Shown: positions 1-64,000 of the stretch, in pieces
Layout of the letters: each line of letters begins with the position of its first letter
Position numbering within the stretch: position 1 is the first letter of the stretch
Source: a virus
Length of the DNA stretch: 64,000 nucleotides
IMG/VR virus record: IMGVR_UViG_3300044998_000260
Coordinates: 41,489 to 105,488 of that record
Strand: one strand, 5' to 3'
Program-made: the position numbers and the translations under genes
Notes under the pieces: model-generated
Seen by the model: the letters and a program-made list of their open reading frames with translations, nothing else
What the model was told of the DNA's origin: nothing
Database searches by the model: none

Positions 1-155
1 AATTTGGAACGCAATTCTTGATCTATATTCGACGGCATTTTTTTGAGATATAATTTGGTGTATTGAACGGCCGAATTATATTGCGAAACTGTGCGGCAAC
101 TCTTGATTACTTTTACCACTTTTGAATAAATAGAAAGCAGTTCCTTGTAGTACAC
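1..155 (-). CDS. hypothetical protein, partial at the window edge
   Basis: An open frame runs off the left edge of the window for about 51 codons. I chose a GTG start because GGAG lies seven bases upstream; no ATG in this frame is better placed. The peptide is rich in Tyr, Lys and Ser. No domain is recognised, and the C-terminus is not visible. Confidence 0.5.
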   Translation of the reverse strand, partial: MYYKELLSIYSKVVKVIKSCRTVSQYNSAVQYTKLYLKKMPSNIDQELRSK

Positions 156-177
156 ATTGGGTCTCCAAGGGTGCTCA

Positions 178-432
178 TTAATTTATCTGAATAGCACCCC
201 ATTCCACATAATCCGGTAAAAGAATCTCGTGCTTCGCACAAATCTTTCTCACTCGATCAGTTAACTTGTTAATATCTTCCTGCTTAGTATTTTTAAATTG
301 GCCAGGATTACTTGTGACAGCCGCCAAAGCTTGAATACATGCCACTAGTGCAGTGTAATCGTTAAGTTCTACGACGAGATCGTGAATACGTAACTGACAT
401 TCCTTTACTCGATTAGTAATATTAAGTTCCAT
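178..432 (-). CDS. hypothetical protein, 84 aa
   Basis: A small, probably helical protein with no recognised motif. A GAGAGACG sequence lies just upstream of the ATG and can serve as ribosome-binding site. It follows the next upstream gene by about a dozen bases, so the two are probably co-transcribed. Function unknown. Confidence 0.6.
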   Translation of the reverse strand: MELNITNRVKECQLRIHDLVVELNDYTALVACIQALAAVTSNPGQFKNTKQEDINKLTDRVRKICAKHEILLPDYVEWGAIQIN

Positions 433-445
433 AATCGTCTCTCAA

Positions 446-847
446 TTACTTACCTGCAACTTTTACGGCCAACTTCTCCATATACTTCTTAGCAACCGTC
501 CACATTTCGTTGTGCGCTTCTAGCTCAATTACAAGTTGTGATCTTTCCTCGTCGATTTCCTTGATACGTGCTGTAATTTCCTTGATACGATTTTCCGCAC
601 CATCATTTACAGCACGAATAAGGTTAATCTTACTACCCGTTATCTTGGTAGGCATATCTGGTAGTGGATATGCAATCTCCTGAGTGTTATTGCTTCGTTC
701 CGACATAGGAGGAGCATAAACACGATTCAGATTGTCGAGAATACGTTCTGAATCAGGACGATTCACTCGCTTCTTACGCGACAAACCCAATCCAAGCAAA
801 GTAGTCAAGGTGCCTCCAATTATGAATAGTAAGTTTTTCTTTTTCAT
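446..847 (-). CDS. membrane-anchored coiled-coil protein, 133 aa
   Basis: Residues about 5-22 form one hydrophobic segment with small residues (LLFIIGGTLTTLLGLGL) preceded by three lysines, as in an N-terminal membrane anchor. A basic stretch follows, then a proline-rich linker. The last 60 residues are strongly charged (Lys/Glu repeats) and look like a coiled coil. No enzyme motif is visible. The gene starts just downstream of the tmRNA 3' end. Topology is inferred from composition only. Confidence 0.6.
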   Translation of the reverse strand: MKKKNLLFIIGGTLTTLLGLGLSRKKRVNRPDSERILDNLNRVYAPPMSERSNNTQEIAYPLPDMPTKITGSKINLIRAVNDGAENRIKEITARIKEIDEERSQLVIELEAHNEMWTVAKKYMEKLAVKVAGK

Positions 848-855
848 ATGTTAAG

Positions 856-1198
856 TGGACCTGAGGGGGAATCGAACCCCCTGTCCAAAGCATTATACTA
901 AGTGACTCTTCTCCGTGCGCAGTTCGTTGTCTCATTTTTGATTCAATGTATCACACCGAACAAATCTACATTGTCTCTATCCGATTGTCAATCTCGATCT
1001 TATCGGAGTCTGTCAAGATTTACCCCTTATCGTGAGTTTTTCGTTATCAGGGGATTAACGAAAAACTTCTCGGCTATATTAAGCAGCGAGAGCAAGCGCA
1101 GGATTTGCACTTAAAAGTTTGATTCCATTTAACGAGATCGAATCAGTCTCGGCACGCTTCATTCACACTTCTAACCTCTGTCGAAACCTGGCAGGCCC
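856..1198 (-). ncRNA. ssrA: tmRNA (transfer-messenger RNA), tag ANPALALAA
   Basis: The two ends form a tRNA-like acceptor: 5' GGGCCUG pairs with 3' CAGGUCC, followed by discriminator A. The 3' part has a T arm with loop UUCGAUU, and CCA is not encoded. The 5' end carries the tmRNA-like GGUUUCGACAG element. Inside, positions 1108-1079 (minus strand) read GCA AAT CCT GCG CTT GCT CTC GCT GCT TAA, a tag ANPALALAA ending in the ALAA degron type used by ClpXP. Length 343 nt is normal for one-piece bacterial tmRNA. It would rescue stalled ribosomes and tag incomplete proteins. No smpB gene is recognised here, so host SmpB is presumably used. Confidence 0.93.
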
Positions 1199-1209
1199 TT
1201 TGTTGCTTA

Positions 1210-1752
1210 TCAAACTTCAATAAGCAGCTCATCAAGATAATCAAACAGACTATCAATTACAACAACCTGATCTGTGTCAAACTTGTGATAATTTGACTGC
1301 ATTGCCAACTTGAAATCGTCGTGTTCCTTTCTATACATATCCACCAAACGACCACCTGATTCCACATTGGCAATGCGATCAGCCACCTTCACCAACACCG
1401 CTTTGTAGTTCTGGGCAATACGCGGATACGCCTGCGCATGTCGCCACTTGCGATTGCCGCCCTTCGGTTCAGTGACCGCCGCCACAATGTCAGCAATTTC
1501 ACGACCGAAGAAAGTAATTAAATCTTCGTATTCGGCATCAGTATCTTCAAGAACATCGTGCAGCCATGCGGCGACACGAAGATCTTCATCAAAAATACCA
1601 AATCGAAGTAACACACTTTCTACTGCCTGTAAGTGTAGAGCATACGGAAACTCGTCACCATACTTCTGCTCACCGTGGGCACGGACGGCAAATCGCTTTG
1701 CGCGGTATACCTTGTCTACGGCTTCGCGAGCCACAATGTTTACATCGGTCAT
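1210..1752 (-). CDS. HD-domain (p)ppGpp hydrolase-like protein, 180 aa
   Basis: The layout matches the hydrolase half of RelA/SpoT and small MESH1-type alarmone hydrolases: a His in FAVRAHGEQ, a conserved HLQAV, the metal-binding HD pair in AAWLHDVLED, and a C-terminal Asp in VKVADRIANVE. No synthetase domain follows, and 180 residues is typical of stand-alone hydrolases. It would remove the 3' pyrophosphate of ppGpp in a Mn-dependent reaction. The start at MTDV has AGGAG at good distance, and a TTGACT-N17-TATATT promoter lies just upstream. It probably lowers host stringent-response signalling during infection; that role is inferred. Confidence 0.8.
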   Translation of the reverse strand: MTDVNIVAREAVDKVYRAKRFAVRAHGEQKYGDEFPYALHLQAVESVLLRFGIFDEDLRVAAWLHDVLEDTDAEYEDLITFFGREIADIVAAVTEPKGGNRKWRHAQAYPRIAQNYKAVLVKVADRIANVESGGRLVDMYRKEHDDFKLAMQSNYHKFDTDQVVVIDSLFDYLDELLIEV

Positions 1753-1776
1753 ATTATCTCCTAGATGCTTTGTTCT

Positions 1777-1805
1777 AATATACCACACCTAGGTCTCAAA
1801 GTCAA
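1777..1805 (-). promoter_or_regulatory. sigma70-like promoter of the HD-domain gene
   Basis: Minus-strand -35 TTGACT (1800-1805), 17-bp spacer, -10 TATATT (1777-1782), 25 bp upstream of the start codon. Confidence 0.75.
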
Positions 1806-1828
1806 GTAACAATTGTAACAGGTTTGTA

Positions 1829-2233
1829 TCAGTCGGTTACAATAATTTGACGCTCTAAAAGCTCCTCAATCGCTTCCCGAATCTGCTTTCTAGTACGATT
1901 TGTAGGATATCGCATTTTTCTTTCAATCGTCCATACAGATTCGCACACTTCGTCTTCGGTCATGAATCTTGTAGACGACACAGATCGAATAATATCACCG
2001 TATTTACGACTTACATCCCGCATAATCGAACCACCAAAAATAGGCTTAACGATACCAGAATCAGAATACAAATTGAGTTTATAACGAACTGGTGTATCTA
2101 CTACAGTTACGGACTTTTGTGGTTCCGACTTGGGCTCCGGCGCAATCTCCGGCTTCTTTTCCACAGCCTTCGTGGGTTCCGTCTTGACCGATTCTACGGT
2201 CGGAGTAACATTTTTTTCAGTAACATCAGACAT
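1829..2233 (-). CDS. hypothetical protein with disordered N-terminus, 134 aa
   Basis: The first 55 residues are dominated by Pro, Lys, Glu, Val and Thr and are probably disordered. The C-terminal 70 residues look folded and end with a basic helix and a helix-rich segment (RKQIREAIEELLERQIIV) that could be a small winged helix. GGGGATAATATT precedes the chosen ATG. No family is recognised. Confidence 0.55.
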   Translation of the reverse strand: MSDVTEKNVTPTVESVKTEPTKAVEKKPEIAPEPKSEPQKSVTVVDTPVRYKLNLYSDSGIVKPIFGGSIMRDVSRKYGDIIRSVSSTRFMTEDEVCESVWTIERKMRYPTNRTRKQIREAIEELLERQIIVTD

Positions 2234-2328
2234 AATATTATCCCCAAAAATGGGCAAAGAAAGGTCTACTATTGTAAATATCAATCAGATTGAAATAAAT
2301 CAATGAACACTATTCATCATTTATTTTT

Positions 2329-2988
2329 TTACACAAGAATCATTTCGAATTCGTCGAGGATTCTGCACTTTCCATCAATAACACTTCTGTGCATATGTCC
2401 ACAATACATCTGCGGATTACCCAAACTATCCCAAATATTCTGGACAATATCAGCATTATGATCGCGCCAATCCATAGGCACACCAAAAAATTGAAGAGCA
2501 TCCTTACTGAAATTGCCTTGAATAACATTCTGTGGCGGAACATGCGTAATTAGCATGTCCACCTTATTGTTGTTTTGGCCAAGCTCCAAAAGCAATCGGT
2601 CCACATCCTGTTGGCGGATGTTTTCTTTATCGCTCCAATGCATACCATATATGAGTCTAATATTCTTGTCAATCGAGGCGGCACCGCCCATAAAGGCAAT
2701 CGTGCGTCCATCAATCGTTAATACACGTCCTCGCGGTACAAAAAAACAGTTATTATGAATATCGACCAAATCATCGGCATCAAGAAAAAGAGCATGTTGC
2801 TCATGATTACCATCAATCCAATAGACCGGCAACGGCAACTTGTATTGAAACAAACGATTTATCACTCCATCGTAATATCCAAAGTCACCGACTTGAATGA
2901 GTGCGTTAGCGCCGGCTTCGTGCGCCTTAACTGCACGATCTTCCAACACTTCAAACGCGCCGTGAATGTCACCGAGAATTGCAATCAT
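2329..2988 (-). CDS. calcineurin-like metallophosphoesterase, 219 aa
   Basis: All hallmark motifs of the superfamily are present in order: GDIHG (residues 6-10), GDFG (about 33), GNHE (about 59), a HVPP segment (about 150) and GHMH (about 197). These residues bind the two catalytic metals. Such enzymes hydrolyse phosphomono- or phosphodiesters, including nucleotides and dinucleoside polyphosphates; the substrate here cannot be read from sequence. Size and motif spacing fit the small cytosolic type. A TTGATT-N17-TATATT promoter lies 30 bp upstream, so it is probably expressed independently of the tRNA island above. Confidence 0.85.
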   Translation of the reverse strand: MIAILGDIHGAFEVLEDRAVKAHEAGANALIQVGDFGYYDGVINRLFQYKLPLPVYWIDGNHEQHALFLDADDLVDIHNNCFFVPRGRVLTIDGRTIAFMGGAASIDKNIRLIYGMHWSDKENIRQQDVDRLLLELGQNNNKVDMLITHVPPQNVIQGNFSKDALQFFGVPMDWRDHNADIVQNIWDSLGNPQMYCGHMHRSVIDGKCRILDEFEMILV

Positions 2989-3017
2989 AAAAATGACCTA
3001 GTTGGGGATGACTTTGA

Positions 3018-3046
3018 AATATACCTACTAGAAAAGAAAAAATCAA
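3018..3046 (-). promoter_or_regulatory. promoter of the phosphoesterase gene
   Basis: -35 TTGATT (3041-3046), 17-bp spacer, -10 TATATT (3018-3023), minus strand. Confidence 0.7.
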
Positions 3047-3092
3047 GGGTATTTGCCTTGACTTTTTCGGTATTACTAATTTGTTACATTAG

Positions 3093-3179
3093 CGGAAGAC
3101 ACGGGACTCGAACCCGCAACTCCCTTGTGGGGAGCACCTCGTTTCCAGCGAGGCTCCTAATCCAATTCGGATATCTTCC
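3093..3179 (-). tRNA. tRNA-Ser(GGA)
   Basis: Class II tRNA with acceptor GGAAGAU/GUCUUCC, long variable arm, T loop UUCGAGU and discriminator G, all serine features. The anticodon stem CGAGG is perfectly paired and the loop carries GGA. Confidence 0.9.
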
Positions 3180-3304
3180 AAACGGGCCGACCTATACCAC
3201 CTTCATCGAGAAGGTTTCTCTTGGCAAACGGTCCTAATTTACCCGGCAAGGTTATATTAAGCGTAACGGAAGACCAAGATTCGACCCAAGGTGACTATAA
3301 ATAG

Positions 3305-3616
3305 TTAGACTGACTTGATTGCTTCAAGTTCTTCTTGTGCTTTTCGCAAATCTTCTTCTTTTTGCAAAAGCGAGGCCACCAAGAAAATACATCCCACAGC
3401 AACATCCATTGCTTCAGAGGCGACTTCTACGGGATCATTACTACGAACTGCCTCTAAAAGTTCGTGATATTCTTCTGCAATAATACCAAGTCCTTCGTGG
3501 TTGCTAACAAATGCTCCTTTACCCTTCTGTTCAATACGGCCCCCCACGGCACGTACCATTTCTTCAAGAGTGCGATTCAAAATTTCATCAGTAACTTGCG
3601 GACGTATAAATGACAT
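3305..3616 (-). CDS. MazG-like nucleotide pyrophosphohydrolase domain protein, 103 aa
   Basis: Residues about 45-80 carry the EExxE...ExxD pattern of all-alpha NTP pyrophosphohydrolases (IAEEYHELLEAV, then ASEAMDVAVG), where the acidic residues bind Mg. The family cleaves (d)NTPs or related nucleotides to monophosphate and pyrophosphate. The protein is short, and the N-terminal helix could serve in dimerisation. Phage MazG proteins have been linked to nucleotide pools and alarmone levels. Substrate here is unknown. Confidence 0.7.
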   Translation of the reverse strand: MSFIRPQVTDEILNRTLEEMVRAVGGRIEQKGKGAFVSNHEGLGIIAEEYHELLEAVRSNDPVEVASEAMDVAVGCIFLVASLLQKEEDLRKAQEELEAIKSV

Positions 3617-3640
3617 ATATCCTCTTTGTGGAGTCCATGA

Positions 3641-4714
3641 TTAAGAATAATACAAACGTGGCAAATTGTCAAGCCATATATGTTCACTTCTACGAACATA
3701 TTTCTTGAGAGCCTTTCTTTGACACTCAAGCCATATAAAATGACGGTCATAGAATAGAACTCGCTTCATTGCTCGAACAATACTCTTAGTATCGGTAGTC
3801 TTGGCCGTGAAAAATTTCGGCATCCAATCCACTTCGGTAGATGTTACAATCGGTATATCGCGATTGACAAAATCCGCAGAAACAATATTGAATGTTTCCG
3901 AGAAACTCACTTGTAAACCAAGATCCATCTGATCAACCAATGCAATAAACTCATCACGATCAAGCCAATCGTGTTCTACGAGTTCATGCTTGCCGGCCAC
4001 ACCAGCAAATAATGCTCGCAAATTTTTCAGTACGACTTCACCGCGCTGTTCAATTCTACCCGCATTGATATGAAATCGGAGCTTCAATCCTTTTTGATCC
4101 GCAAATTGAATAGCCGCTGCTGCCTGTGTCAGATGATTTTTCATTGGACGAATTGCGCCAAAGCATCCAATGTCAATCGTTTCGCCTTTATCCCAGAATA
4201 ATTCGGCCGGCGTTGTTCGATCACCTACTGGATAGTAGTTTGGCAAGAACACCAATTTATGTGCCAAATTCCCATCAGTCGTGCTCTTGAAATAATTTAT
4301 TAAATCGCGATGAGTGAAATCTGAGTTTGCAGATACGAACACATTATCTTTTCGAACATAGGCATTGATCCACTCCATTGCAATACCTTCATTTGTTAAA
4401 AATGAAAGATCACTATGTAAACGAATTATCCATTTGACATTGGGATGTAATCTTCGTAATACATCAAATTTCTCAGGTACCACCCAAAGAGCTTCGATGA
4501 TAACGATATCGGGTTTGTATGCGGTTACTTCACGATCAATAGAATTATTATCTACTACTTGAACAAGCTTTGATTCATATCCGTTCTTCAACAACATTTC
4601 ATGTACAAATGTTGCAGAATTGAACAGACCGGCACTCTTTAGAAGACGATCCCCGCTGTCAGGTCCGTACTGATGACGAAACTTTAGAATGAATAGAACT
4701 CGCGGCGTTTTCAT
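3641..4714 (-). CDS. GT4-type glycosyltransferase, 357 aa
   Basis: The protein has the two-lobe look of GT-B enzymes. The N-terminal half contains an alternating hydrophobic/charged Rossmann pattern. The C-terminal lobe begins near IGCFGAIRPMKNHLTQ, the loop where GT4 enzymes contact the nucleotide sugar, and ends with the helix-rich tail typical of GT4. I chose the start at MKTPRVLF because GAGAAG lies upstream. It probably transfers a sugar onto phage DNA, a virion protein or host glycan; acceptor and donor are unknown. Two other glycosylation-related genes lie at 28.9-30.1 kb. Confidence 0.65.
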   Translation of the reverse strand: MKTPRVLFILKFRHQYGPDSGDRLLKSAGLFNSATFVHEMLLKNGYESKLVQVVDNNSIDREVTAYKPDIVIIEALWVVPEKFDVLRRLHPNVKWIIRLHSDLSFLTNEGIAMEWINAYVRKDNVFVSANSDFTHRDLINYFKSTTDGNLAHKLVFLPNYYPVGDRTTPAELFWDKGETIDIGCFGAIRPMKNHLTQAAAAIQFADQKGLKLRFHINAGRIEQRGEVVLKNLRALFAGVAGKHELVEHDWLDRDEFIALVDQMDLGLQVSFSETFNIVSADFVNRDIPIVTSTEVDWMPKFFTAKTTDTKSIVRAMKRVLFYDRHFIWLECQRKALKKYVRRSEHIWLDNLPRLYYS

Positions 4715-4827
4715 GGATACTTCTCGGCAAAGGTGAAATAACAACTATAAATAGTCAAGTCAATTTACGATGTGTGTGATTTTTATCGCGGTTCTTCTCT
4801 GAACTGTATGATAATACTTCCTAATAG

Positions 4828-4899
4828 TACCCTCGTTGGGATTTGAACCCAATCTTCATGTTTAGGAAACGAGCGTGCTGTCCATTACACCACGAAGGC
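4828..4899 (-). tRNA. tRNA-Arg(CCT), imperfect anticodon stem
   Basis: Acceptor GCCUUCG/CGAGGGU and T arm are good. The loop UUCCUAA gives anticodon CCU (codon AGG). Two of five anticodon-stem pairs are mismatched, so it may be a decaying copy. Confidence 0.65.
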
Positions 4900-4901
4900 A
4901 T

Positions 4902-5111
4902 CTACGTGTCACGCATATTCATATCAAGCGTATAATTACGACTTATGGTAATTTGATTTGAGTCGTAATGGTTAATCTTTCCGGTTTCAAGATTAGCAAT
5001 CAACCAATGTGTGTTTTCATGCGGACCATAATCAATAATGAATAAGGCCTGCCCCATACCATGTGGTGTGTTTACCCATAAAACTTGTTGTATTTCGTGA
5101 ATGGTGGTCAT
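4902..5111 (-). CDS. hypothetical protein ending in TAG, 69 aa
   Basis: A short soluble protein of unknown family. Its ATG overlaps the TGA of the upstream amber-containing gene (ATGA), so translation is probably coupled. It ends in TAG, and the same frame stays open through the neighbouring tRNA-Arg to a further TAG, so amber read-through would add about 25 residues. No ribosome-binding site of its own is visible. Confidence 0.5.
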   Translation of the reverse strand: MTTIHEIQQVLWVNTPHGMGQALFIIDYGPHENTHWLIANLETGKINHYDSNQITISRNYTLDMNMRDT

Positions 5112-5341
5112 GTAATATACGCGACAAGTTTATCATCTTTGGTCTTTAACTCTAAATGACCTTTGAAACGAATGCTGGCCTTGGTATGTGGATTGTCCGG
5201 TGTTTCTTTGGTAGAAAATCCTCGTTCTGACTCAAAGTGCCAAATGTAATGTGTTTGACCCTTGTGCTTGATGATCCACGGTGGAATGTTCTATGGATCG
5301 GCGTTATGGGCTTTGTTATAGTGAAAGATAATGGTATCCAT
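5108..5341 (-). CDS. small protein with in-frame TAG at codon 17, 77 aa if read through
   Basis: From ATG (5339-5341, preceded by GAGG at good spacing) the frame reads 16 codons, then TAG at 5291-5293, then 60 codons to TGA. The part after the TAG looks like normal protein (TrpHisPheGluSerGluArg) and begins without another start, so both halves appear to be one gene. A tRNA with anticodon CUA lies about 400 bp away on the same strand. Either TAG is decoded as an amino acid or the gene carries a nonsense mutation. It overlaps the next gene by ATGA. Function unknown. Confidence 0.55.
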
Positions 5342-5505
5342 ACATATTCCTCAATTTATAGTTGATATAATAAACGCCGTTAAGACAGGCCGTTGTTGAC
5401 CCGCCTCAACGGCGTTGATGTTTGTCCATGTCCGCCTCAAGCCCACAGAGGTGATTCTAGTTCATAAATTCTTCTTCAATTGGATTGCATATATCCTTGT
5501 TTAAG
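5342..5505 (-). promoter_or_regulatory. leader with long inverted repeat
   Basis: The 5370-5420 segment holds AACGCCGTT and its complement AACGGCGTT about 26 bp apart, able to close a hairpin in the leader of the amber gene. No clear promoter was seen. Confidence 0.35.
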
Positions 5506-5589
5506 CGGAAGCAGAGGGATTCGAACCCCCAAAACCTTTCGGTTCGACACTTTTCAAGAGTGCTTAACACGCCAATTGTTCGTGCTTCC
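5506..5589 (-). tRNA. tRNA-Ser(TGA)
   Basis: Class II tRNA, acceptor GGAAGCA/UGCUUCC, discriminator G, long variable arm. Loop carries UGA, reading UCA. Confidence 0.88.
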
Positions 5590-5641
5590 ATTATTCATTA
5601 TAACTTATACTTATCGTATTTTGTAGAAGTTAATTTTGCAG

Positions 5642-5714
5642 TGCTCACGGAAGGGATCGAACCTTCTATCTCTGCTATGTCAAAGCAGCGTGTTAGCCGG
5701 TACACCACGCGAGC
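5642..5714 (-). tRNA. tRNA-Val(GAC)
   Basis: Acceptor GCUCGCG/CGUGAGC, discriminator A, perfectly paired anticodon stem CUGCU/AGCAG, anticodon GAC. Confidence 0.88.
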
Positions 5715-5718
5715 AATA

Positions 5719-5791
5719 TGCCCATAGCGGGACTTGAACCCGCATCAACCGTTTTAGAGACGGTTGCTCTATGCCTTTGAGCTATATGGAC
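5719..5791 (-). tRNA. amber-reading tRNA, anticodon CTA
   Basis: A fully canonical cloverleaf: acceptor GUCCAUA/UAUGGGC, D stem GCUC/GAGC, anticodon stem ACCGU/ACGGU, loop CUCUAAA, T arm GCGGG/CCCGC with loop UUCAAGU, discriminator A. Positions 34-36 are CUA, so it should read UAG. It sits between ordinary tRNA genes and shows no sign of decay. The amino acid it carries cannot be assigned from sequence alone. Confidence 0.9.
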
Positions 5792-5794
5792 TGG

Positions 5795-5866
5795 AGGTAC
5801 GAGGTGGATTTCAACCACCGCCTTCAGTTTTGCAAGCTGATGTCTTGAGCACTTGACTATCGTACC
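5795..5866 (-). tRNA. tRNA-Cys(GCA)
   Basis: Acceptor GGUACGA/UCGUACC, discriminator U as expected for Cys, loop with GCA. Confidence 0.9.
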
Positions 5867-5872
5867 ATTTGG

Positions 5873-5946
5873 TGGCAGACACGGGAGTCGAACCCGCTAT
5901 CTCATTGGTTATGAGACAAAATGGTTTTCCGTTCCACTCACCTGCA
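5873..5946 (-). tRNA. tRNA-Met-like (CAT), poorly paired
   Basis: T arm and acceptor are clear except a U1-C72 mismatch, and CCA appears encoded just beyond the discriminator (5870-5872). The region holds the Met-like string CUCAUAA, but with it as loop only three of five anticodon-stem pairs form. An alternative perfect stem would put UAACCAA in the loop. Either a diverged Met tRNA or a pseudogene. Confidence 0.5.
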
Positions 5947-5956
5947 ATTTTTCTAG

Positions 5957-6030
5957 TGGCGGGAGGAGGATTTGAACCTCCGACCTCGACGTTATGAGCG
6001 TCGCGAGCTACCAGGCTGCTCTATCCCGCA
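5957..6030 (-). tRNA. initiator tRNA-fMet(CAT)
   Basis: Has the initiator signature: unpaired position 1-72 (U-C), the D-arm sequence GAGCAGCCUGGUAGCUCG almost as in Escherichia coli tRNA-fMet, and loop CUCAUAA. Discriminator A. Confidence 0.92.
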
Positions 6031-6031
6031 G

Positions 6032-6104
6032 TTGCTCTTCCAGGGATCGAACCTGGACTTTCCTGTTTCAGAGACAGGCGTGTTGCCTATTACACCAAAG
6101 AGCA
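6032..6104 (-). tRNA. tRNA-Gln(CTG), copy 1
   Basis: Acceptor UGCUCUU/AAGAGCA (U1-A72, as in Gln), anticodon stem CCUGU/ACAGG, anticodon CUG. Confidence 0.88.
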
Positions 6105-6110
6105 ATAAAA

Positions 6111-6311
6111 ATGAATGTTCCGTAGCCGCAGTTCTGTTCTATCCTATCATTTATCTAAGCACCAACCCGCAGTTCTCTAGGGTCAAGCAATCTGCTGTTT
6201 GGCTTGCTGCGTTGCTGTGGTCTACGCGATGGTATTACCATCTTCCACATCCCCATTGCAGCTGCGAACTTCCTCCAGGTGTCACCACCCAGCGATAGGT
6301 CGAACATTCAT
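6111..6311 (-). ncRNA. rnpB: miniature RNase P RNA
   Basis: About 200 nt with the bacterial RNase P RNA core in order. P1 is formed by the ends (AUGAAUGUUC/GAACAUUCAU). P2 is CCUAUC/GAUAGG. P3 is a GGUG-GUGA-CACC hairpin. Then come CR I-like GGAGGAAGUUCGCAG, P5 GCUGC/GCAGC, P7 UGUGG/CCACA, the CR IV-like AGCAAGCCAAACAG, UAGAUAAAUGAUAGG, and CR V-like ACAGAACUGCGGCUA. P4 pairs UCGCAG with CUGCGG. These parallel GAGGAAAGUC, GAGCAAGGCCAAAUAG, UAGAUGAAUGA and ACAGAACCCGGCUUA of E. coli M1 RNA, with compensating changes in P2, P4 and P5. The specificity domain is reduced to one hairpin. It would cleave 5' leaders of the adjacent tRNAs with a protein subunit from the host. Confidence 0.88.
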
Positions 6312-6329
6312 TAATATGTTTTACTATAG

Positions 6330-6402
6330 TCGGGATGGAGGGACTCGAACCCCCGATTTCTTGCTCCCAAAGCAAGTGCCATAGCCACTAGGCGACATCC
6401 CG
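6330..6402 (-). tRNA. tRNA-Pro(TGG), copy 1
   Basis: Acceptor CGGGAUG/CAUCCCG with C1-G72 typical of Pro, anticodon stem CUUGC/GCAAG, anticodon UGG. Confidence 0.88.
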
Positions 6403-6412
6403 ATAAAAAGAA

Positions 6413-6741
6413 ACGGACTGAGATTACATCCGTTTATGATTACCCGTTTGTTGGATTATTCCAACCCGTGTCCCCACGGGCCGTTCCCAACTTATCCACA
6501 CCCTCATGGGCGTCGGCAATCAGAGCGACCTTTTTTAAGGTGTGGCATTTCACCTGTCGTCTGGCGCTACTCAACCTTTTCTCTACCACCGAGCTTGCGG
6601 CCCGTTCAACTCCGCTAAGAGTTTATGTGCGAGTCTGGATTGATGAATCTCCGTCTTGGGAACATCGACTCAGCCACATTCGTTACCGTGTGGCATTACG
6701 CTCTTTTTCGCGTTCAGACCGAGGAAGTCTTTCCATTTTTG
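6413..6741 (-). ncRNA. large structured RNA of unknown family (RNA A)
   Basis: About 330 nt between tRNA genes with no sensible gene on the minus strand. Strong local helices are visible: CCCGUG-GGGA-CACGGG with a GNRA-type loop, UUGGA-AUAA-UCCAA, ACGC/GCGU, CCACA/UGUGG, and an AACGGA/UCCGUU hairpin at the 3' end. I recognise no tmRNA, 6S, SRP or RNase P motif. It might belong to the large phage RNAs found near tRNA clusters (ROOL, GOLLD), but I cannot match it to either. Confidence 0.55.
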
Positions 6742-6742
6742 G

Positions 6743-6814
6743 GTTCAATAGTGGGATTCGCACCCACAACCGATTCTTTAGCATAGAATTGCTCAACTAT
6801 TGAGCTATATTGAA
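6743..6814 (-). tRNA. class I tRNA with Ser-type anticodon GCT
   Basis: A complete cloverleaf with perfect acceptor (UUCAAUA/UAUUGAA), D and anticodon stems, but only five bases in the variable region. Bacterial tRNA-Ser needs a long variable arm. Position 32 is A and the discriminator is C, both unusual. A normal class II tRNA-Ser(GCT) exists at 17152-17240, so the charged amino acid here is uncertain. Confidence 0.7.
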
Positions 6815-6829
6815 ACCTTGAGCGAAGTG

Positions 6830-7342
6830 CTTCCTCAGTAGTTCCCGTATCTTTTGGATACAGAAATGCTACACTCCGCAGTTGTGTTCGGCTTGCGACC
6901 TACTTCACCATGTTTTGCGACCACGAGCGGCACTTCTAACAGTCGCCCCGCCCAGACCACTCACATTGCAATTCAGCCCTTGACTGCAAAATCTCAAACT
7001 GAATTACTATCTGTTACCGATACTTCCTCGGCCGTTGGTATGAAAGGAGCCCGGCACCACCCGTCAGACTTCGGTAACCCGCTTTCCTTTCGGGGCGTCG
7101 GCTACCGTTCTTTCCCTTTCACGACCTTCGGACCTATCACCGCTTTGGGAGCGATGCCACCACAGTCGCTGTGGTGTCGGCCAGACTTGCTTCGGCGAGC
7201 GAGACTTTCATCTCACGGGGATTACAAGGATACACCCCTTTATATGTCTTACGACATACTATTCTCACGGACCCGAAGCGGCCCGTTACTTCAGTTTTCA
7301 ATCAACATTCACGGGGTGAAGCTGAACCAGCTTCACCCGCCA
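6830..7342 (-). ncRNA. large structured RNA of unknown family, about 510 nt (RNA B)
   Basis: A gene-free stretch with dense secondary structure on the minus strand. The 5' end has a perfect 10-bp hairpin (GGGUGAAGCU/AGCUUCACCC, 7315-7340). Further hairpins include UAUGUC-GUAA-GACAUA (GNRA loop), CCACAG-CGA-CUGUGG, GGUAGCC/GGUUACC and GUAUC/GAUAC near the 3' end. Purine-rich loops such as CGUGAAAGGGAAAGAACGG suggest tertiary contacts. Its size and place inside a phage tRNA island resemble ROOL and GOLLD RNAs, but membership is not shown. Confidence 0.6.
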
Positions 7343-7346
7343 CCAC

Positions 7347-7505
7347 TCACTTTTTATCGTTGTGTGAGTCAACTACTGTCAATCCTTGTCTCTTTGCCTG
7401 TTCTTGAAGAGCTTCTACATGTCGCTTGCCAAGAGCCTCGGCTTCGGCAAGAAAAACCGGATAATTGGCTTCGGTAATAACGACTTCACACGAATTGTTT
7501 GCCAT
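7347..7505 (-). CDS. small hypothetical protein, 52 aa
   Basis: ATG at 7503-7505 is preceded by GAGGAAAT, a good ribosome-binding site. The 52-residue product begins MANNSCEVVITEANYP and is charged and helical in its second half. The stop codon is immediately followed by the 5' hairpin of RNA B. No family is recognised; one of the few protein genes inside this part of the RNA island. Confidence 0.6.
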   Translation of the reverse strand: MANNSCEVVITEANYPVFLAEAEALGKRHVEALQEQAKRQGLTVVDSHNDKK

Positions 7506-7528
7506 ATTTCCTCTTTTGTTTTAGAAAA

Positions 7529-7600
7529 TACCGGTACGGGGAATCGAACCCCGATTCTGAGATTGAAAGCCTCATGTCCTAGCCGTTAGACGATACCGGC
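7529..7600 (-). tRNA. tRNA-Glu(TTC), copy 1
   Basis: Acceptor GCCGGUA/UACCGGU, D arm of Glu type (CGUCUAACGGCUAGGAC), anticodon UUC in loop CUUUCAA. Confidence 0.9.
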
Positions 7601-7603
7601 ATC

Positions 7604-7790
7604 TGGCTGTGAGGTATCTCCTCACTATCGCTTTGCCATGCGGCTCCGACGATGCCTCGGAACACGGCCGACTAAGACCGCCCCTTAGTCGAAGGCCCGT
7701 GTACATATTTCACCTGTGCTAGTCATACACGGCTGATTCGGCACTAGGCGCGGCTTTGATCTTGCCGCCTCACAACACAAAGTATTGGAG
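7604..7790 (-). ncRNA. structured RNA or spacer domain (RNA C)
   Basis: The stretch is closed by UGUGAGG/CCUCACA. Inside are nested helices, notably GACUAAG/CUUAGUC extended by GGCC pairs, ACACGG/CCGUGU and CUCCGA/UCGGAG. No open frame of interest. Family unknown. Confidence 0.5.
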
Positions 7791-7797
7791 TGTAGAG

Positions 7798-7870
7798 AGC
7801 AGATGGCGGGATTCGAACCCGCGACGACCGCCTTGGCAAGGCGACATTCTAGCCACTGAATTACATCTGC
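7798..7870 (-). tRNA. tRNA-Gly(GCC)
   Basis: Acceptor GCAGAUG/CAUCUGC, discriminator U as in Gly, anticodon GCC. Confidence 0.88.
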
Positions 7871-7874
7871 GTGG

Positions 7875-7945
7875 AGCGGTTATACTGAGTTGAACAGTTC
7901 TTCCTTACTGGGAAGTAAGGCGTGCTGACGTTACACTAAAACCGC
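7875..7945 (-). tRNA. tRNA-Gly-like with eight-base anticodon loop
   Basis: Acceptor GCGGUUU/UAACCGC, discriminator U, D arm GUGU/GCAC. The anticodon stem CCUUA/UAAGG encloses eight bases, CUUCCCAG, one more than normal, around UCC(C). The T stem has one mismatch. A normal tRNA-Gly(UCC) lies 100 bp away, so this copy is either decaying or a four-base decoder (GGGA). Confidence 0.65.
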
Positions 7946-7961
7946 ATAATTACATTTTTAA

Positions 7962-8032
7962 TTGGCCCCCAGGGATTCGAACCCCGATTAGCTGATCCAA
8001 AGTCAGCAGTCCTGCCGTTGAACGAGAGGCCA
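7962..8032 (-). tRNA. tRNA-Gln(TTG), copy 1
   Basis: Acceptor UGGCCUC/GGGGCCA, U1-A72, anticodon stem GCUGA/UCAGC, anticodon UUG. Confidence 0.85.
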
Positions 8033-8048
8033 ATAATTTATCTTTAAG

Positions 8049-8122
8049 AGCGGGTTACGGGATTCGAACCCGTACCGTCACCTTGGAAGGGTGTCATGCT
8101 AGCCATTGAACACCAAACCCGC
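8049..8122 (-). tRNA. tRNA-Gly(TCC)
   Basis: Acceptor GCGGGUU/AACCCGC, discriminator U, seven-base loop CUUCCAA with UCC. Confidence 0.88.
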
Positions 8123-8238
8123 ATTTGAGCCTAGAATATAACATCTAATCTCAATCAGCATTTACTAGGCTCAACCCCGTTGTACCTTACGATATTATCG
8201 CGGGTCTGTTTCGGAGCAATGTTATCTGATTGAGAAAG

Positions 8239-8544
8239 TGCCTGTGGAGGGAGTCGAACCCACACTTCGGAGATTTTCTTACCACTATAACTTTCGTTAC
8301 ATTTCTACCTGATTATGATAGAAATTTTTGTGGTCTGGACTATACCTTTACCTTCAACTTTACTTGTTAAGGTACGCGCCGTCTAGTCTCTACACTTTCA
8401 ATGAGAAAAAAAACAGTCTCAAAGCTTAGCTCGGGATTGGCAGTTAAGCTTTCCCCGAATTTGACGCGATTCACCAATCATATTTCTATGATAGTGCTCA
8501 AATTTGTTTAAGTCTCCTGCCTCTGCCAATTGGGCTACACAGGC
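8239..8544 (-). tRNA. tRNA-Leu(TAA) interrupted by a group I intron
   Basis: The 5' exon (acceptor GCCUGUG, D arm, GGAGACUU) and 3' exon (AAAAUCUCC, T arm, CACAGGC, discriminator A) join to a loop CUUAAAA with anticodon UAA. Splicing after the second U and after the intron's last G fits group I rules. The spliced tRNA has a short variable region, odd for Leu. Confidence 0.8.
8277..8507 (-). ncRNA. group I self-splicing intron in tRNA-Leu(UAA)
   Basis: About 230 nt with the group I core elements in order: a Q-like CAAUCCCGAGCUAAG, an R-like GUAGAGACUAGACGG and an S-like AAGGUAUAGUCC, which form P4, P6 and P7. It follows a U and ends in G. It encodes no endonuclease. The insertion point inside the anticodon is the one known for cyanobacterial and plastid tRNA-Leu(UAA) introns. 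Confidence 0.85.
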
Positions 8545-8600
8545 ATATAATTATTTCACGATCAAGTTTTACTTCAATTGTCAATCAGCATTGTCTTACA

Positions 8601-8629
8601 AGTATAACTAGTGACAATTTATTTGTCAA
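8601..8629 (-). promoter_or_regulatory. internal promoter of the RNA island
   Basis: -35 TTGACA (8624-8629), 17-bp spacer, -10 TATACT (8601-8606), minus strand, upstream of the intron-containing tRNA-Leu. Confidence 0.75.
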
Positions 8630-8630
8630 G

Positions 8631-8703
8631 TACCAGTAATGGGTGCCGACCCCATTTAGCCTTGTTTATGAGACAAGTGACGATGCCGACCGTCCCCACT
8701 GGC
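8631..8703 (-). tRNA. tRNA with anticodon CAT (Met or Ile2), unusual T loop
   Basis: Acceptor GCCAGUG/UACUGGU, perfect D stem GACG/CGUC and anticodon stem CUUGU/ACAAG with loop CUCAUAA. The T loop is GUCGGCA instead of UUCNANN, and the D loop also contains GUCGGCA. It could be elongator Met or, after lysidine modification, Ile. Confidence 0.7.
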
Positions 8704-8714
8704 ATATATCTTAG

Positions 8715-8788
8715 TGCCCTCGGTGAGATTTGAACTCACACTATTCAGTTTTTGAGACTGACGCCTCTGCCGGTTGGGCTACGAGGGC
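8715..8788 (-). tRNA. tRNA-Leu-type anticodon CAA, class I
   Basis: Acceptor GCCCUCG/CGAGGGC, D arm GCCCAACCGGCAGAGGC, anticodon CAA. The variable region is short, unlike normal Leu tRNAs. Confidence 0.8.
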
Positions 8789-8848
8789 ATATATCATTGA
8801 TTATTTGATTACGTTGTTATCATTCAACGGCCTTTCGGCTATGTCTTA

Positions 8849-8929
8849 TGCGCTTGGAGGGACTTGAACCCCCACTCCTTTCGAAACTTGATCCTAAGTC
8901 AAGCGTGTCTGCCATTCCACCACAAGCGC
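8849..8929 (-). tRNA. tRNA-Leu(TAG)
   Basis: Class II with variable arm containing UUUCGAAAGGAG, acceptor GCGCUUG/CAAGCGC, anticodon UAG reading CUA. Confidence 0.88.
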
Positions 8930-8977
8930 GTTGTTTTCACTTCCATAAGTATAGAACATCTATTAAACGATGTCAAG

Positions 8978-9051
8978 TGCTCTTGAGAGGATTCGAACCT
9001 CCACTTGCAAGTTTCTCGAACTTGTGCCTCTGCCTGTTGGGCTACAAGAGC
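8978..9051 (-). tRNA. tRNA-Leu-type anticodon GAG, class I
   Basis: Acceptor GCUCUUG/CAAGAGC, perfect anticodon stem CAAGU/ACUUG. Loop UCGAGAA has C instead of U at position 33. Short variable region. Shares its D arm with the CAA and UAA tRNAs nearby. Confidence 0.75.
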
Positions 9052-9094
9052 ATAGGTGCCGGTTTTGAGAGAACCGGCAAACTCATCCACCAGA

Positions 9095-9367
9095 TTAAGC
9101 GAGCGACCACTCGGTAATCGTGCGTCCCTTGGCCTCAGGCCGAGTCGAGTTCGTATAACCGACGCTACGGAATTCGCCGCCCTGAAACGCCGAATTGATA
9201 ACGGCGATACGGCTGCGAATCTTACCTTCGAGCATACCCTGGCGATTCATATAGTTCTGCGCGTCATCGGCAGTAACCGTCCGACTCGAACGCTTACGAG
9301 CCAAACTACGAAGGTATGAACGAAGACTAGTGACAACACTCTCATTCCGCGAAGCAAGATTTGACAT
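9095..9367 (-). CDS. basic hypothetical protein, 90 aa
   Basis: Starts MSNLASRNES; an AGGAG lies about ten bases upstream, and a clear TTGACA-N17-TAGATT promoter lies 50 bp upstream. The product is rich in Arg, Ser and Thr and has a predicted helix-rich middle (SLRSYLRSLARKRSS), compatible with nucleic-acid binding. No family is recognised. It is expressed from its own promoter within the tRNA island. Confidence 0.55.
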   Translation of the reverse strand: MSNLASRNESVVTSLRSYLRSLARKRSSRTVTADDAQNYMNRQGMLEGKIRSRIAVINSAFQGGEFRSVGYTNSTRPEAKGRTITEWSLA

Positions 9368-9417
9368 ACAACCATTTCTCCTTTTTTTGTGACGGGTCCA
9401 TCCCGTCAACATAATGT

Positions 9418-9446
9418 AATCTATGATAGGGGCGCGGATTTGTCAA
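9418..9446 (-). promoter_or_regulatory. promoter of the 9.1-kb basic protein gene
   Basis: -35 TTGACA (9441-9446), 17-bp spacer, -10 TAGATT (9418-9423), minus strand. Confidence 0.75.
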
Positions 9447-9464
9447 GCCCCAATTTTTAATTAC

Positions 9465-9827
9465 CTAAATTGATGACAATGTGTGTTTTACAGGACAACC
9501 ATTTTCGTCTACACAAACAAATTTCATTTCTTCAATTTTGACAATTTCTTTTTGTGTAGTTAAATCTCTAACCACCACTTCCAGTGTCACAGAAGTTTTT
9601 CCTACCTGCTTAAGACTTACACCGATTTCTACTATGTCCCCTTGAAATGCCGGTGCAATAAAATTAATAGCAGAAATACTTTTTGTAACCACTCGACGAT
9701 GCTTTGTTTCAATTGCTACAAATATTGCTGCTTCTTCGTCTACCCATTCCAGTAATCGTCCACCAAACAATGTATTATTTGCATTAAGATCATTCGGTTG
9801 AACTAATTTACGAGTTAAGAATTTCAT
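9465..9827 (-). CDS. hot-dog fold acyl-CoA thioesterase-like protein, 120 aa
   Basis: Residues 16-35 read NANNTLFGGRLLEWVDEEAA, the signature of YciA/ACOT-type hot-dog thioesterases, where the Asn/Asp and the Gly-Gly helix start form the active site. The rest follows the single hot-dog layout (a long helix then five strands). Family members hydrolyse acyl-CoA; the substrate here is unknown. The gene ends in TAG. Its start overlaps the remains of a tRNA, which suggests it was inserted by recombination at a tRNA gene. Confidence 0.75.
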   Translation of the reverse strand: MKFLTRKLVQPNDLNANNTLFGGRLLEWVDEEAAIFVAIETKHRRVVTKSISAINFIAPAFQGDIVEIGVSLKQVGKTSVTLEVVVRDLTTQKEIVKIEEMKFVCVDENGCPVKHTLSSI

Positions 9828-9837
9828 ATAACTGCAA

Positions 9838-9878
9838 TGTTTAAACTATTGCCTCTGCCCGTTGAGCTACAAGGGCAG
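9838..9878 (-). pseudogene. tRNA 5'-half remnant
   Basis: GCCCUUGUAGCUCAACGGGCAGAGGC matches the acceptor and D arm of the neighbouring Leu-type tRNAs, but no T arm follows. The remnant overlaps the end of the methyltransferase gene and runs into the thioesterase start. Confidence 0.6.
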
Positions 9879-10460
9879 TGAAACTATCCAAGAAGTATTA
9901 TGTAGATATACTTTATCACCAAATACCTCATCGACTGCTCTTTTAACTCCTGGCCAATCGTAATCATGACCCGCGATGACGCTTTCAGGTTTCATTTTTG
10001 GCATCCATAAATTAATATCTTCAAGAGCGCCCTCGTAAGAATGATCTGCATCAATAAACAGAAAATCGATTGACCGATCTTCAAATTCATTGTGTGCCAC
10101 TCTTGTGGACATGCGAATTAGATTAACATAGGAATCCAATGAAAAATGCTTCAACACCGCTAACACTGAGTGATAACATGCATCTTCACTCATTGGAATA
10201 TTCAGATAATTCATCCAATGAATATCTCCCGCACTCCACTCGCCGGCCGTAGCGCCGCGCAAATCCCAAAAATCAACACTATAAAACTTGATATTTTTTT
10301 TACTATTTTTGATACATTGAGCCATTTGAGCCGTGCTCCGACCCCACAAAGAACCAAGTTCTACAAATACAGATCCATCATCCGCCTCGTCCACATAATG
10401 AGCGTATATATCATCAAAATTGCAAAATCCTGGAATTTGATAGATACTTGTTAAATTCAT
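9867..10460 (-). CDS. class I SAM-dependent methyltransferase-like protein, 197 aa
   Basis: Motif I is visible as VFVELGSLWGRSTAQM (about residues 30-45), motif II as KFYSVDFWD, and motif IV as DFLFIDADHSYEGALEDI (about 135-152), followed by VIAGHDY. This is the pattern of the MTase_24 group, which includes sugar, O- and cephalosporin-type methyltransferases. I chose MNLTS as start; the ribosome-binding site is weak. It may modify a phage glycan, given the glycosyltransferases elsewhere, but no acceptor can be named. It ends in TAG. Confidence 0.7.
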   Translation of the reverse strand: MNLTSIYQIPGFCNFDDIYAHYVDEADDGSVFVELGSLWGRSTAQMAQCIKNSKKNIKFYSVDFWDLRGATAGEWSAGDIHWMNYLNIPMSEDACYHSVLAVLKHFSLDSYVNLIRMSTRVAHNEFEDRSIDFLFIDADHSYEGALEDINLWMPKMKPESVIAGHDYDWPGVKRAVDEVFGDKVYLHNTSWIVSLPL

Positions 10461-10517
10461 AATATTCACTGTAATGGTTAATAGTTGACCCACATTAATA
10501 TTTCAATCACTTATCAG

Positions 10518-10592
10518 TAGGAGTGACGGGATTCGAACCCGCATTGCACTCGTTGAAAGCGAGGGTTCCTAGGCCAATTAGAAGACACTCCC
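10518..10592 (-). tRNA. tRNA-Glu(TTC), copy 2
   Basis: Acceptor GGGAGUG/CACUCCU, D arm UUCUAAUUGGCCUAGGA, anticodon UUC. Confidence 0.88.
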
Positions 10593-10626
10593 ATAATGTG
10601 GTGCTCTACCTTTAAGCTACACAGCA
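10593..10626 (-). tRNA. tRNA 5' half of a possible permuted tRNA
   Basis: UGCUGUG, UA, D arm GCUU/GAGC, then ACCACAUUAU: a complete 5' half with no 3' half after it. Its acceptor strand pairs with the 3' half at 10641-10683, which lies upstream in the transcript. Confidence 0.5.
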
Positions 10627-10640
10627 TAGCTCAAGTCGCG

Positions 10641-10683
10641 TCGCTGTGACGGGATTCGAACCCGCACCTACCACCACTTTGAC
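10641..10683 (-). tRNA. tRNA 3' half of a possible permuted tRNA
   Basis: GUGGUGG, T arm GCGGG-UUCGAAU-CCCGU, acceptor strand CACAGCG, discriminator A, with no 5' half before it. CACAGCG pairs over seven positions (one G-U) with UGCUGUG of the half at 10593-10626. Fourteen bases separate the halves. Confidence 0.5.
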
Positions 10684-10693
10684 CTTTCGGCCA

Positions 10694-10766
10694 TACCGCT
10701 AGCGGGAATCGAACCCGCCTTTCCACTGTGAGAGAGTGGCGTCCTCAACCGATAGACGATAGCGGC
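10694..10766 (-). tRNA. tRNA-Glu(CTC)
   Basis: Acceptor GCCGCUA/UAGCGGU, Glu-type D arm, anticodon stem CCACU/AGUGG, anticodon CUC. Confidence 0.88.
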
Positions 10767-10771
10767 AAAGT

Positions 10772-10849
10772 GATGTAGATGCCAATGCTTTCCTTTGTCT
10801 TTAAGCCTTTCGGCGTTCGGATACCACCTAGCTTGTGCATCTACATCAG
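10772..10849 (-). ncRNA. stem-closed RNA element between tRNAs
   Basis: Closed by a perfect 12-bp helix (UGAUGUAGAUGC/GCAUCUACAUCA) with an inner GCC-GAAA-GGC hairpin. Not a tRNA and no gene. Family unknown. Confidence 0.5.
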
Positions 10850-10925
10850 TCGGGATAGCCAGATTCGAACTGGCGCACTCCTGTATCCGAAACAGGCGAG
10901 GTTGACCTGGCTCCTCCACATCCCG
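10850..10925 (-). tRNA. tRNA-Pro(CGG)
   Basis: Acceptor CGGGAUG/UAUCCCG with C1-G72, anticodon stem CCUGU/ACAGG (as read on the plus strand), anticodon CGG. Confidence 0.88.
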
Positions 10926-10932
10926 ATAAAAG

Positions 10933-11005
10933 CGCCCTTGGCAGGAATCGAACCCACATCTGCGGAGGTAGAAGCTCCGTGCCTTCTCCATTAGACCACA
11001 AGGGC
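10933..11005 (-). tRNA. tRNA-Arg(TCT)
   Basis: Acceptor GCCCUUG/CAAGGGC, discriminator G, perfect anticodon stem CGGAG/CUCCG, loop CUUCUAC with UCU. Confidence 0.88.
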
Positions 11006-11008
11006 AAT

Positions 11009-11122
11009 TCATTCATTGTCATCAATATCATCGGACTCAAATTCAAATCCATCAATATTACGATACTTGTGTGCCGTTGGATGAGAATCGTATCCTCGGT
11101 TGTGACCTGTTCTCCAGTGCAT
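11009..11122 (-). CDS. small hypothetical protein, 37 aa
   Basis: Begins MHWRTGHNRGYDSHP eight bases after the stop of the upstream gene, with AAGGCG as weak ribosome-binding site, and ends in an acidic tail FESDDIDDNE. The composition looks protein-like rather than random. No family is recognised. Confidence 0.5.
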   Translation of the reverse strand: MHWRTGHNRGYDSHPTAHKYRNIDGFEFESDDIDDNE

Positions 11123-11130
11123 CGCCTTGT

Positions 11131-11700
11131 TCAACTTAGTCCCAACTTAGTCCACACATTGTTACGAAGCATCGACTCTCGGAGTTCACCAAACCGAGAT
11201 TCAATCTCTTGATTGGGAATCCAATGTTGAGTCACCATATTTGGTTCTTTACGAAATACCAAATAAAAGTCATTCATAAATACACAGCCAGTCACAATAT
11301 ACTTCTGTTTATAGCCACGAATGTGTGTGACATCCACCCATTCACGTTTTGTGAAAAACGACTTGTGCTTTTCACTCAATTCATCGTATTGTTGTTGCGT
11401 CAAATACTTTGGCTTCTGTGGTATTGGTTCCCATTTATTCGTTTTCCAGTTACGACGAAGGAACTTTTCATTATTACAGAATTCAATCGTATTAATCTTA
11501 TCTAGCACTTGTTGCATTTCTCGAGCATCTTTACGATTCTTTGCATCATCACTAAGAACATAATACCGAACCCATCCGCGCTGATACGGTTCTACATCGA
11601 TCCATTCACCGCTCTTACGGCGTGCGTCAGACAAAGTCGTGTATTCGTTCCAGATACGGCGAATCCGCTTGTGTTCTTCGGTCTTATAATTACGCCGCAT
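11131..11700 (-). CDS. hypothetical protein, 189 aa
   Basis: A basic, aromatic-rich soluble protein with a repeated W(I/V)DV...Y element: GEWIDVEPYQRGWVRYYV near residue 35 and REWVDVTHIRGYKQKYIV near 125. The two copies suggest an internal duplication of a small beta domain. The ATG lies inside the last codons of the upstream HNH gene, so translation may be coupled. No family is recognised. Confidence 0.6.
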   Translation of the reverse strand: MRRNYKTEEHKRIRRIWNEYTTLSDARRKSGEWIDVEPYQRGWVRYYVLSDDAKNRKDAREMQQVLDKINTIEFCNNEKFLRRNWKTNKWEPIPQKPKYLTQQQYDELSEKHKSFFTKREWVDVTHIRGYKQKYIVTGCVFMNDFYLVFRKEPNMVTQHWIPNQEIESRFGELRESMLRNNVWTKLGLS

Positions 11701-12199
11701 CAATACCCTTATATTTCCGTAAATATCGGTTTCTTTTTGTATCTTTCTTTTGTCTAGTTACAAATGTTTCTGTTTGACTATGACAGTTGGGACATAAAAG
11801 TCTAAGGTTTTTCGGCAAATTGTTATCACTATTGCCGTCTATGTGATCTAGTTGTAGAGTAAGTGGTTTGTTTAGATGTTTACCTAAATTTCCACAACCA
11901 ACACATACATAACCAACAGTTCTAGTGATGTAGTTCTTTAGTGTTGAAGCTTGTGACACTTCGCCATTTTCTACTCTAATTCGTGTTATAGTCTCAAACT
12001 TGTAAGTCTTGTCACACTCAATAGAACAACATCTGAATCGGCTTTCTTTGCCACAAACTCTACAATTATAGAGTGTTGATTTTCTTTGTCTTTTAGGAAA
12101 TTTGTTGTTGTTGACGATTGCCGCACATTTCCGTGAACAAAATTTATTTTGTGGTTTACTAGAAATATCCGTATTGCAGTTTATACATAAATTTATCAT
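11690..12199 (-). CDS. HNH homing endonuclease with zinc ribbons, 169 aa
   Basis: Three Cys-rich clusters come first (CINCNTD, CSRKCAA, CRVCGKES, CVGCG), then the HNH core LQLDHIDGNSDNNLPKNLRL followed by CPNCHSQTETF, which supplies the second zinc pair and the metal-binding Asn/His. A basic tail follows. These features mark free-standing HNH nucleases that nick or cut phage DNA and spread into sister genomes. It lies among tRNA genes in the same orientation, as four related genes in this island do. Confidence 0.85.
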   Translation of the reverse strand: MINLCINCNTDISSKPQNKFCSRKCAAIVNNNKFPKRQRKSTLYNCRVCGKESRFRCCSIECDKTYKFETITRIRVENGEVSQASTLKNYITRTVGYVCVGCGNLGKHLNKPLTLQLDHIDGNSDNNLPKNLRLLCPNCHSQTETFVTRQKKDTKRNRYLRKYKGIDAA

Positions 12200-12259
12200 A
12201 TAGGATTCGAATTGTGGTTACCTATATAAGTAATATTTACTGTTAGTTTCAATTCAAAA

Positions 12260-12336
12260 TACTCCGTGTAGGATTCGAACCTACGATCATATCCTGTATG
12301 TAAGACAGGTGCCCTGGGCCACTAGGCGAACGGAGT
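12260..12336 (-). tRNA. tRNA-Val(TAC)
   Basis: Acceptor ACUCCGU/ACGGAGU, anticodon stem CCUGU/ACAGG, anticodon UAC. Confidence 0.88.
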
Positions 12337-12342
12337 GTAAAG

Positions 12343-12413
12343 TTACCCCACTACGATTCGAACGTAGATTCGTTGGTTCAAAGCCAACTGTCTTGCCATT
12401 AGACGATGGGGCA
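12343..12413 (-). tRNA. tRNA-Gln(TTG), copy 2
   Basis: Acceptor UGCCCCA/UGGGGUA, U1-A72, anticodon stem GUUGG/CCAAC, anticodon UUG. Confidence 0.88.
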
Positions 12414-12416
12414 ATG

Positions 12417-12500
12417 TATTGCCTTATCGTTGGATAAGGCAATAAATACGGACTCTAGCTACACTCCGGAGTGACTAGTTTAATCGGGTCCGTGCCGAAA
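12417..12500 (-). ncRNA. spacer with two hairpins
   Basis: A perfect AUUGCCUUAUC/GAUAAGGCAAU hairpin (12418-12445) and a CGGAC/GUCCG-closed element with inner CACUC/GAGUG. No U tract follows, so processing or stability signals are more likely than termination. Confidence 0.4.
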
Positions 12501-12504
12501 TCAA

Positions 12505-12578
12505 TGTGCCATACTGGAATCGAACCAGTGACCACCGATTTATAAGACCGGTGCTCTAACCAACTGAGCTAATGGCAC
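12505..12578 (-). tRNA. tRNA-Ile(TAT)
   Basis: Acceptor GUGCCAU/AUGGCAC, D arm UAGCUCAGUUGGUUAGAGCA, loop CUUAUAA with UAU, reading AUA. Confidence 0.88.
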
Positions 12579-12584
12579 ATAAAA

Positions 12585-12658
12585 TGCACGTGGTAGGATT
12601 CGAACCTACGCACTTCGAATTATGAGTTCGCTGCTCTAACCAACTGAGCTAAGGGACC
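12585..12658 (-). tRNA. tRNA-Met(CAT) with non-complementary acceptor strands
   Basis: D arm UAGCUCAGUUGGUUAGAGCA, loop CUCAUAA and T arm are typical elongator Met. The 5' acceptor strand GGUCCCU does not pair with the 3' strand CACGUGC. A chimera, a pseudogene, or an RNA needing repair. Confidence 0.6.
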
Positions 12659-12678
12659 GTTAGAGATGTCGTTTATAA

Positions 12679-12778
12679 TACGCCTACTGGGACTTGAACC
12701 CAGAATAATCCGCATATCAGGCGGCTCCTTTCGGGCGGAGGTATAAGCTCCGTGCTTTAACCATTAAGCTATAGGCGC
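12679..12778 (-). tRNA. 100-nt tRNA with two anticodon-like arms (UAU and GAU)
   Basis: Acceptor GCGCCUA/UAGGCGU, D arm and T arm (CUGGG/CCCAG) are normal. A perfect anticodon arm CGGAG-CUUAUAC-CUCCG (UAU) is followed by CCCGAAAGGAG and a second arm CCGC-CUGAUAU-GCGG whose loop matches tRNA-Ile(GAU). Total length 100 nt. Confidence 0.6.
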
Positions 12779-12794
12779 GTATATTCACCACAAG

Positions 12795-12871
12795 TCCGCC
12801 CAATAGGAATCGAACCTACGTGGTACCGTCTATTCTTTCAACCGCATATCAGGCGGAGGGAATATGGGCGG
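12795..12871 (-). tRNA. tRNA-Ile(GAT)-like RNA lacking a D arm, copy 1
   Basis: Acceptor CCGCCCA/UGGGCGG, T arm GUAGG/CCUAU with loop UUCGAUU, discriminator A. Only five bases lie between position 9 and the arm UCCGC-CUGAUAU-GCGG(U). A UAUUC/GAAUA helix then surrounds it. No D arm can be drawn. Confidence 0.55.
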
Positions 12872-12887
12872 ATATTTTTACTACAAG

Positions 12888-12963
12888 TGCGCCCGACTGG
12901 AATTGAACCAGTGTGTACCGTCTACCTTTTCAACCGCTTATCAGGCGGAGAGGATACGGGCGC
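12888..12963 (-). tRNA. tRNA-Ile(GAT)-like RNA lacking a D arm, copy 2
   Basis: Acceptor GCGCCCG/CGGGCGC, T arm ACUGG/CCAGU. The core repeats copy 1: CUCCGCCUGAUAAGCGGUUG and UAGACGGUAC are shared, while the outer UAUCC/GGUA helix differs from UAUUC/GAAUA by a compensating change. Confidence 0.55.
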
Positions 12964-12968
12964 GTATT

Positions 12969-13406
12969 TTACAAATATTCAAGTTTCCACCAATTAAAAC
13001 TATGTGCTGTTTTTATTTGATGACAATTTGCACATCTAATTATACACTTAGATATTTCTTGTTTTAAACGAGCCATTCCTATAGGACGTTTTGAAGAAAT
13101 TTTTTCGCTTATATTAAAATGTTTATTCGTTTGATGATCGAATTGTAGAGTTAGAATATTACGTTCACCACAATCTATACAAGGATTTTGTTTCAAATAC
13201 TCTATAACATAATCACGTATTTGTCTTATGCGTTTTTCTGAGTGTACGGATGCGGTTGTTATACGTTTTTGTCTATGTTTGATGTAATATTGTTCTTGAT
13301 ATGTTTTTTCACACAACTTACATCTATGTGTAAGTCCGTTTCTTTTCTTGTAAAATTCAGAAACATGTTTTTCTTTATTACATATAGAACACTGTTTTGT
13401 ATTCAT
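12969..13406 (-). CDS. HNH homing endonuclease, 145 aa
   Basis: Starts MNTKQCSICNKEK with GGAGAATAAT upstream. Two CxxC pairs near the N-terminus (CSICNKE, CKLCEK) form a zinc ribbon. The HNH part is CIDCGERNILTLQFDH, then ISKCIIRCANCHQIKTAHSF at the end. The same C-terminal block, RCANCH plus a WWK tail, is found in two broken copies nearby (13.85 and 17.5 kb), so this is a family that has spread repeatedly in the island. It would cut or nick DNA at tRNA-linked targets; target unknown. Confidence 0.85.
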   Translation of the reverse strand: MNTKQCSICNKEKHVSEFYKKRNGLTHRCKLCEKTYQEQYYIKHRQKRITTASVHSEKRIRQIRDYVIEYLKQNPCIDCGERNILTLQFDHQTNKHFNISEKISSKRPIGMARLKQEISKCIIRCANCHQIKTAHSFNWWKLEYL

Positions 13407-13578
13407 ATTATTCTCCAATGTGTGATACATATAATATGGAGTTGAACGTCAAAACGTATGTATCAGATCAACATATTTCCTTCTAAGAGCCCCCAATCGG
13501 TTCTGGTCCGTCCTCTCCGAGCCATTTATCTACTTCTTAATTTTCGTCCAAACCCTTTATTTTGCGAATACAGAAAAG

Positions 13579-13659
13579 AGCTGCCTGTGAGAATCGAACT
13601 CACAATATCTTACGATGCTACCATACCAAGGTAGTGCCTTTCCATTAGGCTAAGGCAGC
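13579..13659 (-). tRNA. tRNA-Thr-type anticodon GGT, long variable arm
   Basis: Acceptor GCUGCCU/AGGCAGC, perfect CUACC/GGUAG stem, anticodon GGU. The variable region is 14 nt and can form AUC-GUAA-GAU, which Thr tRNAs normally lack. Discriminator U. Confidence 0.75.
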
Positions 13660-13780
13660 ATTATGGGAAACCAACATACATCCGAAGATAAGTTGTGTGG
13701 TGCTGTGTCAGCAGTCTTCGATATTCATCTACCCTGACAGATAGTGAATCCTTATCTTTTCTTACCACTAAATTCCCAAG

Positions 13781-13852
13781 AGCTCGATTAGAGAGTTGAA
13801 CTCTATTCTCTGACTTACGAGGCCAGTGCATCACCCTTTATGCTTATCGAGC
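13781..13852 (-). tRNA. tRNA-Thr(CGT)
   Basis: Acceptor GCUCGAU/AUCGAGC, D arm GCAUAAAGGGUGAUGC, stem CUGGC/GUCAG, loop CUCGUAA. Class I. Confidence 0.82.
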
Positions 13853-13940
13853 AATTTCCACCAACCAAATTGCTTGGCTGTTTTACGTTTATGACAATTT
13901 GCACATCTAACTTCACATTTACTAATTTCATTTAGATTAC
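13853..13940 (-). pseudogene. C-terminal remnant of an HNH endonuclease
   Basis: One frame reads NEISKCEVRCANCHKRKTAK then FGWWKLL, matching the end of the HNH protein at 12969-13406. The N-terminal part is absent; tRNA genes flank it on both sides. Confidence 0.75.
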
Positions 13941-13943
13941 GAG

Positions 13944-14019
13944 ACTCTCCGACAGGATTTGAACCTGCGATTTGTACGGTTTTGCAGACCGTTGCCTTTG
14001 ACCACTCAGCCACGGAGAG
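13944..14019 (-). tRNA. tRNA-Cys(GCA), copy 2
   Basis: Acceptor CUCUCCG/CGGAGAG, discriminator U, stem ACGGU/ACCGU, anticodon GCA. Confidence 0.88.
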
Positions 14020-14062
14020 AAGAAAACGTCACTTATCGGTGAGTATTACACACCTTAGACAA

Positions 14063-14146
14063 AGCTGGTGGTGGGATTCGAACCCACGGTGGGATTGCTC
14101 CGCTTGCTTACAAGGCAAGTCCTATCAACCGCTAAGGGACACCAGC
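14063..14146 (-). tRNA. tRNA-Thr-type anticodon TGT, long variable arm
   Basis: Acceptor GCUGGUG/CACCAGC, perfect CUUGC/GCAAG stem, anticodon UGU. Variable region of 15 nt (CGGAGCAAUCCCACC), again class II-like for a Thr anticodon. Confidence 0.78.
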
Positions 14147-14159
14147 AAATTACAATTTA

Positions 14160-14231
14160 CTTGTTTAAGCCGTCTACGATTGTTAGATGGTTTACAAAAC
14201 CTGTGCATCACCATTAATGCTTAAAGAGCAT
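14160..14231 (-). pseudogene. degenerate tRNA-Thr remnant
   Basis: The 5' half GCUCUUUAAGCAUUAAUGGUGAUGCAC resembles tRNA-Thr(CGT), and a UUUGUAA loop follows, but the T arm has lost its UUC. Confidence 0.5.
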
Positions 14232-14309
14232 AAATCAACAAAAGTGGATTAGAACATCGTTGGTCTTACATGCTAACACTTCTATGTTTACAATCACACA
14301 TTTTTTTGT

Positions 14310-14378
14310 GGTTTCCGTTCGGGTTGGGTTACTTTCTAAATCTACACAATAACAACTTTTTTGTCAAGCCCTCTGATC
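14310..14378 (-). promoter_or_regulatory. promoter of the tRNA block; 69-bp copy shared with rIIB
   Basis: -35 TTGACA (14362-14367), 17-bp spacer, -10 TAGATT (14339-14344). The whole 69 bp recurs at 37788-37856 with one mismatch. Confidence 0.75.
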
Positions 14379-14468
14379 GCGATCAGAAAACGCCCCATGT
14401 TCCTATTGAAAAATTAAGTGGAGGATGAGAGAATTGCAATTCAATTTTGATGTTTTCCACTAATTATA

Positions 14469-14541
14469 TGGAGACTACGGGTAACGCTCCCGTTCCTACG
14501 CATTGCAAGTGCGTCGTGCCACCTTTTAACACCTAGTCCCC
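14469..14541 (-). tRNA. tRNA-Ala(TGC), atypical T loop
   Basis: Acceptor GGGGACU/AGUCUCC, stem ACGCA/UGCGU, anticodon UGC. The T loop is AGCGUUA instead of UUCNANN. Confidence 0.75.
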
Positions 14542-14542
14542 A

Positions 14543-15067
14543 ATGTCTTTCATTACTAAAATCTGCCAAGTGTGTGCCAAAGAATTTCAAGCAAAACTGT
14601 CGGAACATAAACGTGGCAACTCAAAAACTTGTTCAAAGAAATGCGGTGCAGTTCTTAGTTCAAGGGTTCGTACAAAAATCAAAATTCCGAACGCCACCTG
14701 TGCATTTTGCAAAATCGAATTTTACATGCGTCCATCATCCAAGAAAAATTCAAAGAGTGGTATTTTCTTTTGCTGCCGAACACATAAAGATATGGCACAA
14801 CGGCTCGGTGGTATTCCAGAAATTCAACCAGCACACTACGGTACTGGTAATGGAATTAGTACATACAGAGACTTAGCATTTTCACATTACGATGCGCGGT
14901 GCAACCAATGTGGATATCAAAAGTTCAAAGAAGTGTTAGATGTTCATCACATTGATAATGATAGATCAAACAACAACATAGAAAATTTAGAAATACTCTG
15001 TCCTACATGCCACCGAGAACGACACTATATACTAAAAACAGGATGGTATGCGCGATCAAAAAAGTAA
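14543..15067 (+). CDS. HNH homing endonuclease on the opposite strand, 174 aa
   Basis: Three zinc-binding pairs come first (CQVCAKEF, CSKKCGA, CAFCKIEF), then CNQCGYQKFKEVLDVHHIDN, NLEILCPTCHRERH, the HNH core with both metal ligands. It runs opposite to the tRNA genes and begins two bases after the 5' end of tRNA-Ala, so it has no room for an upstream leader except through that tRNA gene. This is consistent with insertion at a tRNA end. Expression signals are not obvious. Confidence 0.85.
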   Translation: MSFITKICQVCAKEFQAKLSEHKRGNSKTCSKKCGAVLSSRVRTKIKIPNATCAFCKIEFYMRPSSKKNSKSGIFFCCRTHKDMAQRLGGIPEIQPAHYGTGNGISTYRDLAFSHYDARCNQCGYQKFKEVLDVHHIDNDRSNNNIENLEILCPTCHRERHYILKTGWYARSKK

Positions 15068-15092
15068 TCATCATGTACCATACACTCGAAAG

Positions 15093-15120
15093 TGTAGATT
15101 GGACTCGAACCAATTTTAAC
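15093..15120 (-). pseudogene. tRNA 3'-end remnant
   Basis: AUUGG-UUCGAGU-CCAAU T arm and acceptor strand without a recognisable 5' half. Confidence 0.5.
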
Positions 15121-15151
15121 CAGAGAACAACAATTCATCGTACCACAAACT

Positions 15152-15222
15152 ACCACAGTAGGAGTCGAACCCTATCTTCCTCTTTGCAAGAGAGGCGCTT
15201 TCCCAAATTAAGCTACCGGCCC
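15152..15222 (-). tRNA. tRNA-Ala(TGC)-like with non-complementary acceptor
   Basis: D arm UAGCUUAAUUUGGGAAAGC and anticodon arm CCUCU-CUUGCAA-AGAGG are good. The 5' strand GGGCCGG does not pair with the 3' strand, and the T stem is weak. Chimera or pseudogene. Confidence 0.5.
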
Positions 15223-15227
15223 ATAAG

Positions 15228-15302
15228 AGTACCGTGTGGGGATCGAACCCACCTATAACTGTTTAACAGACAGCCGCAATCAACCAGACATGCCAACGGT
15301 AC
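15228..15302 (-). tRNA. tRNA-Asn(GTT), copy 1
   Basis: Acceptor GUACCGU/ACGGUAC, loop CUGUUAA with GUU. Discriminator U is unusual for Asn. Confidence 0.82.
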
Positions 15303-15316
15303 ATAATACATTTACA

Positions 15317-15405
15317 TTTGTCGTGTGTAACTGGTGGACTCGCCTTCGCTACATTCGGACACGACACCGAATACAGTGTTTAACTCGCTCTGGCTGAGCC
15401 CACAC
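15317..15405 (-). ncRNA. spacer with stem-closed element
   Basis: UGUCGUGU/ACACGACA closes a 34-nt loop region; a second GUG/CAC-closed part follows. No gene. Confidence 0.35.
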
Positions 15406-15408
15406 AAG

Positions 15409-15480
15409 ATGGAGTGAAAGGAATTGAACCTTTATCATCGCTTTCAGAGAGCGAGGTAATTGCCGTTATACGACACTCAA
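15409..15480 (-). tRNA. tRNA-Gln(CTG), copy 2
   Basis: Acceptor UUGAGUG/CACUCCA with one mismatch, stem UCGCU/AGCGA, loop CUCUGAA with CUG. Confidence 0.8.
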
Positions 15481-15485
15481 ATAAA

Positions 15486-16043
15486 TCAAATTAGTTCATA
15501 CTTTTTTGCCCACTTACGAACTGCGTTATCAGACACATTATATTTTCTACCTATCGCAGCCCATGAATATTTTTCTAAATCATGTTGTAATTCAATTTTT
15601 GTTGGTCTTTTCACAACACGACGATTTAAAGATTTACAATCATCACAACATCTACGACTTTTACTAAATGTATTTAATGTAGTGTTACAATATTTACAAG
15701 TTCGAATCTTTGGTTGTCTTACTTCACGATAATTTATATACGATTCATCAAACTTAATATAGTTATTTGGCAACTTTGTAACACCTGCTTCAACTTCTCT
15801 ATGACAATTTGAACATAAAAGAACACACCTACGCAGTTCTTCTACAACAACATTCCATTTTTTTGGATTTGCTATTACTTGTGATATACTAAAGTTTTTT
15901 GTTGACGGATCTATGTGATGAAAATCCATTGCTTCTATGCATGAACAGTATCCACATATAACACATTTACCGCCCATAGAATCTACCATTAATTTTTTTG
16001 TAGATTTACGCCACTTGTTTACTTTTTTACTATTACTACTCAT
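15486..16043 (-). CDS. HNH homing endonuclease with C-terminal helix-turn-helix, 185 aa
   Basis: The HNH domain comes first: CVICGYCSCIEAMDFHHIDP, then RRCVLLCSNCHREVEAG. A second zinc cluster follows (CKYCNTT, CCDDCKS). The C-terminal 40 residues (IELQHDLEKYSWAAIGRKYN, VSDNAVRKWAKK) form a typical helix-turn-helix that probably contacts the target site. MSSN was chosen as start because GAGGAG lies seven bases upstream. It would cleave a specific tRNA-island sequence; target unknown. Confidence 0.87.
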   Translation of the reverse strand: MSSNSKKVNKWRKSTKKLMVDSMGGKCVICGYCSCIEAMDFHHIDPSTKNFSISQVIANPKKWNVVVEELRRCVLLCSNCHREVEAGVTKLPNNYIKFDESYINYREVRQPKIRTCKYCNTTLNTFSKSRRCCDDCKSLNRRVVKRPTKIELQHDLEKYSWAAIGRKYNVSDNAVRKWAKKYELI

Positions 16044-16107
16044 AGAATTACTCCTCATTTATCTATAAGTAGTTCGAACTATCGAAAAAGTAACATATAC
16101 TGTTATA

Positions 16108-16179
16108 CAGGAGCGGAAAGATTCGAACTTTCATTGACGGAGTAACAATCCGTGGGCTTGCCTTTTAGCCGACACTCCT
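16108..16179 (-). tRNA. tRNA-Asn(GTT), copy 2
   Basis: Acceptor AGGAGUG/CGCUCCU, discriminator G as in Asn, perfect ACGGA/UCCGU stem, anticodon GUU. Confidence 0.85.
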
Positions 16180-16227
16180 AAAAATGAAGGTTCCTCGCCG
16201 GCCTGCGCCGTCACCTACAACCGACAG

Positions 16228-16301
16228 GGTGAATGACGGGATTTGAACCCGCGTCTGCAGCCTTCACAGGGCTGTGTAATATCCGCTATACTACATTCAC
16301 C
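16228..16301 (-). tRNA. tRNA-His(GTG)
   Basis: Anticodon GUG, acceptor GUGAAUG/CAUUCAC, with the His-specific G(-1) opposite C73. Confidence 0.9.
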
Positions 16302-16304
16302 ATA

Positions 16305-16446
16305 ATTGGCAGTTTTGTCGCCGAAGCGCCAGTGTCGAACTCTGCCAAACGACATTTTTGTTGTGTAAGGTGCCTTTCGGCTTTAAATGATCCGTTATCC
16401 TCTCTCCCACTCTGACGGATCAAGCAGGTCAATTGACACAACATAT
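16305..16446 (-). ncRNA. structured RNA spacer
   Basis: Helices UUGUGU/ACACAA, GAUCCGU/ACGGAUC, GCC-GAAA-GGC and UUGGCAG/CUGCCAA are nested in 140 nt without a gene. Family unknown. Confidence 0.45.
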
Positions 16447-16447
16447 A

Positions 16448-16520
16448 TGCACCGCCTGGGACTCGAACCCAAATCTTACCGGTTAAGAGCCGGATGTAAT
16501 AGCCATTATACTAACGATGC
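16448..16520 (-). tRNA. tRNA-Lys(CTT)
   Basis: Acceptor GCAUCGU/GCGGUGC, stem UCCGG/CCGGU, loop CUCUUAA with CUU. Confidence 0.85.
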
Positions 16521-16524
16521 GTTA

Positions 16525-16599
16525 TGCCCCTGGTAGGATTCGAACCCACACCTGATAGATTAAAAGTCTACTGTGCTCGCCGTTAAACACCACAGAGGC
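16525..16599 (-). tRNA. tRNA-Lys(TTT), copy 1
   Basis: Acceptor GCCUCUG/CAGGGGC, loop CUUUUAA with UUU, stem GUAGA/UCUAU. Confidence 0.87.
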
Positions 16600-16611
16600 G
16601 TTGTACTACAG

Positions 16612-16687
16612 TCTGGACGACTGGATTCGAACCAGCGTGCTCCTCCTCCCAAGGGAGGCGAGGTAAACCAGGCTCCTCAACGTCCAG
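16612..16687 (-). tRNA. tRNA-Pro(TGG), copy 2
   Basis: Acceptor CUGGACG/CGUCCAG with C1-G72, perfect CCUCC/GGAGG stem, anticodon UGG. Confidence 0.88.
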
Positions 16688-16693
16688 ATAAAG

Positions 16694-16765
16694 TGCCCTC
16701 ATCAGGATTCGAACCTGAAATCGGAGTTCCGTAGACTCCTGTGATGTCCATTTCACTACAAGGGC
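16694..16765 (-). tRNA. tRNA-Arg(ACG)
   Basis: Acceptor GCCCUUG/UGAGGGC, stem GGAGU/ACUCC, loop CUACGGA with ACG (inosine expected). Confidence 0.88.
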
Positions 16766-16840
16766 ATAGTCCGATATTTGTATTGCGTGTCGGAATCAGC
16801 ACGCTTGCCGTTATGGCTTTATGTCAAAAATCTACTTCAG

Positions 16841-16928
16841 TGCGTGTGGAGGGAATTGAACCCCCGACGGGCTTTTACACCAACGGATTTACAGTCCGGT
16901 GCCACCAACCAGCATTGGCCTCACACGC
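16841..16928 (-). tRNA. tRNA-Tyr(GTA)
   Basis: Class II, acceptor GCGUGUG/CACACGC, loop CUGUAAA with GUA, long variable arm. Confidence 0.9.
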
Positions 16929-16929
16929 G

Positions 16930-17010
16930 ACATCAAGTTAAGAATTTGCCAAACCGGCATACTTTCTTGATGTTTCGACTCCAACGAGTCATCATCAGGC
17001 GTGTCCTACT
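16930..17010 (-). ncRNA. leader of the tRNA-Tyr block
   Basis: Transcribed from the promoter at 17017-17045. ACAUCAAG/CUUGAUGU and GACUC/GAGUC hairpins are present; no gene. Confidence 0.4.
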
Positions 17011-17016
17011 TTTTGT

Positions 17017-17045
17017 ATTATACCTAATATCAACTTATTTGTCAA
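17017..17045 (-). promoter_or_regulatory. consensus sigma70 promoter in the RNA island
   Basis: -35 TTGACA (17040-17045), 17-bp spacer, -10 TATAAT (17017-17022): perfect in both boxes. Confidence 0.85.
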
Positions 17046-17050
17046 GCCAA

Positions 17051-17137
17051 CGGAAACGGCCGGAGTCGAACCGACATTGCCTTTTGAGGGGCTTGACTGT
17101 TTTCGAAACAGCTTGCTACACCAATTGCCGCGTTTCC
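17051..17137 (-). tRNA. tRNA-Ser(CGA)
   Basis: Class II, acceptor GGAAACG/CGUUUCC, discriminator G, loop UUCGAAA with CGA. Confidence 0.88.
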
Positions 17138-17151
17138 AAATTCACTATCAG

Positions 17152-17240
17152 CGGAAAGTAAGGGATTCGAACCCTTTAAACCGTTTTACAGGTTTACTGC
17201 TTAGCAGGCAGTTGCACCGCGCCATCTGTGCCGACTTTCC
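17152..17240 (-). tRNA. tRNA-Ser(GCT)
   Basis: Class II, acceptor GGAAAGU/ACUUUCC, discriminator G, perfect ACUGC/GCAGU stem, anticodon GCU. Confidence 0.9.
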
Positions 17241-17244
17241 AAAG

Positions 17245-17316
17245 CGCCCCAAGAGGGATTCGAACCCCCACTAAAACGTTCGAAGCGTTTCGTGCTCTCC
17301 GTTACACTATCGAGGC
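17245..17316 (-). tRNA. tRNA-Arg(TCG)
   Basis: Acceptor GCCUCGA/UUGGGGC, stem AAACG/CGUUU, anticodon UCG, discriminator G. Confidence 0.87.
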
Positions 17317-17332
17317 ATATCACAACATCAAG

Positions 17333-17404
17333 TCCCACTGGCAGGGATCGAACCTGCCTCTCCGGTTCTTCAGACCGGCGCTAATCCATCTCAGCTACTG
17401 TGGG
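17333..17404 (-). tRNA. tRNA-Phe(GAA)
   Basis: Acceptor CCCACAG/CAGUGGG, stem CCGGU/ACCGG, loop CUGAAGA with GAA. Confidence 0.88.
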
Positions 17405-17428
17405 ATATCTTGAACCCACACCTATACA

Positions 17429-17502
17429 CAGGTCGGGAGGGAATCGAACCCATCTTTAAGGCAGTTTTGGAGACTGCTGTTCAACCGGAGAACATCCGAC
17501 CC
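17429..17502 (-). tRNA. tRNA-Trp(CCA)
   Basis: Acceptor GGGUCGG/CCGACCU, discriminator G, stem GCAGU/ACUGC, anticodon CCA. Confidence 0.87.
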
Positions 17503-17504
17503 AT

Positions 17505-17577
17505 AGTTTTATGACTTTTGCGTGCAATTTTCTGTGACAGTTGGCACATAAAACTACACATTTACTAATTTCTTAAA
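17505..17577 (-). pseudogene. C-terminal remnant of an HNH endonuclease
   Basis: A frame reads ISKCVVLCANCHRKLHAKVI, the end of the same HNH family as 12969-13406. Nothing upstream of it remains. Confidence 0.7.
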
Positions 17578-17583
17578 TTTTGA

Positions 17584-17658
17584 CGGGATGTACGGGAATC
17601 GAACCCGTCTGTTGTCCGCAGTGACAGTGCGGTGGCCCCACCTTTGGCCCGACACCCC
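17584..17658 (-). tRNA. tRNA-Asp(GTC)
   Basis: Acceptor GGGGUGU/ACAUCCC, discriminator G, perfect CCGCA/UGCGG stem, anticodon GUC. First tRNA of the main array after the terminator. Confidence 0.88.
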
Positions 17659-17693
17659 AATTATTACACAACAATTATCAACATAGGTAAAAC

Positions 17694-17728
17694 AAAAATC
17701 CCGCTTTGGCTTTTCTGCCTCAGCGGGA
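17694..17728 (-). terminator. rho-independent terminator
   Basis: Minus-strand CCCGCU/AGCGGG stem with inner GGC/GCC, followed by AUUUUUGUUUU, downstream of the 42-aa gene and upstream of the tRNA array. Confidence 0.75.
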
Positions 17729-17753
17729 CGGTGACTTCGGGTATTACCGATTA

Positions 17754-17882
17754 TCAAGTTGTGATAATCACTCCAAAATTCACGCCCGCGTTTGGCGCAG
17801 ACTCAATATTGCGACCGCTAAAGCGAGGCTTAGCGGCTTTGGTATCGTGTTGTGTATAGTGCCAAATATAAGAACGGGTCAT
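17754..17882 (-). CDS. small hypothetical protein, 42 aa
   Basis: ATG (17880-17882) follows AAAGGAATTTACT, a usable ribosome-binding site. The product begins MTRSYIWHYTQHDTKAAKPR and is basic. A promoter at 18042-18070 and the terminator at 17694 frame it as a single transcription unit with a 160-nt leader. Function unknown. Confidence 0.6.
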   Translation of the reverse strand: MTRSYIWHYTQHDTKAAKPRFSGRNIESAPNAGVNFGVIITT

Positions 17883-18041
17883 AGTAAATTCCTTTGGGGT
17901 TTGATAATACATAGTTGCTACGGTTAGAAAACCTCTGATTTTCTATTACTTTGTAAGATATTACACAGTTGGTTGTTTATCAACCTACGTTTCGTAACAG
18001 GTTTGTAACACACCAACCATATCGTTCATCTAACTTTAGGT
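17883..18041 (-). promoter_or_regulatory. 160-nt leader of the 42-aa gene
   Basis: Gene-free. Contains a CGTAAC-N5-TGTAAC direct repeat in plus orientation (17993-18009) and a GTTGATAAACAAC hairpin. No riboswitch recognised. Confidence 0.35.
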
Positions 18042-18070
18042 AATGTAGGGGGTAGAAAGGTATTTGTCAA
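18042..18070 (-). promoter_or_regulatory. promoter upstream of the 42-aa gene
   Basis: -35 TTGACA (18065-18070), 17-bp spacer, -10 TACATT (18042-18047). Confidence 0.7.
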
Positions 18071-18188
18071 GCCCCCTACGCAGCGTTACTTATCTGTTAC
18101 AATTCGTCTACGGTTAATCCACAGGCAAATAAGATAGAAGATAGTCGCATATGTAATTTTGTTAGATGATAGTCAACGCTTTATTTTC

Positions 18189-18530
18189 TTATTCGTGAAT
18201 TTCCTTCCAGTGACGTATACGATGACAATTACTGCATCGTAACTCACACTTATCTAGTTCTTTTTTCAACTCAGACCAACGAAAAATATAGTTACCACTA
18301 ATCTTAAATTCTTTTTCGCTGGGATTTTTGTGATCAAAGTCAAATGCAACGGGATGACCTTTATAACCGCAATCTTTGCAGACGCCTCCGAGATATTTGA
18401 CCGCTCGTGCTTTTACATCTGATGCTTTTGTAAGTTTAATACATGTTGAACACTTTACGCGGTCGTCATTGTATTTCTTTTTCGGAACATACTTTGCGCC
18501 ACAATCACAAGTATAAGTTTTGGTCAGAAT
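18189..18530 (-). CDS. HNH endonuclease without an ATG start, 113 aa
   Basis: The frame reads TYTCDCGAKYVPKKK, a CSTC pair, CKDCGYKGHPVAFDFDHKNP, and ends LDKCELRCSNCHRIRHWKEI, an intact HNH domain of the family seen in the tRNA island. No ATG, GTG or TTG exists in frame at the N-terminus; an ATT lies seven bases after GGAG, while an ATG two bases after GGAG is in another frame and hits TGA after three codons. Either ATT is the start, or a one-base deletion has broken the gene. Confidence 0.6.
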   Translation of the reverse strand: MLTKTYTCDCGAKYVPKKKYNDDRVKCSTCIKLTKASDVKARAVKYLGGVCKDCGYKGHPVAFDFDHKNPSEKEFKISGNYIFRWSELKKELDKCELRCSNCHRIRHWKEIHE

Positions 18531-18590
18531 GGCATATCTCCGATATAAACCGTGCCAGGTGATTATACATATCGGAGGCTCTACTTAATT

Positions 18591-18845
18591 TTAATTTGCT
18601 GGAATTACCATCCGGTCATGGCCAGTGACCACCTGAAGACTCTTGCCAAGTGCAGCGGCTACGTTTCGGAGCTTCGCGACATCAAAGTTCAAATCAATAT
18701 CACCATACCAGAAGTCTCCGTCTTCTACTGTGCCTACTACGGCATTTGCAAGTACATGTTCCTTAATCTCAAGAAATCGTCCGGTAAACAGACCGTTCTT
18801 GTTCATAAGTTCTGCGGCTTCTTCCTGCACTTCTTCGTTAAACAT
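18591..18845 (-). CDS. hypothetical protein, 84 aa
   Basis: A soluble acidic protein with a predicted helical N-terminus and a VVGTVEDGDFWYGDIDLNF strand-rich middle. GAGGAATACTAA precedes its ATG and overlaps the stop of the upstream zinc-finger gene, so the pair is translationally coupled. No family recognised. Confidence 0.55.
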   Translation of the reverse strand: MFNEEVQEEAAELMNKNGLFTGRFLEIKEHVLANAVVGTVEDGDFWYGDIDLNFDVAKLRNVAAALGKSLQVVTGHDRMVIPAN

Positions 18846-19211
18846 TTAGTATTCCTCGTTAATGTATTCGAGGTAGTGGGCTCCACATAACGGAGGACTT
18901 CCGCTCTCGTCTTTCCGTCGTCGCCCGTAATTTCCACAAATCATGCACGTTAGAGCGGAATCTATCATAATCGTCCGTGCTACACGATTGAAGATGTCTA
19001 TATGACCACCTTCACCCTTAACATACAAGGTGCCATTTTTAATGTCAAGGGTATGAACTGTAACTTGACAGACAGTAGCAGCATCAAAAATAATCTGAAC
19101 GAATTTATGCCATCCGATAGGCAAAAAATCGGTTACTTGATGTCTATCAAGTAATTTATTATCGTTTGATAATGTTTTTGAATTGCCGTTTATTACGATG
19201 GATCGAATCAT
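18846..19211 (-). CDS. hypothetical protein with C-terminal zinc knuckle, 121 aa
   Basis: The last 35 residues contain CMICGNYGRRRK and then LCGAHY, a CxxC...CxxH arrangement that should bind zinc. The N-terminal 85 residues look like a mixed alpha/beta domain without known motif. Its stop TAA is directly joined to the ATG of the next gene. A nucleic-acid-binding or adaptor role is possible but not shown. Confidence 0.6.
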   Translation of the reverse strand: MIRSIVINGNSKTLSNDNKLLDRHQVTDFLPIGWHKFVQIIFDAATVCQVTVHTLDIKNGTLYVKGEGGHIDIFNRVARTIMIDSALTCMICGNYGRRRKDESGSPPLCGAHYLEYINEEY

Positions 19212-19457
19212 ATTTTATGTCTGTGGGAAATATGTTATGAAGAAGTAGGACCGGAATTCAAATGTCAACTCTCAATTATCAAATTTCAATGCCTGGTGTC
19301 CGAATCAAGTATCAAATATCAACCGTCCGAAGACTGGAAAATAATAATTACGGAGTTCAATGGCTGAATAGTTTGAGGAGTTTCAATCCTTGAAAGATTT
19401 GTGGTTTCCATGTTCTACTTCAAACATATACATACTTGTCGATACTGTGTTAGCTAC

Positions 19458-20072
19458 CTATCCCACAGACTCTCTGTTTAGATCGGCCAGACCCGCCATT
19501 GTAAGGGTTACAACAGTTTCAGTAGACAATTCAATATACTTTGAGGAATTGATAGTTTCCAAACGTTCCTGAATATCATCAAGACGAACCTGAATATTTT
19601 GCAGTATCGTGTGTGCTCCTGATATCATCTCTTCCGTAAGGAATGGTATAGACATCGTTGCAATATTTCCAAAAGCACGCGCACCACCGCTCTTGTTAAT
19701 GTCAACTTGACCGGTCTGACGAGCGGTAATTTGCTCAACTGTGGGACGTATATTGGCGTGAGAAACAATACGCAAAACCACTGCACGTTGGCCAAGCAGC
19801 GCTGCTTGTTCTGTAAGTAGAGCATCTACGCCTTCTGCTGCATTGATTTGACCAATCGACTTGCGAATTTCCATCAAAGCAACTGATAGTGCCATATACC
19901 GTGCAAAGGCTTCGTTGAAGTGATCTGCTTCGTCATGTAGTTGATTGATCACATCAGGATCATAAATGTTTACTTCCTTATCCAGACGTGTAAGTTGACG
20001 GTCGTTGATTTCCTGCAATTTTGCAGAAACGCGATTGCGAATCTTAGCAGCTCTCCGCAATGTAATTTTCAT
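19458..20072 (-). CDS. helical coiled-coil protein, 204 aa
   Basis: Preceded by AAGGAGATTGT, a strong ribosome-binding site. Most of the sequence is long amphipathic helix (residues 1-105 and 150-200), with a Gly-rich turn near SGGARAFGNIATMS. No catalytic motif. It could be a structural or scaffold component; unknown. The 19212-19457 gap downstream of its neighbour holds imperfect TCAA(C/A)-rich repeats and no gene. Confidence 0.55.
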   Translation of the reverse strand: MKITLRRAAKIRNRVSAKLQEINDRQLTRLDKEVNIYDPDVINQLHDEADHFNEAFARYMALSVALMEIRKSIGQINAAEGVDALLTEQAALLGQRAVVLRIVSHANIRPTVEQITARQTGQVDINKSGGARAFGNIATMSIPFLTEEMISGAHTILQNIQVRLDDIQERLETINSSKYIELSTETVVTLTMAGLADLNRESVG

Positions 20073-20163
20073 ACAATCTCCTTATTTTGTATAGACAAAA
20101 GTATAAAAGGGAACTGATTAGAAATCAAGTCCCTTTAAATTATACTAATTTATGGTAATACCA

Positions 20164-20472
20164 TCAAATATTTTGAGCCCATCGTCTGAGAATATTTCGT
20201 ACCTGTCTGTCCGATAGTTGATTGACAATTTTTCTTTCCATTGTTAGCACCCATGTCTCAGATGCCTGTGGGTAGAAATAATGCAATGCTTCGTGGATCA
20301 ATGTTGGTAGTATCGGATCTCTATGATCGAGATGGATTTCAGTGGGCTTATAGTCAATATAAATTTGACCTCGACGGTGAGGCATTTTACGAAATTTGAA
20401 GTCGTGTCCTTCATCTAGAAATCTGTATAATTTCCGAGTAAAACGTCCGACATGATTCTTGGTTACAGTCAT
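20164..20472 (-). CDS. small zinc-metallopeptidase-like protein, 102 aa
   Basis: Contains LIHEALHYFYPQ (about residues 61-72), a HExxH zinc site, within a helix preceded by strands, as in minimal gluzincin or SprT-like proteins. At 102 residues the catalytic core is very small, and a third ligand is not obvious, although a Glu or Asp in WVLTMERKIV could serve. It may instead be a degenerate peptidase fold used in binding. Confidence 0.6.
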   Translation of the reverse strand: MTVTKNHVGRFTRKLYRFLDEGHDFKFRKMPHRRGQIYIDYKPTEIHLDHRDPILPTLIHEALHYFYPQASETWVLTMERKIVNQLSDRQVRNILRRWAQNI

Positions 20473-20834
20473 GACAGGGCTCCAAATGAGGTATAATGAT
20501 ATTTAGTCTGTTAACCTGGTCTTGCGTTTTTTCTGATAAAAATTACTACAGATATCTAATTTAGTTGTAAAAAATTTAGTCAAGATACACTTCTGGCAGC
20601 TTCTAACAAGAAAGTTAGAACTAGAAAATAATGGCGCTTCGCTTGTTTTTAAATGTTTTCTTTCTTTGGCCTACCTTTCTTTCTTTTGGCGAGAAGAAAG
20701 AACGCAGCACAAATTACCCGCCGTATTAGAGTGCAATAGGGCGCTAATAATTAGTGCCATCTTTTAGCGTCCGGAACGCCAATGTGGCCGTTTTTTTATC
20801 CTACAAGTTGACCTATACGTTCTCGATCAACCTA
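20473..20834. other. intergenic region, 360 bp
   Basis: No gene seen. Holds purine/pyrimidine runs (CTTTCTTT and GAAGAAAGAA), a GGCACTAAT/ATTAGCGCC inverted repeat near 20740 and a TTGACT element near 20580 (minus) that could be part of a promoter for the peptidase-like gene. Confidence 0.35.
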
Positions 20835-21098
20835 TTAAAACTCTACTATATCTGAACGTATCCATACAGCCCAACCGTTGTCAAGGGCCAAGTACCAATA
20901 TGAGGGATCATCTTTGGATCGTGTCCAGTCATCCATCGGTGGTAATTGATGAATCGGCGCATCATTTGAGCGAAAATAATCAAAAAACCAACAGTTTATA
21001 TCATACAAAAGTTTTGTTCTTGATGATTGGACTACGGTTTTTATTGTCTTTCCATTGTGAATAATGGCACCGATATGAACGGTTTTTACCAAGGCCAT
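20835..21098 (-). CDS. hypothetical protein, 87 aa
   Basis: A small Trp-rich protein with an alternating pattern suggestive of a beta barrel. No motif is recognised. Its ATG follows GAGAACTTCT, a modest ribosome-binding site. Confidence 0.5.
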   Translation of the reverse strand: MALVKTVHIGAIIHNGKTIKTVVQSSRTKLLYDINCWFFDYFRSNDAPIHQLPPMDDWTRSKDDPSYWYLALDNGWAVWIRSDIVEF

Positions 21099-21106
21099 AG
21101 AAGTTC

Positions 21107-21340
21107 TCAGTAATAAAGTTTTTTCATTTCCTTGAATAACCGATCAGCGTTTATATCTCGTAGTGTCGGATCATCACCGTCGTTGTAATTATGAGTTTGT
21201 TTCCTGTGATGTAAATTCTTATGTTCAATTTTATCGGAACTTTCTGTTTGTGAGACAGTCGCCGACGCTTTTCTATTTTTTTGAGCGAGAGCCACCACGG
21301 GATCTACACGAGTATGTTTCTTACCAGTATTTTTGGGCAT
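21107..21340 (-). CDS. hypothetical basic/polar protein, 77 aa
   Basis: Begins MPKNTGKKHTRVDP right after the TAA of the upstream gene. Low-complexity, Lys/Asn/His-rich middle, then a helical tail ending KEMKKLYY. Probably disordered in part. Part of a four-gene coupled cluster (21.1-22.0 kb). No family. Confidence 0.5.
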   Translation of the reverse strand: MPKNTGKKHTRVDPVVALAQKNRKASATVSQTESSDKIEHKNLHHRKQTHNYNDGDDPTLRDINADRLFKEMKKLYY

Positions 21341-21341
21341 T

Positions 21342-21614
21342 TTATATTTGGCGAGATCGAGAGAGTTCAAGAATTTGTAATTCCAATTTACGAATGCGAT
21401 TTTCATGATCGTCAAGTCTACGATCCTGTTCAATATTTTTAGTTTCTATAGGCGAGACTCGACGTTCATTATAGTCTACCACCGCTTCGGAAATTGCAGT
21501 TTCAAATTTCGTATCTCTGTTTGAGATGAAACTTTGATTGTTACCGAATATCTCTGCGGTAAATTTATTAAATTCTTCGGTAAGCCGGCCACGGAGAAAA
21601 GGTTTATTACTCAC
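21342..21614 (-). CDS. coiled-coil protein, 90 aa
   Basis: Starts with GTG (21612-21614), which overlaps the upstream stop; AAGGAG lies 11 bases upstream. The C-terminal 45 residues have a heptad pattern (IEQDRRLDDHENRIRKLELQ), so a parallel coiled coil is likely. No other motif. Confidence 0.5.
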   Translation of the reverse strand: MSNKPFLRGRLTEEFNKFTAEIFGNNQSFISNRDTKFETAISEAVVDYNERRVSPIETKNIEQDRRLDDHENRIRKLELQILELSRSRQI

Positions 21615-22003
21615 TTTTTCCAAGGCTCCTTGTCATCATCGTCATCATTTGATTCACCTGTAATTTTTTCAAATACTGATTTAATGGCATTAATCTCGTC
21701 TGGCGTAAGTGGACCATCGGGGTCGCCGGCCATCATAGACAACAATTCTTCGAATGAACCAGCCGTGTATTTCCCATCAGCACTTTTCCAAATCTCTGAC
21801 ATGTTGTTATTATCGTCAATTTGTAGATTAACATCGGCTGATAGCTTAGTAATTAGTTCTTCGGTTTTTGTCAAGCGTGATAACAGTTCCGGAATCCGTG
21901 TCGTGTCACGTGAAACTAGTAACAGAGTAGCGAATAATACTCCACTAGCAGCGAGGCCTACAATCAGTAATACTAGTAATACTGCGAGAGTTTCTACGCT
22001 CAT
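21611..22003 (-). CDS. membrane-anchored acidic protein, 130 aa
   Basis: Residues 5-30 form a single transmembrane helix (LAVLLVLLIVGLAASGVLFA) at the N-terminus. A soluble, acidic part follows, ending in ESNDDDDDKEPWKK. GAGGACGG lies upstream of the ATG. Possibly an inner-membrane protein of the infection cycle; unknown. Confidence 0.6.
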   Translation of the reverse strand: MSVETLAVLLVLLIVGLAASGVLFATLLLVSRDTTRIPELLSRLTKTEELITKLSADVNLQIDDNNNMSEIWKSADGKYTAGSFEELLSMMAGDPDGPLTPDEINAIKSVFEKITGESNDDDDDKEPWKK

Positions 22004-22113
22004 ATACCGTCCTCGTTTAAGTGAGTCTTGTATGGATAATTCAACATGATAAAATAATTTTATCGAGACGGATCAATCCATATCAGAAGTTACCTCTATA
22101 AATAGGTCCGGTC

Positions 22114-22605
22114 TTACACATAGATTTCAATTTCTACATCTAAACCCCGCAGATACTTTTCCATGAGCGGTTTTACCTCATATTCCCAATTCAATCCGCC
22201 CAAACCACATCCTAATTTGGGGAATGCAATACTACGAATATTCCATTCTTTATGATATCGTACAAATGCTTGAAGGCCGGCTTCAATATATTCAACGCGA
22301 GATGGATTGGCCCAATGTTCTTTGGTGGGAAATAAACAGATCTTTTTATCGGGATCGGTTTTCGGCGTGTAGAACATTAATGTGCCAATTTTTAATTGGC
22401 CGGTTTCACATTGCATTTTGTAAGATTCAAACATCGATGGGTATCGTCGCTTAAAATCCAACGCGATTCCGGCACCCATTACACCTACGGTATTCACGGC
22501 ATTGACTAAACACTCGGCCTGGCTATCAAATAAATTACCATGAACATAACGAATATTATCAATGTTCAATTGTTCTGTTTCAACAATGTTTGAATTATTG
22601 TCCAT
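22114..22605 (-). CDS. macrodomain ADP-ribose hydrolase, DarG-like, 163 aa
   Basis: The macrodomain core is complete: VNAVNTVGVMGAGIALDFKR (about residues 33-52), FPTKEHWANPSR (about 92-103) and AFPKLGCGLGGLNW (about 129-142), where these loops hold ADP-ribose. GCGLGGL with the Lys before it is typical of the DarG/TARG1 type, which removes ADP-ribose from DNA or glutamate. It would therefore be able to reverse DarT-type modification of phage DNA thymidines; this defence-escape role is inferred from family. Confidence 0.82.
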   Translation of the reverse strand: MDNNSNIVETEQLNIDNIRYVHGNLFDSQAECLVNAVNTVGVMGAGIALDFKRRYPSMFESYKMQCETGQLKIGTLMFYTPKTDPDKKICLFPTKEHWANPSRVEYIEAGLQAFVRYHKEWNIRSIAFPKLGCGLGGLNWEYEVKPLMEKYLRGLDVEIEIYV

Positions 22606-22615
22606 AAATACAGAA

Positions 22616-22900
22616 TTATGCAGTAATAAAGTCGGAAATAATGCCTGCGGCGGCTCTGCCCAATTCCTTGAATTCCCCGAGCGTTACACGTTTTTCACCG
22701 TTGTATCTCGTAGCATGAAATCGCTTTTTTCCGAGAAATTCGACCGTTCCAATAGCGTGTCCATTCAAAAACACTTCGCCGCGAGTTTCAGGATTTTCAC
22801 GATCTACTTCAATACTCACACGTAGTGAATTATAGGTGTCGTGATCAATAACACAACCATACTGAATCTGAAAATCATTTGCAAATCGATTGCGAGCCAT
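22616..22900 (-). CDS. hypothetical protein, 94 aa
   Basis: Begins MARNRFANDFQIQYG with AGAGGTAAT upstream. Beta-rich N-terminal part, then a helix (LGEFKELGRAAAGIISDFI). No motif recognised. Confidence 0.5.
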   Translation of the reverse strand: MARNRFANDFQIQYGCVIDHDTYNSLRVSIEVDRENPETRGEVFLNGHAIGTVEFLGKKRFHATRYNGEKRVTLGEFKELGRAAAGIISDFITA

Positions 22901-22941
22901 ATTACCTCTTAAAAAAAGAATTTTGTGCAATATATCCGTAT

Positions 22942-23328
22942 CTATATTTCTACCGAACAAGTCTCAAAAAAATCATCTCTGGAACTCCACGTGGAGTTGG
23001 TATCATGACTAAATTTTACAGAAACTTCATCACCACGAATTAAAAATCCAATCATATTATTGTTGTGATGGTCAATGAAATAGAACTGTATCCATTTAGA
23101 TAACCCGAGAATATCATAACAAAAATTAGTTGTTACTTTGTGTATACGGGATGGATTATACGAACTTTCTTTTGTGGTACGTATTTCTCTGGTATCTAAT
23201 ATGATTTCGTCACCGACCACAATCACGGGAATGACTTCCACGTTTATCGGCAAATACACAGGTTCACTCACGGTCATTGACGTAAAGTGTACACACTGCA
23301 AGAATTCGGATATCGGTAGATGTACCAA
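22942..23328 (-). CDS. hypothetical protein, 128 aa, TTG start
   Basis: The best start is TTG (23326-23328), nine bases after AGGAGG, the strongest ribosome-binding site nearby. A beta-rich protein of 120-150 aa; three similar-sized proteins lie upstream (23382, 23813, 24854) and share short proline-rich strands, so a diverged paralogous set is possible. Function unknown. Confidence 0.5.
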   Translation of the reverse strand: MVHLPISEFLQCVHFTSMTVSEPVYLPINVEVIPVIVVGDEIILDTREIRTTKESSYNPSRIHKVTTNFCYDILGLSKWIQFYFIDHHNNNMIGFLIRGDEVSVKFSHDTNSTWSSRDDFFETCSVEI

Positions 23329-23381
23329 AATAAAAACCCTCCTGTAATTTTCACGGTGTGAAAATTTTATTCAAGACGAGT

Positions 23382-23795
23382 TTACACATACAGAAGTTCG
23401 GTGTGTAATTTGTTTACAACGAAAGCAATACATGTATATTCATCTATATCGGTTTGATATGCACCGGGTTTATAAAATATCCACAAATACTTGTATGCGT
23501 CTAATCCGTAAATTCTTTTAACTTGGTTTATATCGATACGAATATCTCTCGTCGTGATTTTTGGATTTTGGTCGGGCATCATGACATATTCATATTCTCC
23601 GCGAGCGAACCGCAGTTGATTATAAAAGTTGCATACCTGAGGATTCCACACCGCATGAAACGGCCAAATTGGGGTATCCTTTTTAATTAATATTTCATAT
23701 ACACTATCGTTTTTCTCGAATGGCAACAATACCTGTGCCTTTTCAAGAAACAACACCGGTAATGGACGATTCACGGATGCAGGTAAGATCAACAT
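23382..23795 (-). CDS. hypothetical protein, 137 aa
   Basis: A beta-rich, aromatic-rich protein. The segment ILIKKDTPIWPFHAVWNPQV resembles VFTDTPIWVLECNFAMSRW in the gene at 23813, which supports common origin. No known domain. Confidence 0.5.
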   Translation of the reverse strand: MLILPASVNRPLPVLFLEKAQVLLPFEKNDSVYEILIKKDTPIWPFHAVWNPQVCNFYNQLRFARGEYEYVMMPDQNPKITTRDIRIDINQVKRIYGLDAYKYLWIFYKPGAYQTDIDEYTCIAFVVNKLHTELLYV

Positions 23796-23812
23796 GGTTC
23801 GTGAGTGGTTAT

Positions 23813-24253
23813 TTATTTGGTTTTACTTAACACCGGATCAATATCCATGAAAACTACATGTTCTCGTTTCACAATCAATGCATATCGTTGATTGCCGTGT
23901 GCATAAAATCCCATGATATTATCACGCGCGTCACGCAAATACATGTCGGGATAAAATGTCATTGGTCGCCGCAATTTATGCAAGCCGATAAGCTCCCATC
24001 GACTCATAGCAAAATTACATTCTAGTACCCAAATCGGAGTGTCCGTAAACACCAAGGCACTCCGATTTTGCGTTTCGGAAAAATCTCCGGAGTTTTGTAA
24101 ATGTTGCAGAACATCATCCGTGACGGCGCGCGTGGTGTACCGTTTGGTAACGAACTTGCCATTTTCAGTGATTGTATTTGGACCGTCACCGTCAACCCAC
24201 GATACAAAATTTATGTCATAAGCGTAAAGATCATTGGCGGTCATCGGCGTCAT
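23813..24253 (-). CDS. hypothetical protein, 146 aa
   Basis: The start lies within the last codons of the upstream membrane protein gene, and there is no clear ribosome-binding site, so translation is probably coupled. Contains a TDTPIWVLECNF segment similar to its downstream neighbour. No known domain. Confidence 0.45.
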   Translation of the reverse strand: MTPMTANDLYAYDINFVSWVDGDGPNTITENGKFVTKRYTTRAVTDDVLQHLQNSGDFSETQNRSALVFTDTPIWVLECNFAMSRWELIGLHKLRRPMTFYPDMYLRDARDNIMGFYAHGNQRYALIVKREHVVFMDIDPVLSKTK

Positions 24254-24812
24254 CGTGGTTGCGATCTTGTTCTTCGAGTTGACGGAGCAACTTTTTAATG
24301 GGATCAATTTCCTCGGTATGTGCTTTGTGAATTGCGTCTTCTTGATCACGCATGGCCTTGTCCTGCATATCCAAATAATCAAGCGTGGCACTGACCGGAT
24401 CAGCGGGTGCGTCACCTGGTATGATTTTATTGTTGTGGCCACGCATCATATCTTCAATGGGGCGTTGCATGTGTTGCTCGAATTCGTATGCGCGTCGAGC
24501 ATAAACGCCTCGGAGCATGGCACCGCTGACTCGATTTATCGTAGCCGATACCAACACGTCACCAATGAACAGAATCAACAAAAACCTGACCACGGTGACA
24601 TTACCCCACCGAACCACGAGTTCGTCAAATCCGTAATACACGCCAAGGCCGACCACGCCGTAGATGATCAGTAAATGAAACATGATGTTCAGATACATGA
24701 TAAAGTTCGCGAACGGTGACGGATACGGAAAGAACATCAAGCGCAACGTGCGATGGCGTTCAGCACGGCTGGCTCGACCCCATGCAGAACGAAAACCGGA
24801 GAGTGCGTTCAT
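24231..24812 (-). CDS. membrane protein with cytoplasmic coiled coil, 193 aa
   Basis: Two hydrophobic segments are visible (about residues 36-58 and 70-95), separated by a short charged turn. The C-terminal 95 residues are polar and highly charged with a likely coiled coil (DYLDMQDKAMRDQEDAIHKA) and an acidic end. No homologue is recognised. Confidence 0.6.
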   Translation of the reverse strand: MNALSGFRSAWGRASRAERHRTLRLMFFPYPSPFANFIMYLNIMFHLLIIYGVVGLGVYYGFDELVVRWGNVTVVRFLLILFIGDVLVSATINRVSGAMLRGVYARRAYEFEQHMQRPIEDMMRGHNNKIIPGDAPADPVSATLDYLDMQDKAMRDQEDAIHKAHTEEIDPIKKLLRQLEEQDRNHDDADDRQ

Positions 24813-24853
24813 AATATGTAGGTAATTAAATGGTATGGTTGATCACGAGCGGG

Positions 24854-25273
24854 TCACACGCAATGATATACCGCATCATCATTAATGTCAAGTTCATCAA
24901 AGCTTTCAATTTCCACATCATAGGCAATGAAATTTTCATAATGACTGGCAAAGCCGAGCAACCACCCTGTTCCATCATTCATATATCGTGGAAACTCATA
25001 AACCATGTACTCTCCAGGACGAATCCACGGCATTTTACCAAAATCTTCAGTAATTGGAAGTGCCCACATTTCATGAAGATTGCGGTCGTGACAAAAATAT
25101 TCTCGCCGGGCAATGAGTTTTTGCGGTCGCAATTCCAGACACGGCACGTAGTTCACAAATGTGGAATAAATCGGAAACATCACGGCACCGACCGGCACAC
25201 GCCAGATGATATTGTCGCGTTCGCGAAACGGATCACGAAACAGACGGGTTGGGAAGCGCAAACTATTGGTCAT
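24854..25273 (-). CDS. hypothetical protein, 139 aa
   Basis: Aromatic- and proline-rich soluble protein with an acidic C-terminus (ESFDELDINDD). It may belong to the same diverged set as 22942, 23382 and 23813. No domain recognised. Confidence 0.5.
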   Translation of the reverse strand: MTNSLRFPTRLFRDPFRERDNIIWRVPVGAVMFPIYSTFVNYVPCLELRPQKLIARREYFCHDRNLHEMWALPITEDFGKMPWIRPGEYMVYEFPRYMNDGTGWLLGFASHYENFIAYDVEIESFDELDINDDAVYHCV

Positions 25274-25328
25274 GTTTCAAAGTTTTCAAATTGCGAATAC
25301 ACCAGTAGACAGATGAACGTTCGAGCGT

Positions 25329-25640
25329 TCAAAACACCTATCAAAGCTGAACGAGCCGACCTATCAAAACATTCATCAAAGCTGAACCTTCATCAAAGCT
25401 GAACCTTCATCAAAGCTGAACCTTCATCAAAGCTGAACATTCATCAAAACATTCATCAAAGCTGAACATTCATCAAAACATTCATCAAAACATTCATCAA
25501 AACATTCATCAAAGCTGAACATTCATCAAAACATTCATCAAAGCTGAACATTCATCAAAACATTCATCAAAACATTCATCAAAGCTGAACATTCATCAAA
25601 ACATTCATCAAAGCTGAACGAGCCGAAAAAATAGTAGAAA
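25329..25640. repeat. tandem repeat array, 17/12-bp units
   Basis: Alternating units TTCATCAAAGCTGAACA (17 bp) and TTCATCAAAACA (12 bp) fill about 300 bp between genes. No spacers, no coding capacity. Unit order is irregular. Confidence 0.85.
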
Positions 25641-25744
25641 ATAGTAGAAAGTCTAGCTGATTTACTCCTGGCCCACATAAAAATTGGCTAGGTCTTTTAT
25701 CTTAGTAAAAAGATATTGCTTGAGTCCTAAAAAGTCATCGACTT

Positions 25745-25761
25745 GTTACACAATCGTTACA
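25745..25761 (-). promoter_or_regulatory. TGTAAC-N5-TGTAAC box upstream of the 25.3-kb array
   Basis: Minus-strand direct repeat TGTAACGATTGTGTAAC. A matching -35/-10 pair is weak here (TAAGAT at about 25700). Confidence 0.5.
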
Positions 25762-25876
25762 ATGGGAAAAACTTTCCGCTCATAAGCCTAGAAAATTTAT
25801 TCCCATTGTCGCAACGATGCAACAAGTGGTCTCAAAATCCACGCCCACCGCCAAAAACCCCTCAGGACGGAACCAC

Positions 25877-26218
25877 TCACGGTTGACTCTTGAGCACTTG
25901 GGTTATGTGTTTGCACGTCTTGCGGAACACGTAACCTGGGCACGTGCAAGTGGCCCGAGGTCCAGTCACGGTCACGGTATAGGTGCCCGTGCGTCCTTTG
26001 ACGGTCACGGTTTTGACCTTGGGTGGATTGGCCGATTGGGACGATACGAAACGCTGCCATGAAATATCCTCAAGTCTAGTGCCTTCAGGCACCGCAGGGT
26101 AATCGCTCAAGGGCTTGACGCCGTTGACTAGCGTGATCGATCCACCGGCCAAGCACGGTTGACCCGTGGTTGGATGCCGAAAAATGGTCGGTCGTGCTGT
26201 GCTGACTACCGTGATCAT
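25877..26218 (-). CDS. SWIM zinc-finger protein, 113 aa
   Basis: The C-terminal segment TCTCPGYVFRKTCKHITQVL (about residues 89-108) is the CxC...CxH zinc motif of SWIM domains, which bind DNA or proteins. The N-terminal part is a small beta domain rich in Thr and Val. The gene overlaps the end of the small membrane protein gene upstream. Function unknown. Confidence 0.75.
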   Translation of the reverse strand: MITVVSTARPTIFRHPTTGQPCLAGGSITLVNGVKPLSDYPAVPEGTRLEDISWQRFVSSQSANPPKVKTVTVKGRTGTYTVTVTGPRATCTCPGYVFRKTCKHITQVLKSQP

Positions 26219-26219
26219 A

Positions 26220-26342
26220 TTAGCGGTCGAGACGTCGGGTGAAATAAATCGCCAGCGCGAGAGAGAGCAGTGGTAGAATCATCTCGACGAACATCCGCTC
26301 ACACCAACCGATGTGATCTGGGTCACGGCGCTGATGGGGCAT
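26220..26342 (-). CDS. small membrane protein, 40 aa
   Basis: Begins MPHQRRDPDHIGWCERM after GAGGAACGGAAA. Residues about 17-33 (MFVEMILPLLSLALAIYF) form one transmembrane helix, and the end is Arg-rich. Overlaps the ATG of the SWIM gene. It could be a small regulator or toxin of the membrane; unknown. Confidence 0.6.
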   Translation of the reverse strand: MPHQRRDPDHIGWCERMFVEMILPLLSLALAIYFTRRLDR

Positions 26343-26360
26343 TTTCCGTTCCTCGTTGAG

Positions 26361-26421
26361 GTTACCTACAATATAACAAAAATCATGCCATCCGCAAGGG
26401 GTGGTCTGAAATCGTTATAAT
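26361..26421 (-). promoter_or_regulatory. promoter copy 1 (repeated at 26745-26805)
   Basis: -35 TTGCGG, 16-bp spacer, -10 TATATT, with an imperfect TGTAAC element upstream. The region is about 85% identical to 26745-26805. Confidence 0.6.
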
Positions 26422-26424
26422 GTG

Positions 26425-26727
26425 TTAGAGGACAACAGCGCGTTTTGCTGCCGAGAGCATAGCGCGATGGATGTTACCAGCACCCACGGGGTTGCCACTG
26501 TGAACACGCCAGTCGGGCATACGAAACTCGGGGTTCGTATAGACTTGTTTCTCGATCCACAGAGCCACATCGTAACCCGTGCCACACTCGCGCTCGCCAA
26601 GATCGTGGTCAAAACTGATCATGGTGATCTGACCAGTCTTGAGCATTTCAATCGCCTCAGCGGCAGTGTAGGCGCGAAGATCGAAATCAGGCGGTGTCTG
26701 GCGAAGGTCGTCGAGGTAGAGTCGCAT
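26425..26727 (-). CDS. receiver-like (cyclic-phosphate processing REC) protein, 100 aa
   Basis: MRLYLDDLRQTP, then ISFDHDLGERECGTGYDVA, then HSGNPVGAGNIHRAM: these are the motifs of the stand-alone receiver-like family described as cyclic-phosphate processing receiver domains. It has the REC Asp-Asp pair (DD near residue 6) and a second Asp-His-Asp site, suggesting a metal-dependent phosphoesterase. Full length for the family. Substrate unknown; a role in RNA end or cyclic nucleotide processing has been proposed for the family. Confidence 0.7.
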   Translation of the reverse strand: MRLYLDDLRQTPPDFDLRAYTAAEAIEMLKTGQITMISFDHDLGERECGTGYDVALWIEKQVYTNPEFRMPDWRVHSGNPVGAGNIHRAMLSAAKRAVVL

Positions 26728-26744
26728 ATCGTTAGCGGTGAAGT

Positions 26745-26805
26745 TACCTATAATATAACAAAAATCATGCCGTTCGCAAGGGGTGGTCTGAAATTGTTAC
26801 AATGT
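26745..26805 (-). promoter_or_regulatory. promoter copy 2 of the receiver-like gene
   Basis: -35 TTGCGA, 16-bp spacer, -10 TATATT, 25 bp upstream of the ATG. Confidence 0.6.
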
Positions 26806-26855
26806 GTCCACTTTAGAGGACAACAACCATTCGTGCTGACACAAAAATCGTGTGA

Positions 26856-26897
26856 GGGGGGGGGGGGCTTGCGTTCTTCTGTGAAATGTGGTATTAT
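26856..26897 (+). promoter_or_regulatory. plus-strand promoter with G12 tract
   Basis: -35 TTGCGT (26869-26874), 17-bp spacer, -10 TATTAT (26892-26897). A run of 12 G (26856-26867) abuts the -35 box. Confidence 0.65.
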
Positions 26898-26926
26898 ACA
26901 TTATGACCACAACGACCAAGGAGACC

Positions 26927-27226
26927 ATGAAAATCACCAATATCACTCCGTCGCGGAAGTATTTCCCGAGTCACCGCACAGGCGGTCTCAGCGGCATCAC
27001 CGTTCGGGAAATCATCGCATTTCTTGGATTCAAGCCGAACTTCGAGGATGATCCCGATAAAGTTGAAAACTCGTGGACCGCGAATGTGACGGTCAAGGGG
27101 TCGAAGCGGAAGGTCAAGATCGCAATCTGGGATTACCGTGGCAGTCATCGATGGAAGGAGTTTTCCACCTATGGTCCACATGACGTTCTGCGGGCCATTT
27201 TCGGTGACTATTATGTTGGATACTAA
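26927..27226 (+). CDS. hypothetical protein, 99 aa
   Basis: The ATG at 26927 follows AAGGAGACC. An earlier in-frame ATG (26903) lies five bases after the -10 box and would add eight residues on a leaderless mRNA. The product is a basic, strand-rich protein with ENSWTANVTVKGSKRKVKIA. No domain recognised. Confidence 0.55.
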   Translation: MKITNITPSRKYFPSHRTGGLSGITVREIIAFLGFKPNFEDDPDKVENSWTANVTVKGSKRKVKIAIWDYRGSHRWKEFSTYGPHDVLRAIFGDYYVGY

Positions 27227-27239
27227 CCTTTAACGCACG

Positions 27240-27542
27240 ATGTTCAGAATCACGCAGAACAAGGGCTTCCACATAACGTTTCAGAACGGATGGACACTCT
27301 CGGTGCAGTGGGGTCCACTTAACTATTGTGCCAATCGCAATGATGATCGGGTCTGGAATAGGCATGACATCGACGAGATCGCTGCCGAGGCGGGTAGCAC
27401 TGGTAGCGCTGACGCCGAGATCGCTGCGTGGGATGCTGCCGGCAAGATGTATGATTTCGGCAATGACACGGTGAAAGGTTGGGTGACGCCCGACGAGCTG
27501 GTCGAGTGGATCAATAAGTTTTCCACGATGCCACCGACCTAG
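27240..27542 (+). CDS. hypothetical protein, 100 aa
   Basis: Follows the previous plus-strand gene after 13 bp and ends before a terminator. Strand-rich N-terminus, then an Ala/Asp/Ser-rich helix (DIDEIAAEAGSTGSADAEIA). No family recognised. Confidence 0.55.
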   Translation: MFRITQNKGFHITFQNGWTLSVQWGPLNYCANRNDDRVWNRHDIDEIAAEAGSTGSADAEIAAWDAAGKMYDFGNDTVKGWVTPDELVEWINKFSTMPPT

Positions 27543-27569
27543 ATTCCACTTGCGGTTATCTGAGAAACG

Positions 27570-27599
27570 AAAAAAGAGCGAGAAATCGCTCTTTTTTTT
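27570..27599 (+). terminator. bidirectional rho-independent terminator
   Basis: AAAGAGCGAG-AAAT-CGCTCTTT hairpin flanked by A and T runs. Confidence 0.85.
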
Positions 27600-27703
27600 A
27601 TGTCTATGACTTTCGTTATATGATCTGTTCTATTTATCAGTTTTCTACTTATATATATGGTCTATGACCGTCTCCGTAACCCTCTTTCATTGAAGATAAA
27701 ACT

Positions 27704-28825
27704 ATGTCCTTCTATCATCTATGGCTTCGACTACTCGGCCGGCAACGGGGTCCACATACGACCACAACCACGGCTGATCCAACAACCACGACGCTAGCTC
27801 CAACCACGACTACAGTTGCACCAACAACCACAACTACGGCTACGCCGACGACTACGACTCGTGCTCCAACCACAACCACGGCTGCACCGACGACTACAAC
27901 TACGCTAGCACCGACAACCACAACTCGAGCTCCAACAACGACGACGCTAGCTCCAACTACGACAACTCGAGCTCCAACAACGACGACGCTAGCTCCAACC
28001 ACGACTACGGTTGCACCAACAACCACAACCACGGCTACGCCGACGACTACGACGCTAGCACCGACAACCACGACTCGTGCTCCAACGACTACGACTCGTG
28101 CTCCAACAACGACAACGGCTGCACCAACAACAACCGCAGCGCCGCCAAGCGGCGTGCTGTTCAGTCATGGGTTCGATGATGGCGGCTGGGCGGGCATGGG
28201 TCGCTGGGGTTCTCCCCGCATCGTGACCGATGCCACTGCTAATGGTGGACGATGCGTGCAGTTCGATTGGACACGAGGTGGTGATCGTGACCAGGCCATC
28301 TCCCACACGGTGACCGGGACTCGTCTCAAGTTGCACGCACGATTCCGTTACAAGCAGTCGGCCAACGCCGACAACAGCGGCATCAAGAAGACCGTCCGGA
28401 TCCGAGCCGACATCAATGGCCAGAGCGGCAGGGCCGTCGGCACCTTCAATATCCAGTGGAACGGCTTCCTGTTCTACGGCGACGATTTCGCAATAGCCCC
28501 ATGGAACATCTGGCAGACTGGCTTCGAGACATCGCAAGCCATCTACACCCAGAACCATCCGAACACCTTCAGGGATCGCTGGCGATACATTGAGGTAATG
28601 TTGGACTACTCGGAACCCGGCAAGCAAAAGGCCGGAATGTGGATCGACGGGGTGCAGATCATCAATTACAGTGGGAACTTGGCCACACCGATGCCGTCGA
28701 ACTTCTCGCTGCGGGATGTGTGGTTTGCGAGCTGGTTCAACGATCCCGCCGATACCCGATCCGAGTGGTTTGACGATATCGTGATATCAGATTCCTATAT
28801 TGGGGTTCCAACAACCACCCAATAA
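27704..28825 (+). CDS. Thr-rich mucin-like surface protein with C-terminal LamG-type lectin domain, 373 aa
   Basis: Residues 19-148 consist of about 19 copies of a short PTTTT(x)(A/T) unit, a Thr/Pro-rich stalk like O-glycosylated mucins. Residues 150-370 form a jelly-roll domain (GVLFSHGFDDGGWAGMGRWG to WFDDIVISDSYIG) similar to LamG or polysaccharide-lyase-like lectin folds, and to the two secreted proteins at 48.8-51.9 kb. No signal peptide is clear. Two downstream genes look glycosylation-related, so the stalk may be sugar-coated. Likely a virion decoration or receptor-binding protein; inferred. Confidence 0.72.
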   Translation: MSFYHLWLRLLGRQRGPHTTTTTADPTTTTLAPTTTTVAPTTTTTATPTTTTRAPTTTTAAPTTTTTLAPTTTTRAPTTTTLAPTTTTRAPTTTTLAPTTTTVAPTTTTTATPTTTTLAPTTTTRAPTTTTRAPTTTTAAPTTTAAPPSGVLFSHGFDDGGWAGMGRWGSPRIVTDATANGGRCVQFDWTRGGDRDQAISHTVTGTRLKLHARFRYKQSANADNSGIKKTVRIRADINGQSGRAVGTFNIQWNGFLFYGDDFAIAPWNIWQTGFETSQAIYTQNHPNTFRDRWRYIEVMLDYSEPGKQKAGMWIDGVQIINYSGNLATPMPSNFSLRDVWFASWFNDPADTRSEWFDDIVISDSYIGVPTTTQ

Positions 28826-28871
28826 GTGTATGGGGAGCCGCAACAATCAAAAAAATAGGTTATTGAATCAT

Positions 28872-29273
28872 ATGACACAAAATCAAGTAATTGAACAATT
28901 ATATTTGAATAAGCCAGAATCTATACATGATGTCATTCCATCAGAATTTTTCACCAAGTATGACTCGTATTTCACCATTCCGAACGGTGTGTTCGGTGCA
29001 GAGCGTGCGTCGCCGATTTTAGAGTTTTGTGTTCAATCAATGAACAGTTCCTGTGGGTGGTATGGTCCGTCGTGGTTTGGCATGACCATCAAAAAATTTC
29101 TGGGATTACCGAACGAAATACCACAGGCGCCGGTTGCTGAACAACTCCGAAATCATAACTACGAGTATTTTCATTACGGCAAATTTGAATCACAATATGC
29201 TCGGCACTGGTCATTGTATAGTTGGAGTCCTGAAGTATGGAATAAACTCAAGGATGGTGTGTATGAAGGATAA
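28872..29273 (+). CDS. hypothetical protein between surface protein and glycosyltransferase, 133 aa
   Basis: Start MTQNQVIEQLYLNK. Soluble, aromatic-rich, with a CVQSMNSSCGWYGPSWFGMT segment. Its last codons contain the ATG of the glycosyltransferase gene, so the two are co-translated and probably act together. No known family. Confidence 0.55.
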   Translation: MTQNQVIEQLYLNKPESIHDVIPSEFFTKYDSYFTIPNGVFGAERASPILEFCVQSMNSSCGWYGPSWFGMTIKKFLGLPNEIPQAPVAEQLRNHNYEYFHYGKFESQYARHWSLYSWSPEVWNKLKDGVYEG

Positions 29274-30060
29274 AGTGAGTTTCGTCTGCACAACATTTCG
29301 TCGGGCGACCTGCGTTGAACGTATCATTGCACAATTCCACGCTCAGACCTATCGACACGCCGAGCTCATCATTTTCAATACCGATCAGGAATATCCGATA
29401 TCGTTGGCCGTCCCCGACGAACAAATCATCGTGATCAACAATGACCGAAATTATCAGACTGGTCTTCCCTATACAAATCGCGGCGATATTTGCCGTGACG
29501 CGGTGACACACGCGACCGGGGAGTTTTTCATGTTGGCCGATGATGATGATATCTACTTACCGTGGCATTTACAACAAGCCGTAGAAGGCATCACAGAAAT
29601 AGGAAAAGATGCGTGGAAACCCGCAAATAGTTTCTTCGCCAGTCAACAAGGAATCATATTGGTTCAGAACACGTTGGAAGCCTCGGTTATTGTCCGTATG
29701 TCTCGCATTCGTGAAATTGGCTTTCGGTCGGACTTGACTGGATATGAAGGATTGAGTTGGTATACTCAACTCCGTGATGAACGACAACTTGACGAATACA
29801 ACCCGAATTTTGTTCCGTCGTATTGTTTCAATTGGAGTGACCCCGCCGAGCTCGCCGGTCACAAACAAAGCGGCGATATTGATAATCCCGACAATTTTGA
29901 AAATCACAAGCAGCAATCCCGAGATCCAGCCACTCGGGCCTTGACGCCGTTTGCATCGTTGGATGATACCTATCGTCCATATTATGATTTCATTCGGAAT
30001 AATCCCGATCTGTTCAATCGCGAATATGTCGCCAGATATGCCGCTCCGTTTCTGACTTGA
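29263..30060 (+). CDS. GT2-type (GT-A) glycosyltransferase, 265 aa
   Basis: VSFVCTTFRRATCVERIIAQ at the N-terminus is the start of a GT-A nucleotide-sugar fold, and GEFFMLADDDDIYLPWHLQQ (about residues 88-107) carries the acidic DxD metal site. The middle has a QTYRHAELIIFN strand as in GT2 enzymes. It overlaps the upstream gene and follows the Thr-rich surface protein, so the stalk Thr residues are the natural acceptor to suspect. Donor sugar unknown. Confidence 0.75.
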   Translation: MKDKVSFVCTTFRRATCVERIIAQFHAQTYRHAELIIFNTDQEYPISLAVPDEQIIVINNDRNYQTGLPYTNRGDICRDAVTHATGEFFMLADDDDIYLPWHLQQAVEGITEIGKDAWKPANSFFASQQGIILVQNTLEASVIVRMSRIREIGFRSDLTGYEGLSWYTQLRDERQLDEYNPNFVPSYCFNWSDPAELAGHKQSGDIDNPDNFENHKQQSRDPATRALTPFASLDDTYRPYYDFIRNNPDLFNREYVARYAAPFLT

Positions 30061-30071
30061 TCGAACCGGTT

Positions 30072-30132
30072 TGTAACGAGAATGTAACAACGATAACGAG
30101 GGGTTGTGTTTCAAACACTTTCGAGCTATTAT
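30072..30132 (+). promoter_or_regulatory. Pho-box-like promoter, plus strand
   Basis: TGTAACGAGAATGTAAC (30072-30088), 15 bp, -35 TTGTGT, 17 bp, -10 TATTAT (30127-30132). An ATG begins six bases further. Confidence 0.7.
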
Positions 30133-30186
30133 TCTTCCATGACTGATACGCAAACCTACACCCACCCAGTGGAAGGGCGAGTTTCC

Positions 30187-30384
30187 ATGATTGATATGCA
30201 AACCTACACCCAATGGAAGGGCAAGGTGAACTTCTTGCTCGTTCGCTCGTTCGGTCTTGGCGTCGATGACCTTCCGGATTGCCCGTATCGCGACTGGTAT
30301 GAAGACGACGTTAGCCCCGCTACGGCGGCGAAGCGAGCCATCGCTGCGGCAGAGTTTGGAGACTACGACGCTTACGACGACTAA
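30187..30384 (+). CDS. hypothetical protein, 65 aa
   Basis: I chose MIDMQTYTQWKG, preceded by GAAGGGCGAG. A first ATG at 30139 lies six bases after the -10 box and would give a leaderless, 81-aa form. The two starts sit in a near-exact 48-bp duplication (CATGAnTGATAnGCAAACCT), so the second arose by copying the first. Acidic, ends DYDAYDD. Confidence 0.5.
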   Translation: MIDMQTYTQWKGKVNFLLVRSFGLGVDDLPDCPYRDWYEDDVSPATAAKRAIAAAEFGDYDAYDD

Positions 30385-30499
30385 CCTTTTACACCGGTCG
30401 TTCCACCCTTGACCGACTACACCCTTTAGTTGATCCCCGGTGTCCTCAAAAGAGGACATCGTGAGGCGGTCTGTAACAATTGTGTAATATGGACCCTAG

Positions 30500-30721
30500 T
30501 TATGGACCTCCGAGGGCGGCGACCGTAACTTTGCATACGGCATTATACCCGTGGCGGGCAATGAGCTTATCAATCTCACGGCCTGCGTCACCACCGACAC
30601 GATCCAAGGTCAGTTCCGCCGCTTCGTCCCACGAACAAGGGATGGCATCGGGTGACACCTCGGCCCACACGCGACGGAGCGCGGTTTCGGTTTCATCGGA
30701 CATCTTGATGCGGGGTGCCAT
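30500..30721 (-). CDS. hypothetical protein, 73 aa
   Basis: Helical, with two predicted helices around a Gly-Gly turn (RVGGDAGREIDKLIARHGYN). AAGGCAAC precedes the ATG. No domain recognised. Confidence 0.5.
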   Translation of the reverse strand: MAPRIKMSDETETALRRVWAEVSPDAIPCSWDEAAELTLDRVGGDAGREIDKLIARHGYNAVCKVTVAALGGP

Positions 30722-30824
30722 GTTGCCTTTGCCTTAGAGGGTTGCGCGTCATGCTCTTTACACGGGGTAATCTACGCGAAAATGGGGGCGAAATCAAGAC
30801 CCAATCGGCGTTGTTAGATTTTTG

Positions 30825-30983
30825 TTACTTACCGCCGATTTTATCTTTTTTGATTAAACGATTAATTCCGCGCTTGGCTGAGGCAAGCGACCGATAAATT
30901 TGTGCATGCCCCGCCACATAATACTCGCCTTCCGGCAGTTTCACATAAATCGTGAAATTTTTGTATTCGGTGACACGCTTCAC
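30825..30983 (-). CDS. small basic protein, GTG start, 52 aa
   Basis: Begins with GTG (30981-30983) inside the stop of the upstream gene (GTGA), so translation is coupled. Reads KRVTEYKNFTIYVKLPEGEY, then a Lys/Arg-rich end. Too short and non-ATG for routine gene calls but clearly protein-like. Function unknown. Confidence 0.55.
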   Translation of the reverse strand: MKRVTEYKNFTIYVKLPEGEYYVAGHAQIYRSLASAKRGINRLIKKDKIGGK

Positions 30984-31372
30984 ACCGACACCGCCGTCAG
31001 GTATCCACTGCCGCCCTTGACGGGAACCATCTTCCAGGGAGTGCCAAACTTCGCTCTCGCTTCGTATCCGCCCCAGTTGAAATCGTCAATCGTCCACAGC
31101 GTGCCAAAACTACGATTGAAGTTCGGAGCATTGTGACTCGCCGAGGCGAAGATCACGCCGTCGGTCAGTCGGACGAAATACCGAACACTGGACCCCACGA
31201 TGACCTTGGCAAACTTGCGACCCATTGCGATCTTGACGTGCGCGTTTTCCATGTTCGCTGCACAGTCGAGTCTGTCAGCAATCAAACGATTCATCGTATC
31301 GCGTCCGATTGTCCAGGCGAAGGTGTTGAGAAGGTCCGACATTGCCGTTTTCTGAATCATCGCGTTGCTCAT
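30980..31372 (-). CDS. hypothetical protein, paralogue of the 55.3-kb protein, 130 aa
   Basis: The block GRKFAKVIVGSSVRYFVRLT, then APNFNRSFGTLWTIDDFNW aligns closely with GRKFDKVYVDGKVRYFVART and APNFRWFFGTLENADKWDW in the protein at 55254-55601. The shared fold is unknown but conserved within the genome. Start MSNAMIQK has GGAACAAG upstream. Confidence 0.6.
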   Translation of the reverse strand: MSNAMIQKTAMSDLLNTFAWTIGRDTMNRLIADRLDCAANMENAHVKIAMGRKFAKVIVGSSVRYFVRLTDGVIFASASHNAPNFNRSFGTLWTIDDFNWGGYEARAKFGTPWKMVPVKGGSGYLTAVSV

Positions 31373-31403
31373 GATCACTTGTTCCCGTTCGTGAAGTTTT
31401 CCA

Positions 31404-31634
31404 TTAGCGGGTTTGCTCCTTCAAAAGACGAGCCTTGCGAAATCGGTTGATTCCGTTTTCAGCACGGCGTTGAAGGTCATGCTTACCGTTCACGGGTTCG
31501 GTGGAACGCCGCACGGGTTCGAAAATGGGTTCGTCTACTTCGTCGAAATCAAGATGTTGCAGATTCAAGCGAGGCACAGCAGTATTCGTTGGGGTTATGG
31601 CTGATTGTGAGGCGGTCGTTATGCGGAGATCCAA
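31404..31634 (-). CDS. hypothetical protein, 76 aa, possible TTG start
   Basis: The frame opens with TTG inside the last codons of the upstream gene and lacks a ribosome-binding site; coupling is the only plausible way to start. Polar, with basic tail FRKARLLKEQTR. Low certainty. Confidence 0.4.
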   Translation of the reverse strand: MDLRITTASQSAITPTNTAVPRLNLQHLDFDEVDEPIFEPVRRSTEPVNGKHDLQRRAENGINRFRKARLLKEQTR

Positions 31635-31816
31635 TGGATCAGTGCGGCCGCTTCCTCGGGTGTGCGCATCGGAAATACTGCCACCTGCCGACTCAAACGG
31701 CCTTCCACCGTCTTGACGAGCCAGCCAGCGGGCAAAAGGCGCGTGACGCGCCCAGTCACATAAATGCCATCCACAGGAAAGGCGACCGTATCGCCTACAG
31801 CGATGCGATTGCGCAT
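31619..31816 (-). CDS. SH3-like small protein, 65 aa
   Basis: A strand-rich domain (RIAVGDTVAFPVDGIYVTGR...GWLVKTVEG) resembling small SH3/KOW beta barrels, followed by a helix. GAGGCTGAT precedes the ATG. Confidence 0.5.
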   Translation of the reverse strand: MRNRIAVGDTVAFPVDGIYVTGRVTRLLPAGWLVKTVEGRLSRQVAVFPMRTPEEAAALIHWISA

Positions 31817-31817
31817 A

Positions 31818-32039
31818 TCAGCCTCGGTGAATCTTGACGATGGTGAGCTTACCGTCTACGACGGTGGCAATGTGCCACCAATCGTATGTCGGGGTATAAC
31901 CATCTTCGTCGGGTTCCGGGGATCGAACCACGTTCTCGGCATCCTCGACGGACTCAAAGGTGCCGATGAAATCCAACATCCCACCTTTGGGATAGTAGGT
32001 CGATCCAGCAAACAGGAAAAGCGGAGTCGTTTCAGTCAT
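31818..32039 (-). CDS. hypothetical protein on a probable leaderless mRNA, 73 aa
   Basis: The ATG (32037-32039) lies six bases after a -10 TATATT (32046-32051), so the expected transcript starts at the ATG itself. The product has a strand-helix pattern and a YDWWHIATVVDG segment. No domain recognised. Confidence 0.55.
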   Translation of the reverse strand: MTETTPLFLFAGSTYYPKGGMLDFIGTFESVEDAENVVRSPEPDEDGYTPTYDWWHIATVVDGKLTIVKIHRG

Positions 32040-32045
32040 GTGAGT

Positions 32046-32105
32046 AATATAGTCAACATCGGACGGAATACAAGGGGAACAACGTGTCGTTACACTTTCG
32101 TTACA
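32046..32105 (-). promoter_or_regulatory. Pho-box-like promoter
   Basis: TGTAACGAAAGTGTAAC (32089-32105), 15 bp, -35 TTGTAT, 16 bp, -10 TATATT (32046-32051). Confidence 0.7.
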
Positions 32106-32138
32106 CACCGGTGTGGGCGCGGTGTCAGGGGGTCACAC

Positions 32139-32453
32139 CTAGTTCGTGGTCCATTCCTCGTACCCGTCAGAGTCTCGGACGGGGATCCTGTTTCCACGTT
32201 CGTCATACGTGAACCACTCCTCGTATCCGTTAGAGTCTCGGAAATGGGTCTTGTTCCCGAGATCGTCGTACGTGGTCCATTCCTCGTACCCGGTGGAGGT
32301 TCGGAAATGGGTTTCGTTTCCGCGTTCGTCGTACGTGGACCACTCCTCGTATCCGTTAGAGTCTCGGAAATGGGTCTTGTTCCCGAGATCGTCGTACGTG
32401 GACCATGACTCGTACCCGTTGTCGTACACCATGTGCTCGACCCGATTTTTCAT
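32139..32453 (-). CDS. protein of five YD-like repeats, 104 aa
   Basis: Almost the whole protein is five copies of a ~20-residue unit, GYEEWxTYDxxGNxTHFRDSN, similar to the YDxxGN strands of RHS/YD-repeat proteins. The repeats are nearly identical at DNA level too, so copy number may vary. Start MKNRVEH has CGGAGC six bases upstream. It could form a small beta solenoid; function unknown. Confidence 0.65.
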   Translation of the reverse strand: MKNRVEHMVYDNGYESWSTYDDLGNKTHFRDSNGYEEWSTYDERGNETHFRTSTGYEEWTTYDDLGNKTHFRDSNGYEEWFTYDERGNRIPVRDSDGYEEWTTN

Positions 32454-32486
32454 GTGTGCTCCGTTCAGGGGAAAGGTGACATAATA

Positions 32487-32546
32487 ATAATAACCCGCAA
32501 GGGCGCGGTTGTCAAGGGCAATGCGGTCTGTTACACGGTCGTTACA
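32487..32546 (-). promoter_or_regulatory. Pho-box-like promoter of the YD-repeat gene
   Basis: TGTAACGACCGTGTAAC (32530-32546), 14 bp, -35 TTGACA (32510-32515), 17 bp, -10 TATTAT (32487-32492). Confidence 0.7.
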
Positions 32547-32602
32547 AACCGGTTCGGCCCCACCGAAAAATCTAGTGCCGATTTATTCGGTTACACGAAC
32601 CG

Positions 32603-32848
32603 TTAGTCCCATTCGCCGTAATAACCATAGTCCTCGTCAGTGCCGAAGCCAGCATCACGCAGACCCGTGGCGTGGTCACCATCCATATCGTCGTCGAAGT
32701 CATATTCGTCGTCGAAGTCATCTTCGTCGTCGAAATCGTCGTCAAACAGTTCCTCGAGCTCTTCCTCGGTCAGTTCCTCAAACTCAGACTCATCGATTTC
32801 GTCCTCAAGTTCCTGCGAACGATTGTCGAGATCGTTGAAATCCAGCAT
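32603..32848 (-). CDS. highly acidic protein, 81 aa
   Basis: About half the residues are Asp or Glu, with runs such as EELTEEELEELFDDDFDD and almost no basic residues. AGAGGATACC precedes the ATG. Such charge is found in DNA-mimic proteins (for example Ocr), in histone-like chaperones, and in simple disordered tails. No fold can be assigned. Confidence 0.6.
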   Translation of the reverse strand: MLDFNDLDNRSQELEDEIDESEFEELTEEELEELFDDDFDDEDDFDDEYDFDDDMDGDHATGLRDAGFGTDEDYGYYGEWD

Positions 32849-32862
32849 GGTATCCTCTTGGG

Positions 32863-33009
32863 TTAGATGATTTCAAGCATGTGCTTGATTTCCTGATCAA
32901 ACACATCGCTCTGCTCTTCGGCGGGATATTCCTCGGTCACGGCATCGCTGAGCATCGCGTCGCGTTCGGCTTCCAGATAAAACGAATAATCCATGAGATC
33001 GTATTCCAC
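32863..33009 (-). CDS. hypothetical acidic protein, GTG start, 48 aa
   Basis: An ATG 57 bases further upstream falls across the -10 box, so it cannot be used. GTG (33007-33009) has CGGAGC six bases upstream, the same ribosome-binding site as two neighbouring genes. Helical and acidic. Unknown. Confidence 0.55.
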   Translation of the reverse strand: MEYDLMDYSFYLEAERDAMLSDAVTEEYPAEEQSDVFDQEIKHMLEII

Positions 33010-33038
33010 AAGCCGCTCCGTGTTGAGGTTATGAGTGT

Positions 33039-33098
33039 AATATAAACCGTCTGGGGGTTCGATCAAGCCCTTACGCTCCGTGTTACATTCTCGTTACA
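33039..33098 (-). promoter_or_regulatory. Pho-box-like promoter
   Basis: TGTAACGAGAATGTAAC (33082-33098), 15 bp, -35 TTGATC (33061-33066), 16 bp, -10 TATATT (33039-33044). Confidence 0.7.
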
Positions 33099-33112
33099 GG
33101 CCGGGCGGTATG

Positions 33113-33140
33113 AAAAAAGAGCGATTTCTCGCCCTTTTTC
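33113..33140 (-). terminator. bidirectional terminator
   Basis: GAAAAAGGGCGAG-AAAT-CGCTCTTTTTTC hairpin with flanking A/T runs, after the 125-aa gene. Confidence 0.8.
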
Positions 33141-33152
33141 TATTTGAGGGGA

Positions 33153-33530
33153 TTAGTTTTCCGACTCCATCGACACGCCATATTCACGGCGTCCGTCGAT
33201 ATGGTAGAACACCGCATACTCGCTATTACGAGGAGCGGTATCGCACAGCTCGTAGTCCACCTGACCACGATTCCAAACATACTGCTTGGGCATATCTACC
33301 GAACCTTCGCAGCGGTCCCACACGGAACACCAGCGGTCGCCACAACATTCGCAGTCATAGCCCTTGGCCACGCCGTCGAAATACACGCCGATGTCTTCGG
33401 CCTTGCTATTTGCTTCGGCGGCGGTGAACGCCTGAATGTAGACGTAGTTGCCAACGGAATCGTTGAACACGAGCCTACCGCCAGGGTTGTTCTGGCGGAA
33501 CTCAAACCACTTGGGAGTCAGCTTGCCCAT
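33153..33530 (-). CDS. hypothetical Cys-containing protein, 125 aa
   Basis: A strand-rich protein with a YDCECCGDRWCSVWDRC cluster near residue 60 that probably binds zinc, and a conserved-looking AEDIGVYFDGV segment. CGGAGC lies six bases before the ATG. The terminator at 33113 ends its transcript. No family assigned. Confidence 0.6.
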   Translation of the reverse strand: MGKLTPKWFEFRQNNPGGRLVFNDSVGNYVYIQAFTAAEANSKAEDIGVYFDGVAKGYDCECCGDRWCSVWDRCEGSVDMPKQYVWNRGQVDYELCDTAPRNSEYAVFYHIDGRREYGVSMESEN

Positions 33531-33543
33531 ATTTGCTCCGTAG

Positions 33544-33849
33544 TTAGTTAGCGATGTCCACGTAGGCGCACTGCGTTACCAGAAAATCGAGCAGGTTCGC
33601 GCAGTAAACGTCAATCTCGGAATCGTTGTAATCCAGATCCTCAAGCCGATTGATGAGAAACTCCACAAACTCGTTGTTGCCCACCATTACACGGTTCGTG
33701 TCGCCCCAAGTCCACGGCGCTTGATCCGTGATACTGTCCAGAAAATCGTCGGCACTTTCACCGAGCATTCCAAAGTGCTCGATCACATCACGATAGATCG
33801 CATTGGCCGAAACAAACTGACACGTCTCAAGGTTAGCGCTGGTAATCAT
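33544..33849 (-). CDS. hypothetical helical protein, 101 aa
   Basis: Contains DQAPWTWGDTNRVMVGNNEF and ends with a YVDIAN strand; the protein at 42610-42864 has MTWGDANRTLMDV and ends YIDMEN, so the two are paralogues. GAGGCTGTCC precedes the ATG. Function unknown. Confidence 0.55.
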   Translation of the reverse strand: MITSANLETCQFVSANAIYRDVIEHFGMLGESADDFLDSITDQAPWTWGDTNRVMVGNNEFVEFLINRLEDLDYNDSEIDVYCANLLDFLVTQCAYVDIAN

Positions 33850-34021
33850 GGACAGCCTCGATTTCAGATACCGTGGCACTTACGGTGCGCTGGATGTAGC
33901 GCAATGCCGCTTCCACGGTGTTGTAACTCGCAGGAATGGTGACCTGCCGAATCGGACACTTGCGACCGTTGAGATCGGTGCCGATGATGTTCCACGAACG
34001 CCAGAATGTATGGTCTGCCAT
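33833..34021 (-). CDS. hypothetical protein, 62 aa
   Basis: Start MADHTFWRSWN, after GTGAGGGCAAGTAAC. Strand-strand-helix pattern. Overlaps the next gene start by 17 bp. Unknown. Confidence 0.5.
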   Translation of the reverse strand: MADHTFWRSWNIIGTDLNGRKCPIRQVTIPASYNTVEAALRYIQRTVSATVSEIEAVHDYQR

Positions 34022-34093
34022 GTTACTTGCCCTCACGGCGAAGTTGCTTGAAACGACGATGAGCTTTGATGTCATCATCTTTATCACAGTGGA

Positions 34094-34154
34094 ATAATAC
34101 ACCCAAACCAGTTTGAATACAAGGGGTTTAGGCTGTTGTTACACGGATGTTACA
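34094..34154 (-). promoter_or_regulatory. Pho-box-like promoter
   Basis: TGTAACATCCGTGTAAC (34138-34154), 15 bp, -35 TTGTAT (34117-34122), 17 bp, -10 TATTAT (34094-34099). Confidence 0.75.
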
Positions 34155-34298
34155 TACCGGTCCAATGACAAACGGGCCGCTAGAGTATTGTCATCGAGCG
34201 ACCTTTACTGGCGTTGTTAGTTTTATGCAAGGACAGGAGATTATCTAACCGCCATTCGGCTGCACTGTATGAACCCAGCGGGTAATTCCAGCCTTTAG

Positions 34299-34371
34299 TG
34301 CTTCGAACAGGAGTCGAACCTGTAACCTACTGATTAAAAGTCAGCTGCTCTGCCAATTGAGCTATCGAAGC
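34299..34371 (-). tRNA. tRNA-Lys(TTT), copy 2
   Basis: Acceptor GCUUCGA/UCGAAGC, D arm UAGCUCAAUUGGCAGAGCA, stem GCUGA/UCAGU, anticodon UUU. Confidence 0.9.
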
Positions 34372-34384
34372 GTAAATCACCCCG

Positions 34385-34632
34385 AGAATTTCTCGACCTC
34401 TGATCTAAGGATGAATAGTGGTGATGTCCGGGTTTCGCCTATTCAGATGTTTCCCGGATTTTTGCCTTATGTTAATGGCTAATTGCAGCTGCCACTGCTC
34501 AACCTGTGTGACCAGAAACTGGCAGGTTTCTGATCACAGACCCCTCCTTGGGGCGGCCAGGCATCACACACAACGATTGTCAAACATCGCCGAGATCGGC
34601 TGCGTCGGATCATCCGACGGGTAATTCCTATG
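34385..34632 (-). ncRNA. structured RNA of unknown family (RNA D)
   Basis: Gene-free 250 nt with hairpins GUCGGAU/AUCCGAC, GCCGA/UCGGC, a long CAGAAAC/GUUUCUG arm extended by UGUGA/UCACA, and a CCGG/CCGG-closed 3' part. Lies between two tRNA genes like RNAs A-C. Confidence 0.5.
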
Positions 34633-34639
34633 TCCGCTA

Positions 34640-34708
34640 TAATCACAATGGGACTCGAACCCATATCTGCCCCCCCAGGGGCCGTCCTATCCGTTAGACC
34701 ATGTGATA
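34640..34708 (-). tRNA. short tRNA with G-rich anticodon arm, anticodon unclear
   Basis: T arm AUGGG/CCCAU and acceptor UAUCACA/UGUGAUU are recognisable, but the anticodon arm reads GGCCCCUGGGGGGGC, which folds in several registers (UGG or GGG possible). Only 69 nt long. Confidence 0.5.
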
Positions 34709-34872
34709 TCCGATAATGTATATTTGGCGCTATACAAAATCGGTCGCTTCTACCGAGCGTGCTTAGTGCGCCAACACCGTTCACACTGGTAGCCACTTGC
34801 GCAGTTTATTAAAGAGTATCAGCGCCATTCTCTTATAGGCAGTTTTCAGAGATGCCGAGCTCTTTATCGAAT

Positions 34873-34936
34873 TGGTCGTAACGAGACTCGAACTCGTCCG
34901 GATGACCCACGAATGACCCATCCATACCCATCGACC
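34873..34936 (-). tRNA. truncated tRNA-like RNA, 64 nt
   Basis: Acceptor GGUCG/CGACC and T arm ACGAG/CUCGU are good. Between them only 33 nt, forming a single GGAUG/CAUCC arm around a direct repeat (GGGUCAU). No D arm. Confidence 0.4.
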
Positions 34937-34941
34937 ATAGG

Positions 34942-35013
34942 TGACGCTAACGGGAGTCGAACCCGTGTTCTGAGATTGAAAGTCTCATGTCCTAGCCACT
35001 AGACGATAGCGCC
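34942..35013 (-). tRNA. tRNA-Glu(TTC), copy 3
   Basis: Acceptor GGCGCUA/UAGCGUC, Glu D arm, perfect UGAGA/UCUCA stem, anticodon UUC. Confidence 0.88.
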
Positions 35014-35016
35014 ATA

Positions 35017-35078
35017 AACGAGCGACGGACGCGAGAGCCGTCATTAGTCCCGACGGTCGGTGGCAGGACACTCGTTTC
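35017..35078 (-). ncRNA. stem-closed spacer element
   Basis: AAACGAG/CUCGUUU encloses a GACGG/CCGUC hairpin at the head of the second tRNA cluster. Confidence 0.4.
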
Positions 35079-35096
35079 GTTTGTCAATCAACGTTA

Positions 35097-35155
35097 GTAA
35101 GATAACCCATTCGGTGTCTCAGGTCAAGCTTACTTTTGTAACACTTTTGTTACGG
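35097..35155 (-). promoter_or_regulatory. promoter of the second tRNA cluster
   Basis: Repeat CGTAAC-N5-TGTTAC, then 10 bp, -35 TTGACC, 17 bp, -10 TATCTT (about 35097-35102). The box is closer to the -35 than elsewhere. Confidence 0.5.
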
Positions 35156-35239
35156 ACCACGGGTGCCGCTCTTGATACCTGGTCAAGAGTCCGTCACCAT
35201 TTCGGTTGGTGACCACCGTTCATCATTTACTCTAAATAA

Positions 35240-35300
35240 ATAATACACCAGAGGCGACTAAACCACAAGCCCCCAAATCCCATGTTACACGGTCGTTACA
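35240..35300 (-). promoter_or_regulatory. Pho-box-like promoter without obvious protein gene downstream
   Basis: TGTAACGACCGTGTAAC (35284-35300), 15 bp, -35 TTGTGG (35263-35268), 17 bp, -10 TATTAT (35240-35245). Downstream RNA has CTCTTGA/TCAAGAG and GGTGGTCACC hairpins. Confidence 0.65.
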
Positions 35301-35694
35301 CGCCGGCGTGTAGCGTAAGTGCTTGTCTTGCAACAACATAGACCACACCGATTGTGCCGACCCATATTGCAAAATCGGCGAAATTGGCAATGCCAATGCC
35401 AGGCACGGGAATGAAATCAAGCACACCCGGTGGATCTGATACATAGCTCACCAAATTAGCTAATGATCCAGCGACCGCTGTAGCAGCATAGGGCTTGATA
35501 TTGGCAATGTCCTGTCGCTGACCAAGCTCCCAAAAAAACCAGCAGAGCATTACGGTCAACACGATATGTCCGATGTTGCTCAAACCGACCTTGCTTATCT
35601 CGGTGTTGTATACTACGAATGATGGCAACCACCAAGTTGCGAGTTGCTTGGTGGCGAGATCCACGCCGAACACGACAAGGAAAGTCTTGCGCAC
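35296..35694 (-). CDS. lspA: lipoprotein signal peptidase (LspA)-like membrane protein, 132 aa
   Basis: Four hydrophobic segments and the LspA family blocks are present: VFGVDLATKQLA near the N-terminus, AVAGSLANLVSYVSDPPGVL DFI with the first catalytic Asp (PGVLDFI), and ANFADFAIWVG with the second (NFADFA). These two Asp form the active site that removes signal peptides from prolipoproteins in the cytoplasmic membrane. GTG (35692-35694) was chosen because GGAG lies six bases upstream. The Arg after NL/D in most LspA (NLxDR) is not seen, so activity is not certain. Confidence 0.72.
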   Translation of the reverse strand: MRKTFLVVFGVDLATKQLATWWLPSFVVYNTEISKVGLSNIGHIVLTVMLCWFFWELGQRQDIANIKPYAATAVAGSLANLVSYVSDPPGVLDFIPVPGIGIANFADFAIWVGTIGVVYVVARQALTLHAGV

Positions 35695-36100
35695 TATATG
35701 CTCCAATATGTTTCGGACGCCGGCGAGCAGCAGATCGGCATATCTTCAGCTTCCTGATATGGCAGATCCGACAGCAAGTTAATGCGAGTGACCATTTTGA
35801 CTGGTGTTTGTGGAGGGGGCTGCGGGCGCAACCCCAGTTATTCGTTCCACGGATCATCGCTCGGCGGCGAAAGATCATTCAGGTCGCTGAGCAGGTGCTT
35901 ATGGGTCAACGAAGGTTGTTACACGGATGTTACATGTCGGGCAAACGATTCCAGGTCGTGCCACCGCGACACGACCTGGAGGTGTATCAACTGAAGGGAT
36001 GGGTTCCTGTCCGTCACACTCCCCGGCGGTCTAACGACCGTGCCTTTAGGCTACTTCGGATTATCCATCCGTCTGTGGCGACAGTTGATTACGAACGCGA
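35695..36100 (-). other. 400-bp region with a box remnant and possible micro-ORFs
   Basis: A TGTAAC-N5-TGTAAC repeat (35917-35933) is present without a convincing -35/-10. A 33-codon frame starting MVTRINLLSDLPYQEAED (about 35697-35798) ends in TAG just before lspA. GACCTGG/CCAGGTC-type inverted repeats lie at 35950-35980. No secure gene. Confidence 0.35.
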
Positions 36101-36394
36101 TTATCGCTTCACGAACGTCCGAGCCAGTGCAACCGCCTGCGACTCGACCTCGGCATCGACGATGGTTGCGGCCACGCCGAGCTGTGCGAGAACCTGCTCG
36201 AGCTGAGTCTTGATATCGCCGTTGAGCTTCGCCACCTCGGCAGTCAGAGTCTCACGCGCCTTCTCGAAAGAACGGGCGATCTTCTCGGCCGAGCGGATCT
36301 GCGCGGTAATCGACTTACGCTCCTGCACCGTGCGCTTGCGAGCCATCGCCTTGGCCGACGGAGCCTTCACGGTCTTTGCAGCCTTTGCGGTCAT
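36101..36394 (-). CDS. basic coiled-coil protein with Lys/Ala-rich N-terminus, 97 aa
   Basis: The first 25 residues (MTAKAAKTVKAPSAKAMARK) resemble the Lys/Ala/Pro tails of histone-like proteins. Residues 28-75 form a long helix with heptads. AGAGGAAAACGAAC precedes the ATG. A nucleoid-binding role is possible. Confidence 0.6.
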   Translation of the reverse strand: MTAKAAKTVKAPSAKAMARKRTVQERKSITAQIRSAEKIARSFEKARETLTAEVAKLNGDIKTQLEQVLAQLGVAATIVDAEVESQAVALARTFVKR

Positions 36395-36512
36395 GTTCGT
36401 TTTCCTCTTTTGAGTTGGGTTTTGTCTAATCGGAAGGTGACGGGGGTTTTTACGCTTTGTGAGGCGACCCGTCAACCATTTCGATTTTGTTTTCGTCAGT
36501 CATTACACTATA

Positions 36513-36573
36513 ATAATACCCCAATCCCCCAACACAATCAAGCCCCTTTTTGCGGTGTTACAATTCCGTTACA
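36513..36573 (-). promoter_or_regulatory. Pho-box-like promoter of the basic protein gene
   Basis: TGTAACGGAATTGTAAC (36557-36573), 15 bp, -35 TTGATT (36536-36541), 17 bp, -10 TATTAT (36513-36518). Confidence 0.75.
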
Positions 36574-36589
36574 TGCCGCCCGCCAACGA

Positions 36590-36627
36590 AAAAGGGTCAA
36601 GTCCATTTCTGGACTCGGCCCTTTTTC
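36590..36627 (-). terminator. bidirectional terminator after rIIB
   Basis: AAAAAGGGCCGAGTCCAGAA...GGACTTGACCCTTTTT hairpin with A and T runs on both sides. Confidence 0.85.
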
Positions 36628-36658
36628 TGCCCCAACCCGATTGGGGACTCCTTGGTGA

Positions 36659-37768
36659 TTACGCCGTGACCGGAACGCCGCCGAGATCGCGAATCTCATT
36701 CTCGATGCGAGCGATCTTGTCTGCGAGGCGACCACTTTCCTCGGCGAGTTCTCCGATCTCGTTCTCCATGTCGTTGGCCTCATCCTCGAGCGCCGGCGCA
36801 TCACCGCCGAGATCGTTGATCCTCGCGATGCGGTCGTAAAGGTCATCGAGGTCGGACTGCATCGACTCAATCTCACGGTCTACTTCCGACTGGCGTTCGA
36901 GCCAACCCTTGAGCACTTCGTTCTTGCGCTGGATTTCACTCTCCGACCAACGACTCTCACTAACATCCGTGCTGTTCGTCACGCCGAGATCGCTGTTGGT
37001 ATACACCTCACGCTTCGGCAGCGGGCCACCCCGACCCGTGATTTCCGCGATGATCTCGTAACGCCACGTGCGACCCTTCTGATTGTTGTAATCGCTCGGG
37101 ATGGCGACAACATCGGCGGGATTGATCTTCATCACGACAAGGCGAAGGTTCACCCCATCAATCGTGCCAGCCCACGTGCTCGCATATTCGTAACTGGCGA
37201 AATGCAGACCCGTCGAGCACGTGCGGTCGCGATCATCGTCAACCGCCTGACGCGGCATCTGGACCACGCTACCAACCGTGTTGAGGATGGTGCCGGAGTG
37301 AATGTCCTTGTAGTCTCCACGCACGCTCTTGTAGGCGATGATATCACCATCAGCGTGGATCATGAAGTTGTTGGCGACGCAGAACAGCAAGAGTTCGTCC
37401 TGTGCAGCAACTCGCGGGTTCTGGCGAACCTTGCGCAGGAAGTTGTAAATCGGTTCGGCGGGCTGACCCTCGGCAATCATGTTGAGCACCTTTTCAGTCA
37501 CTTCAAAGGTGAACGGCTTACCATCCAGCGCGAGGAAGTCACCGATCATCGTGAAACCAGGAGCGTTCACGGAACCGACATAACGGTTGACCGCGCTGCG
37601 AACATCGAGCAGTGCCGGAATCTTGTCGAAATCGGACGCAGCGATGGCATCCTTGACGGCCTGGAAGTTAGGATGATCGTTCGGCGCAACCAACACCTGA
37701 CCATCAATAAAGATGGTAATGCCGGTGTCGGTGACGATCATCGGAGGAACAGCGTTCGTTGCAGTCAT
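36659..37768 (-). CDS. rIIB: rIIB-like protein, 369 aa
   Basis: Residues about 120-230 carry the rIIB core: FMIHADGDIIAYKSVRGDYK, DIHSGTI, then CSTGLHFASYEYASTW. These match T4 rIIB, which with rIIA controls lysis inhibition and exclusion. The C-terminal 100 residues form an acidic coiled coil. A rIIA homologue lies directly upstream in its own unit, as in T4-like phages (there the order is rIIA-rIIB too). Transcription comes from the 69-bp promoter shared with the tRNA block. Confidence 0.82.
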   Translation of the reverse strand: MTATNAVPPMIVTDTGITIFIDGQVLVAPNDHPNFQAVKDAIAASDFDKIPALLDVRSAVNRYVGSVNAPGFTMIGDFLALDGKPFTFEVTEKVLNMIAEGQPAEPIYNFLRKVRQNPRVAAQDELLLFCVANNFMIHADGDIIAYKSVRGDYKDIHSGTILNTVGSVVQMPRQAVDDDRDRTCSTGLHFASYEYASTWAGTIDGVNLRLVVMKINPADVVAIPSDYNNQKGRTWRYEIIAEITGRGGPLPKREVYTNSDLGVTNSTDVSESRWSESEIQRKNEVLKGWLERQSEVDREIESMQSDLDDLYDRIARINDLGGDAPALEDEANDMENEIGELAEESGRLADKIARIENEIRDLGGVPVTA

Positions 37769-37787
37769 CTTGAGTATCCTCTTTTGG

Positions 37788-37856
37788 GGTTTCCGTTCGG
37801 GTTGGGTTACTTTCTAAATCTACACAATAACAACTTTTTCGTCAAGCCCTCTGATC
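37788..37856 (-). promoter_or_regulatory. rIIB promoter; second copy of the 69-bp promoter
   Basis: -35 TTGACG (37840-37845), 17-bp spacer, -10 TAGATT (37817-37822). One mismatch to 14310-14378. Confidence 0.75.
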
Positions 37857-37894
37857 CAATCAAAAGACGCCTTCTGGTCGTATAGTATGAACAT

Positions 37895-37950
37895 ACCCCA
37901 TTCTCGGCAGAATGGAAGGGGTCAAAACCGTCTGTTACACGGTCGTTACA
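37895..37950 (-). promoter_or_regulatory. box plus operator-like inverted repeats, downstream of rIIA
   Basis: TGTAACGACCGTGTAAC (37934-37950), then CCATTCTGCCGAGAATGG (imperfect palindrome) and GTATGTTCATAC. The same order occurs at 40185-40253. Confidence 0.55.
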
Positions 37951-37962
37951 CGCCGCCATCGG

Positions 37963-37992
37963 CCCCACCGAAAAATCTAGTGGGGCCGATGA
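37963..37992 (-). terminator. hairpin after rIIA
   Basis: GGCCCCAC/GTGGGGCC stem around TAGATTTTTCG; related hairpins at 32557 and 40262. No U tract, so termination is not certain. Confidence 0.5.
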
Positions 37993-38000
37993 TTTACAGT

Positions 38001-40151
38001 TTACCGATTAGTGATGTAATCGGTAATCTGATCCTTATACTGGTAAAACGGGTTTTGCGTTCCACCGTAGCCGAAACCTGACGCAGGTGCAATGCCGATC
38101 ATCACGCCGATCATCGGATACTTGGCAATGATCTTGTCCAACATCGTCTGCAATGACGGCACGATGTTGTTATCAACGGTCGGCCATTCCACGTTGAGGC
38201 CCAGACGACGCGAAGATGAAGAAATCTTCTGTGCGATCAAAAGGTTCTCGTTCATCTTCACCTTGTTGACCTGGGCGAGTTCGGCGTGGAAATCCGCGAA
38301 ATCGGCGAGGATGCCAACCGCGTCGATAATCTTGCGCATCATCACCATTGGCCGCGTGATCTCACGCTGGAACCGCACGGCAGCGGCCGGGTCGGCATCA
38401 ATCAACTTCTGCGCGGCGTCCTTCAGCGTCGGAATGAGCGGCTTCCACTCCGAAGCGTCAAACGTTGATACTTCGTTGTGCTTGATACCATACAACTGCT
38501 TGACTTCAATCTTGAGATCACGGGCAATGGTGAGCAGTTCACGAACGTCCGAAGCGTCGAACGATGCAGGCACCCAACGCTTGCTGTGGACATCCTGATG
38601 CAGCTCGAGGTAGTAGAACGGTCCACCAGTCGGCACGTTCACACGAGCACCCCATGTCTTACCACCGTCGAAACGATAGAGTGCGTCGTTACCCTTCTGA
38701 CCAGCAGGCAGCTTCACCTTGCCGCTCACCTGCGAAGCCAACAGAATGTCGTTCACAGGGAACCCGCCGAAGAAATCACTGAGCTGCTGCTTCGTCAACT
38801 TCGTCTTCACAAGAACAACGTGACCGATGGTATGCCCATACTTGAGCGTCCGCCCCGCTCGCGGGGTGCGATTCACAAGGTGCGTGTAGCAGTATCCCTT
38901 TGCGACGCGGGCGGCACCCTTCGTCAGGTCATCAATCATCAGGTACGTATGCTGGTTCGGAGCCAGTCGCATCGTTGCGCCGGACTGCTCTTCTGGCGTT
39001 CCGTGAACCGTGCTGCTGACACCGTAGCAACTGATCTCCGCCGTATCGTCGAGCGCCAGAAGTTCTTCGGCCGTGCGCACGACGCCGCGCGTCGTATCAA
39101 TCTCTTTACCACGATACCAGACCGACTTCACAACATCACGAAGCCCTCGCAGCGTGTTCATATTCTGAAACTGCGCGTGCGCTGCCCACTCCGTCGGCGC
39201 GTTATCAATCGTGCGAGACACTACCGCGCCGAGATCACGCACCATTGCGTCGAACGCGGCCTTCACGGAGGCAATCGTGCGATCCGTATACTTCAGGTCA
39301 TCACGTGACGGCACAATGTCCACGGTGCCAATCGGCACATACAGATCAACGTTGTTCTGTAGCAGATTCCATCCGCTGAGATCACACTGCTGTACGTCAA
39401 CATCGTAGGGCACATTGCCCATAATGATACGGGTGCGCCCCCACCGTCGCCAGTCATGCGATCCGCTGATATCGATACCATATCCGTTGCCGGAAATGAT
39501 ATACGTCGGCTTCGTGATCGGCTCATCGGCATTGAGCACAACGATGTCCATCGGGAAGTATGGCACATACTTACGGGCTGCCACGTGAACGTCCTGCACG
39601 TGCTCACGACGGATCGGAATGCGAATCGTGACGCCGTTCGCTTCCCTCGTCGGCACGGTCGTTACGTGCGTGATGTTCGGAATGCCGTCTTCGCCAACAA
39701 ACGCCATGAACGTCATCAGCTCGCCATTGTAGCGGCTTTCAATCGTCCACTGCTGACCGTTGTTGTAGCAGAACGCCGTCTTGCTGCCGAGGCCGAAGCC
39801 ACCGACTTCGTCGTTGTTGTCGTTCTTCGTGGAGTTACCATACTGGGAATACACTTCCCAAACAGTCTCGAAGCTCATGCCGACGCCGTAATCCTTGAAC
39901 ACAAGGAACGGCGACAACGCCGTGGGCAGGTGAAGTTCGCACGGCGTATAGGTTGCGTTCGGGTTCTTGCGCTTGAGTGCGAGCCACGCATCGTACATGT
40001 TCGTGGTGTATTCACGAACCATAGCATCGACGGGGTTCTTGTAAAGGCCGCTGAGCACGGACATAATGTGCGCACCGACCTTGACGGTAAACTCGCGCTG
40101 CGCCTTCATGCCAGCCACGGTGGCATTTCGCTTTTCGGTGATAATCTGCAT
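38001..40151 (-). CDS. rIIA: rIIA-like protein with GHKL (Hsp90-type) ATPase domain, 716 aa
   Basis: The N-terminal ATPase motifs are visible: NPVDAMVREYTTNMYDAW (Bergerat N box, with E and N), VFKDYGVGMSFETV (G1, DxGxG), and GGFGLGSKTAFCYNN (G2). The rest is long and helical near the end (KMNENLLIAQKISSS). This is the arrangement of T4 rIIA. Together with rIIB it acts at the membrane or on the chromosome in lysis timing and exclusion of other phages; the biochemical role is not settled. The start MQIITEKRN was chosen over an upstream ATG that would overlap the promoter. Confidence 0.85.
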   Translation of the reverse strand: MQIITEKRNATVAGMKAQREFTVKVGAHIMSVLSGLYKNPVDAMVREYTTNMYDAWLALKRKNPNATYTPCELHLPTALSPFLVFKDYGVGMSFETVWEVYSQYGNSTKNDNNDEVGGFGLGSKTAFCYNNGQQWTIESRYNGELMTFMAFVGEDGIPNITHVTTVPTREANGVTIRIPIRREHVQDVHVAARKYVPYFPMDIVVLNADEPITKPTYIISGNGYGIDISGSHDWRRWGRTRIIMGNVPYDVDVQQCDLSGWNLLQNNVDLYVPIGTVDIVPSRDDLKYTDRTIASVKAAFDAMVRDLGAVVSRTIDNAPTEWAAHAQFQNMNTLRGLRDVVKSVWYRGKEIDTTRGVVRTAEELLALDDTAEISCYGVSSTVHGTPEEQSGATMRLAPNQHTYLMIDDLTKGAARVAKGYCYTHLVNRTPRAGRTLKYGHTIGHVVLVKTKLTKQQLSDFFGGFPVNDILLASQVSGKVKLPAGQKGNDALYRFDGGKTWGARVNVPTGGPFYYLELHQDVHSKRWVPASFDASDVRELLTIARDLKIEVKQLYGIKHNEVSTFDASEWKPLIPTLKDAAQKLIDADPAAAVRFQREITRPMVMMRKIIDAVGILADFADFHAELAQVNKVKMNENLLIAQKISSSSRRLGLNVEWPTVDNNIVPSLQTMLDKIIAKYPMIGVMIGIAPASGFGYGGTQNPFYQYKDQITDYITNR

Positions 40152-40184
40152 GTCGAATCCGTTTCGGGTTGGGTTCGTTTCGTA

Positions 40185-40253
40185 TGGTATGAACATACCC
40201 CCATTCTCGACAGAATGGAAGGGGTCAAAACCGTCTGTTACACGGTCGTTACA
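40185..40253 (-). promoter_or_regulatory. rIIA promoter region with box and operator
   Basis: TGTAACGACCGTGTAAC (40237-40253), CCATTCTGTCGAGAATGG palindrome, -10 TATGTT. Near copy of 37895-37950. Confidence 0.6.
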
Positions 40254-40261
40254 CACCGCCT

Positions 40262-40288
40262 CGACCCCACTAGAAAATCTAGTGGGGC
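40262..40288 (-). terminator. hairpin upstream of rIIA box
   Basis: CCCCACTAGA-TTT-TCTAGTGGGG, a perfect 10-bp stem after the 89-aa gene. No U tract. Confidence 0.5.
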
Positions 40289-40307
40289 CGATTTTGCCGA
40301 TTTACAA

Positions 40308-40577
40308 TTACGATTCCTGCGGCTGCGGGGCCTGGGGCTGTGACGCCGCCTTGGTGCTACCCTTCGGGCGACCACGGAACGTCTGCTCAAGACGAGAGGC
40401 ACCGACCACGACTCGTGCGCCTCGCAACGTCTCAAGCGACGCATCCTGCACCTTGCAGCGCCACGATCCGTTTTCCTCCTGCTTGAGAATCACAACGCGA
40501 GTACCAGCGGGAACCAGTTCGCCGCTAACGGTAGAAACGGCACGGGTGACGCGAAGAACCTGAGCACGCTTGAACAT
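40308..40577 (-). CDS. SH3-like basic protein, 89 aa
   Basis: Strand-rich core (GELVPAGTRVVILKQEENGS) like a small beta barrel, then an Arg/Gln/Pro-rich disordered tail (RGRPKGSTKAASQPQAPQP) containing an AT-hook-like RGRP. AGGAGAAAACC precedes the ATG. A DNA-binding role is possible. Confidence 0.55.
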   Translation of the reverse strand: MFKRAQVLRVTRAVSTVSGELVPAGTRVVILKQEENGSWRCKVQDASLETLRGARVVVGASRLEQTFRGRPKGSTKAASQPQAPQPQES

Positions 40578-40610
40578 ATGGTTTTCTCCTGTTGAGTGGG
40601 GTTGGGTTGA

Positions 40611-40910
40611 TTAGATTGCGAAACGCGCATAGCGCTCAATTTGGCAAATATACAATTCAATTTGCAAATCCGAATCGTTGTCGCCGCGACTCACGAGCGC
40701 TTTGACCATCACATCACCAGAGCACACGAAGTACTGCCGAACATCATCGGGGTCACTGAGTTCGCGCACGAGATTGTTGCGATCTCGCTCGATATTGTCG
40801 ATGAGACAGTTAGCCATATCCAACACGACATCGTTGCCGAGGCGCACCGCATCACGCGGGGGAACGGCAACGCTCCTGCTACTTCCAACCTTCACACGAA
40901 AGTTATTCAT
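40611..40910 (-). CDS. hypothetical protein, 99 aa
   Basis: Begins MNNFRVKVGSSRSVAVPP after AAGGGGCCACC. Strand-helix-strand pattern with acidic middle (DNIERDRNNLVRELSDPDD). No family. Confidence 0.5.
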   Translation of the reverse strand: MNNFRVKVGSSRSVAVPPRDAVRLGNDVVLDMANCLIDNIERDRNNLVRELSDPDDVRQYFVCSGDVMVKALVSRGDNDSDLQIELYICQIERYARFAI

Positions 40911-40923
40911 GGTGGCCCCTTGT

Positions 40924-41682
40924 TTAGTTCTGAACGAAACCGCTATCGTCCTTTTTCGCCTTGCCCTTCGCCTTCAGACCGACAATGACACCCTTCGGGT
41001 CCAGGAACCGCAGGTCCGTTGCGTCGCCGTCGATCACGGGCACACTAAGGAACACCTTGGGCACCGTGCGGAACACCGCAGCAACGTTCATACCGTTGGC
41101 GAGCGCCCGCTCGGCGTCGGCAAGATTGCTCTCGGCCAGCGAGAACGTCAGGTGGTAGTTAGCGGGCAGATCGCGACGGTTGGCGATTTTCGTATAATCG
41201 TAAAACTGCACATTCGGAAACATCGCCATAATGTTGTCGAAACCGTCAACCTTCACCGTTTCCCAACGAATGTCGCTCGTGCCGTTCAGACGAAACACGG
41301 GAGTCAGGTTATACTTCGCGGCACGCTTGATCGCCGCCTTGACTTCCTTCACCAGTTGCGCCATAAACGCCGCACGATTCTCGAAGAAAAATCGGGTGCG
41401 GGCGATGCGGGCAAGTTGAATCTTATTCGTGATCCGACCGTCCATAATGGCCTGTACCAGGTCGGCACCTGACAGAACGCCCGTCGCGTGACCAGCGAAC
41501 AGTCCGCCACGCCCCGCCGTATTGAGGCACGCAGCGGCGCAACCCTTCGTCGCCATCGGGCACGTATTGTATCCCGACATACGGCTCGGGGCCAGGTGGA
41601 GAATGTTAGTCAGGTAACCCTGAGACTGGCCCTTGGCAACCTTGGGGTTGCCCGTCGTGAGAAGCTTGATCGTGTTGGTCAT
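40924..41682 (-). CDS. conserved phage protein with CX6CX3C cluster, 252 aa
   Basis: The N-terminal block GQSQGYLTNILHLAPSRMSG, then CPMATKGCAAACLNTAGRGG is a pattern I have seen in unrelated phage genomes; the three Cys could hold a metal or Fe-S cluster. The middle and end alternate strands and helices like a TIM-barrel-type enzyme (FRLNGTSDIRWET). I cannot name a reaction. The ATG lies six bases after the -10 box, so the mRNA is probably leaderless. Confidence 0.65.
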   Translation of the reverse strand: MTNTIKLLTTGNPKVAKGQSQGYLTNILHLAPSRMSGYNTCPMATKGCAAACLNTAGRGGLFAGHATGVLSGADLVQAIMDGRITNKIQLARIARTRFFFENRAAFMAQLVKEVKAAIKRAAKYNLTPVFRLNGTSDIRWETVKVDGFDNIMAMFPNVQFYDYTKIANRRDLPANYHLTFSLAESNLADAERALANGMNVAAVFRTVPKVFLSVPVIDGDATDLRFLDPKGVIVGLKAKGKAKKDDSGFVQN

Positions 41683-41688
41683 ACAATA

Positions 41689-41748
41689 ATAATAACACTT
41701 CCCGACAGAATAACAAGCCCCCTAGGCGGTTGTTACAATTCCGTTACA
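41689..41748 (-). promoter_or_regulatory. Pho-box-like promoter
   Basis: TGTAACGGAATTGTAAC (41732-41748), 15 bp, -35 TTGTTA (41711-41716), 16 bp, -10 TATTAT (41689-41694). Confidence 0.7.
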
Positions 41749-41792
41749 CATCGGCCGGACATTACATTTGTGACATTACCACAATCCATTTA

Positions 41793-42422
41793 TCAGATCG
41801 AAGCGGATGCCACAAATCCGATCACAAAATGCTTTTTTCGTGGAACGGGATTTGAGAACAGGTAGATTGCATACCGCGCGCCTCTCGCGTTCATTTCCAG
41901 AAAACGCGAGAACTTCGGATCGGCGGGCACGTCCACTGGCGGTTCCTCAATGGTAATCGCACGATTCAACTTCACCGACTTCGCGCACCATATGGTCGCC
42001 GACTGCCACCACACGGAATCTACTACGGGATTTTTCGAACGAGCATGAACGGGCCAAACTTTCGTGCCTTCTTTGAAGACTGTGGTCGTCCCATCTCCGT
42101 GTAGGTCGGACTTACACGGAGACGATATCACCGCGTAAGTCACGGTATTACCCTTTCGGGTCTTACGAATGTATCCGTGCGACTGAAGCAAACCGAACAA
42201 GTATGCGCCCCAACCTCGGGTGACCGTGTTCCCACGATTGGGACCATACACAAGTTCTTTCACGATGGTGCGACCGAAAACATCACGCAAAATATCTGCC
42301 TTCGTCGCGTGCGGGTGGGTGCGAAGATATGCCAACACCTTGTTGGCGCGGGAGTCGGGACGGGACATCGACTTACTGAGGTCCATACCGTTGGGCATGC
42401 GGAGGCGAGGAGTATTTTTCAT
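41793..42422 (-). CDS. winged-helix DNA-binding protein, 209 aa
   Basis: Residues about 17-90 (DSRANKVLAYLRTHPHATKA, DILRDVFG, LFGLLQSHGYIRKTRKGNTV, TYAV) form a winged helix with the wing strand at TVTYAV. The C-terminal half is strand-rich with no motif. Probably a transcription regulator. The ATG is eight bases after a weak -10 (TATATG), under a Pho-box-like element. Confidence 0.65.
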   Translation of the reverse strand: MKNTPRLRMPNGMDLSKSMSRPDSRANKVLAYLRTHPHATKADILRDVFGRTIVKELVYGPNRGNTVTRGWGAYLFGLLQSHGYIRKTRKGNTVTYAVISSPCKSDLHGDGTTTVFKEGTKVWPVHARSKNPVVDSVWWQSATIWCAKSVKLNRAITIEEPPVDVPADPKFSRFLEMNARGARYAIYLFSNPVPRKKHFVIGFVASASI

Positions 42423-42473
42423 AGTGTAAACATATACCATATATGAAGCAAAATCCAGTAGAGGAAACCAGTT

Positions 42474-42490
42474 GTTACGATTCCGTTACA
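42474..42490 (-). promoter_or_regulatory. Pho-box-like element
   Basis: TGTAACGGAATCGTAAC; -35/-10 less clear (TTGCTT or TGGATT, TATATG). Confidence 0.5.
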
Positions 42491-42546
42491 CACCGGTCGA
42501 GTGTCACATTTGTGACATCCTTAATAGAGAGAAGAAAACCATGCCC

Positions 42547-42590
42547 ACACCAGAATAATAATCCGGTGTAGGCGCGGCGTCAGGGGGAAT
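42547..42590 (-). repeat. 39-bp repeat, copy 1
   Basis: CACACCAGAATAATAATCCG and the following bases recur at 42900-42942; contains ACACC...GGTGT inverted repeat over a -10 TATTAT. Confidence 0.7.
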
Positions 42591-42609
42591 GGGAATAACC
42601 AGAAAAAGG

Positions 42610-42864
42610 TCAGTTCTCCATATCGATATACACCCCCTGAGGGATAGCGTCGATGCGAGCCAACACGTCCGAAATATCTTCGGCGTCGTCTTCCCGGTTG
42701 TCGTTCATCTCCACCAGTTCACCTCGTACTCGTGAAACGTCCATCAGGGTGCGGTTAGCGTCTCCCCACGTCATGTCCGAAGATTCAGCCAAAAGCTCAA
42801 AGAGATGGAGCTTGTCCCCAACAATCTCGCTGAGATGGACGAACCGTGCAGTCTGAATGTTCAT
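42610..42864 (-). CDS. hypothetical protein, paralogue of 33544, 84 aa
   Basis: MTWGDANRTLMDV and final YIDMEN parallel the 33544-33849 protein. CGGAGCTAGA precedes the ATG. Helical, acidic. Function unknown. Confidence 0.55.
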   Translation of the reverse strand: MNIQTARFVHLSEIVGDKLHLFELLAESSDMTWGDANRTLMDVSRVRGELVEMNDNREDDAEDISDVLARIDAIPQGVYIDMEN

Positions 42865-42899
42865 TCTAGCTCCGTCGAAAGAAAGGTGAAACATCGAGG

Positions 42900-42942
42900 C
42901 CCACACCAGAATAATAATCCGGTGTAGGCGCGGCGTCAAGGA
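42900..42942 (-). promoter_or_regulatory. promoter with operator-like repeat (copy 2)
   Basis: -35 TTGACG, 17-bp spacer, -10 TATTAT inside an ACACC/GGTGT inverted repeat, for the 84-aa gene. Confidence 0.65.
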
Positions 42943-43003
42943 CAACGCGACTATCGGGCGCTTGTATGCAGCCCCGCCTACATTGGATTTTTTGTTACCA
43001 TGT

Positions 43004-43064
43004 ATAATACAACATTCCCTCGCCGAATACAAGGGATGACCTCGGTTGTTACATTGATGTGACA
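43004..43064 (-). promoter_or_regulatory. Pho-box-like promoter
   Basis: TGTCACATCAATGTAAC (43048-43064), 15 bp, -35 TTGTAT (43027-43032), 17 bp, -10 TATTAT (43004-43009). Drives a leader ahead of the second promoter at 42900. Confidence 0.7.
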
Positions 43065-43103
43065 CGTCGGTCGGATATCACATTTGTGACACCCTTTTAC
43101 CGA

Positions 43104-43334
43104 TTATGGTTGGGGACGATATCGCTTGAACAGCTCGTCAACTTCATCGCTGACGCCACGCTGATCCAGCGACTCCGCCAGTCGGCGAATGGCGTTATAC
43201 TGTTGGTGACCCCTCGACCATACGCTATAATCGTCGCTGAAGTCATAATACCAGTCATGCGATTCCATCAGCTTGCGAAGGCGAATGAGATCAGCGTCGA
43301 TGAGATGACGGTCGATTTCGGATTGAACGGACAC
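43104..43334 (-). CDS. hypothetical helical protein, GTG start, 76 aa
   Basis: GTG (43332-43334) lies seven bases after AAGGAG. Three helices predicted; DWYYDFSDDYSVWSRGHQQY segment. No family. Confidence 0.5.
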   Translation of the reverse strand: MSVQSEIDRHLIDADLIRLRKLMESHDWYYDFSDDYSVWSRGHQQYNAIRRLAESLDQRGVSDEVDELFKRYRPQP

Positions 43335-43338
43335 GATG

Positions 43339-43560
43339 TTACTCCTTAGTGAGACTGTTGACGTGGACCAAACCGAGAAAGTCGCCGTCCAACGATTCAA
43401 TATGGCAGTGACCCGCCGTATTGCACTTAGGTGCGCCAGTAAGATTCACGACGCGCACGCGCTGACCAGGTTCCGCGTCCGTCTGAGGATAGATCACATC
43501 AATCATCACAGGACGGAACACATAAACGGACCCCGCTCGAACTCGGTTGAACCTTGCCAT
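43339..43560 (-). CDS. small beta-rich protein, 73 aa
   Basis: Start MARFNRVRAGSVYVF overlaps the stop of the upstream gene; GGAGGGCG lies upstream. Strand-rich with CNTAGHCHIE, which may hold a metal. No family. Confidence 0.5.
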   Translation of the reverse strand: MARFNRVRAGSVYVFRPVMIDVIYPQTDAEPGQRVRVVNLTGAPKCNTAGHCHIESLDGDFLGLVHVNSLTKE

Positions 43561-43754
43561 CACTTCGCCCTCCGCACGACGATGTCAGCGGGATAACCGT
43601 CGTGCTCGATAAGCGAGCGCCGCACTTCCTCGACAGTCATCTTCGGGTGTTCCGAATAGAAAACGGTGTCGATGCACCGCGTCGAGGAACCGCCGAAAAG
43701 ATCACGTTCGGTGCGGAACACGTCAAACGCTTGATTGCGGATCAGCTTTGCCAT
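43560..43754 (-). CDS. hypothetical protein, 64 aa
   Basis: MAKLIRNQAFDVFRTERD follows GGAG at nine bases. A helix-strand protein ending DIVVRRAK. An earlier in-frame GTG near the -10 box would give a leaderless 76-aa form. No family. Confidence 0.5.
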   Translation of the reverse strand: MAKLIRNQAFDVFRTERDLFGGSSTRCIDTVFYSEHPKMTVEEVRRSLIEHDGYPADIVVRRAK

Positions 43755-43795
43755 CGTGCTGTTCTCCATAGAGGTTGGAATCGCTTTCACAATGT

Positions 43796-43856
43796 ATAAT
43801 ATAACAGTCGCTCGCCGAATACAAGGGATGATCTCGGTTGTTACATTGATGTTACA
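43796..43856 (-). promoter_or_regulatory. Pho-box-like promoter
   Basis: TGTAACATCAATGTAAC (43840-43856), 15 bp, -35 TTGTAT (43819-43824), 17 bp, -10 TATTAT (43796-43801). Confidence 0.75.
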
Positions 43857-43905
43857 AACCCGCCCGTAACAAACTGGTAACGTCGTCGGATCACCGCTTT
43901 ACGGT

Positions 43906-44094
43906 TTATATGTTGTCATCGTGTGCTTTTCTTGCTTCGAACAGTTTGATTAGTTTATTTCGCACCGTGCCGATTTCGCGGCTTAACTTTCCATAATCGC
44001 CCTCGCCCGCTCCGATCATTCGGCATAGCGTTTCGTGTCGTTCGAGCTCTCGCACGAACTGTTCGACGCCTGATTTCGGGAGTTTGCGCGGCAT
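43906..44094 (-). CDS. small helical protein, 62 aa
   Basis: Two amphipathic helices (VEQFVRELERHETLCRMIGA and REIGTVRNKLIKLFEARKAH). Overlaps the upstream gene by one base. No family. Confidence 0.5.
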   Translation of the reverse strand: MPRKLPKSGVEQFVRELERHETLCRMIGAGEGDYGKLSREIGTVRNKLIKLFEARKAHDDNI

Positions 44095-44468
44095 TAGGCA
44101 GGCACTCCCAAACGTTCAAGCAGATCGGCGGCAACTTTGTAATCGGCCACCATACCCCGACCCCTCACAAAGCGGGCGCGACGAGAGCGACTCGGGCGCG
44201 ACACAACGAACGTCGCACCGTTGTCCGCCTCGACATGATACCGCTTGCCATTGAAGATCCAGTTTTCGCCGACCCTCGGGCGCGACTTGACCACGTTCTT
44301 CCGCAACTGATTCACAGTGAGTTTACAACGAAACTCCTGATCCGGCACATAGGTGATTCGGCCAAGTTCGGCCCGAGCATTGAGACCCGCCTTGACGAGC
44401 ACATCGTTGATCGCTCGCTCGATCACGGGGCGAAGATCACGCACGACGTTCTTGCTGATTGCGGTCAT
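44094..44468 (-). CDS. basic hypothetical protein, 124 aa
   Basis: Arg-rich C-terminal half (RPSRSRRARFVRGRGMVADY) after a strand pair, FNGKRYHVEADNGATF. CGGAGTAATCAAAG precedes the ATG. A nucleic-acid-binding role is plausible. Confidence 0.5.
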   Translation of the reverse strand: MTAISKNVVRDLRPVIERAINDVLVKAGLNARAELGRITYVPDQEFRCKLTVNQLRKNVVKSRPRVGENWIFNGKRYHVEADNGATFVVSRPSRSRRARFVRGRGMVADYKVAADLLERLGVPA

Positions 44469-44474
44469 CTTTGA

Positions 44475-44756
44475 TTACTCCGAGGTAATGGGGAAATCAC
44501 CGAGCTTCCGACGTGCAGCGATGATCTTGCGAAGCACCGTATCAAACTCCTTGAGATGACGCGCCGCCCATCGCTCTGCATCGACCATCGAATCGAAAAT
44601 GGAATCGGTTTCGTCGTCCGTCAACTCTTCGAAATCCAAGTCGCGCAGCGCCTGCGCGATGTCTTCGGTGTCGTCCCAAAGAAAATCTGTTGCGATGTGA
44701 AGATCATTGGTCAGACCAGCGATGTGATCAACCGTGGCGATTTCGTTCTTGAACAC
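44475..44756 (-). CDS. acidic helical protein, GTG start, 93 aa
   Basis: GTG (44754-44756) follows GAGGAGGAAAG. Acidic N-terminal part (DFLWDDTEDIAQALRDLDFE) and a basic helical end. No family. Confidence 0.5.
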   Translation of the reverse strand: MFKNEIATVDHIAGLTNDLHIATDFLWDDTEDIAQALRDLDFEELTDDETDSIFDSMVDAERWAARHLKEFDTVLRKIIAARRKLGDFPITSE

Positions 44757-44791
44757 GTTTCTTTCCTCCTCGATGAATGATGGTGCGCCGA

Positions 44792-45688
44792 TTAGCGCAG
44801 AATGGTGACCTTGGCAAACGTTTCCCAATCGCTCGGACTCGTCTTCACGAACATGCCAATCTTCATCAACGTGCGGATGGAGATTTCTCGAAACTCGGTA
44901 TAGTGTTCACGGGTCCAGTCAAGCACCATATTCTCTTCCGCGTGCGTCAATCCATTCTGCACCAGGATGTGATTCTTCGCCGTCATGTGCAACACCCACG
45001 CAAGCAGATCCTTCGGACGATGCAACTTCAAGTCGAGATAAATGGACCGACTCATCAACGCGGCAAAATGAGGAACAACCTTGCTCTTTCCGATATCGAT
45101 GATCGTCTGGAAGTCCTTGTTCGTAATGAAGATCATCGAACCCTTATACTCAAACTGCTGCGGAATATCCTCGGCCTTCAACACCGACGATTCCGAGAAC
45201 CACGACAAACGCCGCACAGGGGAAGTATCCAGCGCTGCCTTCATCATGTTCAACGAAACTTCGTCGTTCCAGATTTCGTCCGAGTCATCCATCAGGATAA
45301 TATCCCGCTCGTTCTGCATACGAAACAGCAACTTATACAGATTGATACCCGTAACGTTCGCACCCGTGACGGGTTCATAGCGGATTTGATTGCGCTCGTG
45401 TGCCGTGCTAAGCAGATGATTGATCGTATAGGACTTGCCCGTGCCCGCAGCACCCGACACGATCAATGAGCGCACATGTCCGCCGATTGCACCGTGCGTC
45501 AACTTATACATCACAGTAAAACGTTCCGCGATACGCTTGACGCGCTCAGCTTCGGTTTCGTTGGTGTCTTGTTCGGCTTGAATCTGTTCAAGCAACTGCG
45601 CCTCGGCGGCAGCCGCAACATTCTTTGCGGGGCGGCCACGCTTGCGCTTTCCATCGGGTCCAACGGGATTGACGTAATGACGCGCCAT
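44792..45688 (-). CDS. P-loop (AAA-type) ATPase, 298 aa
   Basis: Walker A is SGAAGTGKSYTIN (about residues 78-90) and Walker B is DIILMDDSDEIW (about 128-139). A sensor-like ITNKD follows. The N-terminus carries KRKRGRPAKN, an AT-hook-like DNA-binding motif. Phage ATPases of this type act in replication, recombination or DNA delivery; no specific family is recognised. The product of an upstream gene could be its partner. Confidence 0.7.
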   Translation of the reverse strand: MARHYVNPVGPDGKRKRGRPAKNVAAAAEAQLLEQIQAEQDTNETEAERVKRIAERFTVMYKLTHGAIGGHVRSLIVSGAAGTGKSYTINHLLSTAHERNQIRYEPVTGANVTGINLYKLLFRMQNERDIILMDDSDEIWNDEVSLNMMKAALDTSPVRRLSWFSESSVLKAEDIPQQFEYKGSMIFITNKDFQTIIDIGKSKVVPHFAALMSRSIYLDLKLHRPKDLLAWVLHMTAKNHILVQNGLTHAEENMVLDWTREHYTEFREISIRTLMKIGMFVKTSPSDWETFAKVTILR

Positions 45689-45785
45689 GCAGTTAGTATC
45701 CTCGCTGAAGGGTATTGAGAAAGACTTATAAACCTACCCGATTTCGTGGCCGATTTCAAGTGCATTTTCCCATAAATCGGCGGTT

Positions 45786-45802
45786 GTTACACTGTCGTTA
45801 CA
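45786..45802 (-). promoter_or_regulatory. Pho-box-like element upstream of the ATPase gene
   Basis: TGTAACGACAGTGTAAC. The -35/-10 at the usual distance are poor; TTGAAA...TATAAG lies further downstream. Confidence 0.5.
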
Positions 45803-45838
45803 CACCGGTGTGTGTCCTCTTTTTAGGACACTCTGGGT

Positions 45839-46219
45839 TTATGCCTGAAACGGAATATATTCGACATTATCGAAATCGTATCCCTCGGACACGAGACGGG
45901 CACCGATTACATACTCGCGACTATACGGCGAGCTATGCTCAAACCGGTCGCTCATACGAGCGAGCACGTCCTCGACGCTCAGGTGCGCAGGCACGCCAGT
46001 TACCAGGTAATCCGAGCCGCCCTTCGCCTTCCAATAGGACGGAACCTCACCCTGGCCGTCCCAATTGTGAGCGCCGTAATTCTCCAGATACTGCGTCGCC
46101 ACCAGCACCGTTACCGTGTCGGGTTCGGTATCTTCGGCAAGGTCGTTCACTTGCTCGATAAGGTCGGCGGCGAGCTGATCGGCGCGATGCGCCTGGCGGT
46201 AAGCGTTATTGATTTTCAT
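45839..46219 (-). CDS. hypothetical protein on a probable leaderless mRNA, 126 aa
   Basis: The ATG lies seven bases after -10 TATATT. Helical N-terminus, then a strand-rich middle with TVTVLVATQYLENYGAHNWD. No family. Its promoter contains a G16 tract. Confidence 0.55.
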   Translation of the reverse strand: MKINNAYRQAHRADQLAADLIEQVNDLAEDTEPDTVTVLVATQYLENYGAHNWDGQGEVPSYWKAKGGSDYLVTGVPAHLSVEDVLARMSDRFEHSSPYSREYVIGARLVSEGYDFDNVEYIPFQA

Positions 46220-46226
46220 ATGGTGG

Positions 46227-46298
46227 AATATAGCCGATTTTTAAAATTTCACAAGTGCCCCCCCCCCCCCCCCAATCCGTTGTTACACGGTCGTTACA
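46227..46298 (-). promoter_or_regulatory. Pho-box-like promoter with G16 tract
   Basis: TGTAACGACCGTGTAAC (46282-46298), -35 TTGTGA (46249-46254), 16 bp, -10 TATATT (46227-46232). A run of 16 G stretches the box to -35 distance to 27 bp. Confidence 0.65.
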
Positions 46299-46439
46299 AA
46301 CCGTTTGTAACAAACTGATAACGAAGGATAAGTTGTTATTGCATAATAACTTACGATTTACTATATTAGGTGAGCTTATCCCGCTAACCCCTTGCAATAT
46401 TTACATTTGCACAGCTTCGCCCTTTTTTCGGATAATCCG

Positions 46440-46725
46440 CCGTTACATTGTTTTCGGGGTTTCTTCGGTTTCGGGGTTTCTTCAGTTTCGGGGTTTCTTC
46501 AGTTTCGGGGTTTCTTCGGTTTCGGGGTTTCTTCGGTTTCGGGAACGGTTCGGTTTCGCCGTTTATTCGGTTTATCAGCTTTGTCGGTGTTTCTTCGGTT
46601 TATCAGCTTTGTCGGTGTTTCTTCGGTTTCGGTGTTTGTTCGGTTTATCAGCTTTGTCGGTGTTTCTTCGGTTTCGGGAACGGTTCGGTTTCGCCGTTTA
46701 TTCGGTTTCCGATTTTCTTCGGTCG
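46440..46725. repeat. repeat array of TTCGG(T/G)TTC units
   Basis: Tandem units such as TTTCGGGGTTTCTTCGG and TTTATCAGCTTTGTCGGTG fill 285 bp. All frames are open because of the composition; not considered coding. Confidence 0.8.
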
Positions 46726-46989
46726 TGATTGCACACAAAAAAGCCGGCCGGCTTCGATGTTTCTTCGGGTTCGTCGTCGTGATAGACCAAGGCCACACCG
46801 GCCAAGGCGATGAGGCGGGCGAGGTCAGCGATGATATCAGGTTGTTCCATGTATTGTGGTTCCGATGTCAAGATATAAGCGGTGGTGATGTGGTGGGAGC
46901 GAGGAGGTGCAACGGCGTTATATGATCAGACGTGATCGCATGAGTGTGTATACCGATGAACGTCGTGATCGGGGCCGGGAAATGATGAA

Positions 46990-47300
46990 TAGGGCTCGGT
47001 GTTCGGGGAGATCGTGAATTAGGCTTCGTGTCCTGGGAGATGCTGAATTGGGCCACGAGATGCTGAATCGAGCTTTTGGCTTTGGGAGATGCTGAATTGG
47101 GCCAAGAAAAACACCATCATGTTCAGGGGTGACCCGAATTGCAAACGGGGACGGGAGATGCTGAATTAGGCCATGTCTGCACGAATTGTGAATCAGGCCC
47201 GGAGATGCTGAATCGAGCTTGTCAGCGGTCATCGTGAACGGAATTTGAGGAAAAGCTGAATTGGACTTGGTATCCGGGGAGATGCTGAATTGGGCCAATG
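46990..47300. repeat. dispersed repeats of GGGAGATGCTGAATTGGGCC
   Basis: At least five copies of a 20-bp unit with variable 20-40 bp between them. No gene. Confidence 0.75.
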
Positions 47301-47384
47301 AGAAACACCATCACGTTCAGGGGTGACCCGAATTGGGAAAATCGTGAATTGGTGATCACGCTTGTAAACCAAGCACGCCGCGTG

Positions 47385-47729
47385 TTAACTGTTGGCGAGT
47401 TGGGCAGCCGCTTGAGCGGAAATCGGCTTGCCGAAACTATAGGCCTGACCTTCCCAGATAAACAAGCGCTTGAGGTGCCAGCCTCGACCACGACCGCTCG
47501 GCACGGTGGCCTTGCGTTCAGCCTTGCGCTCGGCTCGAGCTTGCTTGCGTGCCGCCACGACTTCAGGTGCCACAGAGGGCCGCGACACCGGATCACTCAG
47601 ACGAATGACGCAACGCCCACACAGCAAGGCCGACGTATTGTTATCCGTGCGAGTTGGAGTCCGACAAAACAGGCATTCGATCATCTTGTTACCGGTCTGG
47701 GGATGGGCCTGCTTTCGCATCTTTGGCAT
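47385..47729 (-). CDS. zinc-ribbon protein, 114 aa
   Basis: CLFCRTPTRTDNNTSALLCG then RC form a CxxC...CxxC zinc ribbon. A basic, Arg/Ala-rich linker follows (ARAERKAERKATVP), then a C-terminal block RLFIWEGQAYSFGKPISAQA. A diverged copy of that last block lies at 50879-50986. AGAGGAATCG precedes the ATG. Confidence 0.6.
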   Translation of the reverse strand: MPKMRKQAHPQTGNKMIECLFCRTPTRTDNNTSALLCGRCVIRLSDPVSRPSVAPEVVAARKQARAERKAERKATVPSGRGRGWHLKRLFIWEGQAYSFGKPISAQAAAQLANS

Positions 47730-48084
47730 GTCAACGATTCCTCTTATGTGGGTGGCGATCAATACTGGTAATATAATATGGACCGAGTCAGAAATCAAGC
47801 TGTGTGACCGAATTGTTACAAAACGATTTAATTGAATTAAACGGAGCTGAATCAGCGGTGTTTGAGGAAAAGCTGAATTGAGCTCGGTGGTCATGACCCG
47901 TGTTTATCCGTGAGCACGAAGTTGTATGAAATCTTTACAATTCAATGTGTCTTGAAATTCCACGGATGTTTTGCTAACTTTCACAATGTTGGATGATATA
48001 TATTGTAGTAGTAAAGGTATTCTGACACCGTTTTCGCCTTGGGTCGATGGGTTAATGTAAAGTCGCCTGAAAAAACGGGATGGG

Positions 48085-48243
48085 TAGTTGAGCAGGGGTT
48101 TGGTGCATTTCCCTTACCGAAATGTAAAATGCAAGGTGGTTCTGGTTAGCCAGATAGGAATACGAGGGCCGATACTCCACCAATGGACAAGCCAGTGCAT
48201 TCTGGCGGGTGATGGTCAATAGACTCAGCACTCAGCTCAACTA
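48085..48243 (+). ncRNA. structured RNA (RNA E), strand uncertain
   Basis: Closed by UAGUUGAGC/GCUCAACUA. Inner hairpins CUGG-UUAG-CCAG, GCCAG/CUGGC and GGUGG/CCACC. A TATATT element upstream on the plus strand may be its -10. Confidence 0.45.
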
Positions 48244-48406
48244 GAAAGGCCAGTATTATAATATATTTGAAGTCATTGTTACCTCTCTTATCATGTTATA
48301 ACATTGTTCCGTCTTTCAAACTTTACTGGTGTGGTTCTCTGAGTCTCTGTTTTCAGAGGTCTCAGGTTCCACATCACCCGTCCTAACCCCTCGTGTATCC
48401 ACGCCA

Positions 48407-48625
48407 ATGACCAAAGCCGAATATCGGAAGTGCTTGAAACAACTTCATATGGAATGGCGAGAAAACATGCTCACAGATGAAGAATATGTCGAGCACATCA
48501 TCTTGTTGAAGACATTATTGCGCAAGACACAGAAACTGACTTCTGCAATACATGAAGAAAAACAACGGAAAATCAAAACACAACGAAACCCGAAGACCGC
48601 AATACGTCGGTTCTTTAAACTATAA
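48407..48625 (+). CDS. small basic coiled-coil protein, 72 aa
   Basis: Reads MTKAEYRKCLKQLHMEWREN and ends in a basic tail (QRKIKTQRNPKTAIRRFFKL). No ribosome-binding site is obvious. A terminator follows at once. Only plus-strand gene in this part. Confidence 0.5.
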   Translation: MTKAEYRKCLKQLHMEWRENMLTDEEYVEHIILLKTLLRKTQKLTSAIHEEKQRKIKTQRNPKTAIRRFFKL

Positions 48626-48633
48626 CAAACACG

Positions 48634-48663
48634 CCCCGGAGCGATCATCCGGGGCTCTTTTGT
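48634..48663 (+). terminator. rho-independent terminator
   Basis: GCCCCGGA-GCGATCA-TCCGGGGC followed by TCTTTTG. Confidence 0.85.
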
Positions 48664-48791
48664 TTTCGGTCAGGAATCGATTTTGAGACACGAAAAAACC
48701 CAGGCCATATCAAGGTATGGGCCTGGGTTTTCGTTTCGTCAGACGGTCATTTAGACGGATTACTGGCGGGTTTTGGACTACGGATGCCGGC

Positions 48792-50858
48792 CTACCGCGA
48801 AGCCGCAACGCGAATGCGATTGAAGTAGATGAACTGATCCTCCGGGACCGGGCTCCCACCTTGCCCACCCATATACTGGTCGAACTGCCAGCGGGTCCAG
48901 TAACCGGCGTCACCGCTGTCGCTGTAGCCTAAATCGGTCCAATGCGCATGTCGCACCGGGCTGGTCCATGCCGTGCCGTTCCACTCACTCGTCCACGCGG
49001 TGTACGTGCCGTTCTTGACCCCGGGCGTGTTGTGGACCACCAGGATCTCCGTCCTGTACCACCGACCCGTACGGAAGGTCATCGCCGCGAGGTTGTCCCG
49101 ACGGTTGTCGCCGTCCACCGATGACTGCGTGGTGATCTTCGACCGGAACGTCCCGCTGGAGACGGAACCGACGGGCTCGAAACCCCAGACGAAGTCGCGA
49201 CGCTCGCCCGATCTGGTCGCGCGGAACGGATACAGGACCTTGGTATCACTCGGGTGGTTTTGGAAGTTCGGCGACTGCTTCCAGACGAAGCAGCTGTAGA
49301 CACGGCGCGTCTGCGCCGGCAGGCCGTTGGCAGGCTCCACCGCTCCGTAGCCGCCTTCCGATGATCCTTTCGGGAACCGGAACGCAATCGACGTTCCGAG
49401 CTCAGGTCCGGATGCGTCCGACACGAGCTGTCCGTAGAACTGCTGCCAGCCGGACGGATTGAGGGTCGGGAACTTGGTGTCGCCAACAAGCGTGAGTCCG
49501 GCCGGTTCATTCGGGCAGAACCCACTCGATGCCGGGATCTCCGGTACCCAGGCCCTGATGTCGTCAACGTCCAAAGTGAAATTGTAACCTGGCAGAATCT
49601 TATTCACATTTGCAGGTAGGTCGATGTAGGCGATCCCGTCTGGCGAATGGTTATAGGCGTAACCCTGCGTGTTGAGCACGAGCGTGCCATCAACCCAAAC
49701 GCGAACCCAGCCGCCACTTCCCGTCTGGACCTGCACGGTGTAGCGGTGCCACTGGCCGTCGGCGACCGTGGATTGCTTCACGGTTTTCGTGACGTTCTGC
49801 ACGAATGGGTCGGGCATGTTCGGCGCGGCGGACTCATCGAACACCGTGAACTCCCGGCCCGTGTTGGACACGCCGGGTGGTCCGCCCCCGTTCATGTTGC
49901 TGATGCCGAACGTGTAGCGTCCCACGCCGGTCGCACGATTCAGGATGAGCCACTTCATGCCCGAGTAGTTATCACCGCCACTGGTCGGATCTGCGCCTGC
50001 GGAAAACCGGAACCAGTACTGCACCACGATATTGGTGCGGGCGCTAATGTTGCGCTCGATGACATAGTGCAGCTTCGTGGTGGTATAATCGAATCGCACG
50101 GCCTTACCAGACCCACCACGGCCGGTGATGAATGTTGGTCGGTCACCGGGACTCAACGCCCAAGGGCCTTCAAGAGAGTTCGCTCCACCGGTGATGGTGC
50201 TGTAGCTGTCGAAATTGTCGGAAAAGATCACGTTGGACGTGGGCACCGGTTCGAGGAGCGGATCCGCTACTGGGCCGGTCACCGTGACCACGCCGGTGTC
50301 ACGCAGTGTCCCGCCAGTGTGCGCCGCGATCACCCGGTAAGTGCCGGCCGTGCTCGGGGCGGTATAGAGCCCGCCTGCGGTCACCGTGCCTCCGGTGGCG
50401 GTGTACGTCACGGTCGGGGCCGTGGTGGCGCCGTTGCTCCACGTTCCGTTCACCGAGAACTGCTGGGTCGCCCCCGTGCCGAGCGTTACCGTCTTCGGAT
50501 TGATCGTGAGCGATGTCAGCGTCACCGCCGCCTGCACCGTCACCACCGCCGTGTCACGGAGCGTGCCACCAACATGTGCGGCAATGACCAGATAGGTGCC
50601 GGGCGTGCTTGGTGCGGTGTACCGGCCTGTCGAGGCGATGGTGCCACCGGTCGTCGAGTAGGAAATTCTTGCAAATGTGGTTCTGTTCGTGCTCCACCGG
50701 GCCTGGGTTCGGAACTGCATGGTCTCCCCGGTCTGAACAGTCGCCGTCTTGGGGCTGATCGTGAGCGCGGTGAGCTGTGGTTGTTGTGCGTGGCCGGTCA
50801 AGATGAGTGCAGCCAACATGGCCGGTCGCAGAATTGAGATAATGTTCATAATGGTCAT
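48792..50858 (-). CDS. secreted adhesin-like protein with two Ig-like and two LamG-type domains, 688 aa
   Basis: A signal peptide (MLAALILTGHAQ) ends near residue 24. Two BIG2-like Ig domains follow (about 27-110 and 112-195), each ending GTYLVIAAHVGGTLRDTAVV or a close copy. Two jelly-roll domains come next (about 205-440, NFDSYSTITGGANSL, and 450-688, DTKFPTLNPSGWQQF) with polysaccharide-lyase/LamG-like features. Probably a virion fibre or decoration that binds or cleaves polysaccharide. It shares its N-terminal sequence with 50980-51864. The earlier MTIM start lacks a well-spaced ribosome-binding site; the second Met (50849) is also possible. Confidence 0.7.
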   Translation of the reverse strand: MTIMNIISILRPAMLAALILTGHAQQPQLTALTISPKTATVQTGETMQFRTQARWSTNRTTFARISYSTTGGTIASTGRYTAPSTPGTYLVIAAHVGGTLRDTAVVTVQAAVTLTSLTINPKTVTLGTGATQQFSVNGTWSNGATTAPTVTYTATGGTVTAGGLYTAPSTAGTYRVIAAHTGGTLRDTGVVTVTGPVADPLLEPVPTSNVIFSDNFDSYSTITGGANSLEGPWALSPGDRPTFITGRGGSGKAVRFDYTTTKLHYVIERNISARTNIVVQYWFRFSAGADPTSGGDNYSGMKWLILNRATGVGRYTFGISNMNGGGPPGVSNTGREFTVFDESAAPNMPDPFVQNVTKTVKQSTVADGQWHRYTVQVQTGSGGWVRVWVDGTLVLNTQGYAYNHSPDGIAYIDLPANVNKILPGYNFTLDVDDIRAWVPEIPASSGFCPNEPAGLTLVGDTKFPTLNPSGWQQFYGQLVSDASGPELGTSIAFRFPKGSSEGGYGAVEPANGLPAQTRRVYSCFVWKQSPNFQNHPSDTKVLYPFRATRSGERRDFVWGFEPVGSVSSGTFRSKITTQSSVDGDNRRDNLAAMTFRTGRWYRTEILVVHNTPGVKNGTYTAWTSEWNGTAWTSPVRHAHWTDLGYSDSGDAGYWTRWQFDQYMGGQGGSPVPEDQFIYFNRIRVAASR

Positions 50859-50878
50859 ACTCGTTGAAAAATTGTGAA

Positions 50879-50986
50879 TCAGGTGTTGAGAAGACGAGAT
50901 GCTTCGGCCTGGCTGATCGGCTCGCCAAAGCTATAGGCTTGACCCTACCAGATAAATACACGCTTGAGGTGCCACTCGCTTACCAA
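50879..50986 (-). pseudogene. copy of the zinc-ribbon gene end, with in-frame TAG
   Basis: The frame reads EWHLKRVFIW, TAG (50945-50947), GQAYSFGEPISQAEASRLLN. In the 47385 protein the same place is WHLKRLFIW-Glu-GQAYSFGKPIS. So GAG has become TAG. A TTG inside the stop of the upstream gene could start it. Confidence 0.55.
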
Positions 50987-51864
50987 CCCGGGTTCCGGTC
51001 GTAGAACTTCACGTCGTCGATGAAGAAGTCCGTATCTTCGGTGAACCCCGAGTTCGCCCAACCCATGAAGTAGCCACGGCGCAGCGCCGCGTCAGGTATT
51101 GCGGTGTCGAAGTTATGGAATCGGGCGGTGTAGTGTCCAAACACCAGAGTCGAATCTGCCCACAACTCGAACACTCCATTGTCAGCAGACCAACTGCTGG
51201 AGGCCTTGAGATGCACTCGGATCCTCGTCCACTCACCGATACGAACCGGCCCGTTGGGATGGATGAATCGAGGCCACTGGATCCCTTCTGGTCGCGAGTT
51301 GCCCACCAGATTCGAGGTGGTCTTTCTGGCAAGGATGCGGGCCTCAGACTCCAAATCGGAGCGGCGCAGGAGCTCGATGGCGGCGTGCCAGGTACCTGGA
51401 CCGTCGTAGCGATCTAGCCAGAACACCAAGAACGTGTTGTTGTTGGGCTGGTCATTGCGGTGCACGTAGTTGGCTGGGACATACAGCATATACTCCAGCC
51501 ACAACTCCGAAAGGTATCGACCCATGTCGAACCTCTGCTCCGCCATGTTGTTCTGTCCCACTGGCCTCGCCTTGAACCTGAAGCGGAGCGCGTATGATCC
51601 CGAGCGTGCGCGAATGTCGGATACGGTGACGAAGGTTGCGTCGCCCCACCTGAATCCGTTGCGGTTCGTCTTGGCGCCTGACTCGAATCCGTCCTGGAAG
51701 AACGGTTCTGCACCGGAGTCGGCTTCTCCGAGGCCCGGCCGGGTTCGGAACTGCATGGTCTCCCCGGTCTGAACCGTGGCGGGGCTGATCGTGAGCGGTT
51801 GCGCGTGGCCGGTCAACGCGAGTGCAATGAGCATGGTGATCGGTATAATACGCATAATGGTCAT
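50980..51864 (-). CDS. secreted LamG/polysaccharide-lyase-like protein, 294 aa
   Basis: Signal peptide (MTIMRIIPITMLIALALTGH) then a short remnant of the Ig domain found in its neighbour, then one jelly-roll domain (QDGFESGAKTNRNGFRWG to FFIDDVKFYDRNPGW), in which lectin or polysaccharide-lyase-like features appear (SELWLEYMLYVPANYV). Compared with 48792 it lacks most of the Ig repeats, so it looks like a deletion derivative of a duplicate. Probably surface-located and glycan-binding. Confidence 0.7.
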   Translation of the reverse strand: MTIMRIIPITMLIALALTGHAQPLTISPATVQTGETMQFRTRPGLGEADSGAEPFFQDGFESGAKTNRNGFRWGDATFVTVSDIRARSGSYALRFRFKARPVGQNNMAEQRFDMGRYLSELWLEYMLYVPANYVHRNDQPNNNTFLVFWLDRYDGPGTWHAAIELLRRSDLESEARILARKTTSNLVGNSRPEGIQWPRFIHPNGPVRIGEWTRIRVHLKASSSWSADNGVFELWADSTLVFGHYTARFHNFDTAIPDAALRRGYFMGWANSGFTEDTDFFIDDVKFYDRNPGW

Positions 51865-51905
51865 ATTCGTTGAAAAATCGTGAACAGGGTGTTGAGCGGG
51901 TCACG

Positions 51906-52184
51906 TTATTTGACCCGTGTGCACACGACCTGCTGATCGTTTTTATACCATCCAGCAGGATTCTCGCCTTGCGTCACGATGATCGTCTCTTGCTGTGCCG
52001 TGTAATTGAAACATTTCCAATACATGTCTTTACCGCTTTGCACCGCGTCATATATAAATATGATCACGAGCAGTATGGGCACGGCGAGGAAGAAAAGAAG
52101 TGCATAATAAAACCGACCAAAAATCAAGAGGTGAAGAAGAAAACCAAGAAAGCCACCATCTTTCAGAGAATCGTTGTTTTTCAC
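51906..52184 (-). CDS. membrane protein, GTG start, 92 aa
   Basis: GTG (52182-52184) overlaps the upstream stop. A long hydrophobic stretch (residues about 12-45, FLGFLLHLLIFGRFYYALLF) forms one or two transmembrane segments, followed by a soluble C-terminal part with two Cys. Could be a phage inner-membrane protein or spanin-like; not assigned. Confidence 0.55.
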   Translation of the reverse strand: MKNNDSLKDGGFLGFLLHLLIFGRFYYALLFFLAVPILLVIIFIYDAVQSGKDMYWKCFNYTAQQETIIVTQGENPAGWYKNDQQVVCTRVK

Positions 52185-52369
52185 GGGATCGTCCAGGTAT
52201 TGGGTGCGCGCGCACAATCCATGTGCGGTGGCCGGTGACCCGGCCAAACATAAGTGGGTTCATCAATTCCATCACTGCAAAGCCAGACGGGCTCGCTGAT
52301 CAAAAACACTGCTGTTGCGGCAATGAGAACAAATATCGCCACGCAGAGAAGCTGTTTCGTCACGTTCAT
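52181..52369 (-). CDS. signal-anchored small protein, 62 aa
   Basis: MNVTKQLLCVAIFVLIAATA is a typical signal or anchor sequence, and the rest is Pro-rich with two Cys (WLCSDG, MDCARAP). Overlaps the downstream gene start. Possibly a secreted peptide. Unknown. Confidence 0.55.
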   Translation of the reverse strand: MNVTKQLLCVAIFVLIAATAVFLISEPVWLCSDGIDEPTYVWPGHRPPHMDCARAPNTWTIP

Positions 52370-52539
52370 GGTTGAAACATAACGGCTGCGGGTCAAAAAG
52401 TCAAGTGTGCGCCGGTCCCGAAAAGCATTTAATTTAATTAACTCGAGTCACGTATATTATATATACCAGTTCCAGAAATTGTGCAAAAACGCTAAAACGT
52501 GCAACTTGGCAACTAAATAGCTAGCTAATCTGCTGAACA

Positions 52540-52790
52540 TCATATAGAAATCTGAAAACCGGGAGATCTGAAAACGTGAAGATCCGAGCCGGAATGTTTG
52601 CCGAGCTGAAAACATGAAGATCTGAACATGTGGAGATCCGAGCTGAAAACGTGAAGATCTGAACATGTAGAGCTCTGAACCGGAAAACAGGGCTTGTTAC
52701 TGAGCCGGAATGTTTGCCGAGCTGAAAACCGGAAGATCTGAACATGTGAAGATCTGAGCTGAAAACATGAACCGAAGAATTTCCCGTTAA
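52540..52790. repeat. repeat array with AGATCT(G/C)A(A/G)C units
   Basis: Units such as GAGATCCGAGCTGAAAACGT and GAAGATCTGAACATGTGGAG recur about eight times. No gene. Confidence 0.75.
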
Positions 52791-52908
52791 AAATTTTGAA
52801 AAGCTAGACACACGAGGGCGTATACTTTACCAATTATATATTGTATATGATGTGTAGAATTATATTATCTGTTTTTGTTATAATTTAAATATCCATACCC
52901 GTTGGGTA

Positions 52909-53320
52909 TGAGCACCTCACGTTTCCGGCTCAGAACTTGAAGCTCGGATTGGATCAGCTCGGATTGGATCAGCTCAGAACTTGAAGCTCGGATTGGATCA
53001 GCTCGGATTGGATCAGCTCGGATTGGATCAGCTCAGAACTTGAAGCTCGGATTGGATCAGCTCGGATTGGATCAGCTCGGAACTTGAGGCTCAGAACTTG
53101 AGGCTCAGATTGGATCAGCTCGGATTGGATCAGCTCAGAACTTGAAGTTCGGATTGGATCAGCTCAGAACTTAAGGCTCGGAACTTAAGGCTCAGAACTT
53201 GAGGCTCAGAACTTGAAGCTCGGATTGGATCAGCTCAGAACTTGGGGCTCGGATTGGATCAGCTCAGAACTCATGAGGCTCGGAATTCATGGGTATGAGC
53301 ACTTTACGTTTCCAGCTTGG
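52909..53320. repeat. repeat array with GATTGGATCAGCTC units, flanked by direct repeats
   Basis: About 12 copies of GATTGGATCAGCTC alternate with CAGAACTTGAAGCTC. A near-identical 24-bp sequence, GGGTATGAGCACYTYACG plus following bases, stands at both ends (52909 and 53290). Confidence 0.8.
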
Positions 53321-53409
53321 TTTGGATTCGATTGGATTTTGGTTCGGTTTAAATCGGAATCTGGTTTGGATTTCAGCTTGGTTTGGATTCGATTGGTTCA
53401 GTTTTTATA

Positions 53410-54006
53410 TTATTCATCATCAGCGGTGATCCGATCATAGTCATCGGCCATGTCATCCCAATTGACGTTGAGCTGTTGTGCATCTAACTGAAGTTCTTCA
53501 GGAGCAGCGTAGGTGACCGCCGTGTCAGGTGCGAGCACATCTTTGCGAAGCGTGCCGGTAGTTAAATAGTAACAATTGTAGCAAATTAAATTGAGATTAT
53601 TTAGTGCAAGATTATTGCTATCATCGTCACGATAGGTCATCACGAATGGGCCTCGGCCATCAGGTTTGACCTTGTTGAAACCGCAATACCCGCAACTCTG
53701 TTCCAGCATACCCGCTCGGATCAATCGTTCTTTCAGTCGATTCCGGTCATACCCCGGTCGTCGGCCTTCCAATATTTCGTTGAGGCCAAACGCATTCTTG
53801 CGACGAATCTTGCTCACCCCTCGACCCGACTTATTCTTAAATTCGGTATCATAGAGTTCATACGCCTTGGCATAGCGTTTATAGGTCGTAAAGTTGACTT
53901 GGAGATATTGAGCGGCTTGACGATGACTATTGGTATTGGCTTGCGCATGTTCAATGTCACGCTTTAAGAGCGGTCGTTTGCGACCGACTTTTGGGCTGAT
54001 TGGCAT
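53410..54006 (-). CDS. HNH-like nuclease with helix-turn-helix, 198 aa
   Basis: N-terminal part has ANTNSHRQAAQYLQVNFTTY, a helix-turn-helix as in homing endonucleases. The zinc/HNH part is CGYCGFNKVKPDGRGPFVMT, then NNLALNNLNLICYNCYYLTT. The usual HNH His before Asn appears replaced (YRDDDSNN), so catalysis is doubtful. AGGAGATG precedes the ATG. A terminator lies just upstream at 54041. Confidence 0.65.
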   Translation of the reverse strand: MPISPKVGRKRPLLKRDIEHAQANTNSHRQAAQYLQVNFTTYKRYAKAYELYDTEFKNKSGRGVSKIRRKNAFGLNEILEGRRPGYDRNRLKERLIRAGMLEQSCGYCGFNKVKPDGRGPFVMTYRDDDSNNLALNNLNLICYNCYYLTTGTLRKDVLAPDTAVTYAAPEELQLDAQQLNVNWDDMADDYDRITADDE

Positions 54007-54040
54007 TTATACACATCTCCTGTATAATCGTTCTCATAAA

Positions 54041-54072
54041 GAAAATCCCCGCCACTTGGGCGGGGATTCTCC
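54041..54072 (-). terminator. terminator, minus strand
   Basis: AATCCCCGCC-CAAGT-GGCGGGGATT followed by TTCTTT. Confidence 0.8.
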
Positions 54073-54169
54073 GTGACCTCACCGGTCGCAGTAATAATAA
54101 CCTTCAAGAAAAATGGATCGGTGCCGGAATAGGTAATAATATTAATTTAATTAATCACCGGCTCTTCCG

Positions 54170-54252
54170 GTGCTTCGTATCAGGCGGGACCAACCCGCAT
54201 TTCCTTGTTCAAAGCAAGGCGTCTTGTTTTATTAGACGACTGAAGTTGCACG
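54170..54252 (-). pseudogene. degenerate tRNA-Gln(TTG)
   Basis: D arm, anticodon arm CCUUG-CUUUGAA-CAAGG and a shortened T arm (GCGGG-UUGGU-CCCGC) remain. Acceptor pairing is incomplete. Confidence 0.45.
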
Positions 54253-54439
54253 GGTGTGCGCTGTACACCATCGACCCAACTTTTCTGTTACCCAAGTTTA
54301 CCCATACTAGCTTGAGCCCTCTGCCATATATTATTTTCAATCATAAATATGCCTATGTCGGCAGGGACCGACGTATGATACCATATGGGGGAGACATCAT
54401 ACCCGCGCTTGACTCGGATAGGGGTGGTTAGATACCACC

Positions 54440-54735
54440 AACCACGCTTTCAATTAAATTTTTCATTTTTGCGTCTCGTTCACCATCTTGGTTGAAGTAG
54501 ACTCGCCGTTTTTCATCATCATTCATCCGTCGTCACGACCTCCGAACAGGCGGCAGGCATCGCCGGTGAGTTTTGAGTGGATCTCACAACCTGCGTGTGG
54601 TTCTCGCACCCACCGGCGTCGAACTGGTGGCTCCTCACTCACCAGTTGAACATCTTCGCGCCGTCTTACTATCCGGAGTCGCCTGTTTCGGAGGCTCCCC
54701 GTGTCATTCACGTTCCGGCGGAGATGGATCACTCT
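54440..54735 (-). ncRNA. candidate sRNA under a perfect promoter (RNA F)
   Basis: Starts a few bases after the -10 at 54739. Hairpins AACUGGUG/CACCAGUU (perfect 8 bp), GGAG..GCCU/AGGC..CUCC and GUGAG/CUCAC. No ribosome-binding site or convincing gene. A GGTGGT/ACCACC hairpin near 54425 may end it. Confidence 0.5.
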
Positions 54736-54738
54736 ATA

Positions 54739-54767
54739 ATTATAACCAGTAGAAACTTATTTGTCAA
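54739..54767 (-). promoter_or_regulatory. perfect sigma70 promoter
   Basis: -35 TTGACA (54762-54767), 17-bp spacer, -10 TATAAT (54739-54744). Confidence 0.85.
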
Positions 54768-55279
54768 GCGATAATTGTGAATCCCTTTTCGTTAAGGGAA
54801 TTGATGATATTTGCTAGATCCACAATATTAATAGTCTTTGTGGCGGTAGTCTTTGTAGTCTTGCTTGTGGACGCCTTTTTATTTGACTTCAGGCGATATT
54901 CGGAAACCATCTGGCCGATGTGCTTTGGAGTACGCTTCCGAAGAATATTGGCAAACTTCGGGTTGGCCTTGATTAACTGCTTCTGACGTTCCTCGTTAGA
55001 GGCACCGACTTCGAGGTTTACGCCGCTAAATGAAAGAAGGTTAATTGGGGCTCGTTCGTGTGCCATAAAATGATGCTCCTTACAGTATACTTTTACGTTA
55101 TTTATTTCGTCCTTGCCGCCTTGTGCGACAGGAACTATGTGATGAATTTCAAGAATGTCTTTGCGTGTTTCTTTACATCCTCGCCACTCACACGTTGTAC
55201 CTCTTATTCGAAAAACGCGATTACGGAAGTGAGGTCTATTACCACGTTTACGTTTACGTTTTACGGACATAATGGACAT
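54764..55279 (-). CDS. HNH endonuclease, 171 aa
   Basis: The Arg/Lys-rich N-terminus (SVKRKRKRGNRPHFRNR) is followed by TTCEWRGCKETRKDILEIHH, IVPVAQGG, NVKVYCKEHHFMAH, a full HNH domain with zinc pairs. The C-terminus has a Lys/Thr-rich region (KKASTSKTTKTTATK). Its start lies inside the end of the upstream gene, at MSIM or the next Met. Probably a homing endonuclease or a phage-encoded restriction-type nuclease. Confidence 0.8.
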   Translation of the reverse strand: MSIMSVKRKRKRGNRPHFRNRVFRIRGTTCEWRGCKETRKDILEIHHIVPVAQGGKDEINNVKVYCKEHHFMAHERAPINLLSFSGVNLEVGASNEERQKQLIKANPKFANILRKRTPKHIGQMVSEYRLKSNKKASTSKTTKTTATKTINIVDLANIINSLNEKGFTIIA

Positions 55280-55601
55280 ATGATCCATATCCCTTTTCTT
55301 GCATTACCGTTTCATCACTGACCGGCTTGCCGTGGTATTCAGACCAATCCCACTTATCGGCATTTTCCAGAGTACCAAAAAACCATCGAAAGTTCGGCGC
55401 GAGTTTGCTCTTGGCACCAAGAATGTCGCCGGCCTTTGCCGTTTTCACATCGGTTCTGGCCACGAAATATCTGACCTTGCCATCTACATACACCTTGTCA
55501 AACTTACGACCGGTTTCAATGAAAGGCTCTCGAGCGGGTCCGATTAAATCGACTAATCGCTGAATAAGCAGCGCGTGTGTCTTGTCAGTGTTTCTTGCCA
55601 T
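55254..55601 (-). CDS. hypothetical protein, paralogue of the 31-kb protein, 115 aa
   Basis: Shares GRKF(D/A)KV, VRYFV and APNF...FGTL with 30980-31372. AGAGGAACCCAA precedes the ATG. Transcribed from the promoter at 55628-55656. The shared domain is unknown. Confidence 0.6.
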   Translation of the reverse strand: MARNTDKTHALLIQRLVDLIGPAREPFIETGRKFDKVYVDGKVRYFVARTDVKTAKAGDILGAKSKLAPNFRWFFGTLENADKWDWSEYHGKPVSDETVMQEKGYGSYVHYVRKT

Positions 55602-55627
55602 TTGGGTTCCTCTGAAAGTATATAAAT

Positions 55628-55656
55628 AAGATAACTAATGCTAACATTTATGTCAA
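55628..55656 (-). promoter_or_regulatory. promoter of the 55.3-kb gene pair
   Basis: -35 TTGACA (55651-55656), 17-bp spacer, -10 TATCTT (55628-55633). Lies over the end of the small membrane protein gene. Confidence 0.75.
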
Positions 55657-55785
55657 GGGGCCGGTCGGGTGTTTCCGTGTACATCGACTTTCGGCCCCGC
55701 CACTAATCCAATAAAGGGCAATCCAAAATGATGCCCACCCAGACGACTTAAAAAAGAACGCGGCGATGAAGGCCAGTAAAATCAT
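55648..55785 (-). CDS. small membrane protein, 45 aa
   Basis: MILLAFIAAFFFKSSGWASF with a second hydrophobic stretch (WIALYWISGG) gives one or two transmembrane segments. GGAGGT lies eight bases before the ATG, and the ATG directly follows the stop of the VWA gene. It may be coupled to it. Function unknown. Confidence 0.6.
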   Translation of the reverse strand: MILLAFIAAFFFKSSGWASFWIALYWISGGAESRCTRKHPTGPLT

Positions 55786-57864
55786 TTATTGACCTCCATT
55801 CACCATGATCTTGTTGAGTGTACGAGCAATGCTGGTAACATTGGCCGGATCAATGAAATGTGCATCCTGACCATACATCTTACGGAAACCCGCGTGTTCC
55901 TGCTTGCTGTGACCAATGTAATAACTCATTACCTGAATACCATTGGCACGGAACTCCTGCATCATACGACGTGTGTGTTTATACGCCGATTCACCGCCGT
56001 ACGAGTAGTGGCGACCCTTCCACTCAAATCCGTGGCCGGGTTCACCATCCGACAGATTGATGAAATACTTCTTAGCACCCTTGCTCGTCTTGAGAATTTC
56101 TTCCTTGACCGCTTCGAAGCACAGTGCTTCCGGCGTCCCGCCGGCCGCCGACAGATACGGCACCACATCACGAACGCGCTGGAACTTGTGACGCTTGCTA
56201 TCATAGATAATTGCCAAATGGGCGTGTGACGAACCGCCGTCACGAACCGCAATCGTACAATTCATCTTACGATTCTTTTCCGCCGCGTAAGCAATAGCCA
56301 CGGCAAGCGTCATCGCCTGGCGGAACTTCTCACCCATCATCGAACCACTCAGGTCGATATCGAGCCATACATCAACAGGCTGACGCTGTTCAGTAACAAT
56401 ATGATGGAACACCTTTTCGTTACCATATCCAAATCCCGAAATCAGTCGCTTATCAATACGCCCAGTTTCCTGACGAGTAAACTTCAACGGTTTCTCATCC
56501 TGTACTACGGAAATACGTGAGGCAAGAACCTGACCCATACGAATGCCGTCAGCGACTGCACGTTCTGCATCGGGGTTGCGGCCGACGTTACGACCATATC
56601 CATAAGCACCGAATCGCATAGGGAACGAATCACTCTGGACTGTCCGCTTGGTAACTTCCCGATAAATGATAATCGGACACTTAACATTACGACCAATGAA
56701 ATTGCCTTCCACGGTCTTAAAATCGGCCTTGGAATCCTCAAGCATCTGGAGATCTCGCATAATCCGATTTGACAGCGTCTCCTTTTGTTCATTGAGCGCC
56801 GAGTGGTCAAGGAACTTACGCTGCTTGTTGAGCGCGGCGTCGAGTTCTTTACCAGACACGGGACGATATTCGACTTCACCATCGCTGTTTTCGTTTGTCG
56901 GCGAAAAGTCCATATTCGGCATATCAGTAACAACCGTCTTGACATTCCGCAACTTCATATCATCCGACCGACCATTCTCACTTGTGACCGACTTGCTATT
57001 ACGGACGATGATTTCCGCAATACGAAGCGCATCCGCAAACAACAGAGGCAGATGATCGTGATTGACCGTGTCCATACCAGCCCACCGACGCCACCCAATA
57101 TCCTCGTCACCACGAGCAAACAAACCCTTGCGAGTGAAGTTTACAATGTCACGAATCTTGTCAAGATCGGGGAGCGCAGTAACATCGAAATGCTTGTTCG
57201 TCATATTGATAACGAACAATTCGTAATTGCGAACGGACGGATCACGGAACTTGGGATCGCGCAGCGCGTTGTCAATCTTCGGAGTGTGCCAATGTGCATC
57301 ATACAACGCCTGGTAGTACGGGCGATACCCGCTCGCGTTTTCGTACATCCACAGGTCGATACGACGATCTTCCATGTAATTCATCATCATCTGAATGAGC
57401 TGACGAACCTGCGATTCGGTCATGCCAATCTTGGCAGCGTCTGCCAGAATCGTGCTCTTACTGATAAGATCACGGAAGTTCTTTTCCATCTTCGGAAGAA
57501 ATGCCAATGACTCATTGCTGAGAAGGCAGTGCGACGCCTCGTGCAACGCCAGACCGACCTGTACGTCAATCTTCGACGGATCAAGGTCGGCGGAAATCAC
57601 GACCTGCTTGCCATCGGTGTAACTGAGCTTGCCACTTGAGAAAATCACGGGGATATTACGTCCAGTGACAATCTGAACGAAATTGCCGATGGCACGCTGC
57701 ACGATGCGAAGCCGCCGCAAATGTTCGGGCGAACCTATTTCGCACTGCGTCATCATTTCTTCGGCTTCATCGCCGAGCCAATAAACGCTGTGCTGTTCAC
57801 GAGCCTTGGCAATCCGTTCTTGGATGCGCTTCTGAACGTATGGATTCTGGATAGTAGTAGTCAT
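55786..57864 (-). CDS. VWA-domain protein (CobT-like) with N-terminal HExxH site, 692 aa
   Basis: The C-terminal 230 residues are a von Willebrand A domain with the metal site DIDLSGSMMG (DxSxS), a T in GGTPEAL and D in NLSDGEPG. The N-terminal half contains LALHEASHCLLS (about residue 112), a HExxH pattern as in metallopeptidases, and a YMEDRRIDLWMY segment. Beside it lies a MoxR-type AAA+ ATPase, so the pair resembles CobS/CobT and MoxR/VWA systems, in which the ATPase loads or remodels a metal-dependent complex. Which target it acts on is unknown. Confidence 0.8.
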   Translation of the reverse strand: MTTTIQNPYVQKRIQERIAKAREQHSVYWLGDEAEEMMTQCEIGSPEHLRRLRIVQRAIGNFVQIVTGRNIPVIFSSGKLSYTDGKQVVISADLDPSKIDVQVGLALHEASHCLLSNESLAFLPKMEKNFRDLISKSTILADAAKIGMTESQVRQLIQMMMNYMEDRRIDLWMYENASGYRPYYQALYDAHWHTPKIDNALRDPKFRDPSVRNYELFVINMTNKHFDVTALPDLDKIRDIVNFTRKGLFARGDEDIGWRRWAGMDTVNHDHLPLLFADALRIAEIIVRNSKSVTSENGRSDDMKLRNVKTVVTDMPNMDFSPTNENSDGEVEYRPVSGKELDAALNKQRKFLDHSALNEQKETLSNRIMRDLQMLEDSKADFKTVEGNFIGRNVKCPIIIYREVTKRTVQSDSFPMRFGAYGYGRNVGRNPDAERAVADGIRMGQVLASRISVVQDEKPLKFTRQETGRIDKRLISGFGYGNEKVFHHIVTEQRQPVDVWLDIDLSGSMMGEKFRQAMTLAVAIAYAAEKNRKMNCTIAVRDGGSSHAHLAIIYDSKRHKFQRVRDVVPYLSAAGGTPEALCFEAVKEEILKTSKGAKKYFINLSDGEPGHGFEWKGRHYSYGGESAYKHTRRMMQEFRANGIQVMSYYIGHSKQEHAGFRKMYGQDAHFIDPANVTSIARTLNKIMVNGGQ

Positions 57865-57870
57865 ACTCTG

Positions 57871-57899
57871 AATCTAACGACTTGAATTGTAAAAATCAA
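57871..57899 (-). promoter_or_regulatory. promoter of the VWA gene
   Basis: -35 TTGATT (57894-57899), 17-bp spacer, -10 TAGATT (57871-57876). A TGTAAC-N5-TGTAAC repeat in plus orientation lies at 57909-57925. Confidence 0.75.
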
Positions 57900-57932
57900 G
57901 TCTGGTTGTGTAACAAGTTTGTAACACCGAAA

Positions 57933-59132
57933 TTACCGATATTCCCAGGGAAGGCCCTCGCCGTTTGGATCGTTCAGCGTGAACGGGCTCTTCACATCAT
58001 CGAGACGAGTCGGCATGTGCTTCTGTACGATACTCTTGACGAATGTGCGTTCGCTATCCGTGCCACCCGCATCGCTGAACGCGGGATACACCGTAACTTC
58101 CACTGCCTCGTCGAGCGTGAAACCATCATGCAACAGCTCGGCGATTTCGATGGTCATACGAGTGCTGACGATGTTGCTAACCTTGGGGTCATTCGACTTC
58201 GCATCGCGGCGAATATCATTGGCGATATTGACCACCGCTTGAATCAGACGATCATTGACCTCAGGGAAACGTTCCTTGAGTAGATTGTATTCGTCGTCAC
58301 GATTGAGCGGCTCCACTTCGATAACAGTGAAACGATCCATAAGTGCCGCATCGAGCGTTCGCGTTGCCGTAAACGAGTGGCCGATGTTTGCCGTGGCGAT
58401 AAATGTCACGCCGGGTGCCACCGCGATAGTCGGCGTATCGGGTGCTTCATCAATACGAAGGAAACGCTGCTTGTAGTCGAGCACGGGCATCAACAGGTTC
58501 CACGCATCGGGGTGGGCGCGAGTCAACTCGTCCAAAAGAACGATGGCATTTGGCGTCTTAATCGCATTTACGAAATACGATTCGGCCACGAACGTACCTT
58601 CGCCTTCCCGGAAATGCGTGTTACCAACAATCACGCTGCGGGGATCCTGTGTGGAACCGAGCGGAATATTGAAAATCGGACGATTGAGCACTTCGGAAAG
58701 TGTGAATGCGAGCACGGTCTTACCACAACCCTGCGGACCAGTAACCATCATATTCTTGCCACGCATTGCGGCGCGGATCGCAAATCGCCACTTGAGGTCG
58801 CTCATCTTGTACGATTGTGGCCGAATTGCGGCTGCGTTCGTGATGAACTTGACGATCTTGTTGTGATCCATTTCCAGATCATTGAAATTTCGGGTGGCGT
58901 GATTCTTAGCCACTGCCTCATACTCGGCCATGCTGACCTTACGCCACTGCAAACCGTTCGCAGCTTTTGTGGCCTTGAGCGCCATATTTGCCTCGAATGC
59001 CCTGGCCATCTGATAGCTCTCGAACAAATCGGTCAGATCATCGCCGTTCGTATTCATCGCATGATAACGGCTGCCATCCTTAGTGATCTTGACAATGGTT
59101 CCGACGAGATTCTTGTTTACGGTAGCGTTCAC
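57933..59132 (-). CDS. MoxR/CobS-type AAA+ ATPase, 399 aa
   Basis: Walker A is VTGPQGCGKTVLA (about 137-149), Walker B is IVLLDELTRAHP (about 197-208), sensor 1 is FIATANIGHS, and the Arg finger lies in ALMDRFTV. The insert and the DxxLMDRF block place it with MoxR/CobS. It works as a ring ATPase on a VWA partner, encoded directly downstream here. The start MNATVNKN is near TTGACT-N17-TAGTTT. Confidence 0.85.
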   Translation of the reverse strand: MNATVNKNLVGTIVKITKDGSRYHAMNTNGDDLTDLFESYQMARAFEANMALKATKAANGLQWRKVSMAEYEAVAKNHATRNFNDLEMDHNKIVKFITNAAAIRPQSYKMSDLKWRFAIRAAMRGKNMMVTGPQGCGKTVLAFTLSEVLNRPIFNIPLGSTQDPRSVIVGNTHFREGEGTFVAESYFVNAIKTPNAIVLLDELTRAHPDAWNLLMPVLDYKQRFLRIDEAPDTPTIAVAPGVTFIATANIGHSFTATRTLDAALMDRFTVIEVEPLNRDDEYNLLKERFPEVNDRLIQAVVNIANDIRRDAKSNDPKVSNIVSTRMTIEIAELLHDGFTLDEAVEVTVYPAFSDAGGTDSERTFVKSIVQKHMPTRLDDVKSPFTLNDPNGEGLPWEYR

Positions 59133-59170
59133 GGTAATTCCTCGGTGGTTGGTCTTATGATTACAACTTA

Positions 59171-59199
59171 AAACTACTCAATAACAACGAAGAAGTCAA
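59171..59199 (-). promoter_or_regulatory. promoter of the MoxR gene
   Basis: -35 TTGACT (59194-59199), 17-bp spacer, -10 TAGTTT (59171-59176). Confidence 0.7.
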
Positions 59200-59215
59200 T
59201 CCCCTATATGTAACA

Positions 59216-59241
59216 AAAAAACCCGCTTTTAGGCGGGTTTT
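59216..59241 (-). terminator. terminator at the end of the 83-aa gene
   Basis: AACCCGCCTAAAAGCGGGTT followed by TTTTTG on the minus strand; works in both directions. Confidence 0.85.
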
Positions 59242-59480
59242 GTTACAAATCGTTGAATTATATTATCTATTTGAATTTCTAATTGTTTTTGTTGAATTGG
59301 ATCGTATACGCCGAAACTTTCCCACGATGAAATCGTTTCATGTTCCATTCCCGGCGACCATTCTCGCGTTCCATCGGGTTTTACAACACACACAATCTTG
59401 CCATTTGATGCATATAAATATGCACCGGTACGTTTCACATCCAATGTAGGCCATTCGACGTGTTCATCGTGCTCATGCAT
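59229..59480 (-). CDS. hypothetical protein, 83 aa
   Basis: Begins MHEHDEHVEWPTLDVKRTGA; strand-rich, then a helical tail (QQKQLEIQIDNIIQRF). The terminator overlaps its last codons. Overlaps the start of the downstream reading unit of the upstream gene by eight bases. No family. Confidence 0.5.
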   Translation of the reverse strand: MHEHDEHVEWPTLDVKRTGAYLYASNGKIVCVVKPDGTREWSPGMEHETISSWESFGVYDPIQQKQLEIQIDNIIQRFVTKPA

Positions 59481-59934
59481 TTAACTCACTCAACGTATCG
59501 GGGTCATACATATCATATAATTGCTTTGCGAGACTTTTCGTTTCTCGAATCGCAAAGTTCATGTCTCGATAATTGACTACATGTGCTTGGTCGATACGTT
59601 TTGGTTTGAAGTCATGTTCACCCATAAAGTGGAATCCAATCCACCAACGGCGGATCGGCGGATTGAAAAAAAGATCTTCACTGGGTGCGATGCCCGCGAA
59701 ACTTACACTATTATGAACATCAACAAATTCAAATACGGTATGTGTTTTATTGGTCAAATAAACAGGATGTTGTGGTGGAATACCTACAAAGGCACGCCAT
59801 GCACCACAGTCGGGAATTCGATGCATAACACAGGCAAATGATGTCGTTTCGTCTATCCAACGAACACAATCAGGTTCCTGTTGCCACGGTCCTGGTAGCC
59901 AATCCTCCTTGTCGTATATCTTCAGTTGGTACAT
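59473..59934 (-). CDS. hypothetical protein, 153 aa
   Basis: A Trp/Pro-rich soluble protein (GPWQQEPDCVRWIDETTSF) with a strand-rich core and helical end. Its start lies inside the end of the kinase gene, so translation is coupled. No family. Confidence 0.5.
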   Translation of the reverse strand: MYQLKIYDKEDWLPGPWQQEPDCVRWIDETTSFACVMHRIPDCGAWRAFVGIPPQHPVYLTNKTHTVFEFVDVHNSVSFAGIAPSEDLFFNPPIRRWWIGFHFMGEHDFKPKRIDQAHVVNYRDMNFAIRETKSLAKQLYDMYDPDTLSELNA

Positions 59935-60463
59935 ACCCAATCTCCTCGCAAATCAGTTCGATAAGAGTATCTTCACCTAACTCATCATAATAGACAAATG
60001 GGATTTCATAACGTTCTAGCAGATTGATAATTTGATTATCAATACTTACACTCTCGGTAAGAGAATGGATGCGTCCCATCATTGAGTGTGGATAATTACC
60101 ATCACGACGAACAAAAACGTTCATATTATTCAGTCGTTTGTGCTGTTCCAGTACAAGATCCACAAGATGCTCAGAGGTATTTGGATTATAAATAGCCGAT
60201 AACAATAACGGACTATCTACCACAGCGACCCGTGTATTTTTGTAAGCACACTGAACACGATACAACTGATTGGCAAATACATAGATTTGATTTGCCAATG
60301 CTGTTTTATTACCCTCAAGCACCAAGTCTTTTGGAAACTCGGCAACCAACTCGGTGTCTACATGTAGCTTCTTGAGCTTAACAAATAACGACGCGGCAGC
60401 CGTGCTCTTGCCACTTCCCGGACCCGAAAAAAAAAAAAAATTTACACATATGCGATCTATCAT
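59870..60463 (-). CDS. P-loop nucleotide kinase-like protein, 197 aa
   Basis: GPGSGKSTAAASLFVKLKKL is Walker A near the N-terminus, with a Walker-B-like AVVDSPLLLSAI and a lid-like segment (FVRRDGNYPHSMMGRIHSLT), as in AAA_28/NadR-type nucleoside or NMN kinases. The start codon is followed by a run of 14 T (60427-60440), read as four Phe before the P-loop. The substrate is unknown. Confidence 0.7.
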   Translation of the reverse strand: MIDRICVNFFFFSGPGSGKSTAAASLFVKLKKLHVDTELVAEFPKDLVLEGNKTALANQIYVFANQLYRVQCAYKNTRVAVVDSPLLLSAIYNPNTSEHLVDLVLEQHKRLNNMNVFVRRDGNYPHSMMGRIHSLTESVSIDNQIINLLERYEIPFVYYDELGEDTLIELICEEIGYVPTEDIRQGGLATRTVATGT

Positions 60464-60465
60464 AT

Positions 60466-60581
60466 CTGTTCTACCGTCCACCCTTTTAGATTTTTTGAAT
60501 TGCGAGTTTGCGTTCTTTTTAAATCTGTTCTACCGTCCACCCTTTTAGATTTTTTGAATTGCGAGTTTGCGTTCTTTTTAA
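60466..60581. repeat. tandem duplication of 58 bp
   Basis: ATCTGTTCTACCGTCCACCC and following bases occur twice head to tail. One copy encodes the end of the GIY-YIG protein, the other lies between it and the kinase gene. Confidence 0.85.
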
Positions 60582-61280
60582 AAATGTCAGCGATTGGTAT
60601 GGTATACTCATATTTCTTGCAAATTCTTTTAAATTTGAAGTTTGATAAATTTTACCTGTATTATCTGTAATTTTATAATTCTTTGATGTTTCTACTATCT
60701 TTTTTCGCGGCCTAGGACCGGAACTTTTATATTTTCTATTTATTTCTGGATCTTTTAACACCGGATCTTTTAACTTCCATCCACGATGTTCGTGTTGATC
60801 ACCATTTATTACTTTGCGTAGTCTAGCTCTGCGTAAATTATGGATTCTACAAAATTCAGATAATCCAATTAAATTTGTGTATACAGTTCCATCGGGCGAT
60901 ATTAAATCCGGTATAGGTCTACGCTTACATTCCATTGCTTTTGTACTGCTAATACGCAATTTTTGTAAAGTTTCCTCTGTAAATTCTCTAACATCTCCGC
61001 CTATAGTCATATTATACGATAAATTAATAGATCTATATTTTTCAATCCACTGTTGTTCTTTTTTATTTAACTCTTCTAAACTATTAGCACTATCAATAAC
61101 ATTAAACTCAAATTTACTCTGACCATATTTATTCCACGAATGTTGTAAATATTCATTTACATGTATATTTTTGTTTAACGTCCAGTAGTGATATCTGCGT
61201 CGTTTTTGTGGATCTTTCTGTCTTGTTTGACCGATATATCTTCTATCAGTTATTATATTTCTTATTTCGTAAATTATCAT
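60519..61280 (-). CDS. GIY-YIG homing endonuclease, 253 aa
   Basis: MIIYEIRNIITDRRYIGQTR is the GIY-YIG start (IYEI...RRYIGQT), followed by NEYLQHSWNKYGQSKFEFNV with the conserved Arg/His and Glu positions. C-terminal DNA-binding modules of NUMOD type follow (SEFCRIHNLRRARLRKVING, SNLKEFARNMSIPYQSLTFL). GGAGGTCGCT precedes the ATG. A free-standing homing endonuclease; its 3' end is duplicated in tandem. Confidence 0.88.
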   Translation of the reverse strand: MIIYEIRNIITDRRYIGQTRQKDPQKRRRYHYWTLNKNIHVNEYLQHSWNKYGQSKFEFNVIDSANSLEELNKKEQQWIEKYRSINLSYNMTIGGDVREFTEETLQKLRISSTKAMECKRRPIPDLISPDGTVYTNLIGLSEFCRIHNLRRARLRKVINGDQHEHRGWKLKDPVLKDPEINRKYKSSGPRPRKKIVETSKNYKITDNTGKIYQTSNLKEFARNMSIPYQSLTFLKRTQTRNSKNLKGWTVEQI

Positions 61281-61335
61281 AGCGACCTCCACCAATACCA
61301 ATAATTAGTGTGGACCGCTATAAAGATTGACACGT

Positions 61336-61509
61336 CTATTTACGCCGCATTATTGCACGATTTTCTACTCGTTTTAGTCTTGCATCGAGGTGGCGAAATT
61401 TCATTTCATAGTCTCTAACAATTTGTTCAAGTTTACGAAGACGTTTTTCTTTTTCGGCCGACTCTCGTATTAATTGTTCTATTTGTACTTTTTCTGGATC
61501 AAGCCGCAT
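61336..61509 (-). CDS. small coiled-coil protein, 57 aa
   Basis: MRLDPEKVQIEQLIRESAEK then a long charged helix. AAGG lies seven bases upstream, in the end of thyX, so expression is coupled. Ends in TAG. Confidence 0.6.
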   Translation of the reverse strand: MRLDPEKVQIEQLIRESAEKEKRLRKLEQIVRDYEMKFRHLDARLKRVENRAIMRRK

Positions 61510-61511
61510 CG

Positions 61512-62336
61512 TCATACCTTATGATTATCAGGCACCCATTCGCTGATGCCATCAACGACAGCGTTGAGTTTGAAGTCACTAAAATAAGTTGGAGCAAGTG
61601 GTCGAACCACCGTAAACAAAACATCAGCCAACTGACGAATTTCAGGTTCGGCATGACGATTGCTTCGTGCCTCAATGAACCAACGAAGCGCTCGATAGTT
61701 CATTGTCCAAGTGCCTCGCGTCTCTAATCCATGTGGTAGAATGTTACGAGCCTTACCACGAGCCCACTTACGCAAATCAAATCCCGTGAGATTGTTGGGA
61801 TTTAACATTTCAAGATCAGCCACCTGTTCTGCATACAACTTAAATGCTCTTTCGGCTCCATCAAGGTATTCCTTGACCAAAACCACCTCAGGGATCAACT
61901 CGTCATCCGTGACTTTCTTCGCAGGCATCCATCCACGGACGGAATCACGCGCGAACTTATGCTTACGAAACAGATCAGCATAATATGGTTCAAGCACAAT
62001 AGCACTATCTTCTTCTTTAGTATATCGCGTTGAACGTTGACTGATTGCAAATGGACGGTGACGATTCAATTCAAGAGAAAGACCGCGAGTGATACCTTCA
62101 ATGAAAAAACTCACAGTGGCGTGTTCAAGAACTGATCCATGACCATGCTCAAGAATTGCGGTTTGATTGTCGGTATTACTGCGGCCGTGCTTTCCACTGC
62201 TATCATAGCACACTTTTGCGGCAAAACTACCCAGTTTCTCAGCATCTGTGCCGTCCTCTGGAATTTCAAATCTGTCTGTTGGGTAGAACTTAGTGTGTGC
62301 TACTATAGTAACCCTGGGCTCCAAAATGACCTTCAT
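61512..62336 (-). CDS. thyX: FAD-dependent thymidylate synthase ThyX, 274 aa
   Basis: The ThyX signature RHRPFAISQRSTRY (RHRxxSxxxxSxRY type) stands at about residues 91-105, with FIEGITRGLSLELNRHRPFA before it and HAEPEIRQLADV near the end. ThyX methylates dUMP to dTMP using methylene-THF, FAD and NADPH, so the phage can make its own thymidylate. Length is normal. GGGAGAATGC precedes the ATG. A second, truncated copy of its 5' end lies upstream (62967-63089). Confidence 0.93.
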   Translation of the reverse strand: MKVILEPRVTIVAHTKFYPTDRFEIPEDGTDAEKLGSFAAKVCYDSSGKHGRSNTDNQTAILEHGHGSVLEHATVSFFIEGITRGLSLELNRHRPFAISQRSTRYTKEEDSAIVLEPYYADLFRKHKFARDSVRGWMPAKKVTDDELIPEVVLVKEYLDGAERAFKLYAEQVADLEMLNPNNLTGFDLRKWARGKARNILPHGLETRGTWTMNYRALRWFIEARSNRHAEPEIRQLADVLFTVVRPLAPTYFSDFKLNAVVDGISEWVPDNHKV

Positions 62337-62857
62337 GCATTCTCCCGTTTTAGTTTTAATCCTTTGTTCCACGGTATTCTACCTTTCATCTTTAGTTTTG
62401 TTTCTTCTTTAAGCGGTATGCCTTTTAAAGATTTTCTTATTTTATCTTTTGTTACTTCTGATACCTCGTGACCCTTCAATTTTTCTGATAATTCAGGCCT
62501 TTTTTTTCCTTGCCAGTATCGTGAATTATTTTTGGCTATCTTTTTTCTAGTTTGTTCTGTGTGAGATCCGGCCCCACCACCGTTATGTTTATTTAGCCAT
62601 AGATCGGACTTGGAAGCTTTTAATCTGATTAAGACATTCCTCTCCCATAAAATTGCATCTCGTTTATTATCGAACACTTTTCTAACTTCCACTTCAAACG
62701 AATTCATTCCATATTCTTTAATCAAATCATGAACTACCGTAGAGCTACTAAAATATTTAGTCCATAAATCAGAGGGACAACATCCTTTTGCAGTTCTAAC
62801 TCCATAATACTTTTTACCGGTGGGTTTATGATACAAATAATATGTAAAGGGTGTCAT
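62333..62857 (-). CDS. GIY-YIG homing endonuclease next to thyX, 174 aa
   Basis: FTYYLYHKPTGKKYYGVRTA gives the GIY-YIG-like start, with a conserved Arg and the Glu in RDAILWERNVL. C-terminal NUMOD-like helices follow (EQTRKKIAKNNSRYWQGKKR, RIPWNKGLKLKREN). Its stop overlaps the ATG of thyX. GGAATTTTGT precedes its ATG. The same tail sequence lies upstream of the thyX fragment at 63089. Confidence 0.82.
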   Translation of the reverse strand: MTPFTYYLYHKPTGKKYYGVRTAKGCCPSDLWTKYFSSSTVVHDLIKEYGMNSFEVEVRKVFDNKRDAILWERNVLIRLKASKSDLWLNKHNGGGAGSHTEQTRKKIAKNNSRYWQGKKRPELSEKLKGHEVSEVTKDKIRKSLKGIPLKEETKLKMKGRIPWNKGLKLKRENA

Positions 62858-62879
62858 ACAAAATTCCAAACAAAAAATC

Positions 62880-62950
62880 CCCACGTTCAATACCAAGCCT
62901 GCAAGCGAGGATATCTACTAATGGGGATAATTTACTATGTGCTTGCAGGC
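62880..62950 (-). other. inverted repeat between thyX fragment and GIY-YIG gene
   Basis: GCCTGCAAGC and GCTTGCAGGC (10 bp, perfect) enclose about 36 bp of AT-rich sequence. Possible terminator or intron-edge stem. Confidence 0.5.
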
Positions 62951-62966
62951 ATATATAAGTAGTTAG

Positions 62967-63089
62967 TTATGAGGCAAAACTACCCAGCTTCTCGGCGTCA
63001 GTTCCGTCAGATGGAATCTGGTAAACTGGGTGACCATGAAACTGGGTACTTGCGACGACGGTAATCGTAGGTTCCAAAATAACCTTCAT
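62967..63089 (-). pseudogene. truncated thyX 5' end
   Basis: ATG at 63087-63089 opens MKVILEPTITVVASTQFHGH, DGTDAEKLGSFAS and stops. It is a diverged copy of the first 40 codons of thyX; the last 15 bp before the break, CTGGGTAGTTTTGCC, are identical in both. Confidence 0.8.
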
Positions 63090-63153
63090 GCATTCTCCCG
63101 TTTTAGTTTTAATCCTTTGTTCCACGACCCGTTGGTTGTGGGAAACTACTTCA

Positions 63154-63182
63154 AGTTACTATATGGAGTTTGTTTTGTCAAG
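63154..63182 (-). promoter_or_regulatory. promoter upstream of the thyX region
   Basis: -35 TTGACA (63177-63182), 17-bp spacer, -10 TAACTT (63154-63159), directly after the stop of the PhoB-type gene. Confidence 0.6.
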
Positions 63183-63944
63183 TCAGTTCTGCGGCGGAAC
63201 AATACGATAACCCATACCACGAACACTTTGTAGCATCCCGCCGGCGGGGCCGAGACGCTTTTTTAGTCGAGCCACATGCATATCCACGGTACGTGTCTGA
63301 ACATCGGGAGCGGCACCCCATACTTTATCAAGAAGTGTTGATCGAGAAACAACTTTATTCTGATTACCAGCAAGATAAGTGAGCAACTTAGATTCCGTCT
63401 TTGACAATTGTAGCGGTTCGCCATTTAGAGTAACACTGCCTTCCTTGGGATCAATGGATAACGGACCCACATCTACGGTCAATTTCTTGGGTTGACCGCG
63501 TTCGACAGGTACCACACGTAACTTGAATCCGTCAGGACCGGATTCAATGCTAATACTGGCATCTTTGTGTTTTTGCATGAGTGTTTTAATCATGCCAGGC
63601 AACTGACGAGCGGCGTCCTTATGCTTGATTTCATATTCACCTTGGCCGGTCGATAAACGTTTATTAATTTTATCCGGCACAGCATTGACCCGCGAGTCGG
63701 GTCCAATCATTTGATTTGGATTACTCGGTTCCGTGTTTGTTGCTTTCTTTGCATCGTTCGGCTGCAAGGCAACAAGTTTACCATTCTTGGTCTTGTGGGT
63801 AACTTTACCATCCTTACCCCAACGGCCAAAGCTCATATAATCCAAACCAAGCTTCTTTGCATCTTCGCTCGCCTTGCTTTCCATGCGAACGTTAACACGT
63901 CGAAGCTTCTCTCGGAGTCGTTGTCGAATTTGTTCGTTAGTCAT
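63183..63944 (-). CDS. OmpR/PhoB-type winged-helix DNA-binding protein without receiver domain, 253 aa
   Basis: The last 95 residues are a Trans_reg_C winged helix: LSIDPKEGSVTLNGEPLQLS, KTESKLLTYLAGNQNKVVSR, STLLDKVWGAAPDVQTRTVD, MHVARLKKRLGPAGGMLQSV, RGMGYRIV. Recognition helix and C-terminal hairpin (GMGYRI) match PhoB. Instead of a phosphorylatable receiver, the N-terminal 155 residues are basic and polar. PhoB-type proteins bind direct repeats with 11-bp period, like those in the 25.7-46.3 kb promoters. It may be the activator of these; that link is inferred. Confidence 0.82.
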   Translation of the reverse strand: MTNEQIRQRLREKLRRVNVRMESKASEDAKKLGLDYMSFGRWGKDGKVTHKTKNGKLVALQPNDAKKATNTEPSNPNQMIGPDSRVNAVPDKINKRLSTGQGEYEIKHKDAARQLPGMIKTLMQKHKDASISIESGPDGFKLRVVPVERGQPKKLTVDVGPLSIDPKEGSVTLNGEPLQLSKTESKLLTYLAGNQNKVVSRSTLLDKVWGAAPDVQTRTVDMHVARLKKRLGPAGGMLQSVRGMGYRIVPPQN

Positions 63945-64000
63945 GGTATTAATTCGCGTAAAATGTAACGTGACCTTGACGATATTCTACAAGGTGACGG

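What the first reader, a model, noticed from the sequence alone, without database searches (positions are those of the whole stretch)
61512..63126. thyX replaced beside a GIY-YIG gene
A diverged fragment of the thyX 5' end (40 codons) lies upstream of the GIY-YIG gene, and an intact thyX follows it. The string CTGGGTAGTTTTGCC at the break and the GIY-YIG tail (about 40 bp) occur in both copies. This fits marker exchange: the endonuclease cut a resident thyX and brought in its own flanking allele. It recalls the T4 td/I-TevI pair but with ThyX.
Basis: partly seen in the sequence, partly recalled or inferred. Interest (0 to 1): 0.66.

Follow-up and report, generated by a model that had tools for sequence, protein, structure and literature searches.

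The report
Homing endonuclease between two thyX alleles
In an environmental phage, a selfish DNA-cutting gene sits between a cut-off beginning of one version of the DNA-precursor gene thyX and a complete thyX of another version; this looks like a leftover of the cutting gene's spread, but a near-identical phage without it carries the same complete thyX, so that gene was not freshly imported.

Summary
On the minus strand lie a 40-codon 5' fragment of a diverged thyX (65% aa identity), a SegE-like GIY-YIG homing endonuclease gene (HEG) and an intact thyX. A 45-bp exact repeat (HEG tail plus thyX leader) starts both thyX copies. A sister phage (L003 contig, 97.6-98.4% identical over long backbone stretches) has one unbroken thyX here, with no HEG and no fragment. 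Its thyX matches the intact window copy (98.9% nt, dS 0.034), as closely as neighbouring genes do. The intact copy is therefore the backbone allele, the fragment is the odd one, and no recent allele import is visible. Loss between the 45-bp repeats would give the sister arrangement. Best reading: remnant of intronless homing in which a thyX 5' end was displaced by HEG plus leader plus a second 5' end, a mirror image of yeast WHO elements at FBA1. Cleavage of thyX is untested and the order of events unresolved. None of 79 other phage thyX loci has a second partial copy; none of about two dozen related HEG loci has a displaced fragment. No intron or intein was found. New variant of a known kind, moderate interest.

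The parts
63183..63944 (-). upstream gene, phage regulator with Trans_reg_C domain (left flank of the locus)
   Evidence: Pfam PF00486, E 1e-22; orthologue in L003 in the same place
63082..63126 (-). 45-bp direct repeat, upstream copy: thyX leader with RBS, start codon and first codons; in the HEG frame it reads WNKGLKLKRENA*
   Evidence: exact repeat; orthologous leader in L003 differs at 2 sites
62970..63089 (-). diverged thyX 5' fragment, 40 codons
   Evidence: 42 nt differences from intact copy, codon positions 12/8/22
62858..62969 (-). non-coding spacer between fragment stop and HEG, with interleaved inverted repeats and a T6 run (attenuator- or terminator-like, unproven)
   Evidence: sequence; fold energy no better than shuffles, z 0.47
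62333..62857 (-). GIY-YIG homing endonuclease gene, SegE-like, 174 aa, C-terminally shorter than relatives
   Evidence: Pfam SegE_GIY-YIG E 4e-5 (just under cut-off), PHROG 314 homing endonuclease E 5e-21, model resembles I-TevI catalytic domain, Foldseek prob 1.00
62329..62373 (-). 45-bp direct repeat, downstream copy: end of HEG plus start of intact thyX
61512..62336 (-). intact thyX, 274 aa, flavin-dependent thymidylate synthase
   Evidence: Pfam Thy1 E 3e-40; RHRx7S motif in sequence; ThyX structures matched E 4e-34
60519..61280 (-). second GIY-YIG gene downstream of thyX; in sister L003 only its first codons and tail remain
   Evidence: Pfam GIY-YIG E 3e-5; deletion scar in L003

Best explanation
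The locus is the product of intronless homing by a free-standing GIY-YIG endonuclease at thyX. Proposed steps: the enzyme cuts thyX near codon 40, at the conserved FA(A/G)(K/R)xCY segment. Repair against a phage carrying the endonuclease installs the endonuclease gene, a thyX leader and a complete 5' end of a second thyX allele. The cut-off 5' end of the earlier allele is left upstream as a 40-codon fragment, and thyX function is kept. This is the mirror image of yeast WHO elements, which replace the 3' end of FBA1 and leave 3' fragments. The 45-bp repeat then lets recombination remove fragment and endonuclease cleanly, which gives the sister's arrangement. Shown: the anatomy, the repeat, the empty site, and backbone-level identity of the intact allele. 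Inferred: cleavage of thyX, the repair route, and the order of events.
For: An unbroken, HEG-free thyX lies at the same site in sister L003. The fragment is coding-constrained and ends at the conserved FAAKVCY segment (C43 and Y44 invariant in the phage ThyX set; aligned in solved ThyX), as expected for a cut inside a conserved site. HEG relatives sit beside or inside essential phage genes, often overlapping the next start codon. Of 80 phage thyX loci only this phage has a second partial copy. thyX is bracketed by two GIY-YIG genes, and L003 shows a deletion scar of the second one, so HEG loss occurs in this lineage. Published WHO elements give the same geometry at the other gene end (PMC7282813); SegE and SegF do intronless marker exchange in T4 (PMC2988022).
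Against: The intact thyX is no less like the sister than neighbouring genes (dS 0.034 against 0.044-0.132, one further gene being a recombinant outlier at 0.42), so no import is visible since the split. L003 with the same allele must then have lost the HEG, or the fragment is the incomer. The excess divergence of the ThyX N-terminus is shared by the fragment, so it does not show that only the intact copy was replaced. No phage with a full-length version of the fragment allele was found. Cleavage is untested, and the HEG lacks the C-terminal region its relatives have.
Confidence: 0.5

Rival explanations
1. The fragment is a hitch-hiker. The window lineage had leader-thyX as in L003, and a piece of a related phage (leader, 5' end of its thyX, endonuclease) was inserted upstream, joined on the right through the short match between the endonuclease tail and the thyX leader. 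The resident thyX was never replaced.
For: The intact thyX and both flanks are backbone-like and only the segment between the 45-bp repeats is extra. The HEG is C-terminally shorter than its relatives exactly where it meets the leader, as if fused there.
Against: It needs a donor with an endonuclease inside or beside its thyX 5' end, which was not found. A clean 45-bp repeat is equally explained by loss in the sister.
Confidence: 0.27
2. Ordinary illegitimate recombination or tandem duplication between two related phages made the fragment, and the endonuclease is a bystander that inserted in the non-essential gap.
For: The second endonuclease region nearby also shows duplications and deletions. 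No cleavage data exist.
Against: The break lies at a conserved segment directly abutting the HEG region. Fragment and adjacent HEG occur together only here among 80 thyX loci.
Confidence: 0.16
3. The 40-codon ORF and the hairpin region are a functional leader (attenuator or translational coupling) controlling endonuclease and thyX.
For: Open frame with RBS and stop before interleaved inverted repeats and a T run.
Against: Fold energy is not better than shuffles (z 0.47). The sister lacks it. The sequence is homologous thyX coding sequence.
Confidence: 0.05
4. The fragment is the 5' exon of a group I intron or intein-split thyX (td/I-TevI-like or fractured gene).
For: The HEG catalytic fold resembles I-TevI. 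A relative sits in a split terminase annotated with inteins.
Against: No intron family match up to E 5, only an unrelated chance hit. The intact thyX already contains the same 5' end. The fragment ends in TAA.
Confidence: 0.02

Closest known systems
WHO elements at FBA1 in Torulaspora and Lachancea yeasts (PMC7282813)
   Same: Endonuclease gene lies between a full-length target gene and a truncated fragment of another allele; proposed mechanism replaces one end of the gene while keeping it functional and leaves the old end as a fragment.
   Different: WHO replaces the 3' end, uses a HO-like (intein-derived) endonuclease and has proven cleavage; here it would be the 5' end, a GIY-YIG enzyme in a phage, one fragment only, cleavage unproven.
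T4 SegE/SegF free-standing GIY-YIG endonucleases, intronless homing and marker exclusion (PMC2988022)
   Same: Free-standing GIY-YIG HEG beside an essential nucleotide or DNA gene; best Pfam match is SegE_GIY-YIG.
   Different: The T4 cases as described in the passages read carry no left-over fragment of the target gene flanking the endonuclease; here a fragment and a 45-bp direct repeat are present.
Allomyces/Glomus mitochondrial mORF elements with foreign gene ends (PMC3630166)
   Same: Endonuclease ORF associated with a duplicated, diverged gene end, one native and one foreign.
   Different: Mitochondrial, carboxy-terminal ends, mostly LAGLIDADG.
T4 td intron / I-TevI
   Same: Thymidylate synthase gene and GIY-YIG catalytic fold (Foldseek match to the I-TevI domain).
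   Different: No intron; ThyX is unrelated to Td/ThyA (own knowledge); the endonuclease gene is intergenic.
HEG islands in phages (PMC10448857)
   Same: A gene bracketed by two HEGs.
   Different: That paper describes placement in general; the displaced fragment is an extra feature.

Membership tests
Free-standing GIY-YIG homing endonuclease (Seg type) | GIY-YIG catalytic domain | tested here: met
   PHROG 314 E 5e-21; SegE_GIY-YIG E 4e-5, score 24.2 against cut-off 25; modest-confidence model (pLDDT about 60-76 in the domain) matches I-TevI domain, prob 1.00, E 6e-3
Free-standing GIY-YIG homing endonuclease (Seg type) | Not inside a self-splicing intron or intein | tested here: met
   No intron family hit; neighbouring thyX complete
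Intronless homing / marker exclusion | HEG-less relative with intact target at the same site | tested here: met
   L003
Intronless homing / marker exclusion | Imported flanking allele (co-conversion tract) next to the HEG | tested here: not met
   Intact thyX is as close to the HEG-less sister as other genes; only import older than the split, or from a near-identical donor, remains possible
Intronless homing / marker exclusion | Endonuclease cuts the HEG-less allele | not testable with these tools
   needs in vitro cleavage
WHO-type gene-end replacing element | HEG between full-length gene and truncated fragment of another allele | tested here: met
WHO-type gene-end replacing element | Discordant ancestry of the replaced end and the rest of the gene | tested here: inconclusive
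   N-terminal 40 residues unusually diverged from outgroups (column permutation p 0.0009), but the fragment shows it too
Group I intron with HEG (td/I-TevI type) | Intron core and exon continuity | tested here: not met
   complete downstream gene
Split-intein fractured gene | Gene halves fused to intein halves | tested here: not met
   Fragment ends in TAA after 40 codons; downstream ThyX complete

The most novel reading that the evidence does not exclude
A phage element that works as a natural cleave-and-replace system on an essential nucleotide gene: it cuts thyX near the start, supplies its own 5' end that keeps the enzyme working and resists recutting, and leaves the old 5' end as a footprint. 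That would be a bacterial-virus counterpart of yeast WHO elements, evolved independently and acting on the opposite gene end.
Probability: 0.28. Interest if true: 0.62.

Novelty: new variant of a known kind. Interest (0 to 1): 0.42.

Why it matters
Free-standing phage endonucleases are known to swap neighbouring alleles, but footprints of single events are rarely this legible in sequence. Here one locus holds both alleles, the endonuclease, a recombination-ready repeat and a near-identical empty site. That makes the proposed cut near codon 40 of thyX, and resistance of the intact allele, directly testable. If confirmed, it extends gene-end replacement from yeast and mitochondria to phages.

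Tried and rejected
Group I intron: no Rfam match except an unrelated IS009 hit at E 3.3. Intein or fractured gene: fragment ends in TAA and the downstream ThyX is complete. CTGGGTAGTTTTGCC as a special break signal: explained by homologous LGSFA codons. Recent import of the intact thyX: not supported by dS and identity against L003. Search for a full-length version of the fragment allele: a degenerate pattern on FHGHPVYQ gave only this phage and a chance match in L013; a pattern covering both alleles, and the leader sequence, gave only this phage and L003; genome contigs gave none; the GenBank phage set gave no DNA match, only ThyX below 60% identity. N-terminal divergence as proof of a chimeric intact ThyX: significant alone, but the fragment shares it. 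Leader as HEG scar: the leader reads WNKG in the HEG frame, and KMKGRxPWNKG-like motifs occur in HEGs of PVA8 and ACP17, so L003's leader may be a remnant of a lost HEG; a chance 11-14 bp match used for joining cannot be excluded, and the HEG is shorter than its relatives there. No held paper mentions thyX, phage and GIY-YIG together.

Full report
The observation. On the minus strand the order is regulator, thyX fragment, spacer, GIY-YIG gene, intact thyX, a small ORF and a second GIY-YIG gene. The fragment is 40 codons (63089-62970), ends in TAA, and matches the intact ThyX at E 8e-12 with 62-65% amino-acid identity. The intact ThyX has 274 residues with a strong Thy1 match. The endonuclease gene is 174 codons and its stop overlaps the thyX start as ATGA. 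A 45-bp exact repeat covers the end of the endonuclease gene, the thyX ribosome-binding site and the first thyX codons; its other copy precedes and begins the fragment. Its core occurs nowhere else in the window, even with three mismatches. Another record, 3300044961_000126, is identical over 12 kb.

The endonuclease. Profile matches and a modest-confidence model whose first ranked neighbours are I-TevI catalytic domain structures agree on GIY-YIG. Relatives in T4-like and other phages sit next to or inside essential genes, several overlapping the next gene's start. Those compared are some 25-80 residues longer, and continue beyond the point where this one stops.

The empty site. Contig 3300045911_000113 (L003) has regulator, leader, unbroken thyX, small ORF and AAA gene in the same order, without the endonuclease or the fragment. 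Its backbone is 97.6-98.4% identical to records of the window phage over long upstream stretches. The intact window thyX differs from it at about 1% of sites, dS 0.034, against 0.044-0.061 for three downstream genes, 0.086 and 0.124 for two more, 0.132 for the regulator and 0.42 for one gene that looks recombinant. So the intact thyX is the shared backbone allele. The fragment differs from it at 42 of 120 sites with third positions most affected, which means it diverged as part of a working gene and was cut off later.

What follows. The simple story, that the endonuclease recently cut a resident allele in this lineage and brought in the intact one, predicts that a HEG-less sister should carry the fragment-type allele. 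It does not. Two histories remain. Either the displacement is older than the split and L003 lost the insert by recombination between the 45-bp repeats, or the fragment and endonuclease came in together. Loss is plausible because L003 shows a deletion scar of the second endonuclease gene, with its first codons and tail still present. The leader sites where L003 differs are shared by both window copies, which does not decide the matter because no outgroup is available.

A test for a replaced gene end. Compared with ThyX of three other phages (L038, L041, L042; 54-56% identical), residues 1-40 of the intact protein are more diverged than any non-overlapping 40-column window further on (permutation p 0.0009). 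The fragment shows a weaker but similar excess. This fits repeated turnover of the 5' end or simple faster evolution, and does not show that the intact copy alone was replaced.

How unusual. Among 80 phage thyX loci only this phage has a second partial thyX copy. Among 14 related endonuclease loci and 13 from viral contigs, partly the same ones, none carries a displaced fragment of the next gene, where enough upstream sequence was held to look.

Comparison. The geometry matches yeast WHO elements, where the endonuclease gene lies between a full-length FBA1 and an FBA1 fragment left by replacement of the 3' end (PMC7282813), and fungal mitochondrial elements with foreign gene ends (PMC3630166). 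In phages the closest kind is intronless homing with marker exclusion (PMC2988022), and thyX bracketed by two endonuclease genes fits the HEG islands of PMC10448857. Nothing supports an intron or intein.

Verdict. The structure is real and rare. Homing-associated displacement of a thyX 5' end is the best explanation at about even odds. Direction and enzyme specificity remain open.

Noticed in passing
60480-61301: The second GIY-YIG gene has its last ~59 nt tandemly repeated just before the AAA gene; sister L003 keeps only its first codons and tail (deletion scar).
   Followed up: partly
62858-62969: Interleaved inverted repeats (GCCTGCAAGC/GCTTGCAGGC and ATCCCCAT/GTGGGGAT followed by T6) between fragment and endonuclease, terminator- or attenuator-like.
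   Followed up: partly
55786-57864: This 692-codon gene has dS 0.42 against L003 while its neighbours have 0.03-0.13: a recombination boundary near 58,000.
   Followed up: no
855-17659: tmRNA and some 44 tRNA genes in one array, including one with a CTA anticodon (called tRNA-Pyl by ARAGORN) at 5719, interspersed with small HNH-like ORFs.
   Followed up: no
62333-62857: The endonuclease is roughly 25-80 residues shorter than its relatives, ending where its frame meets the thyX leader.
   Followed up: partly
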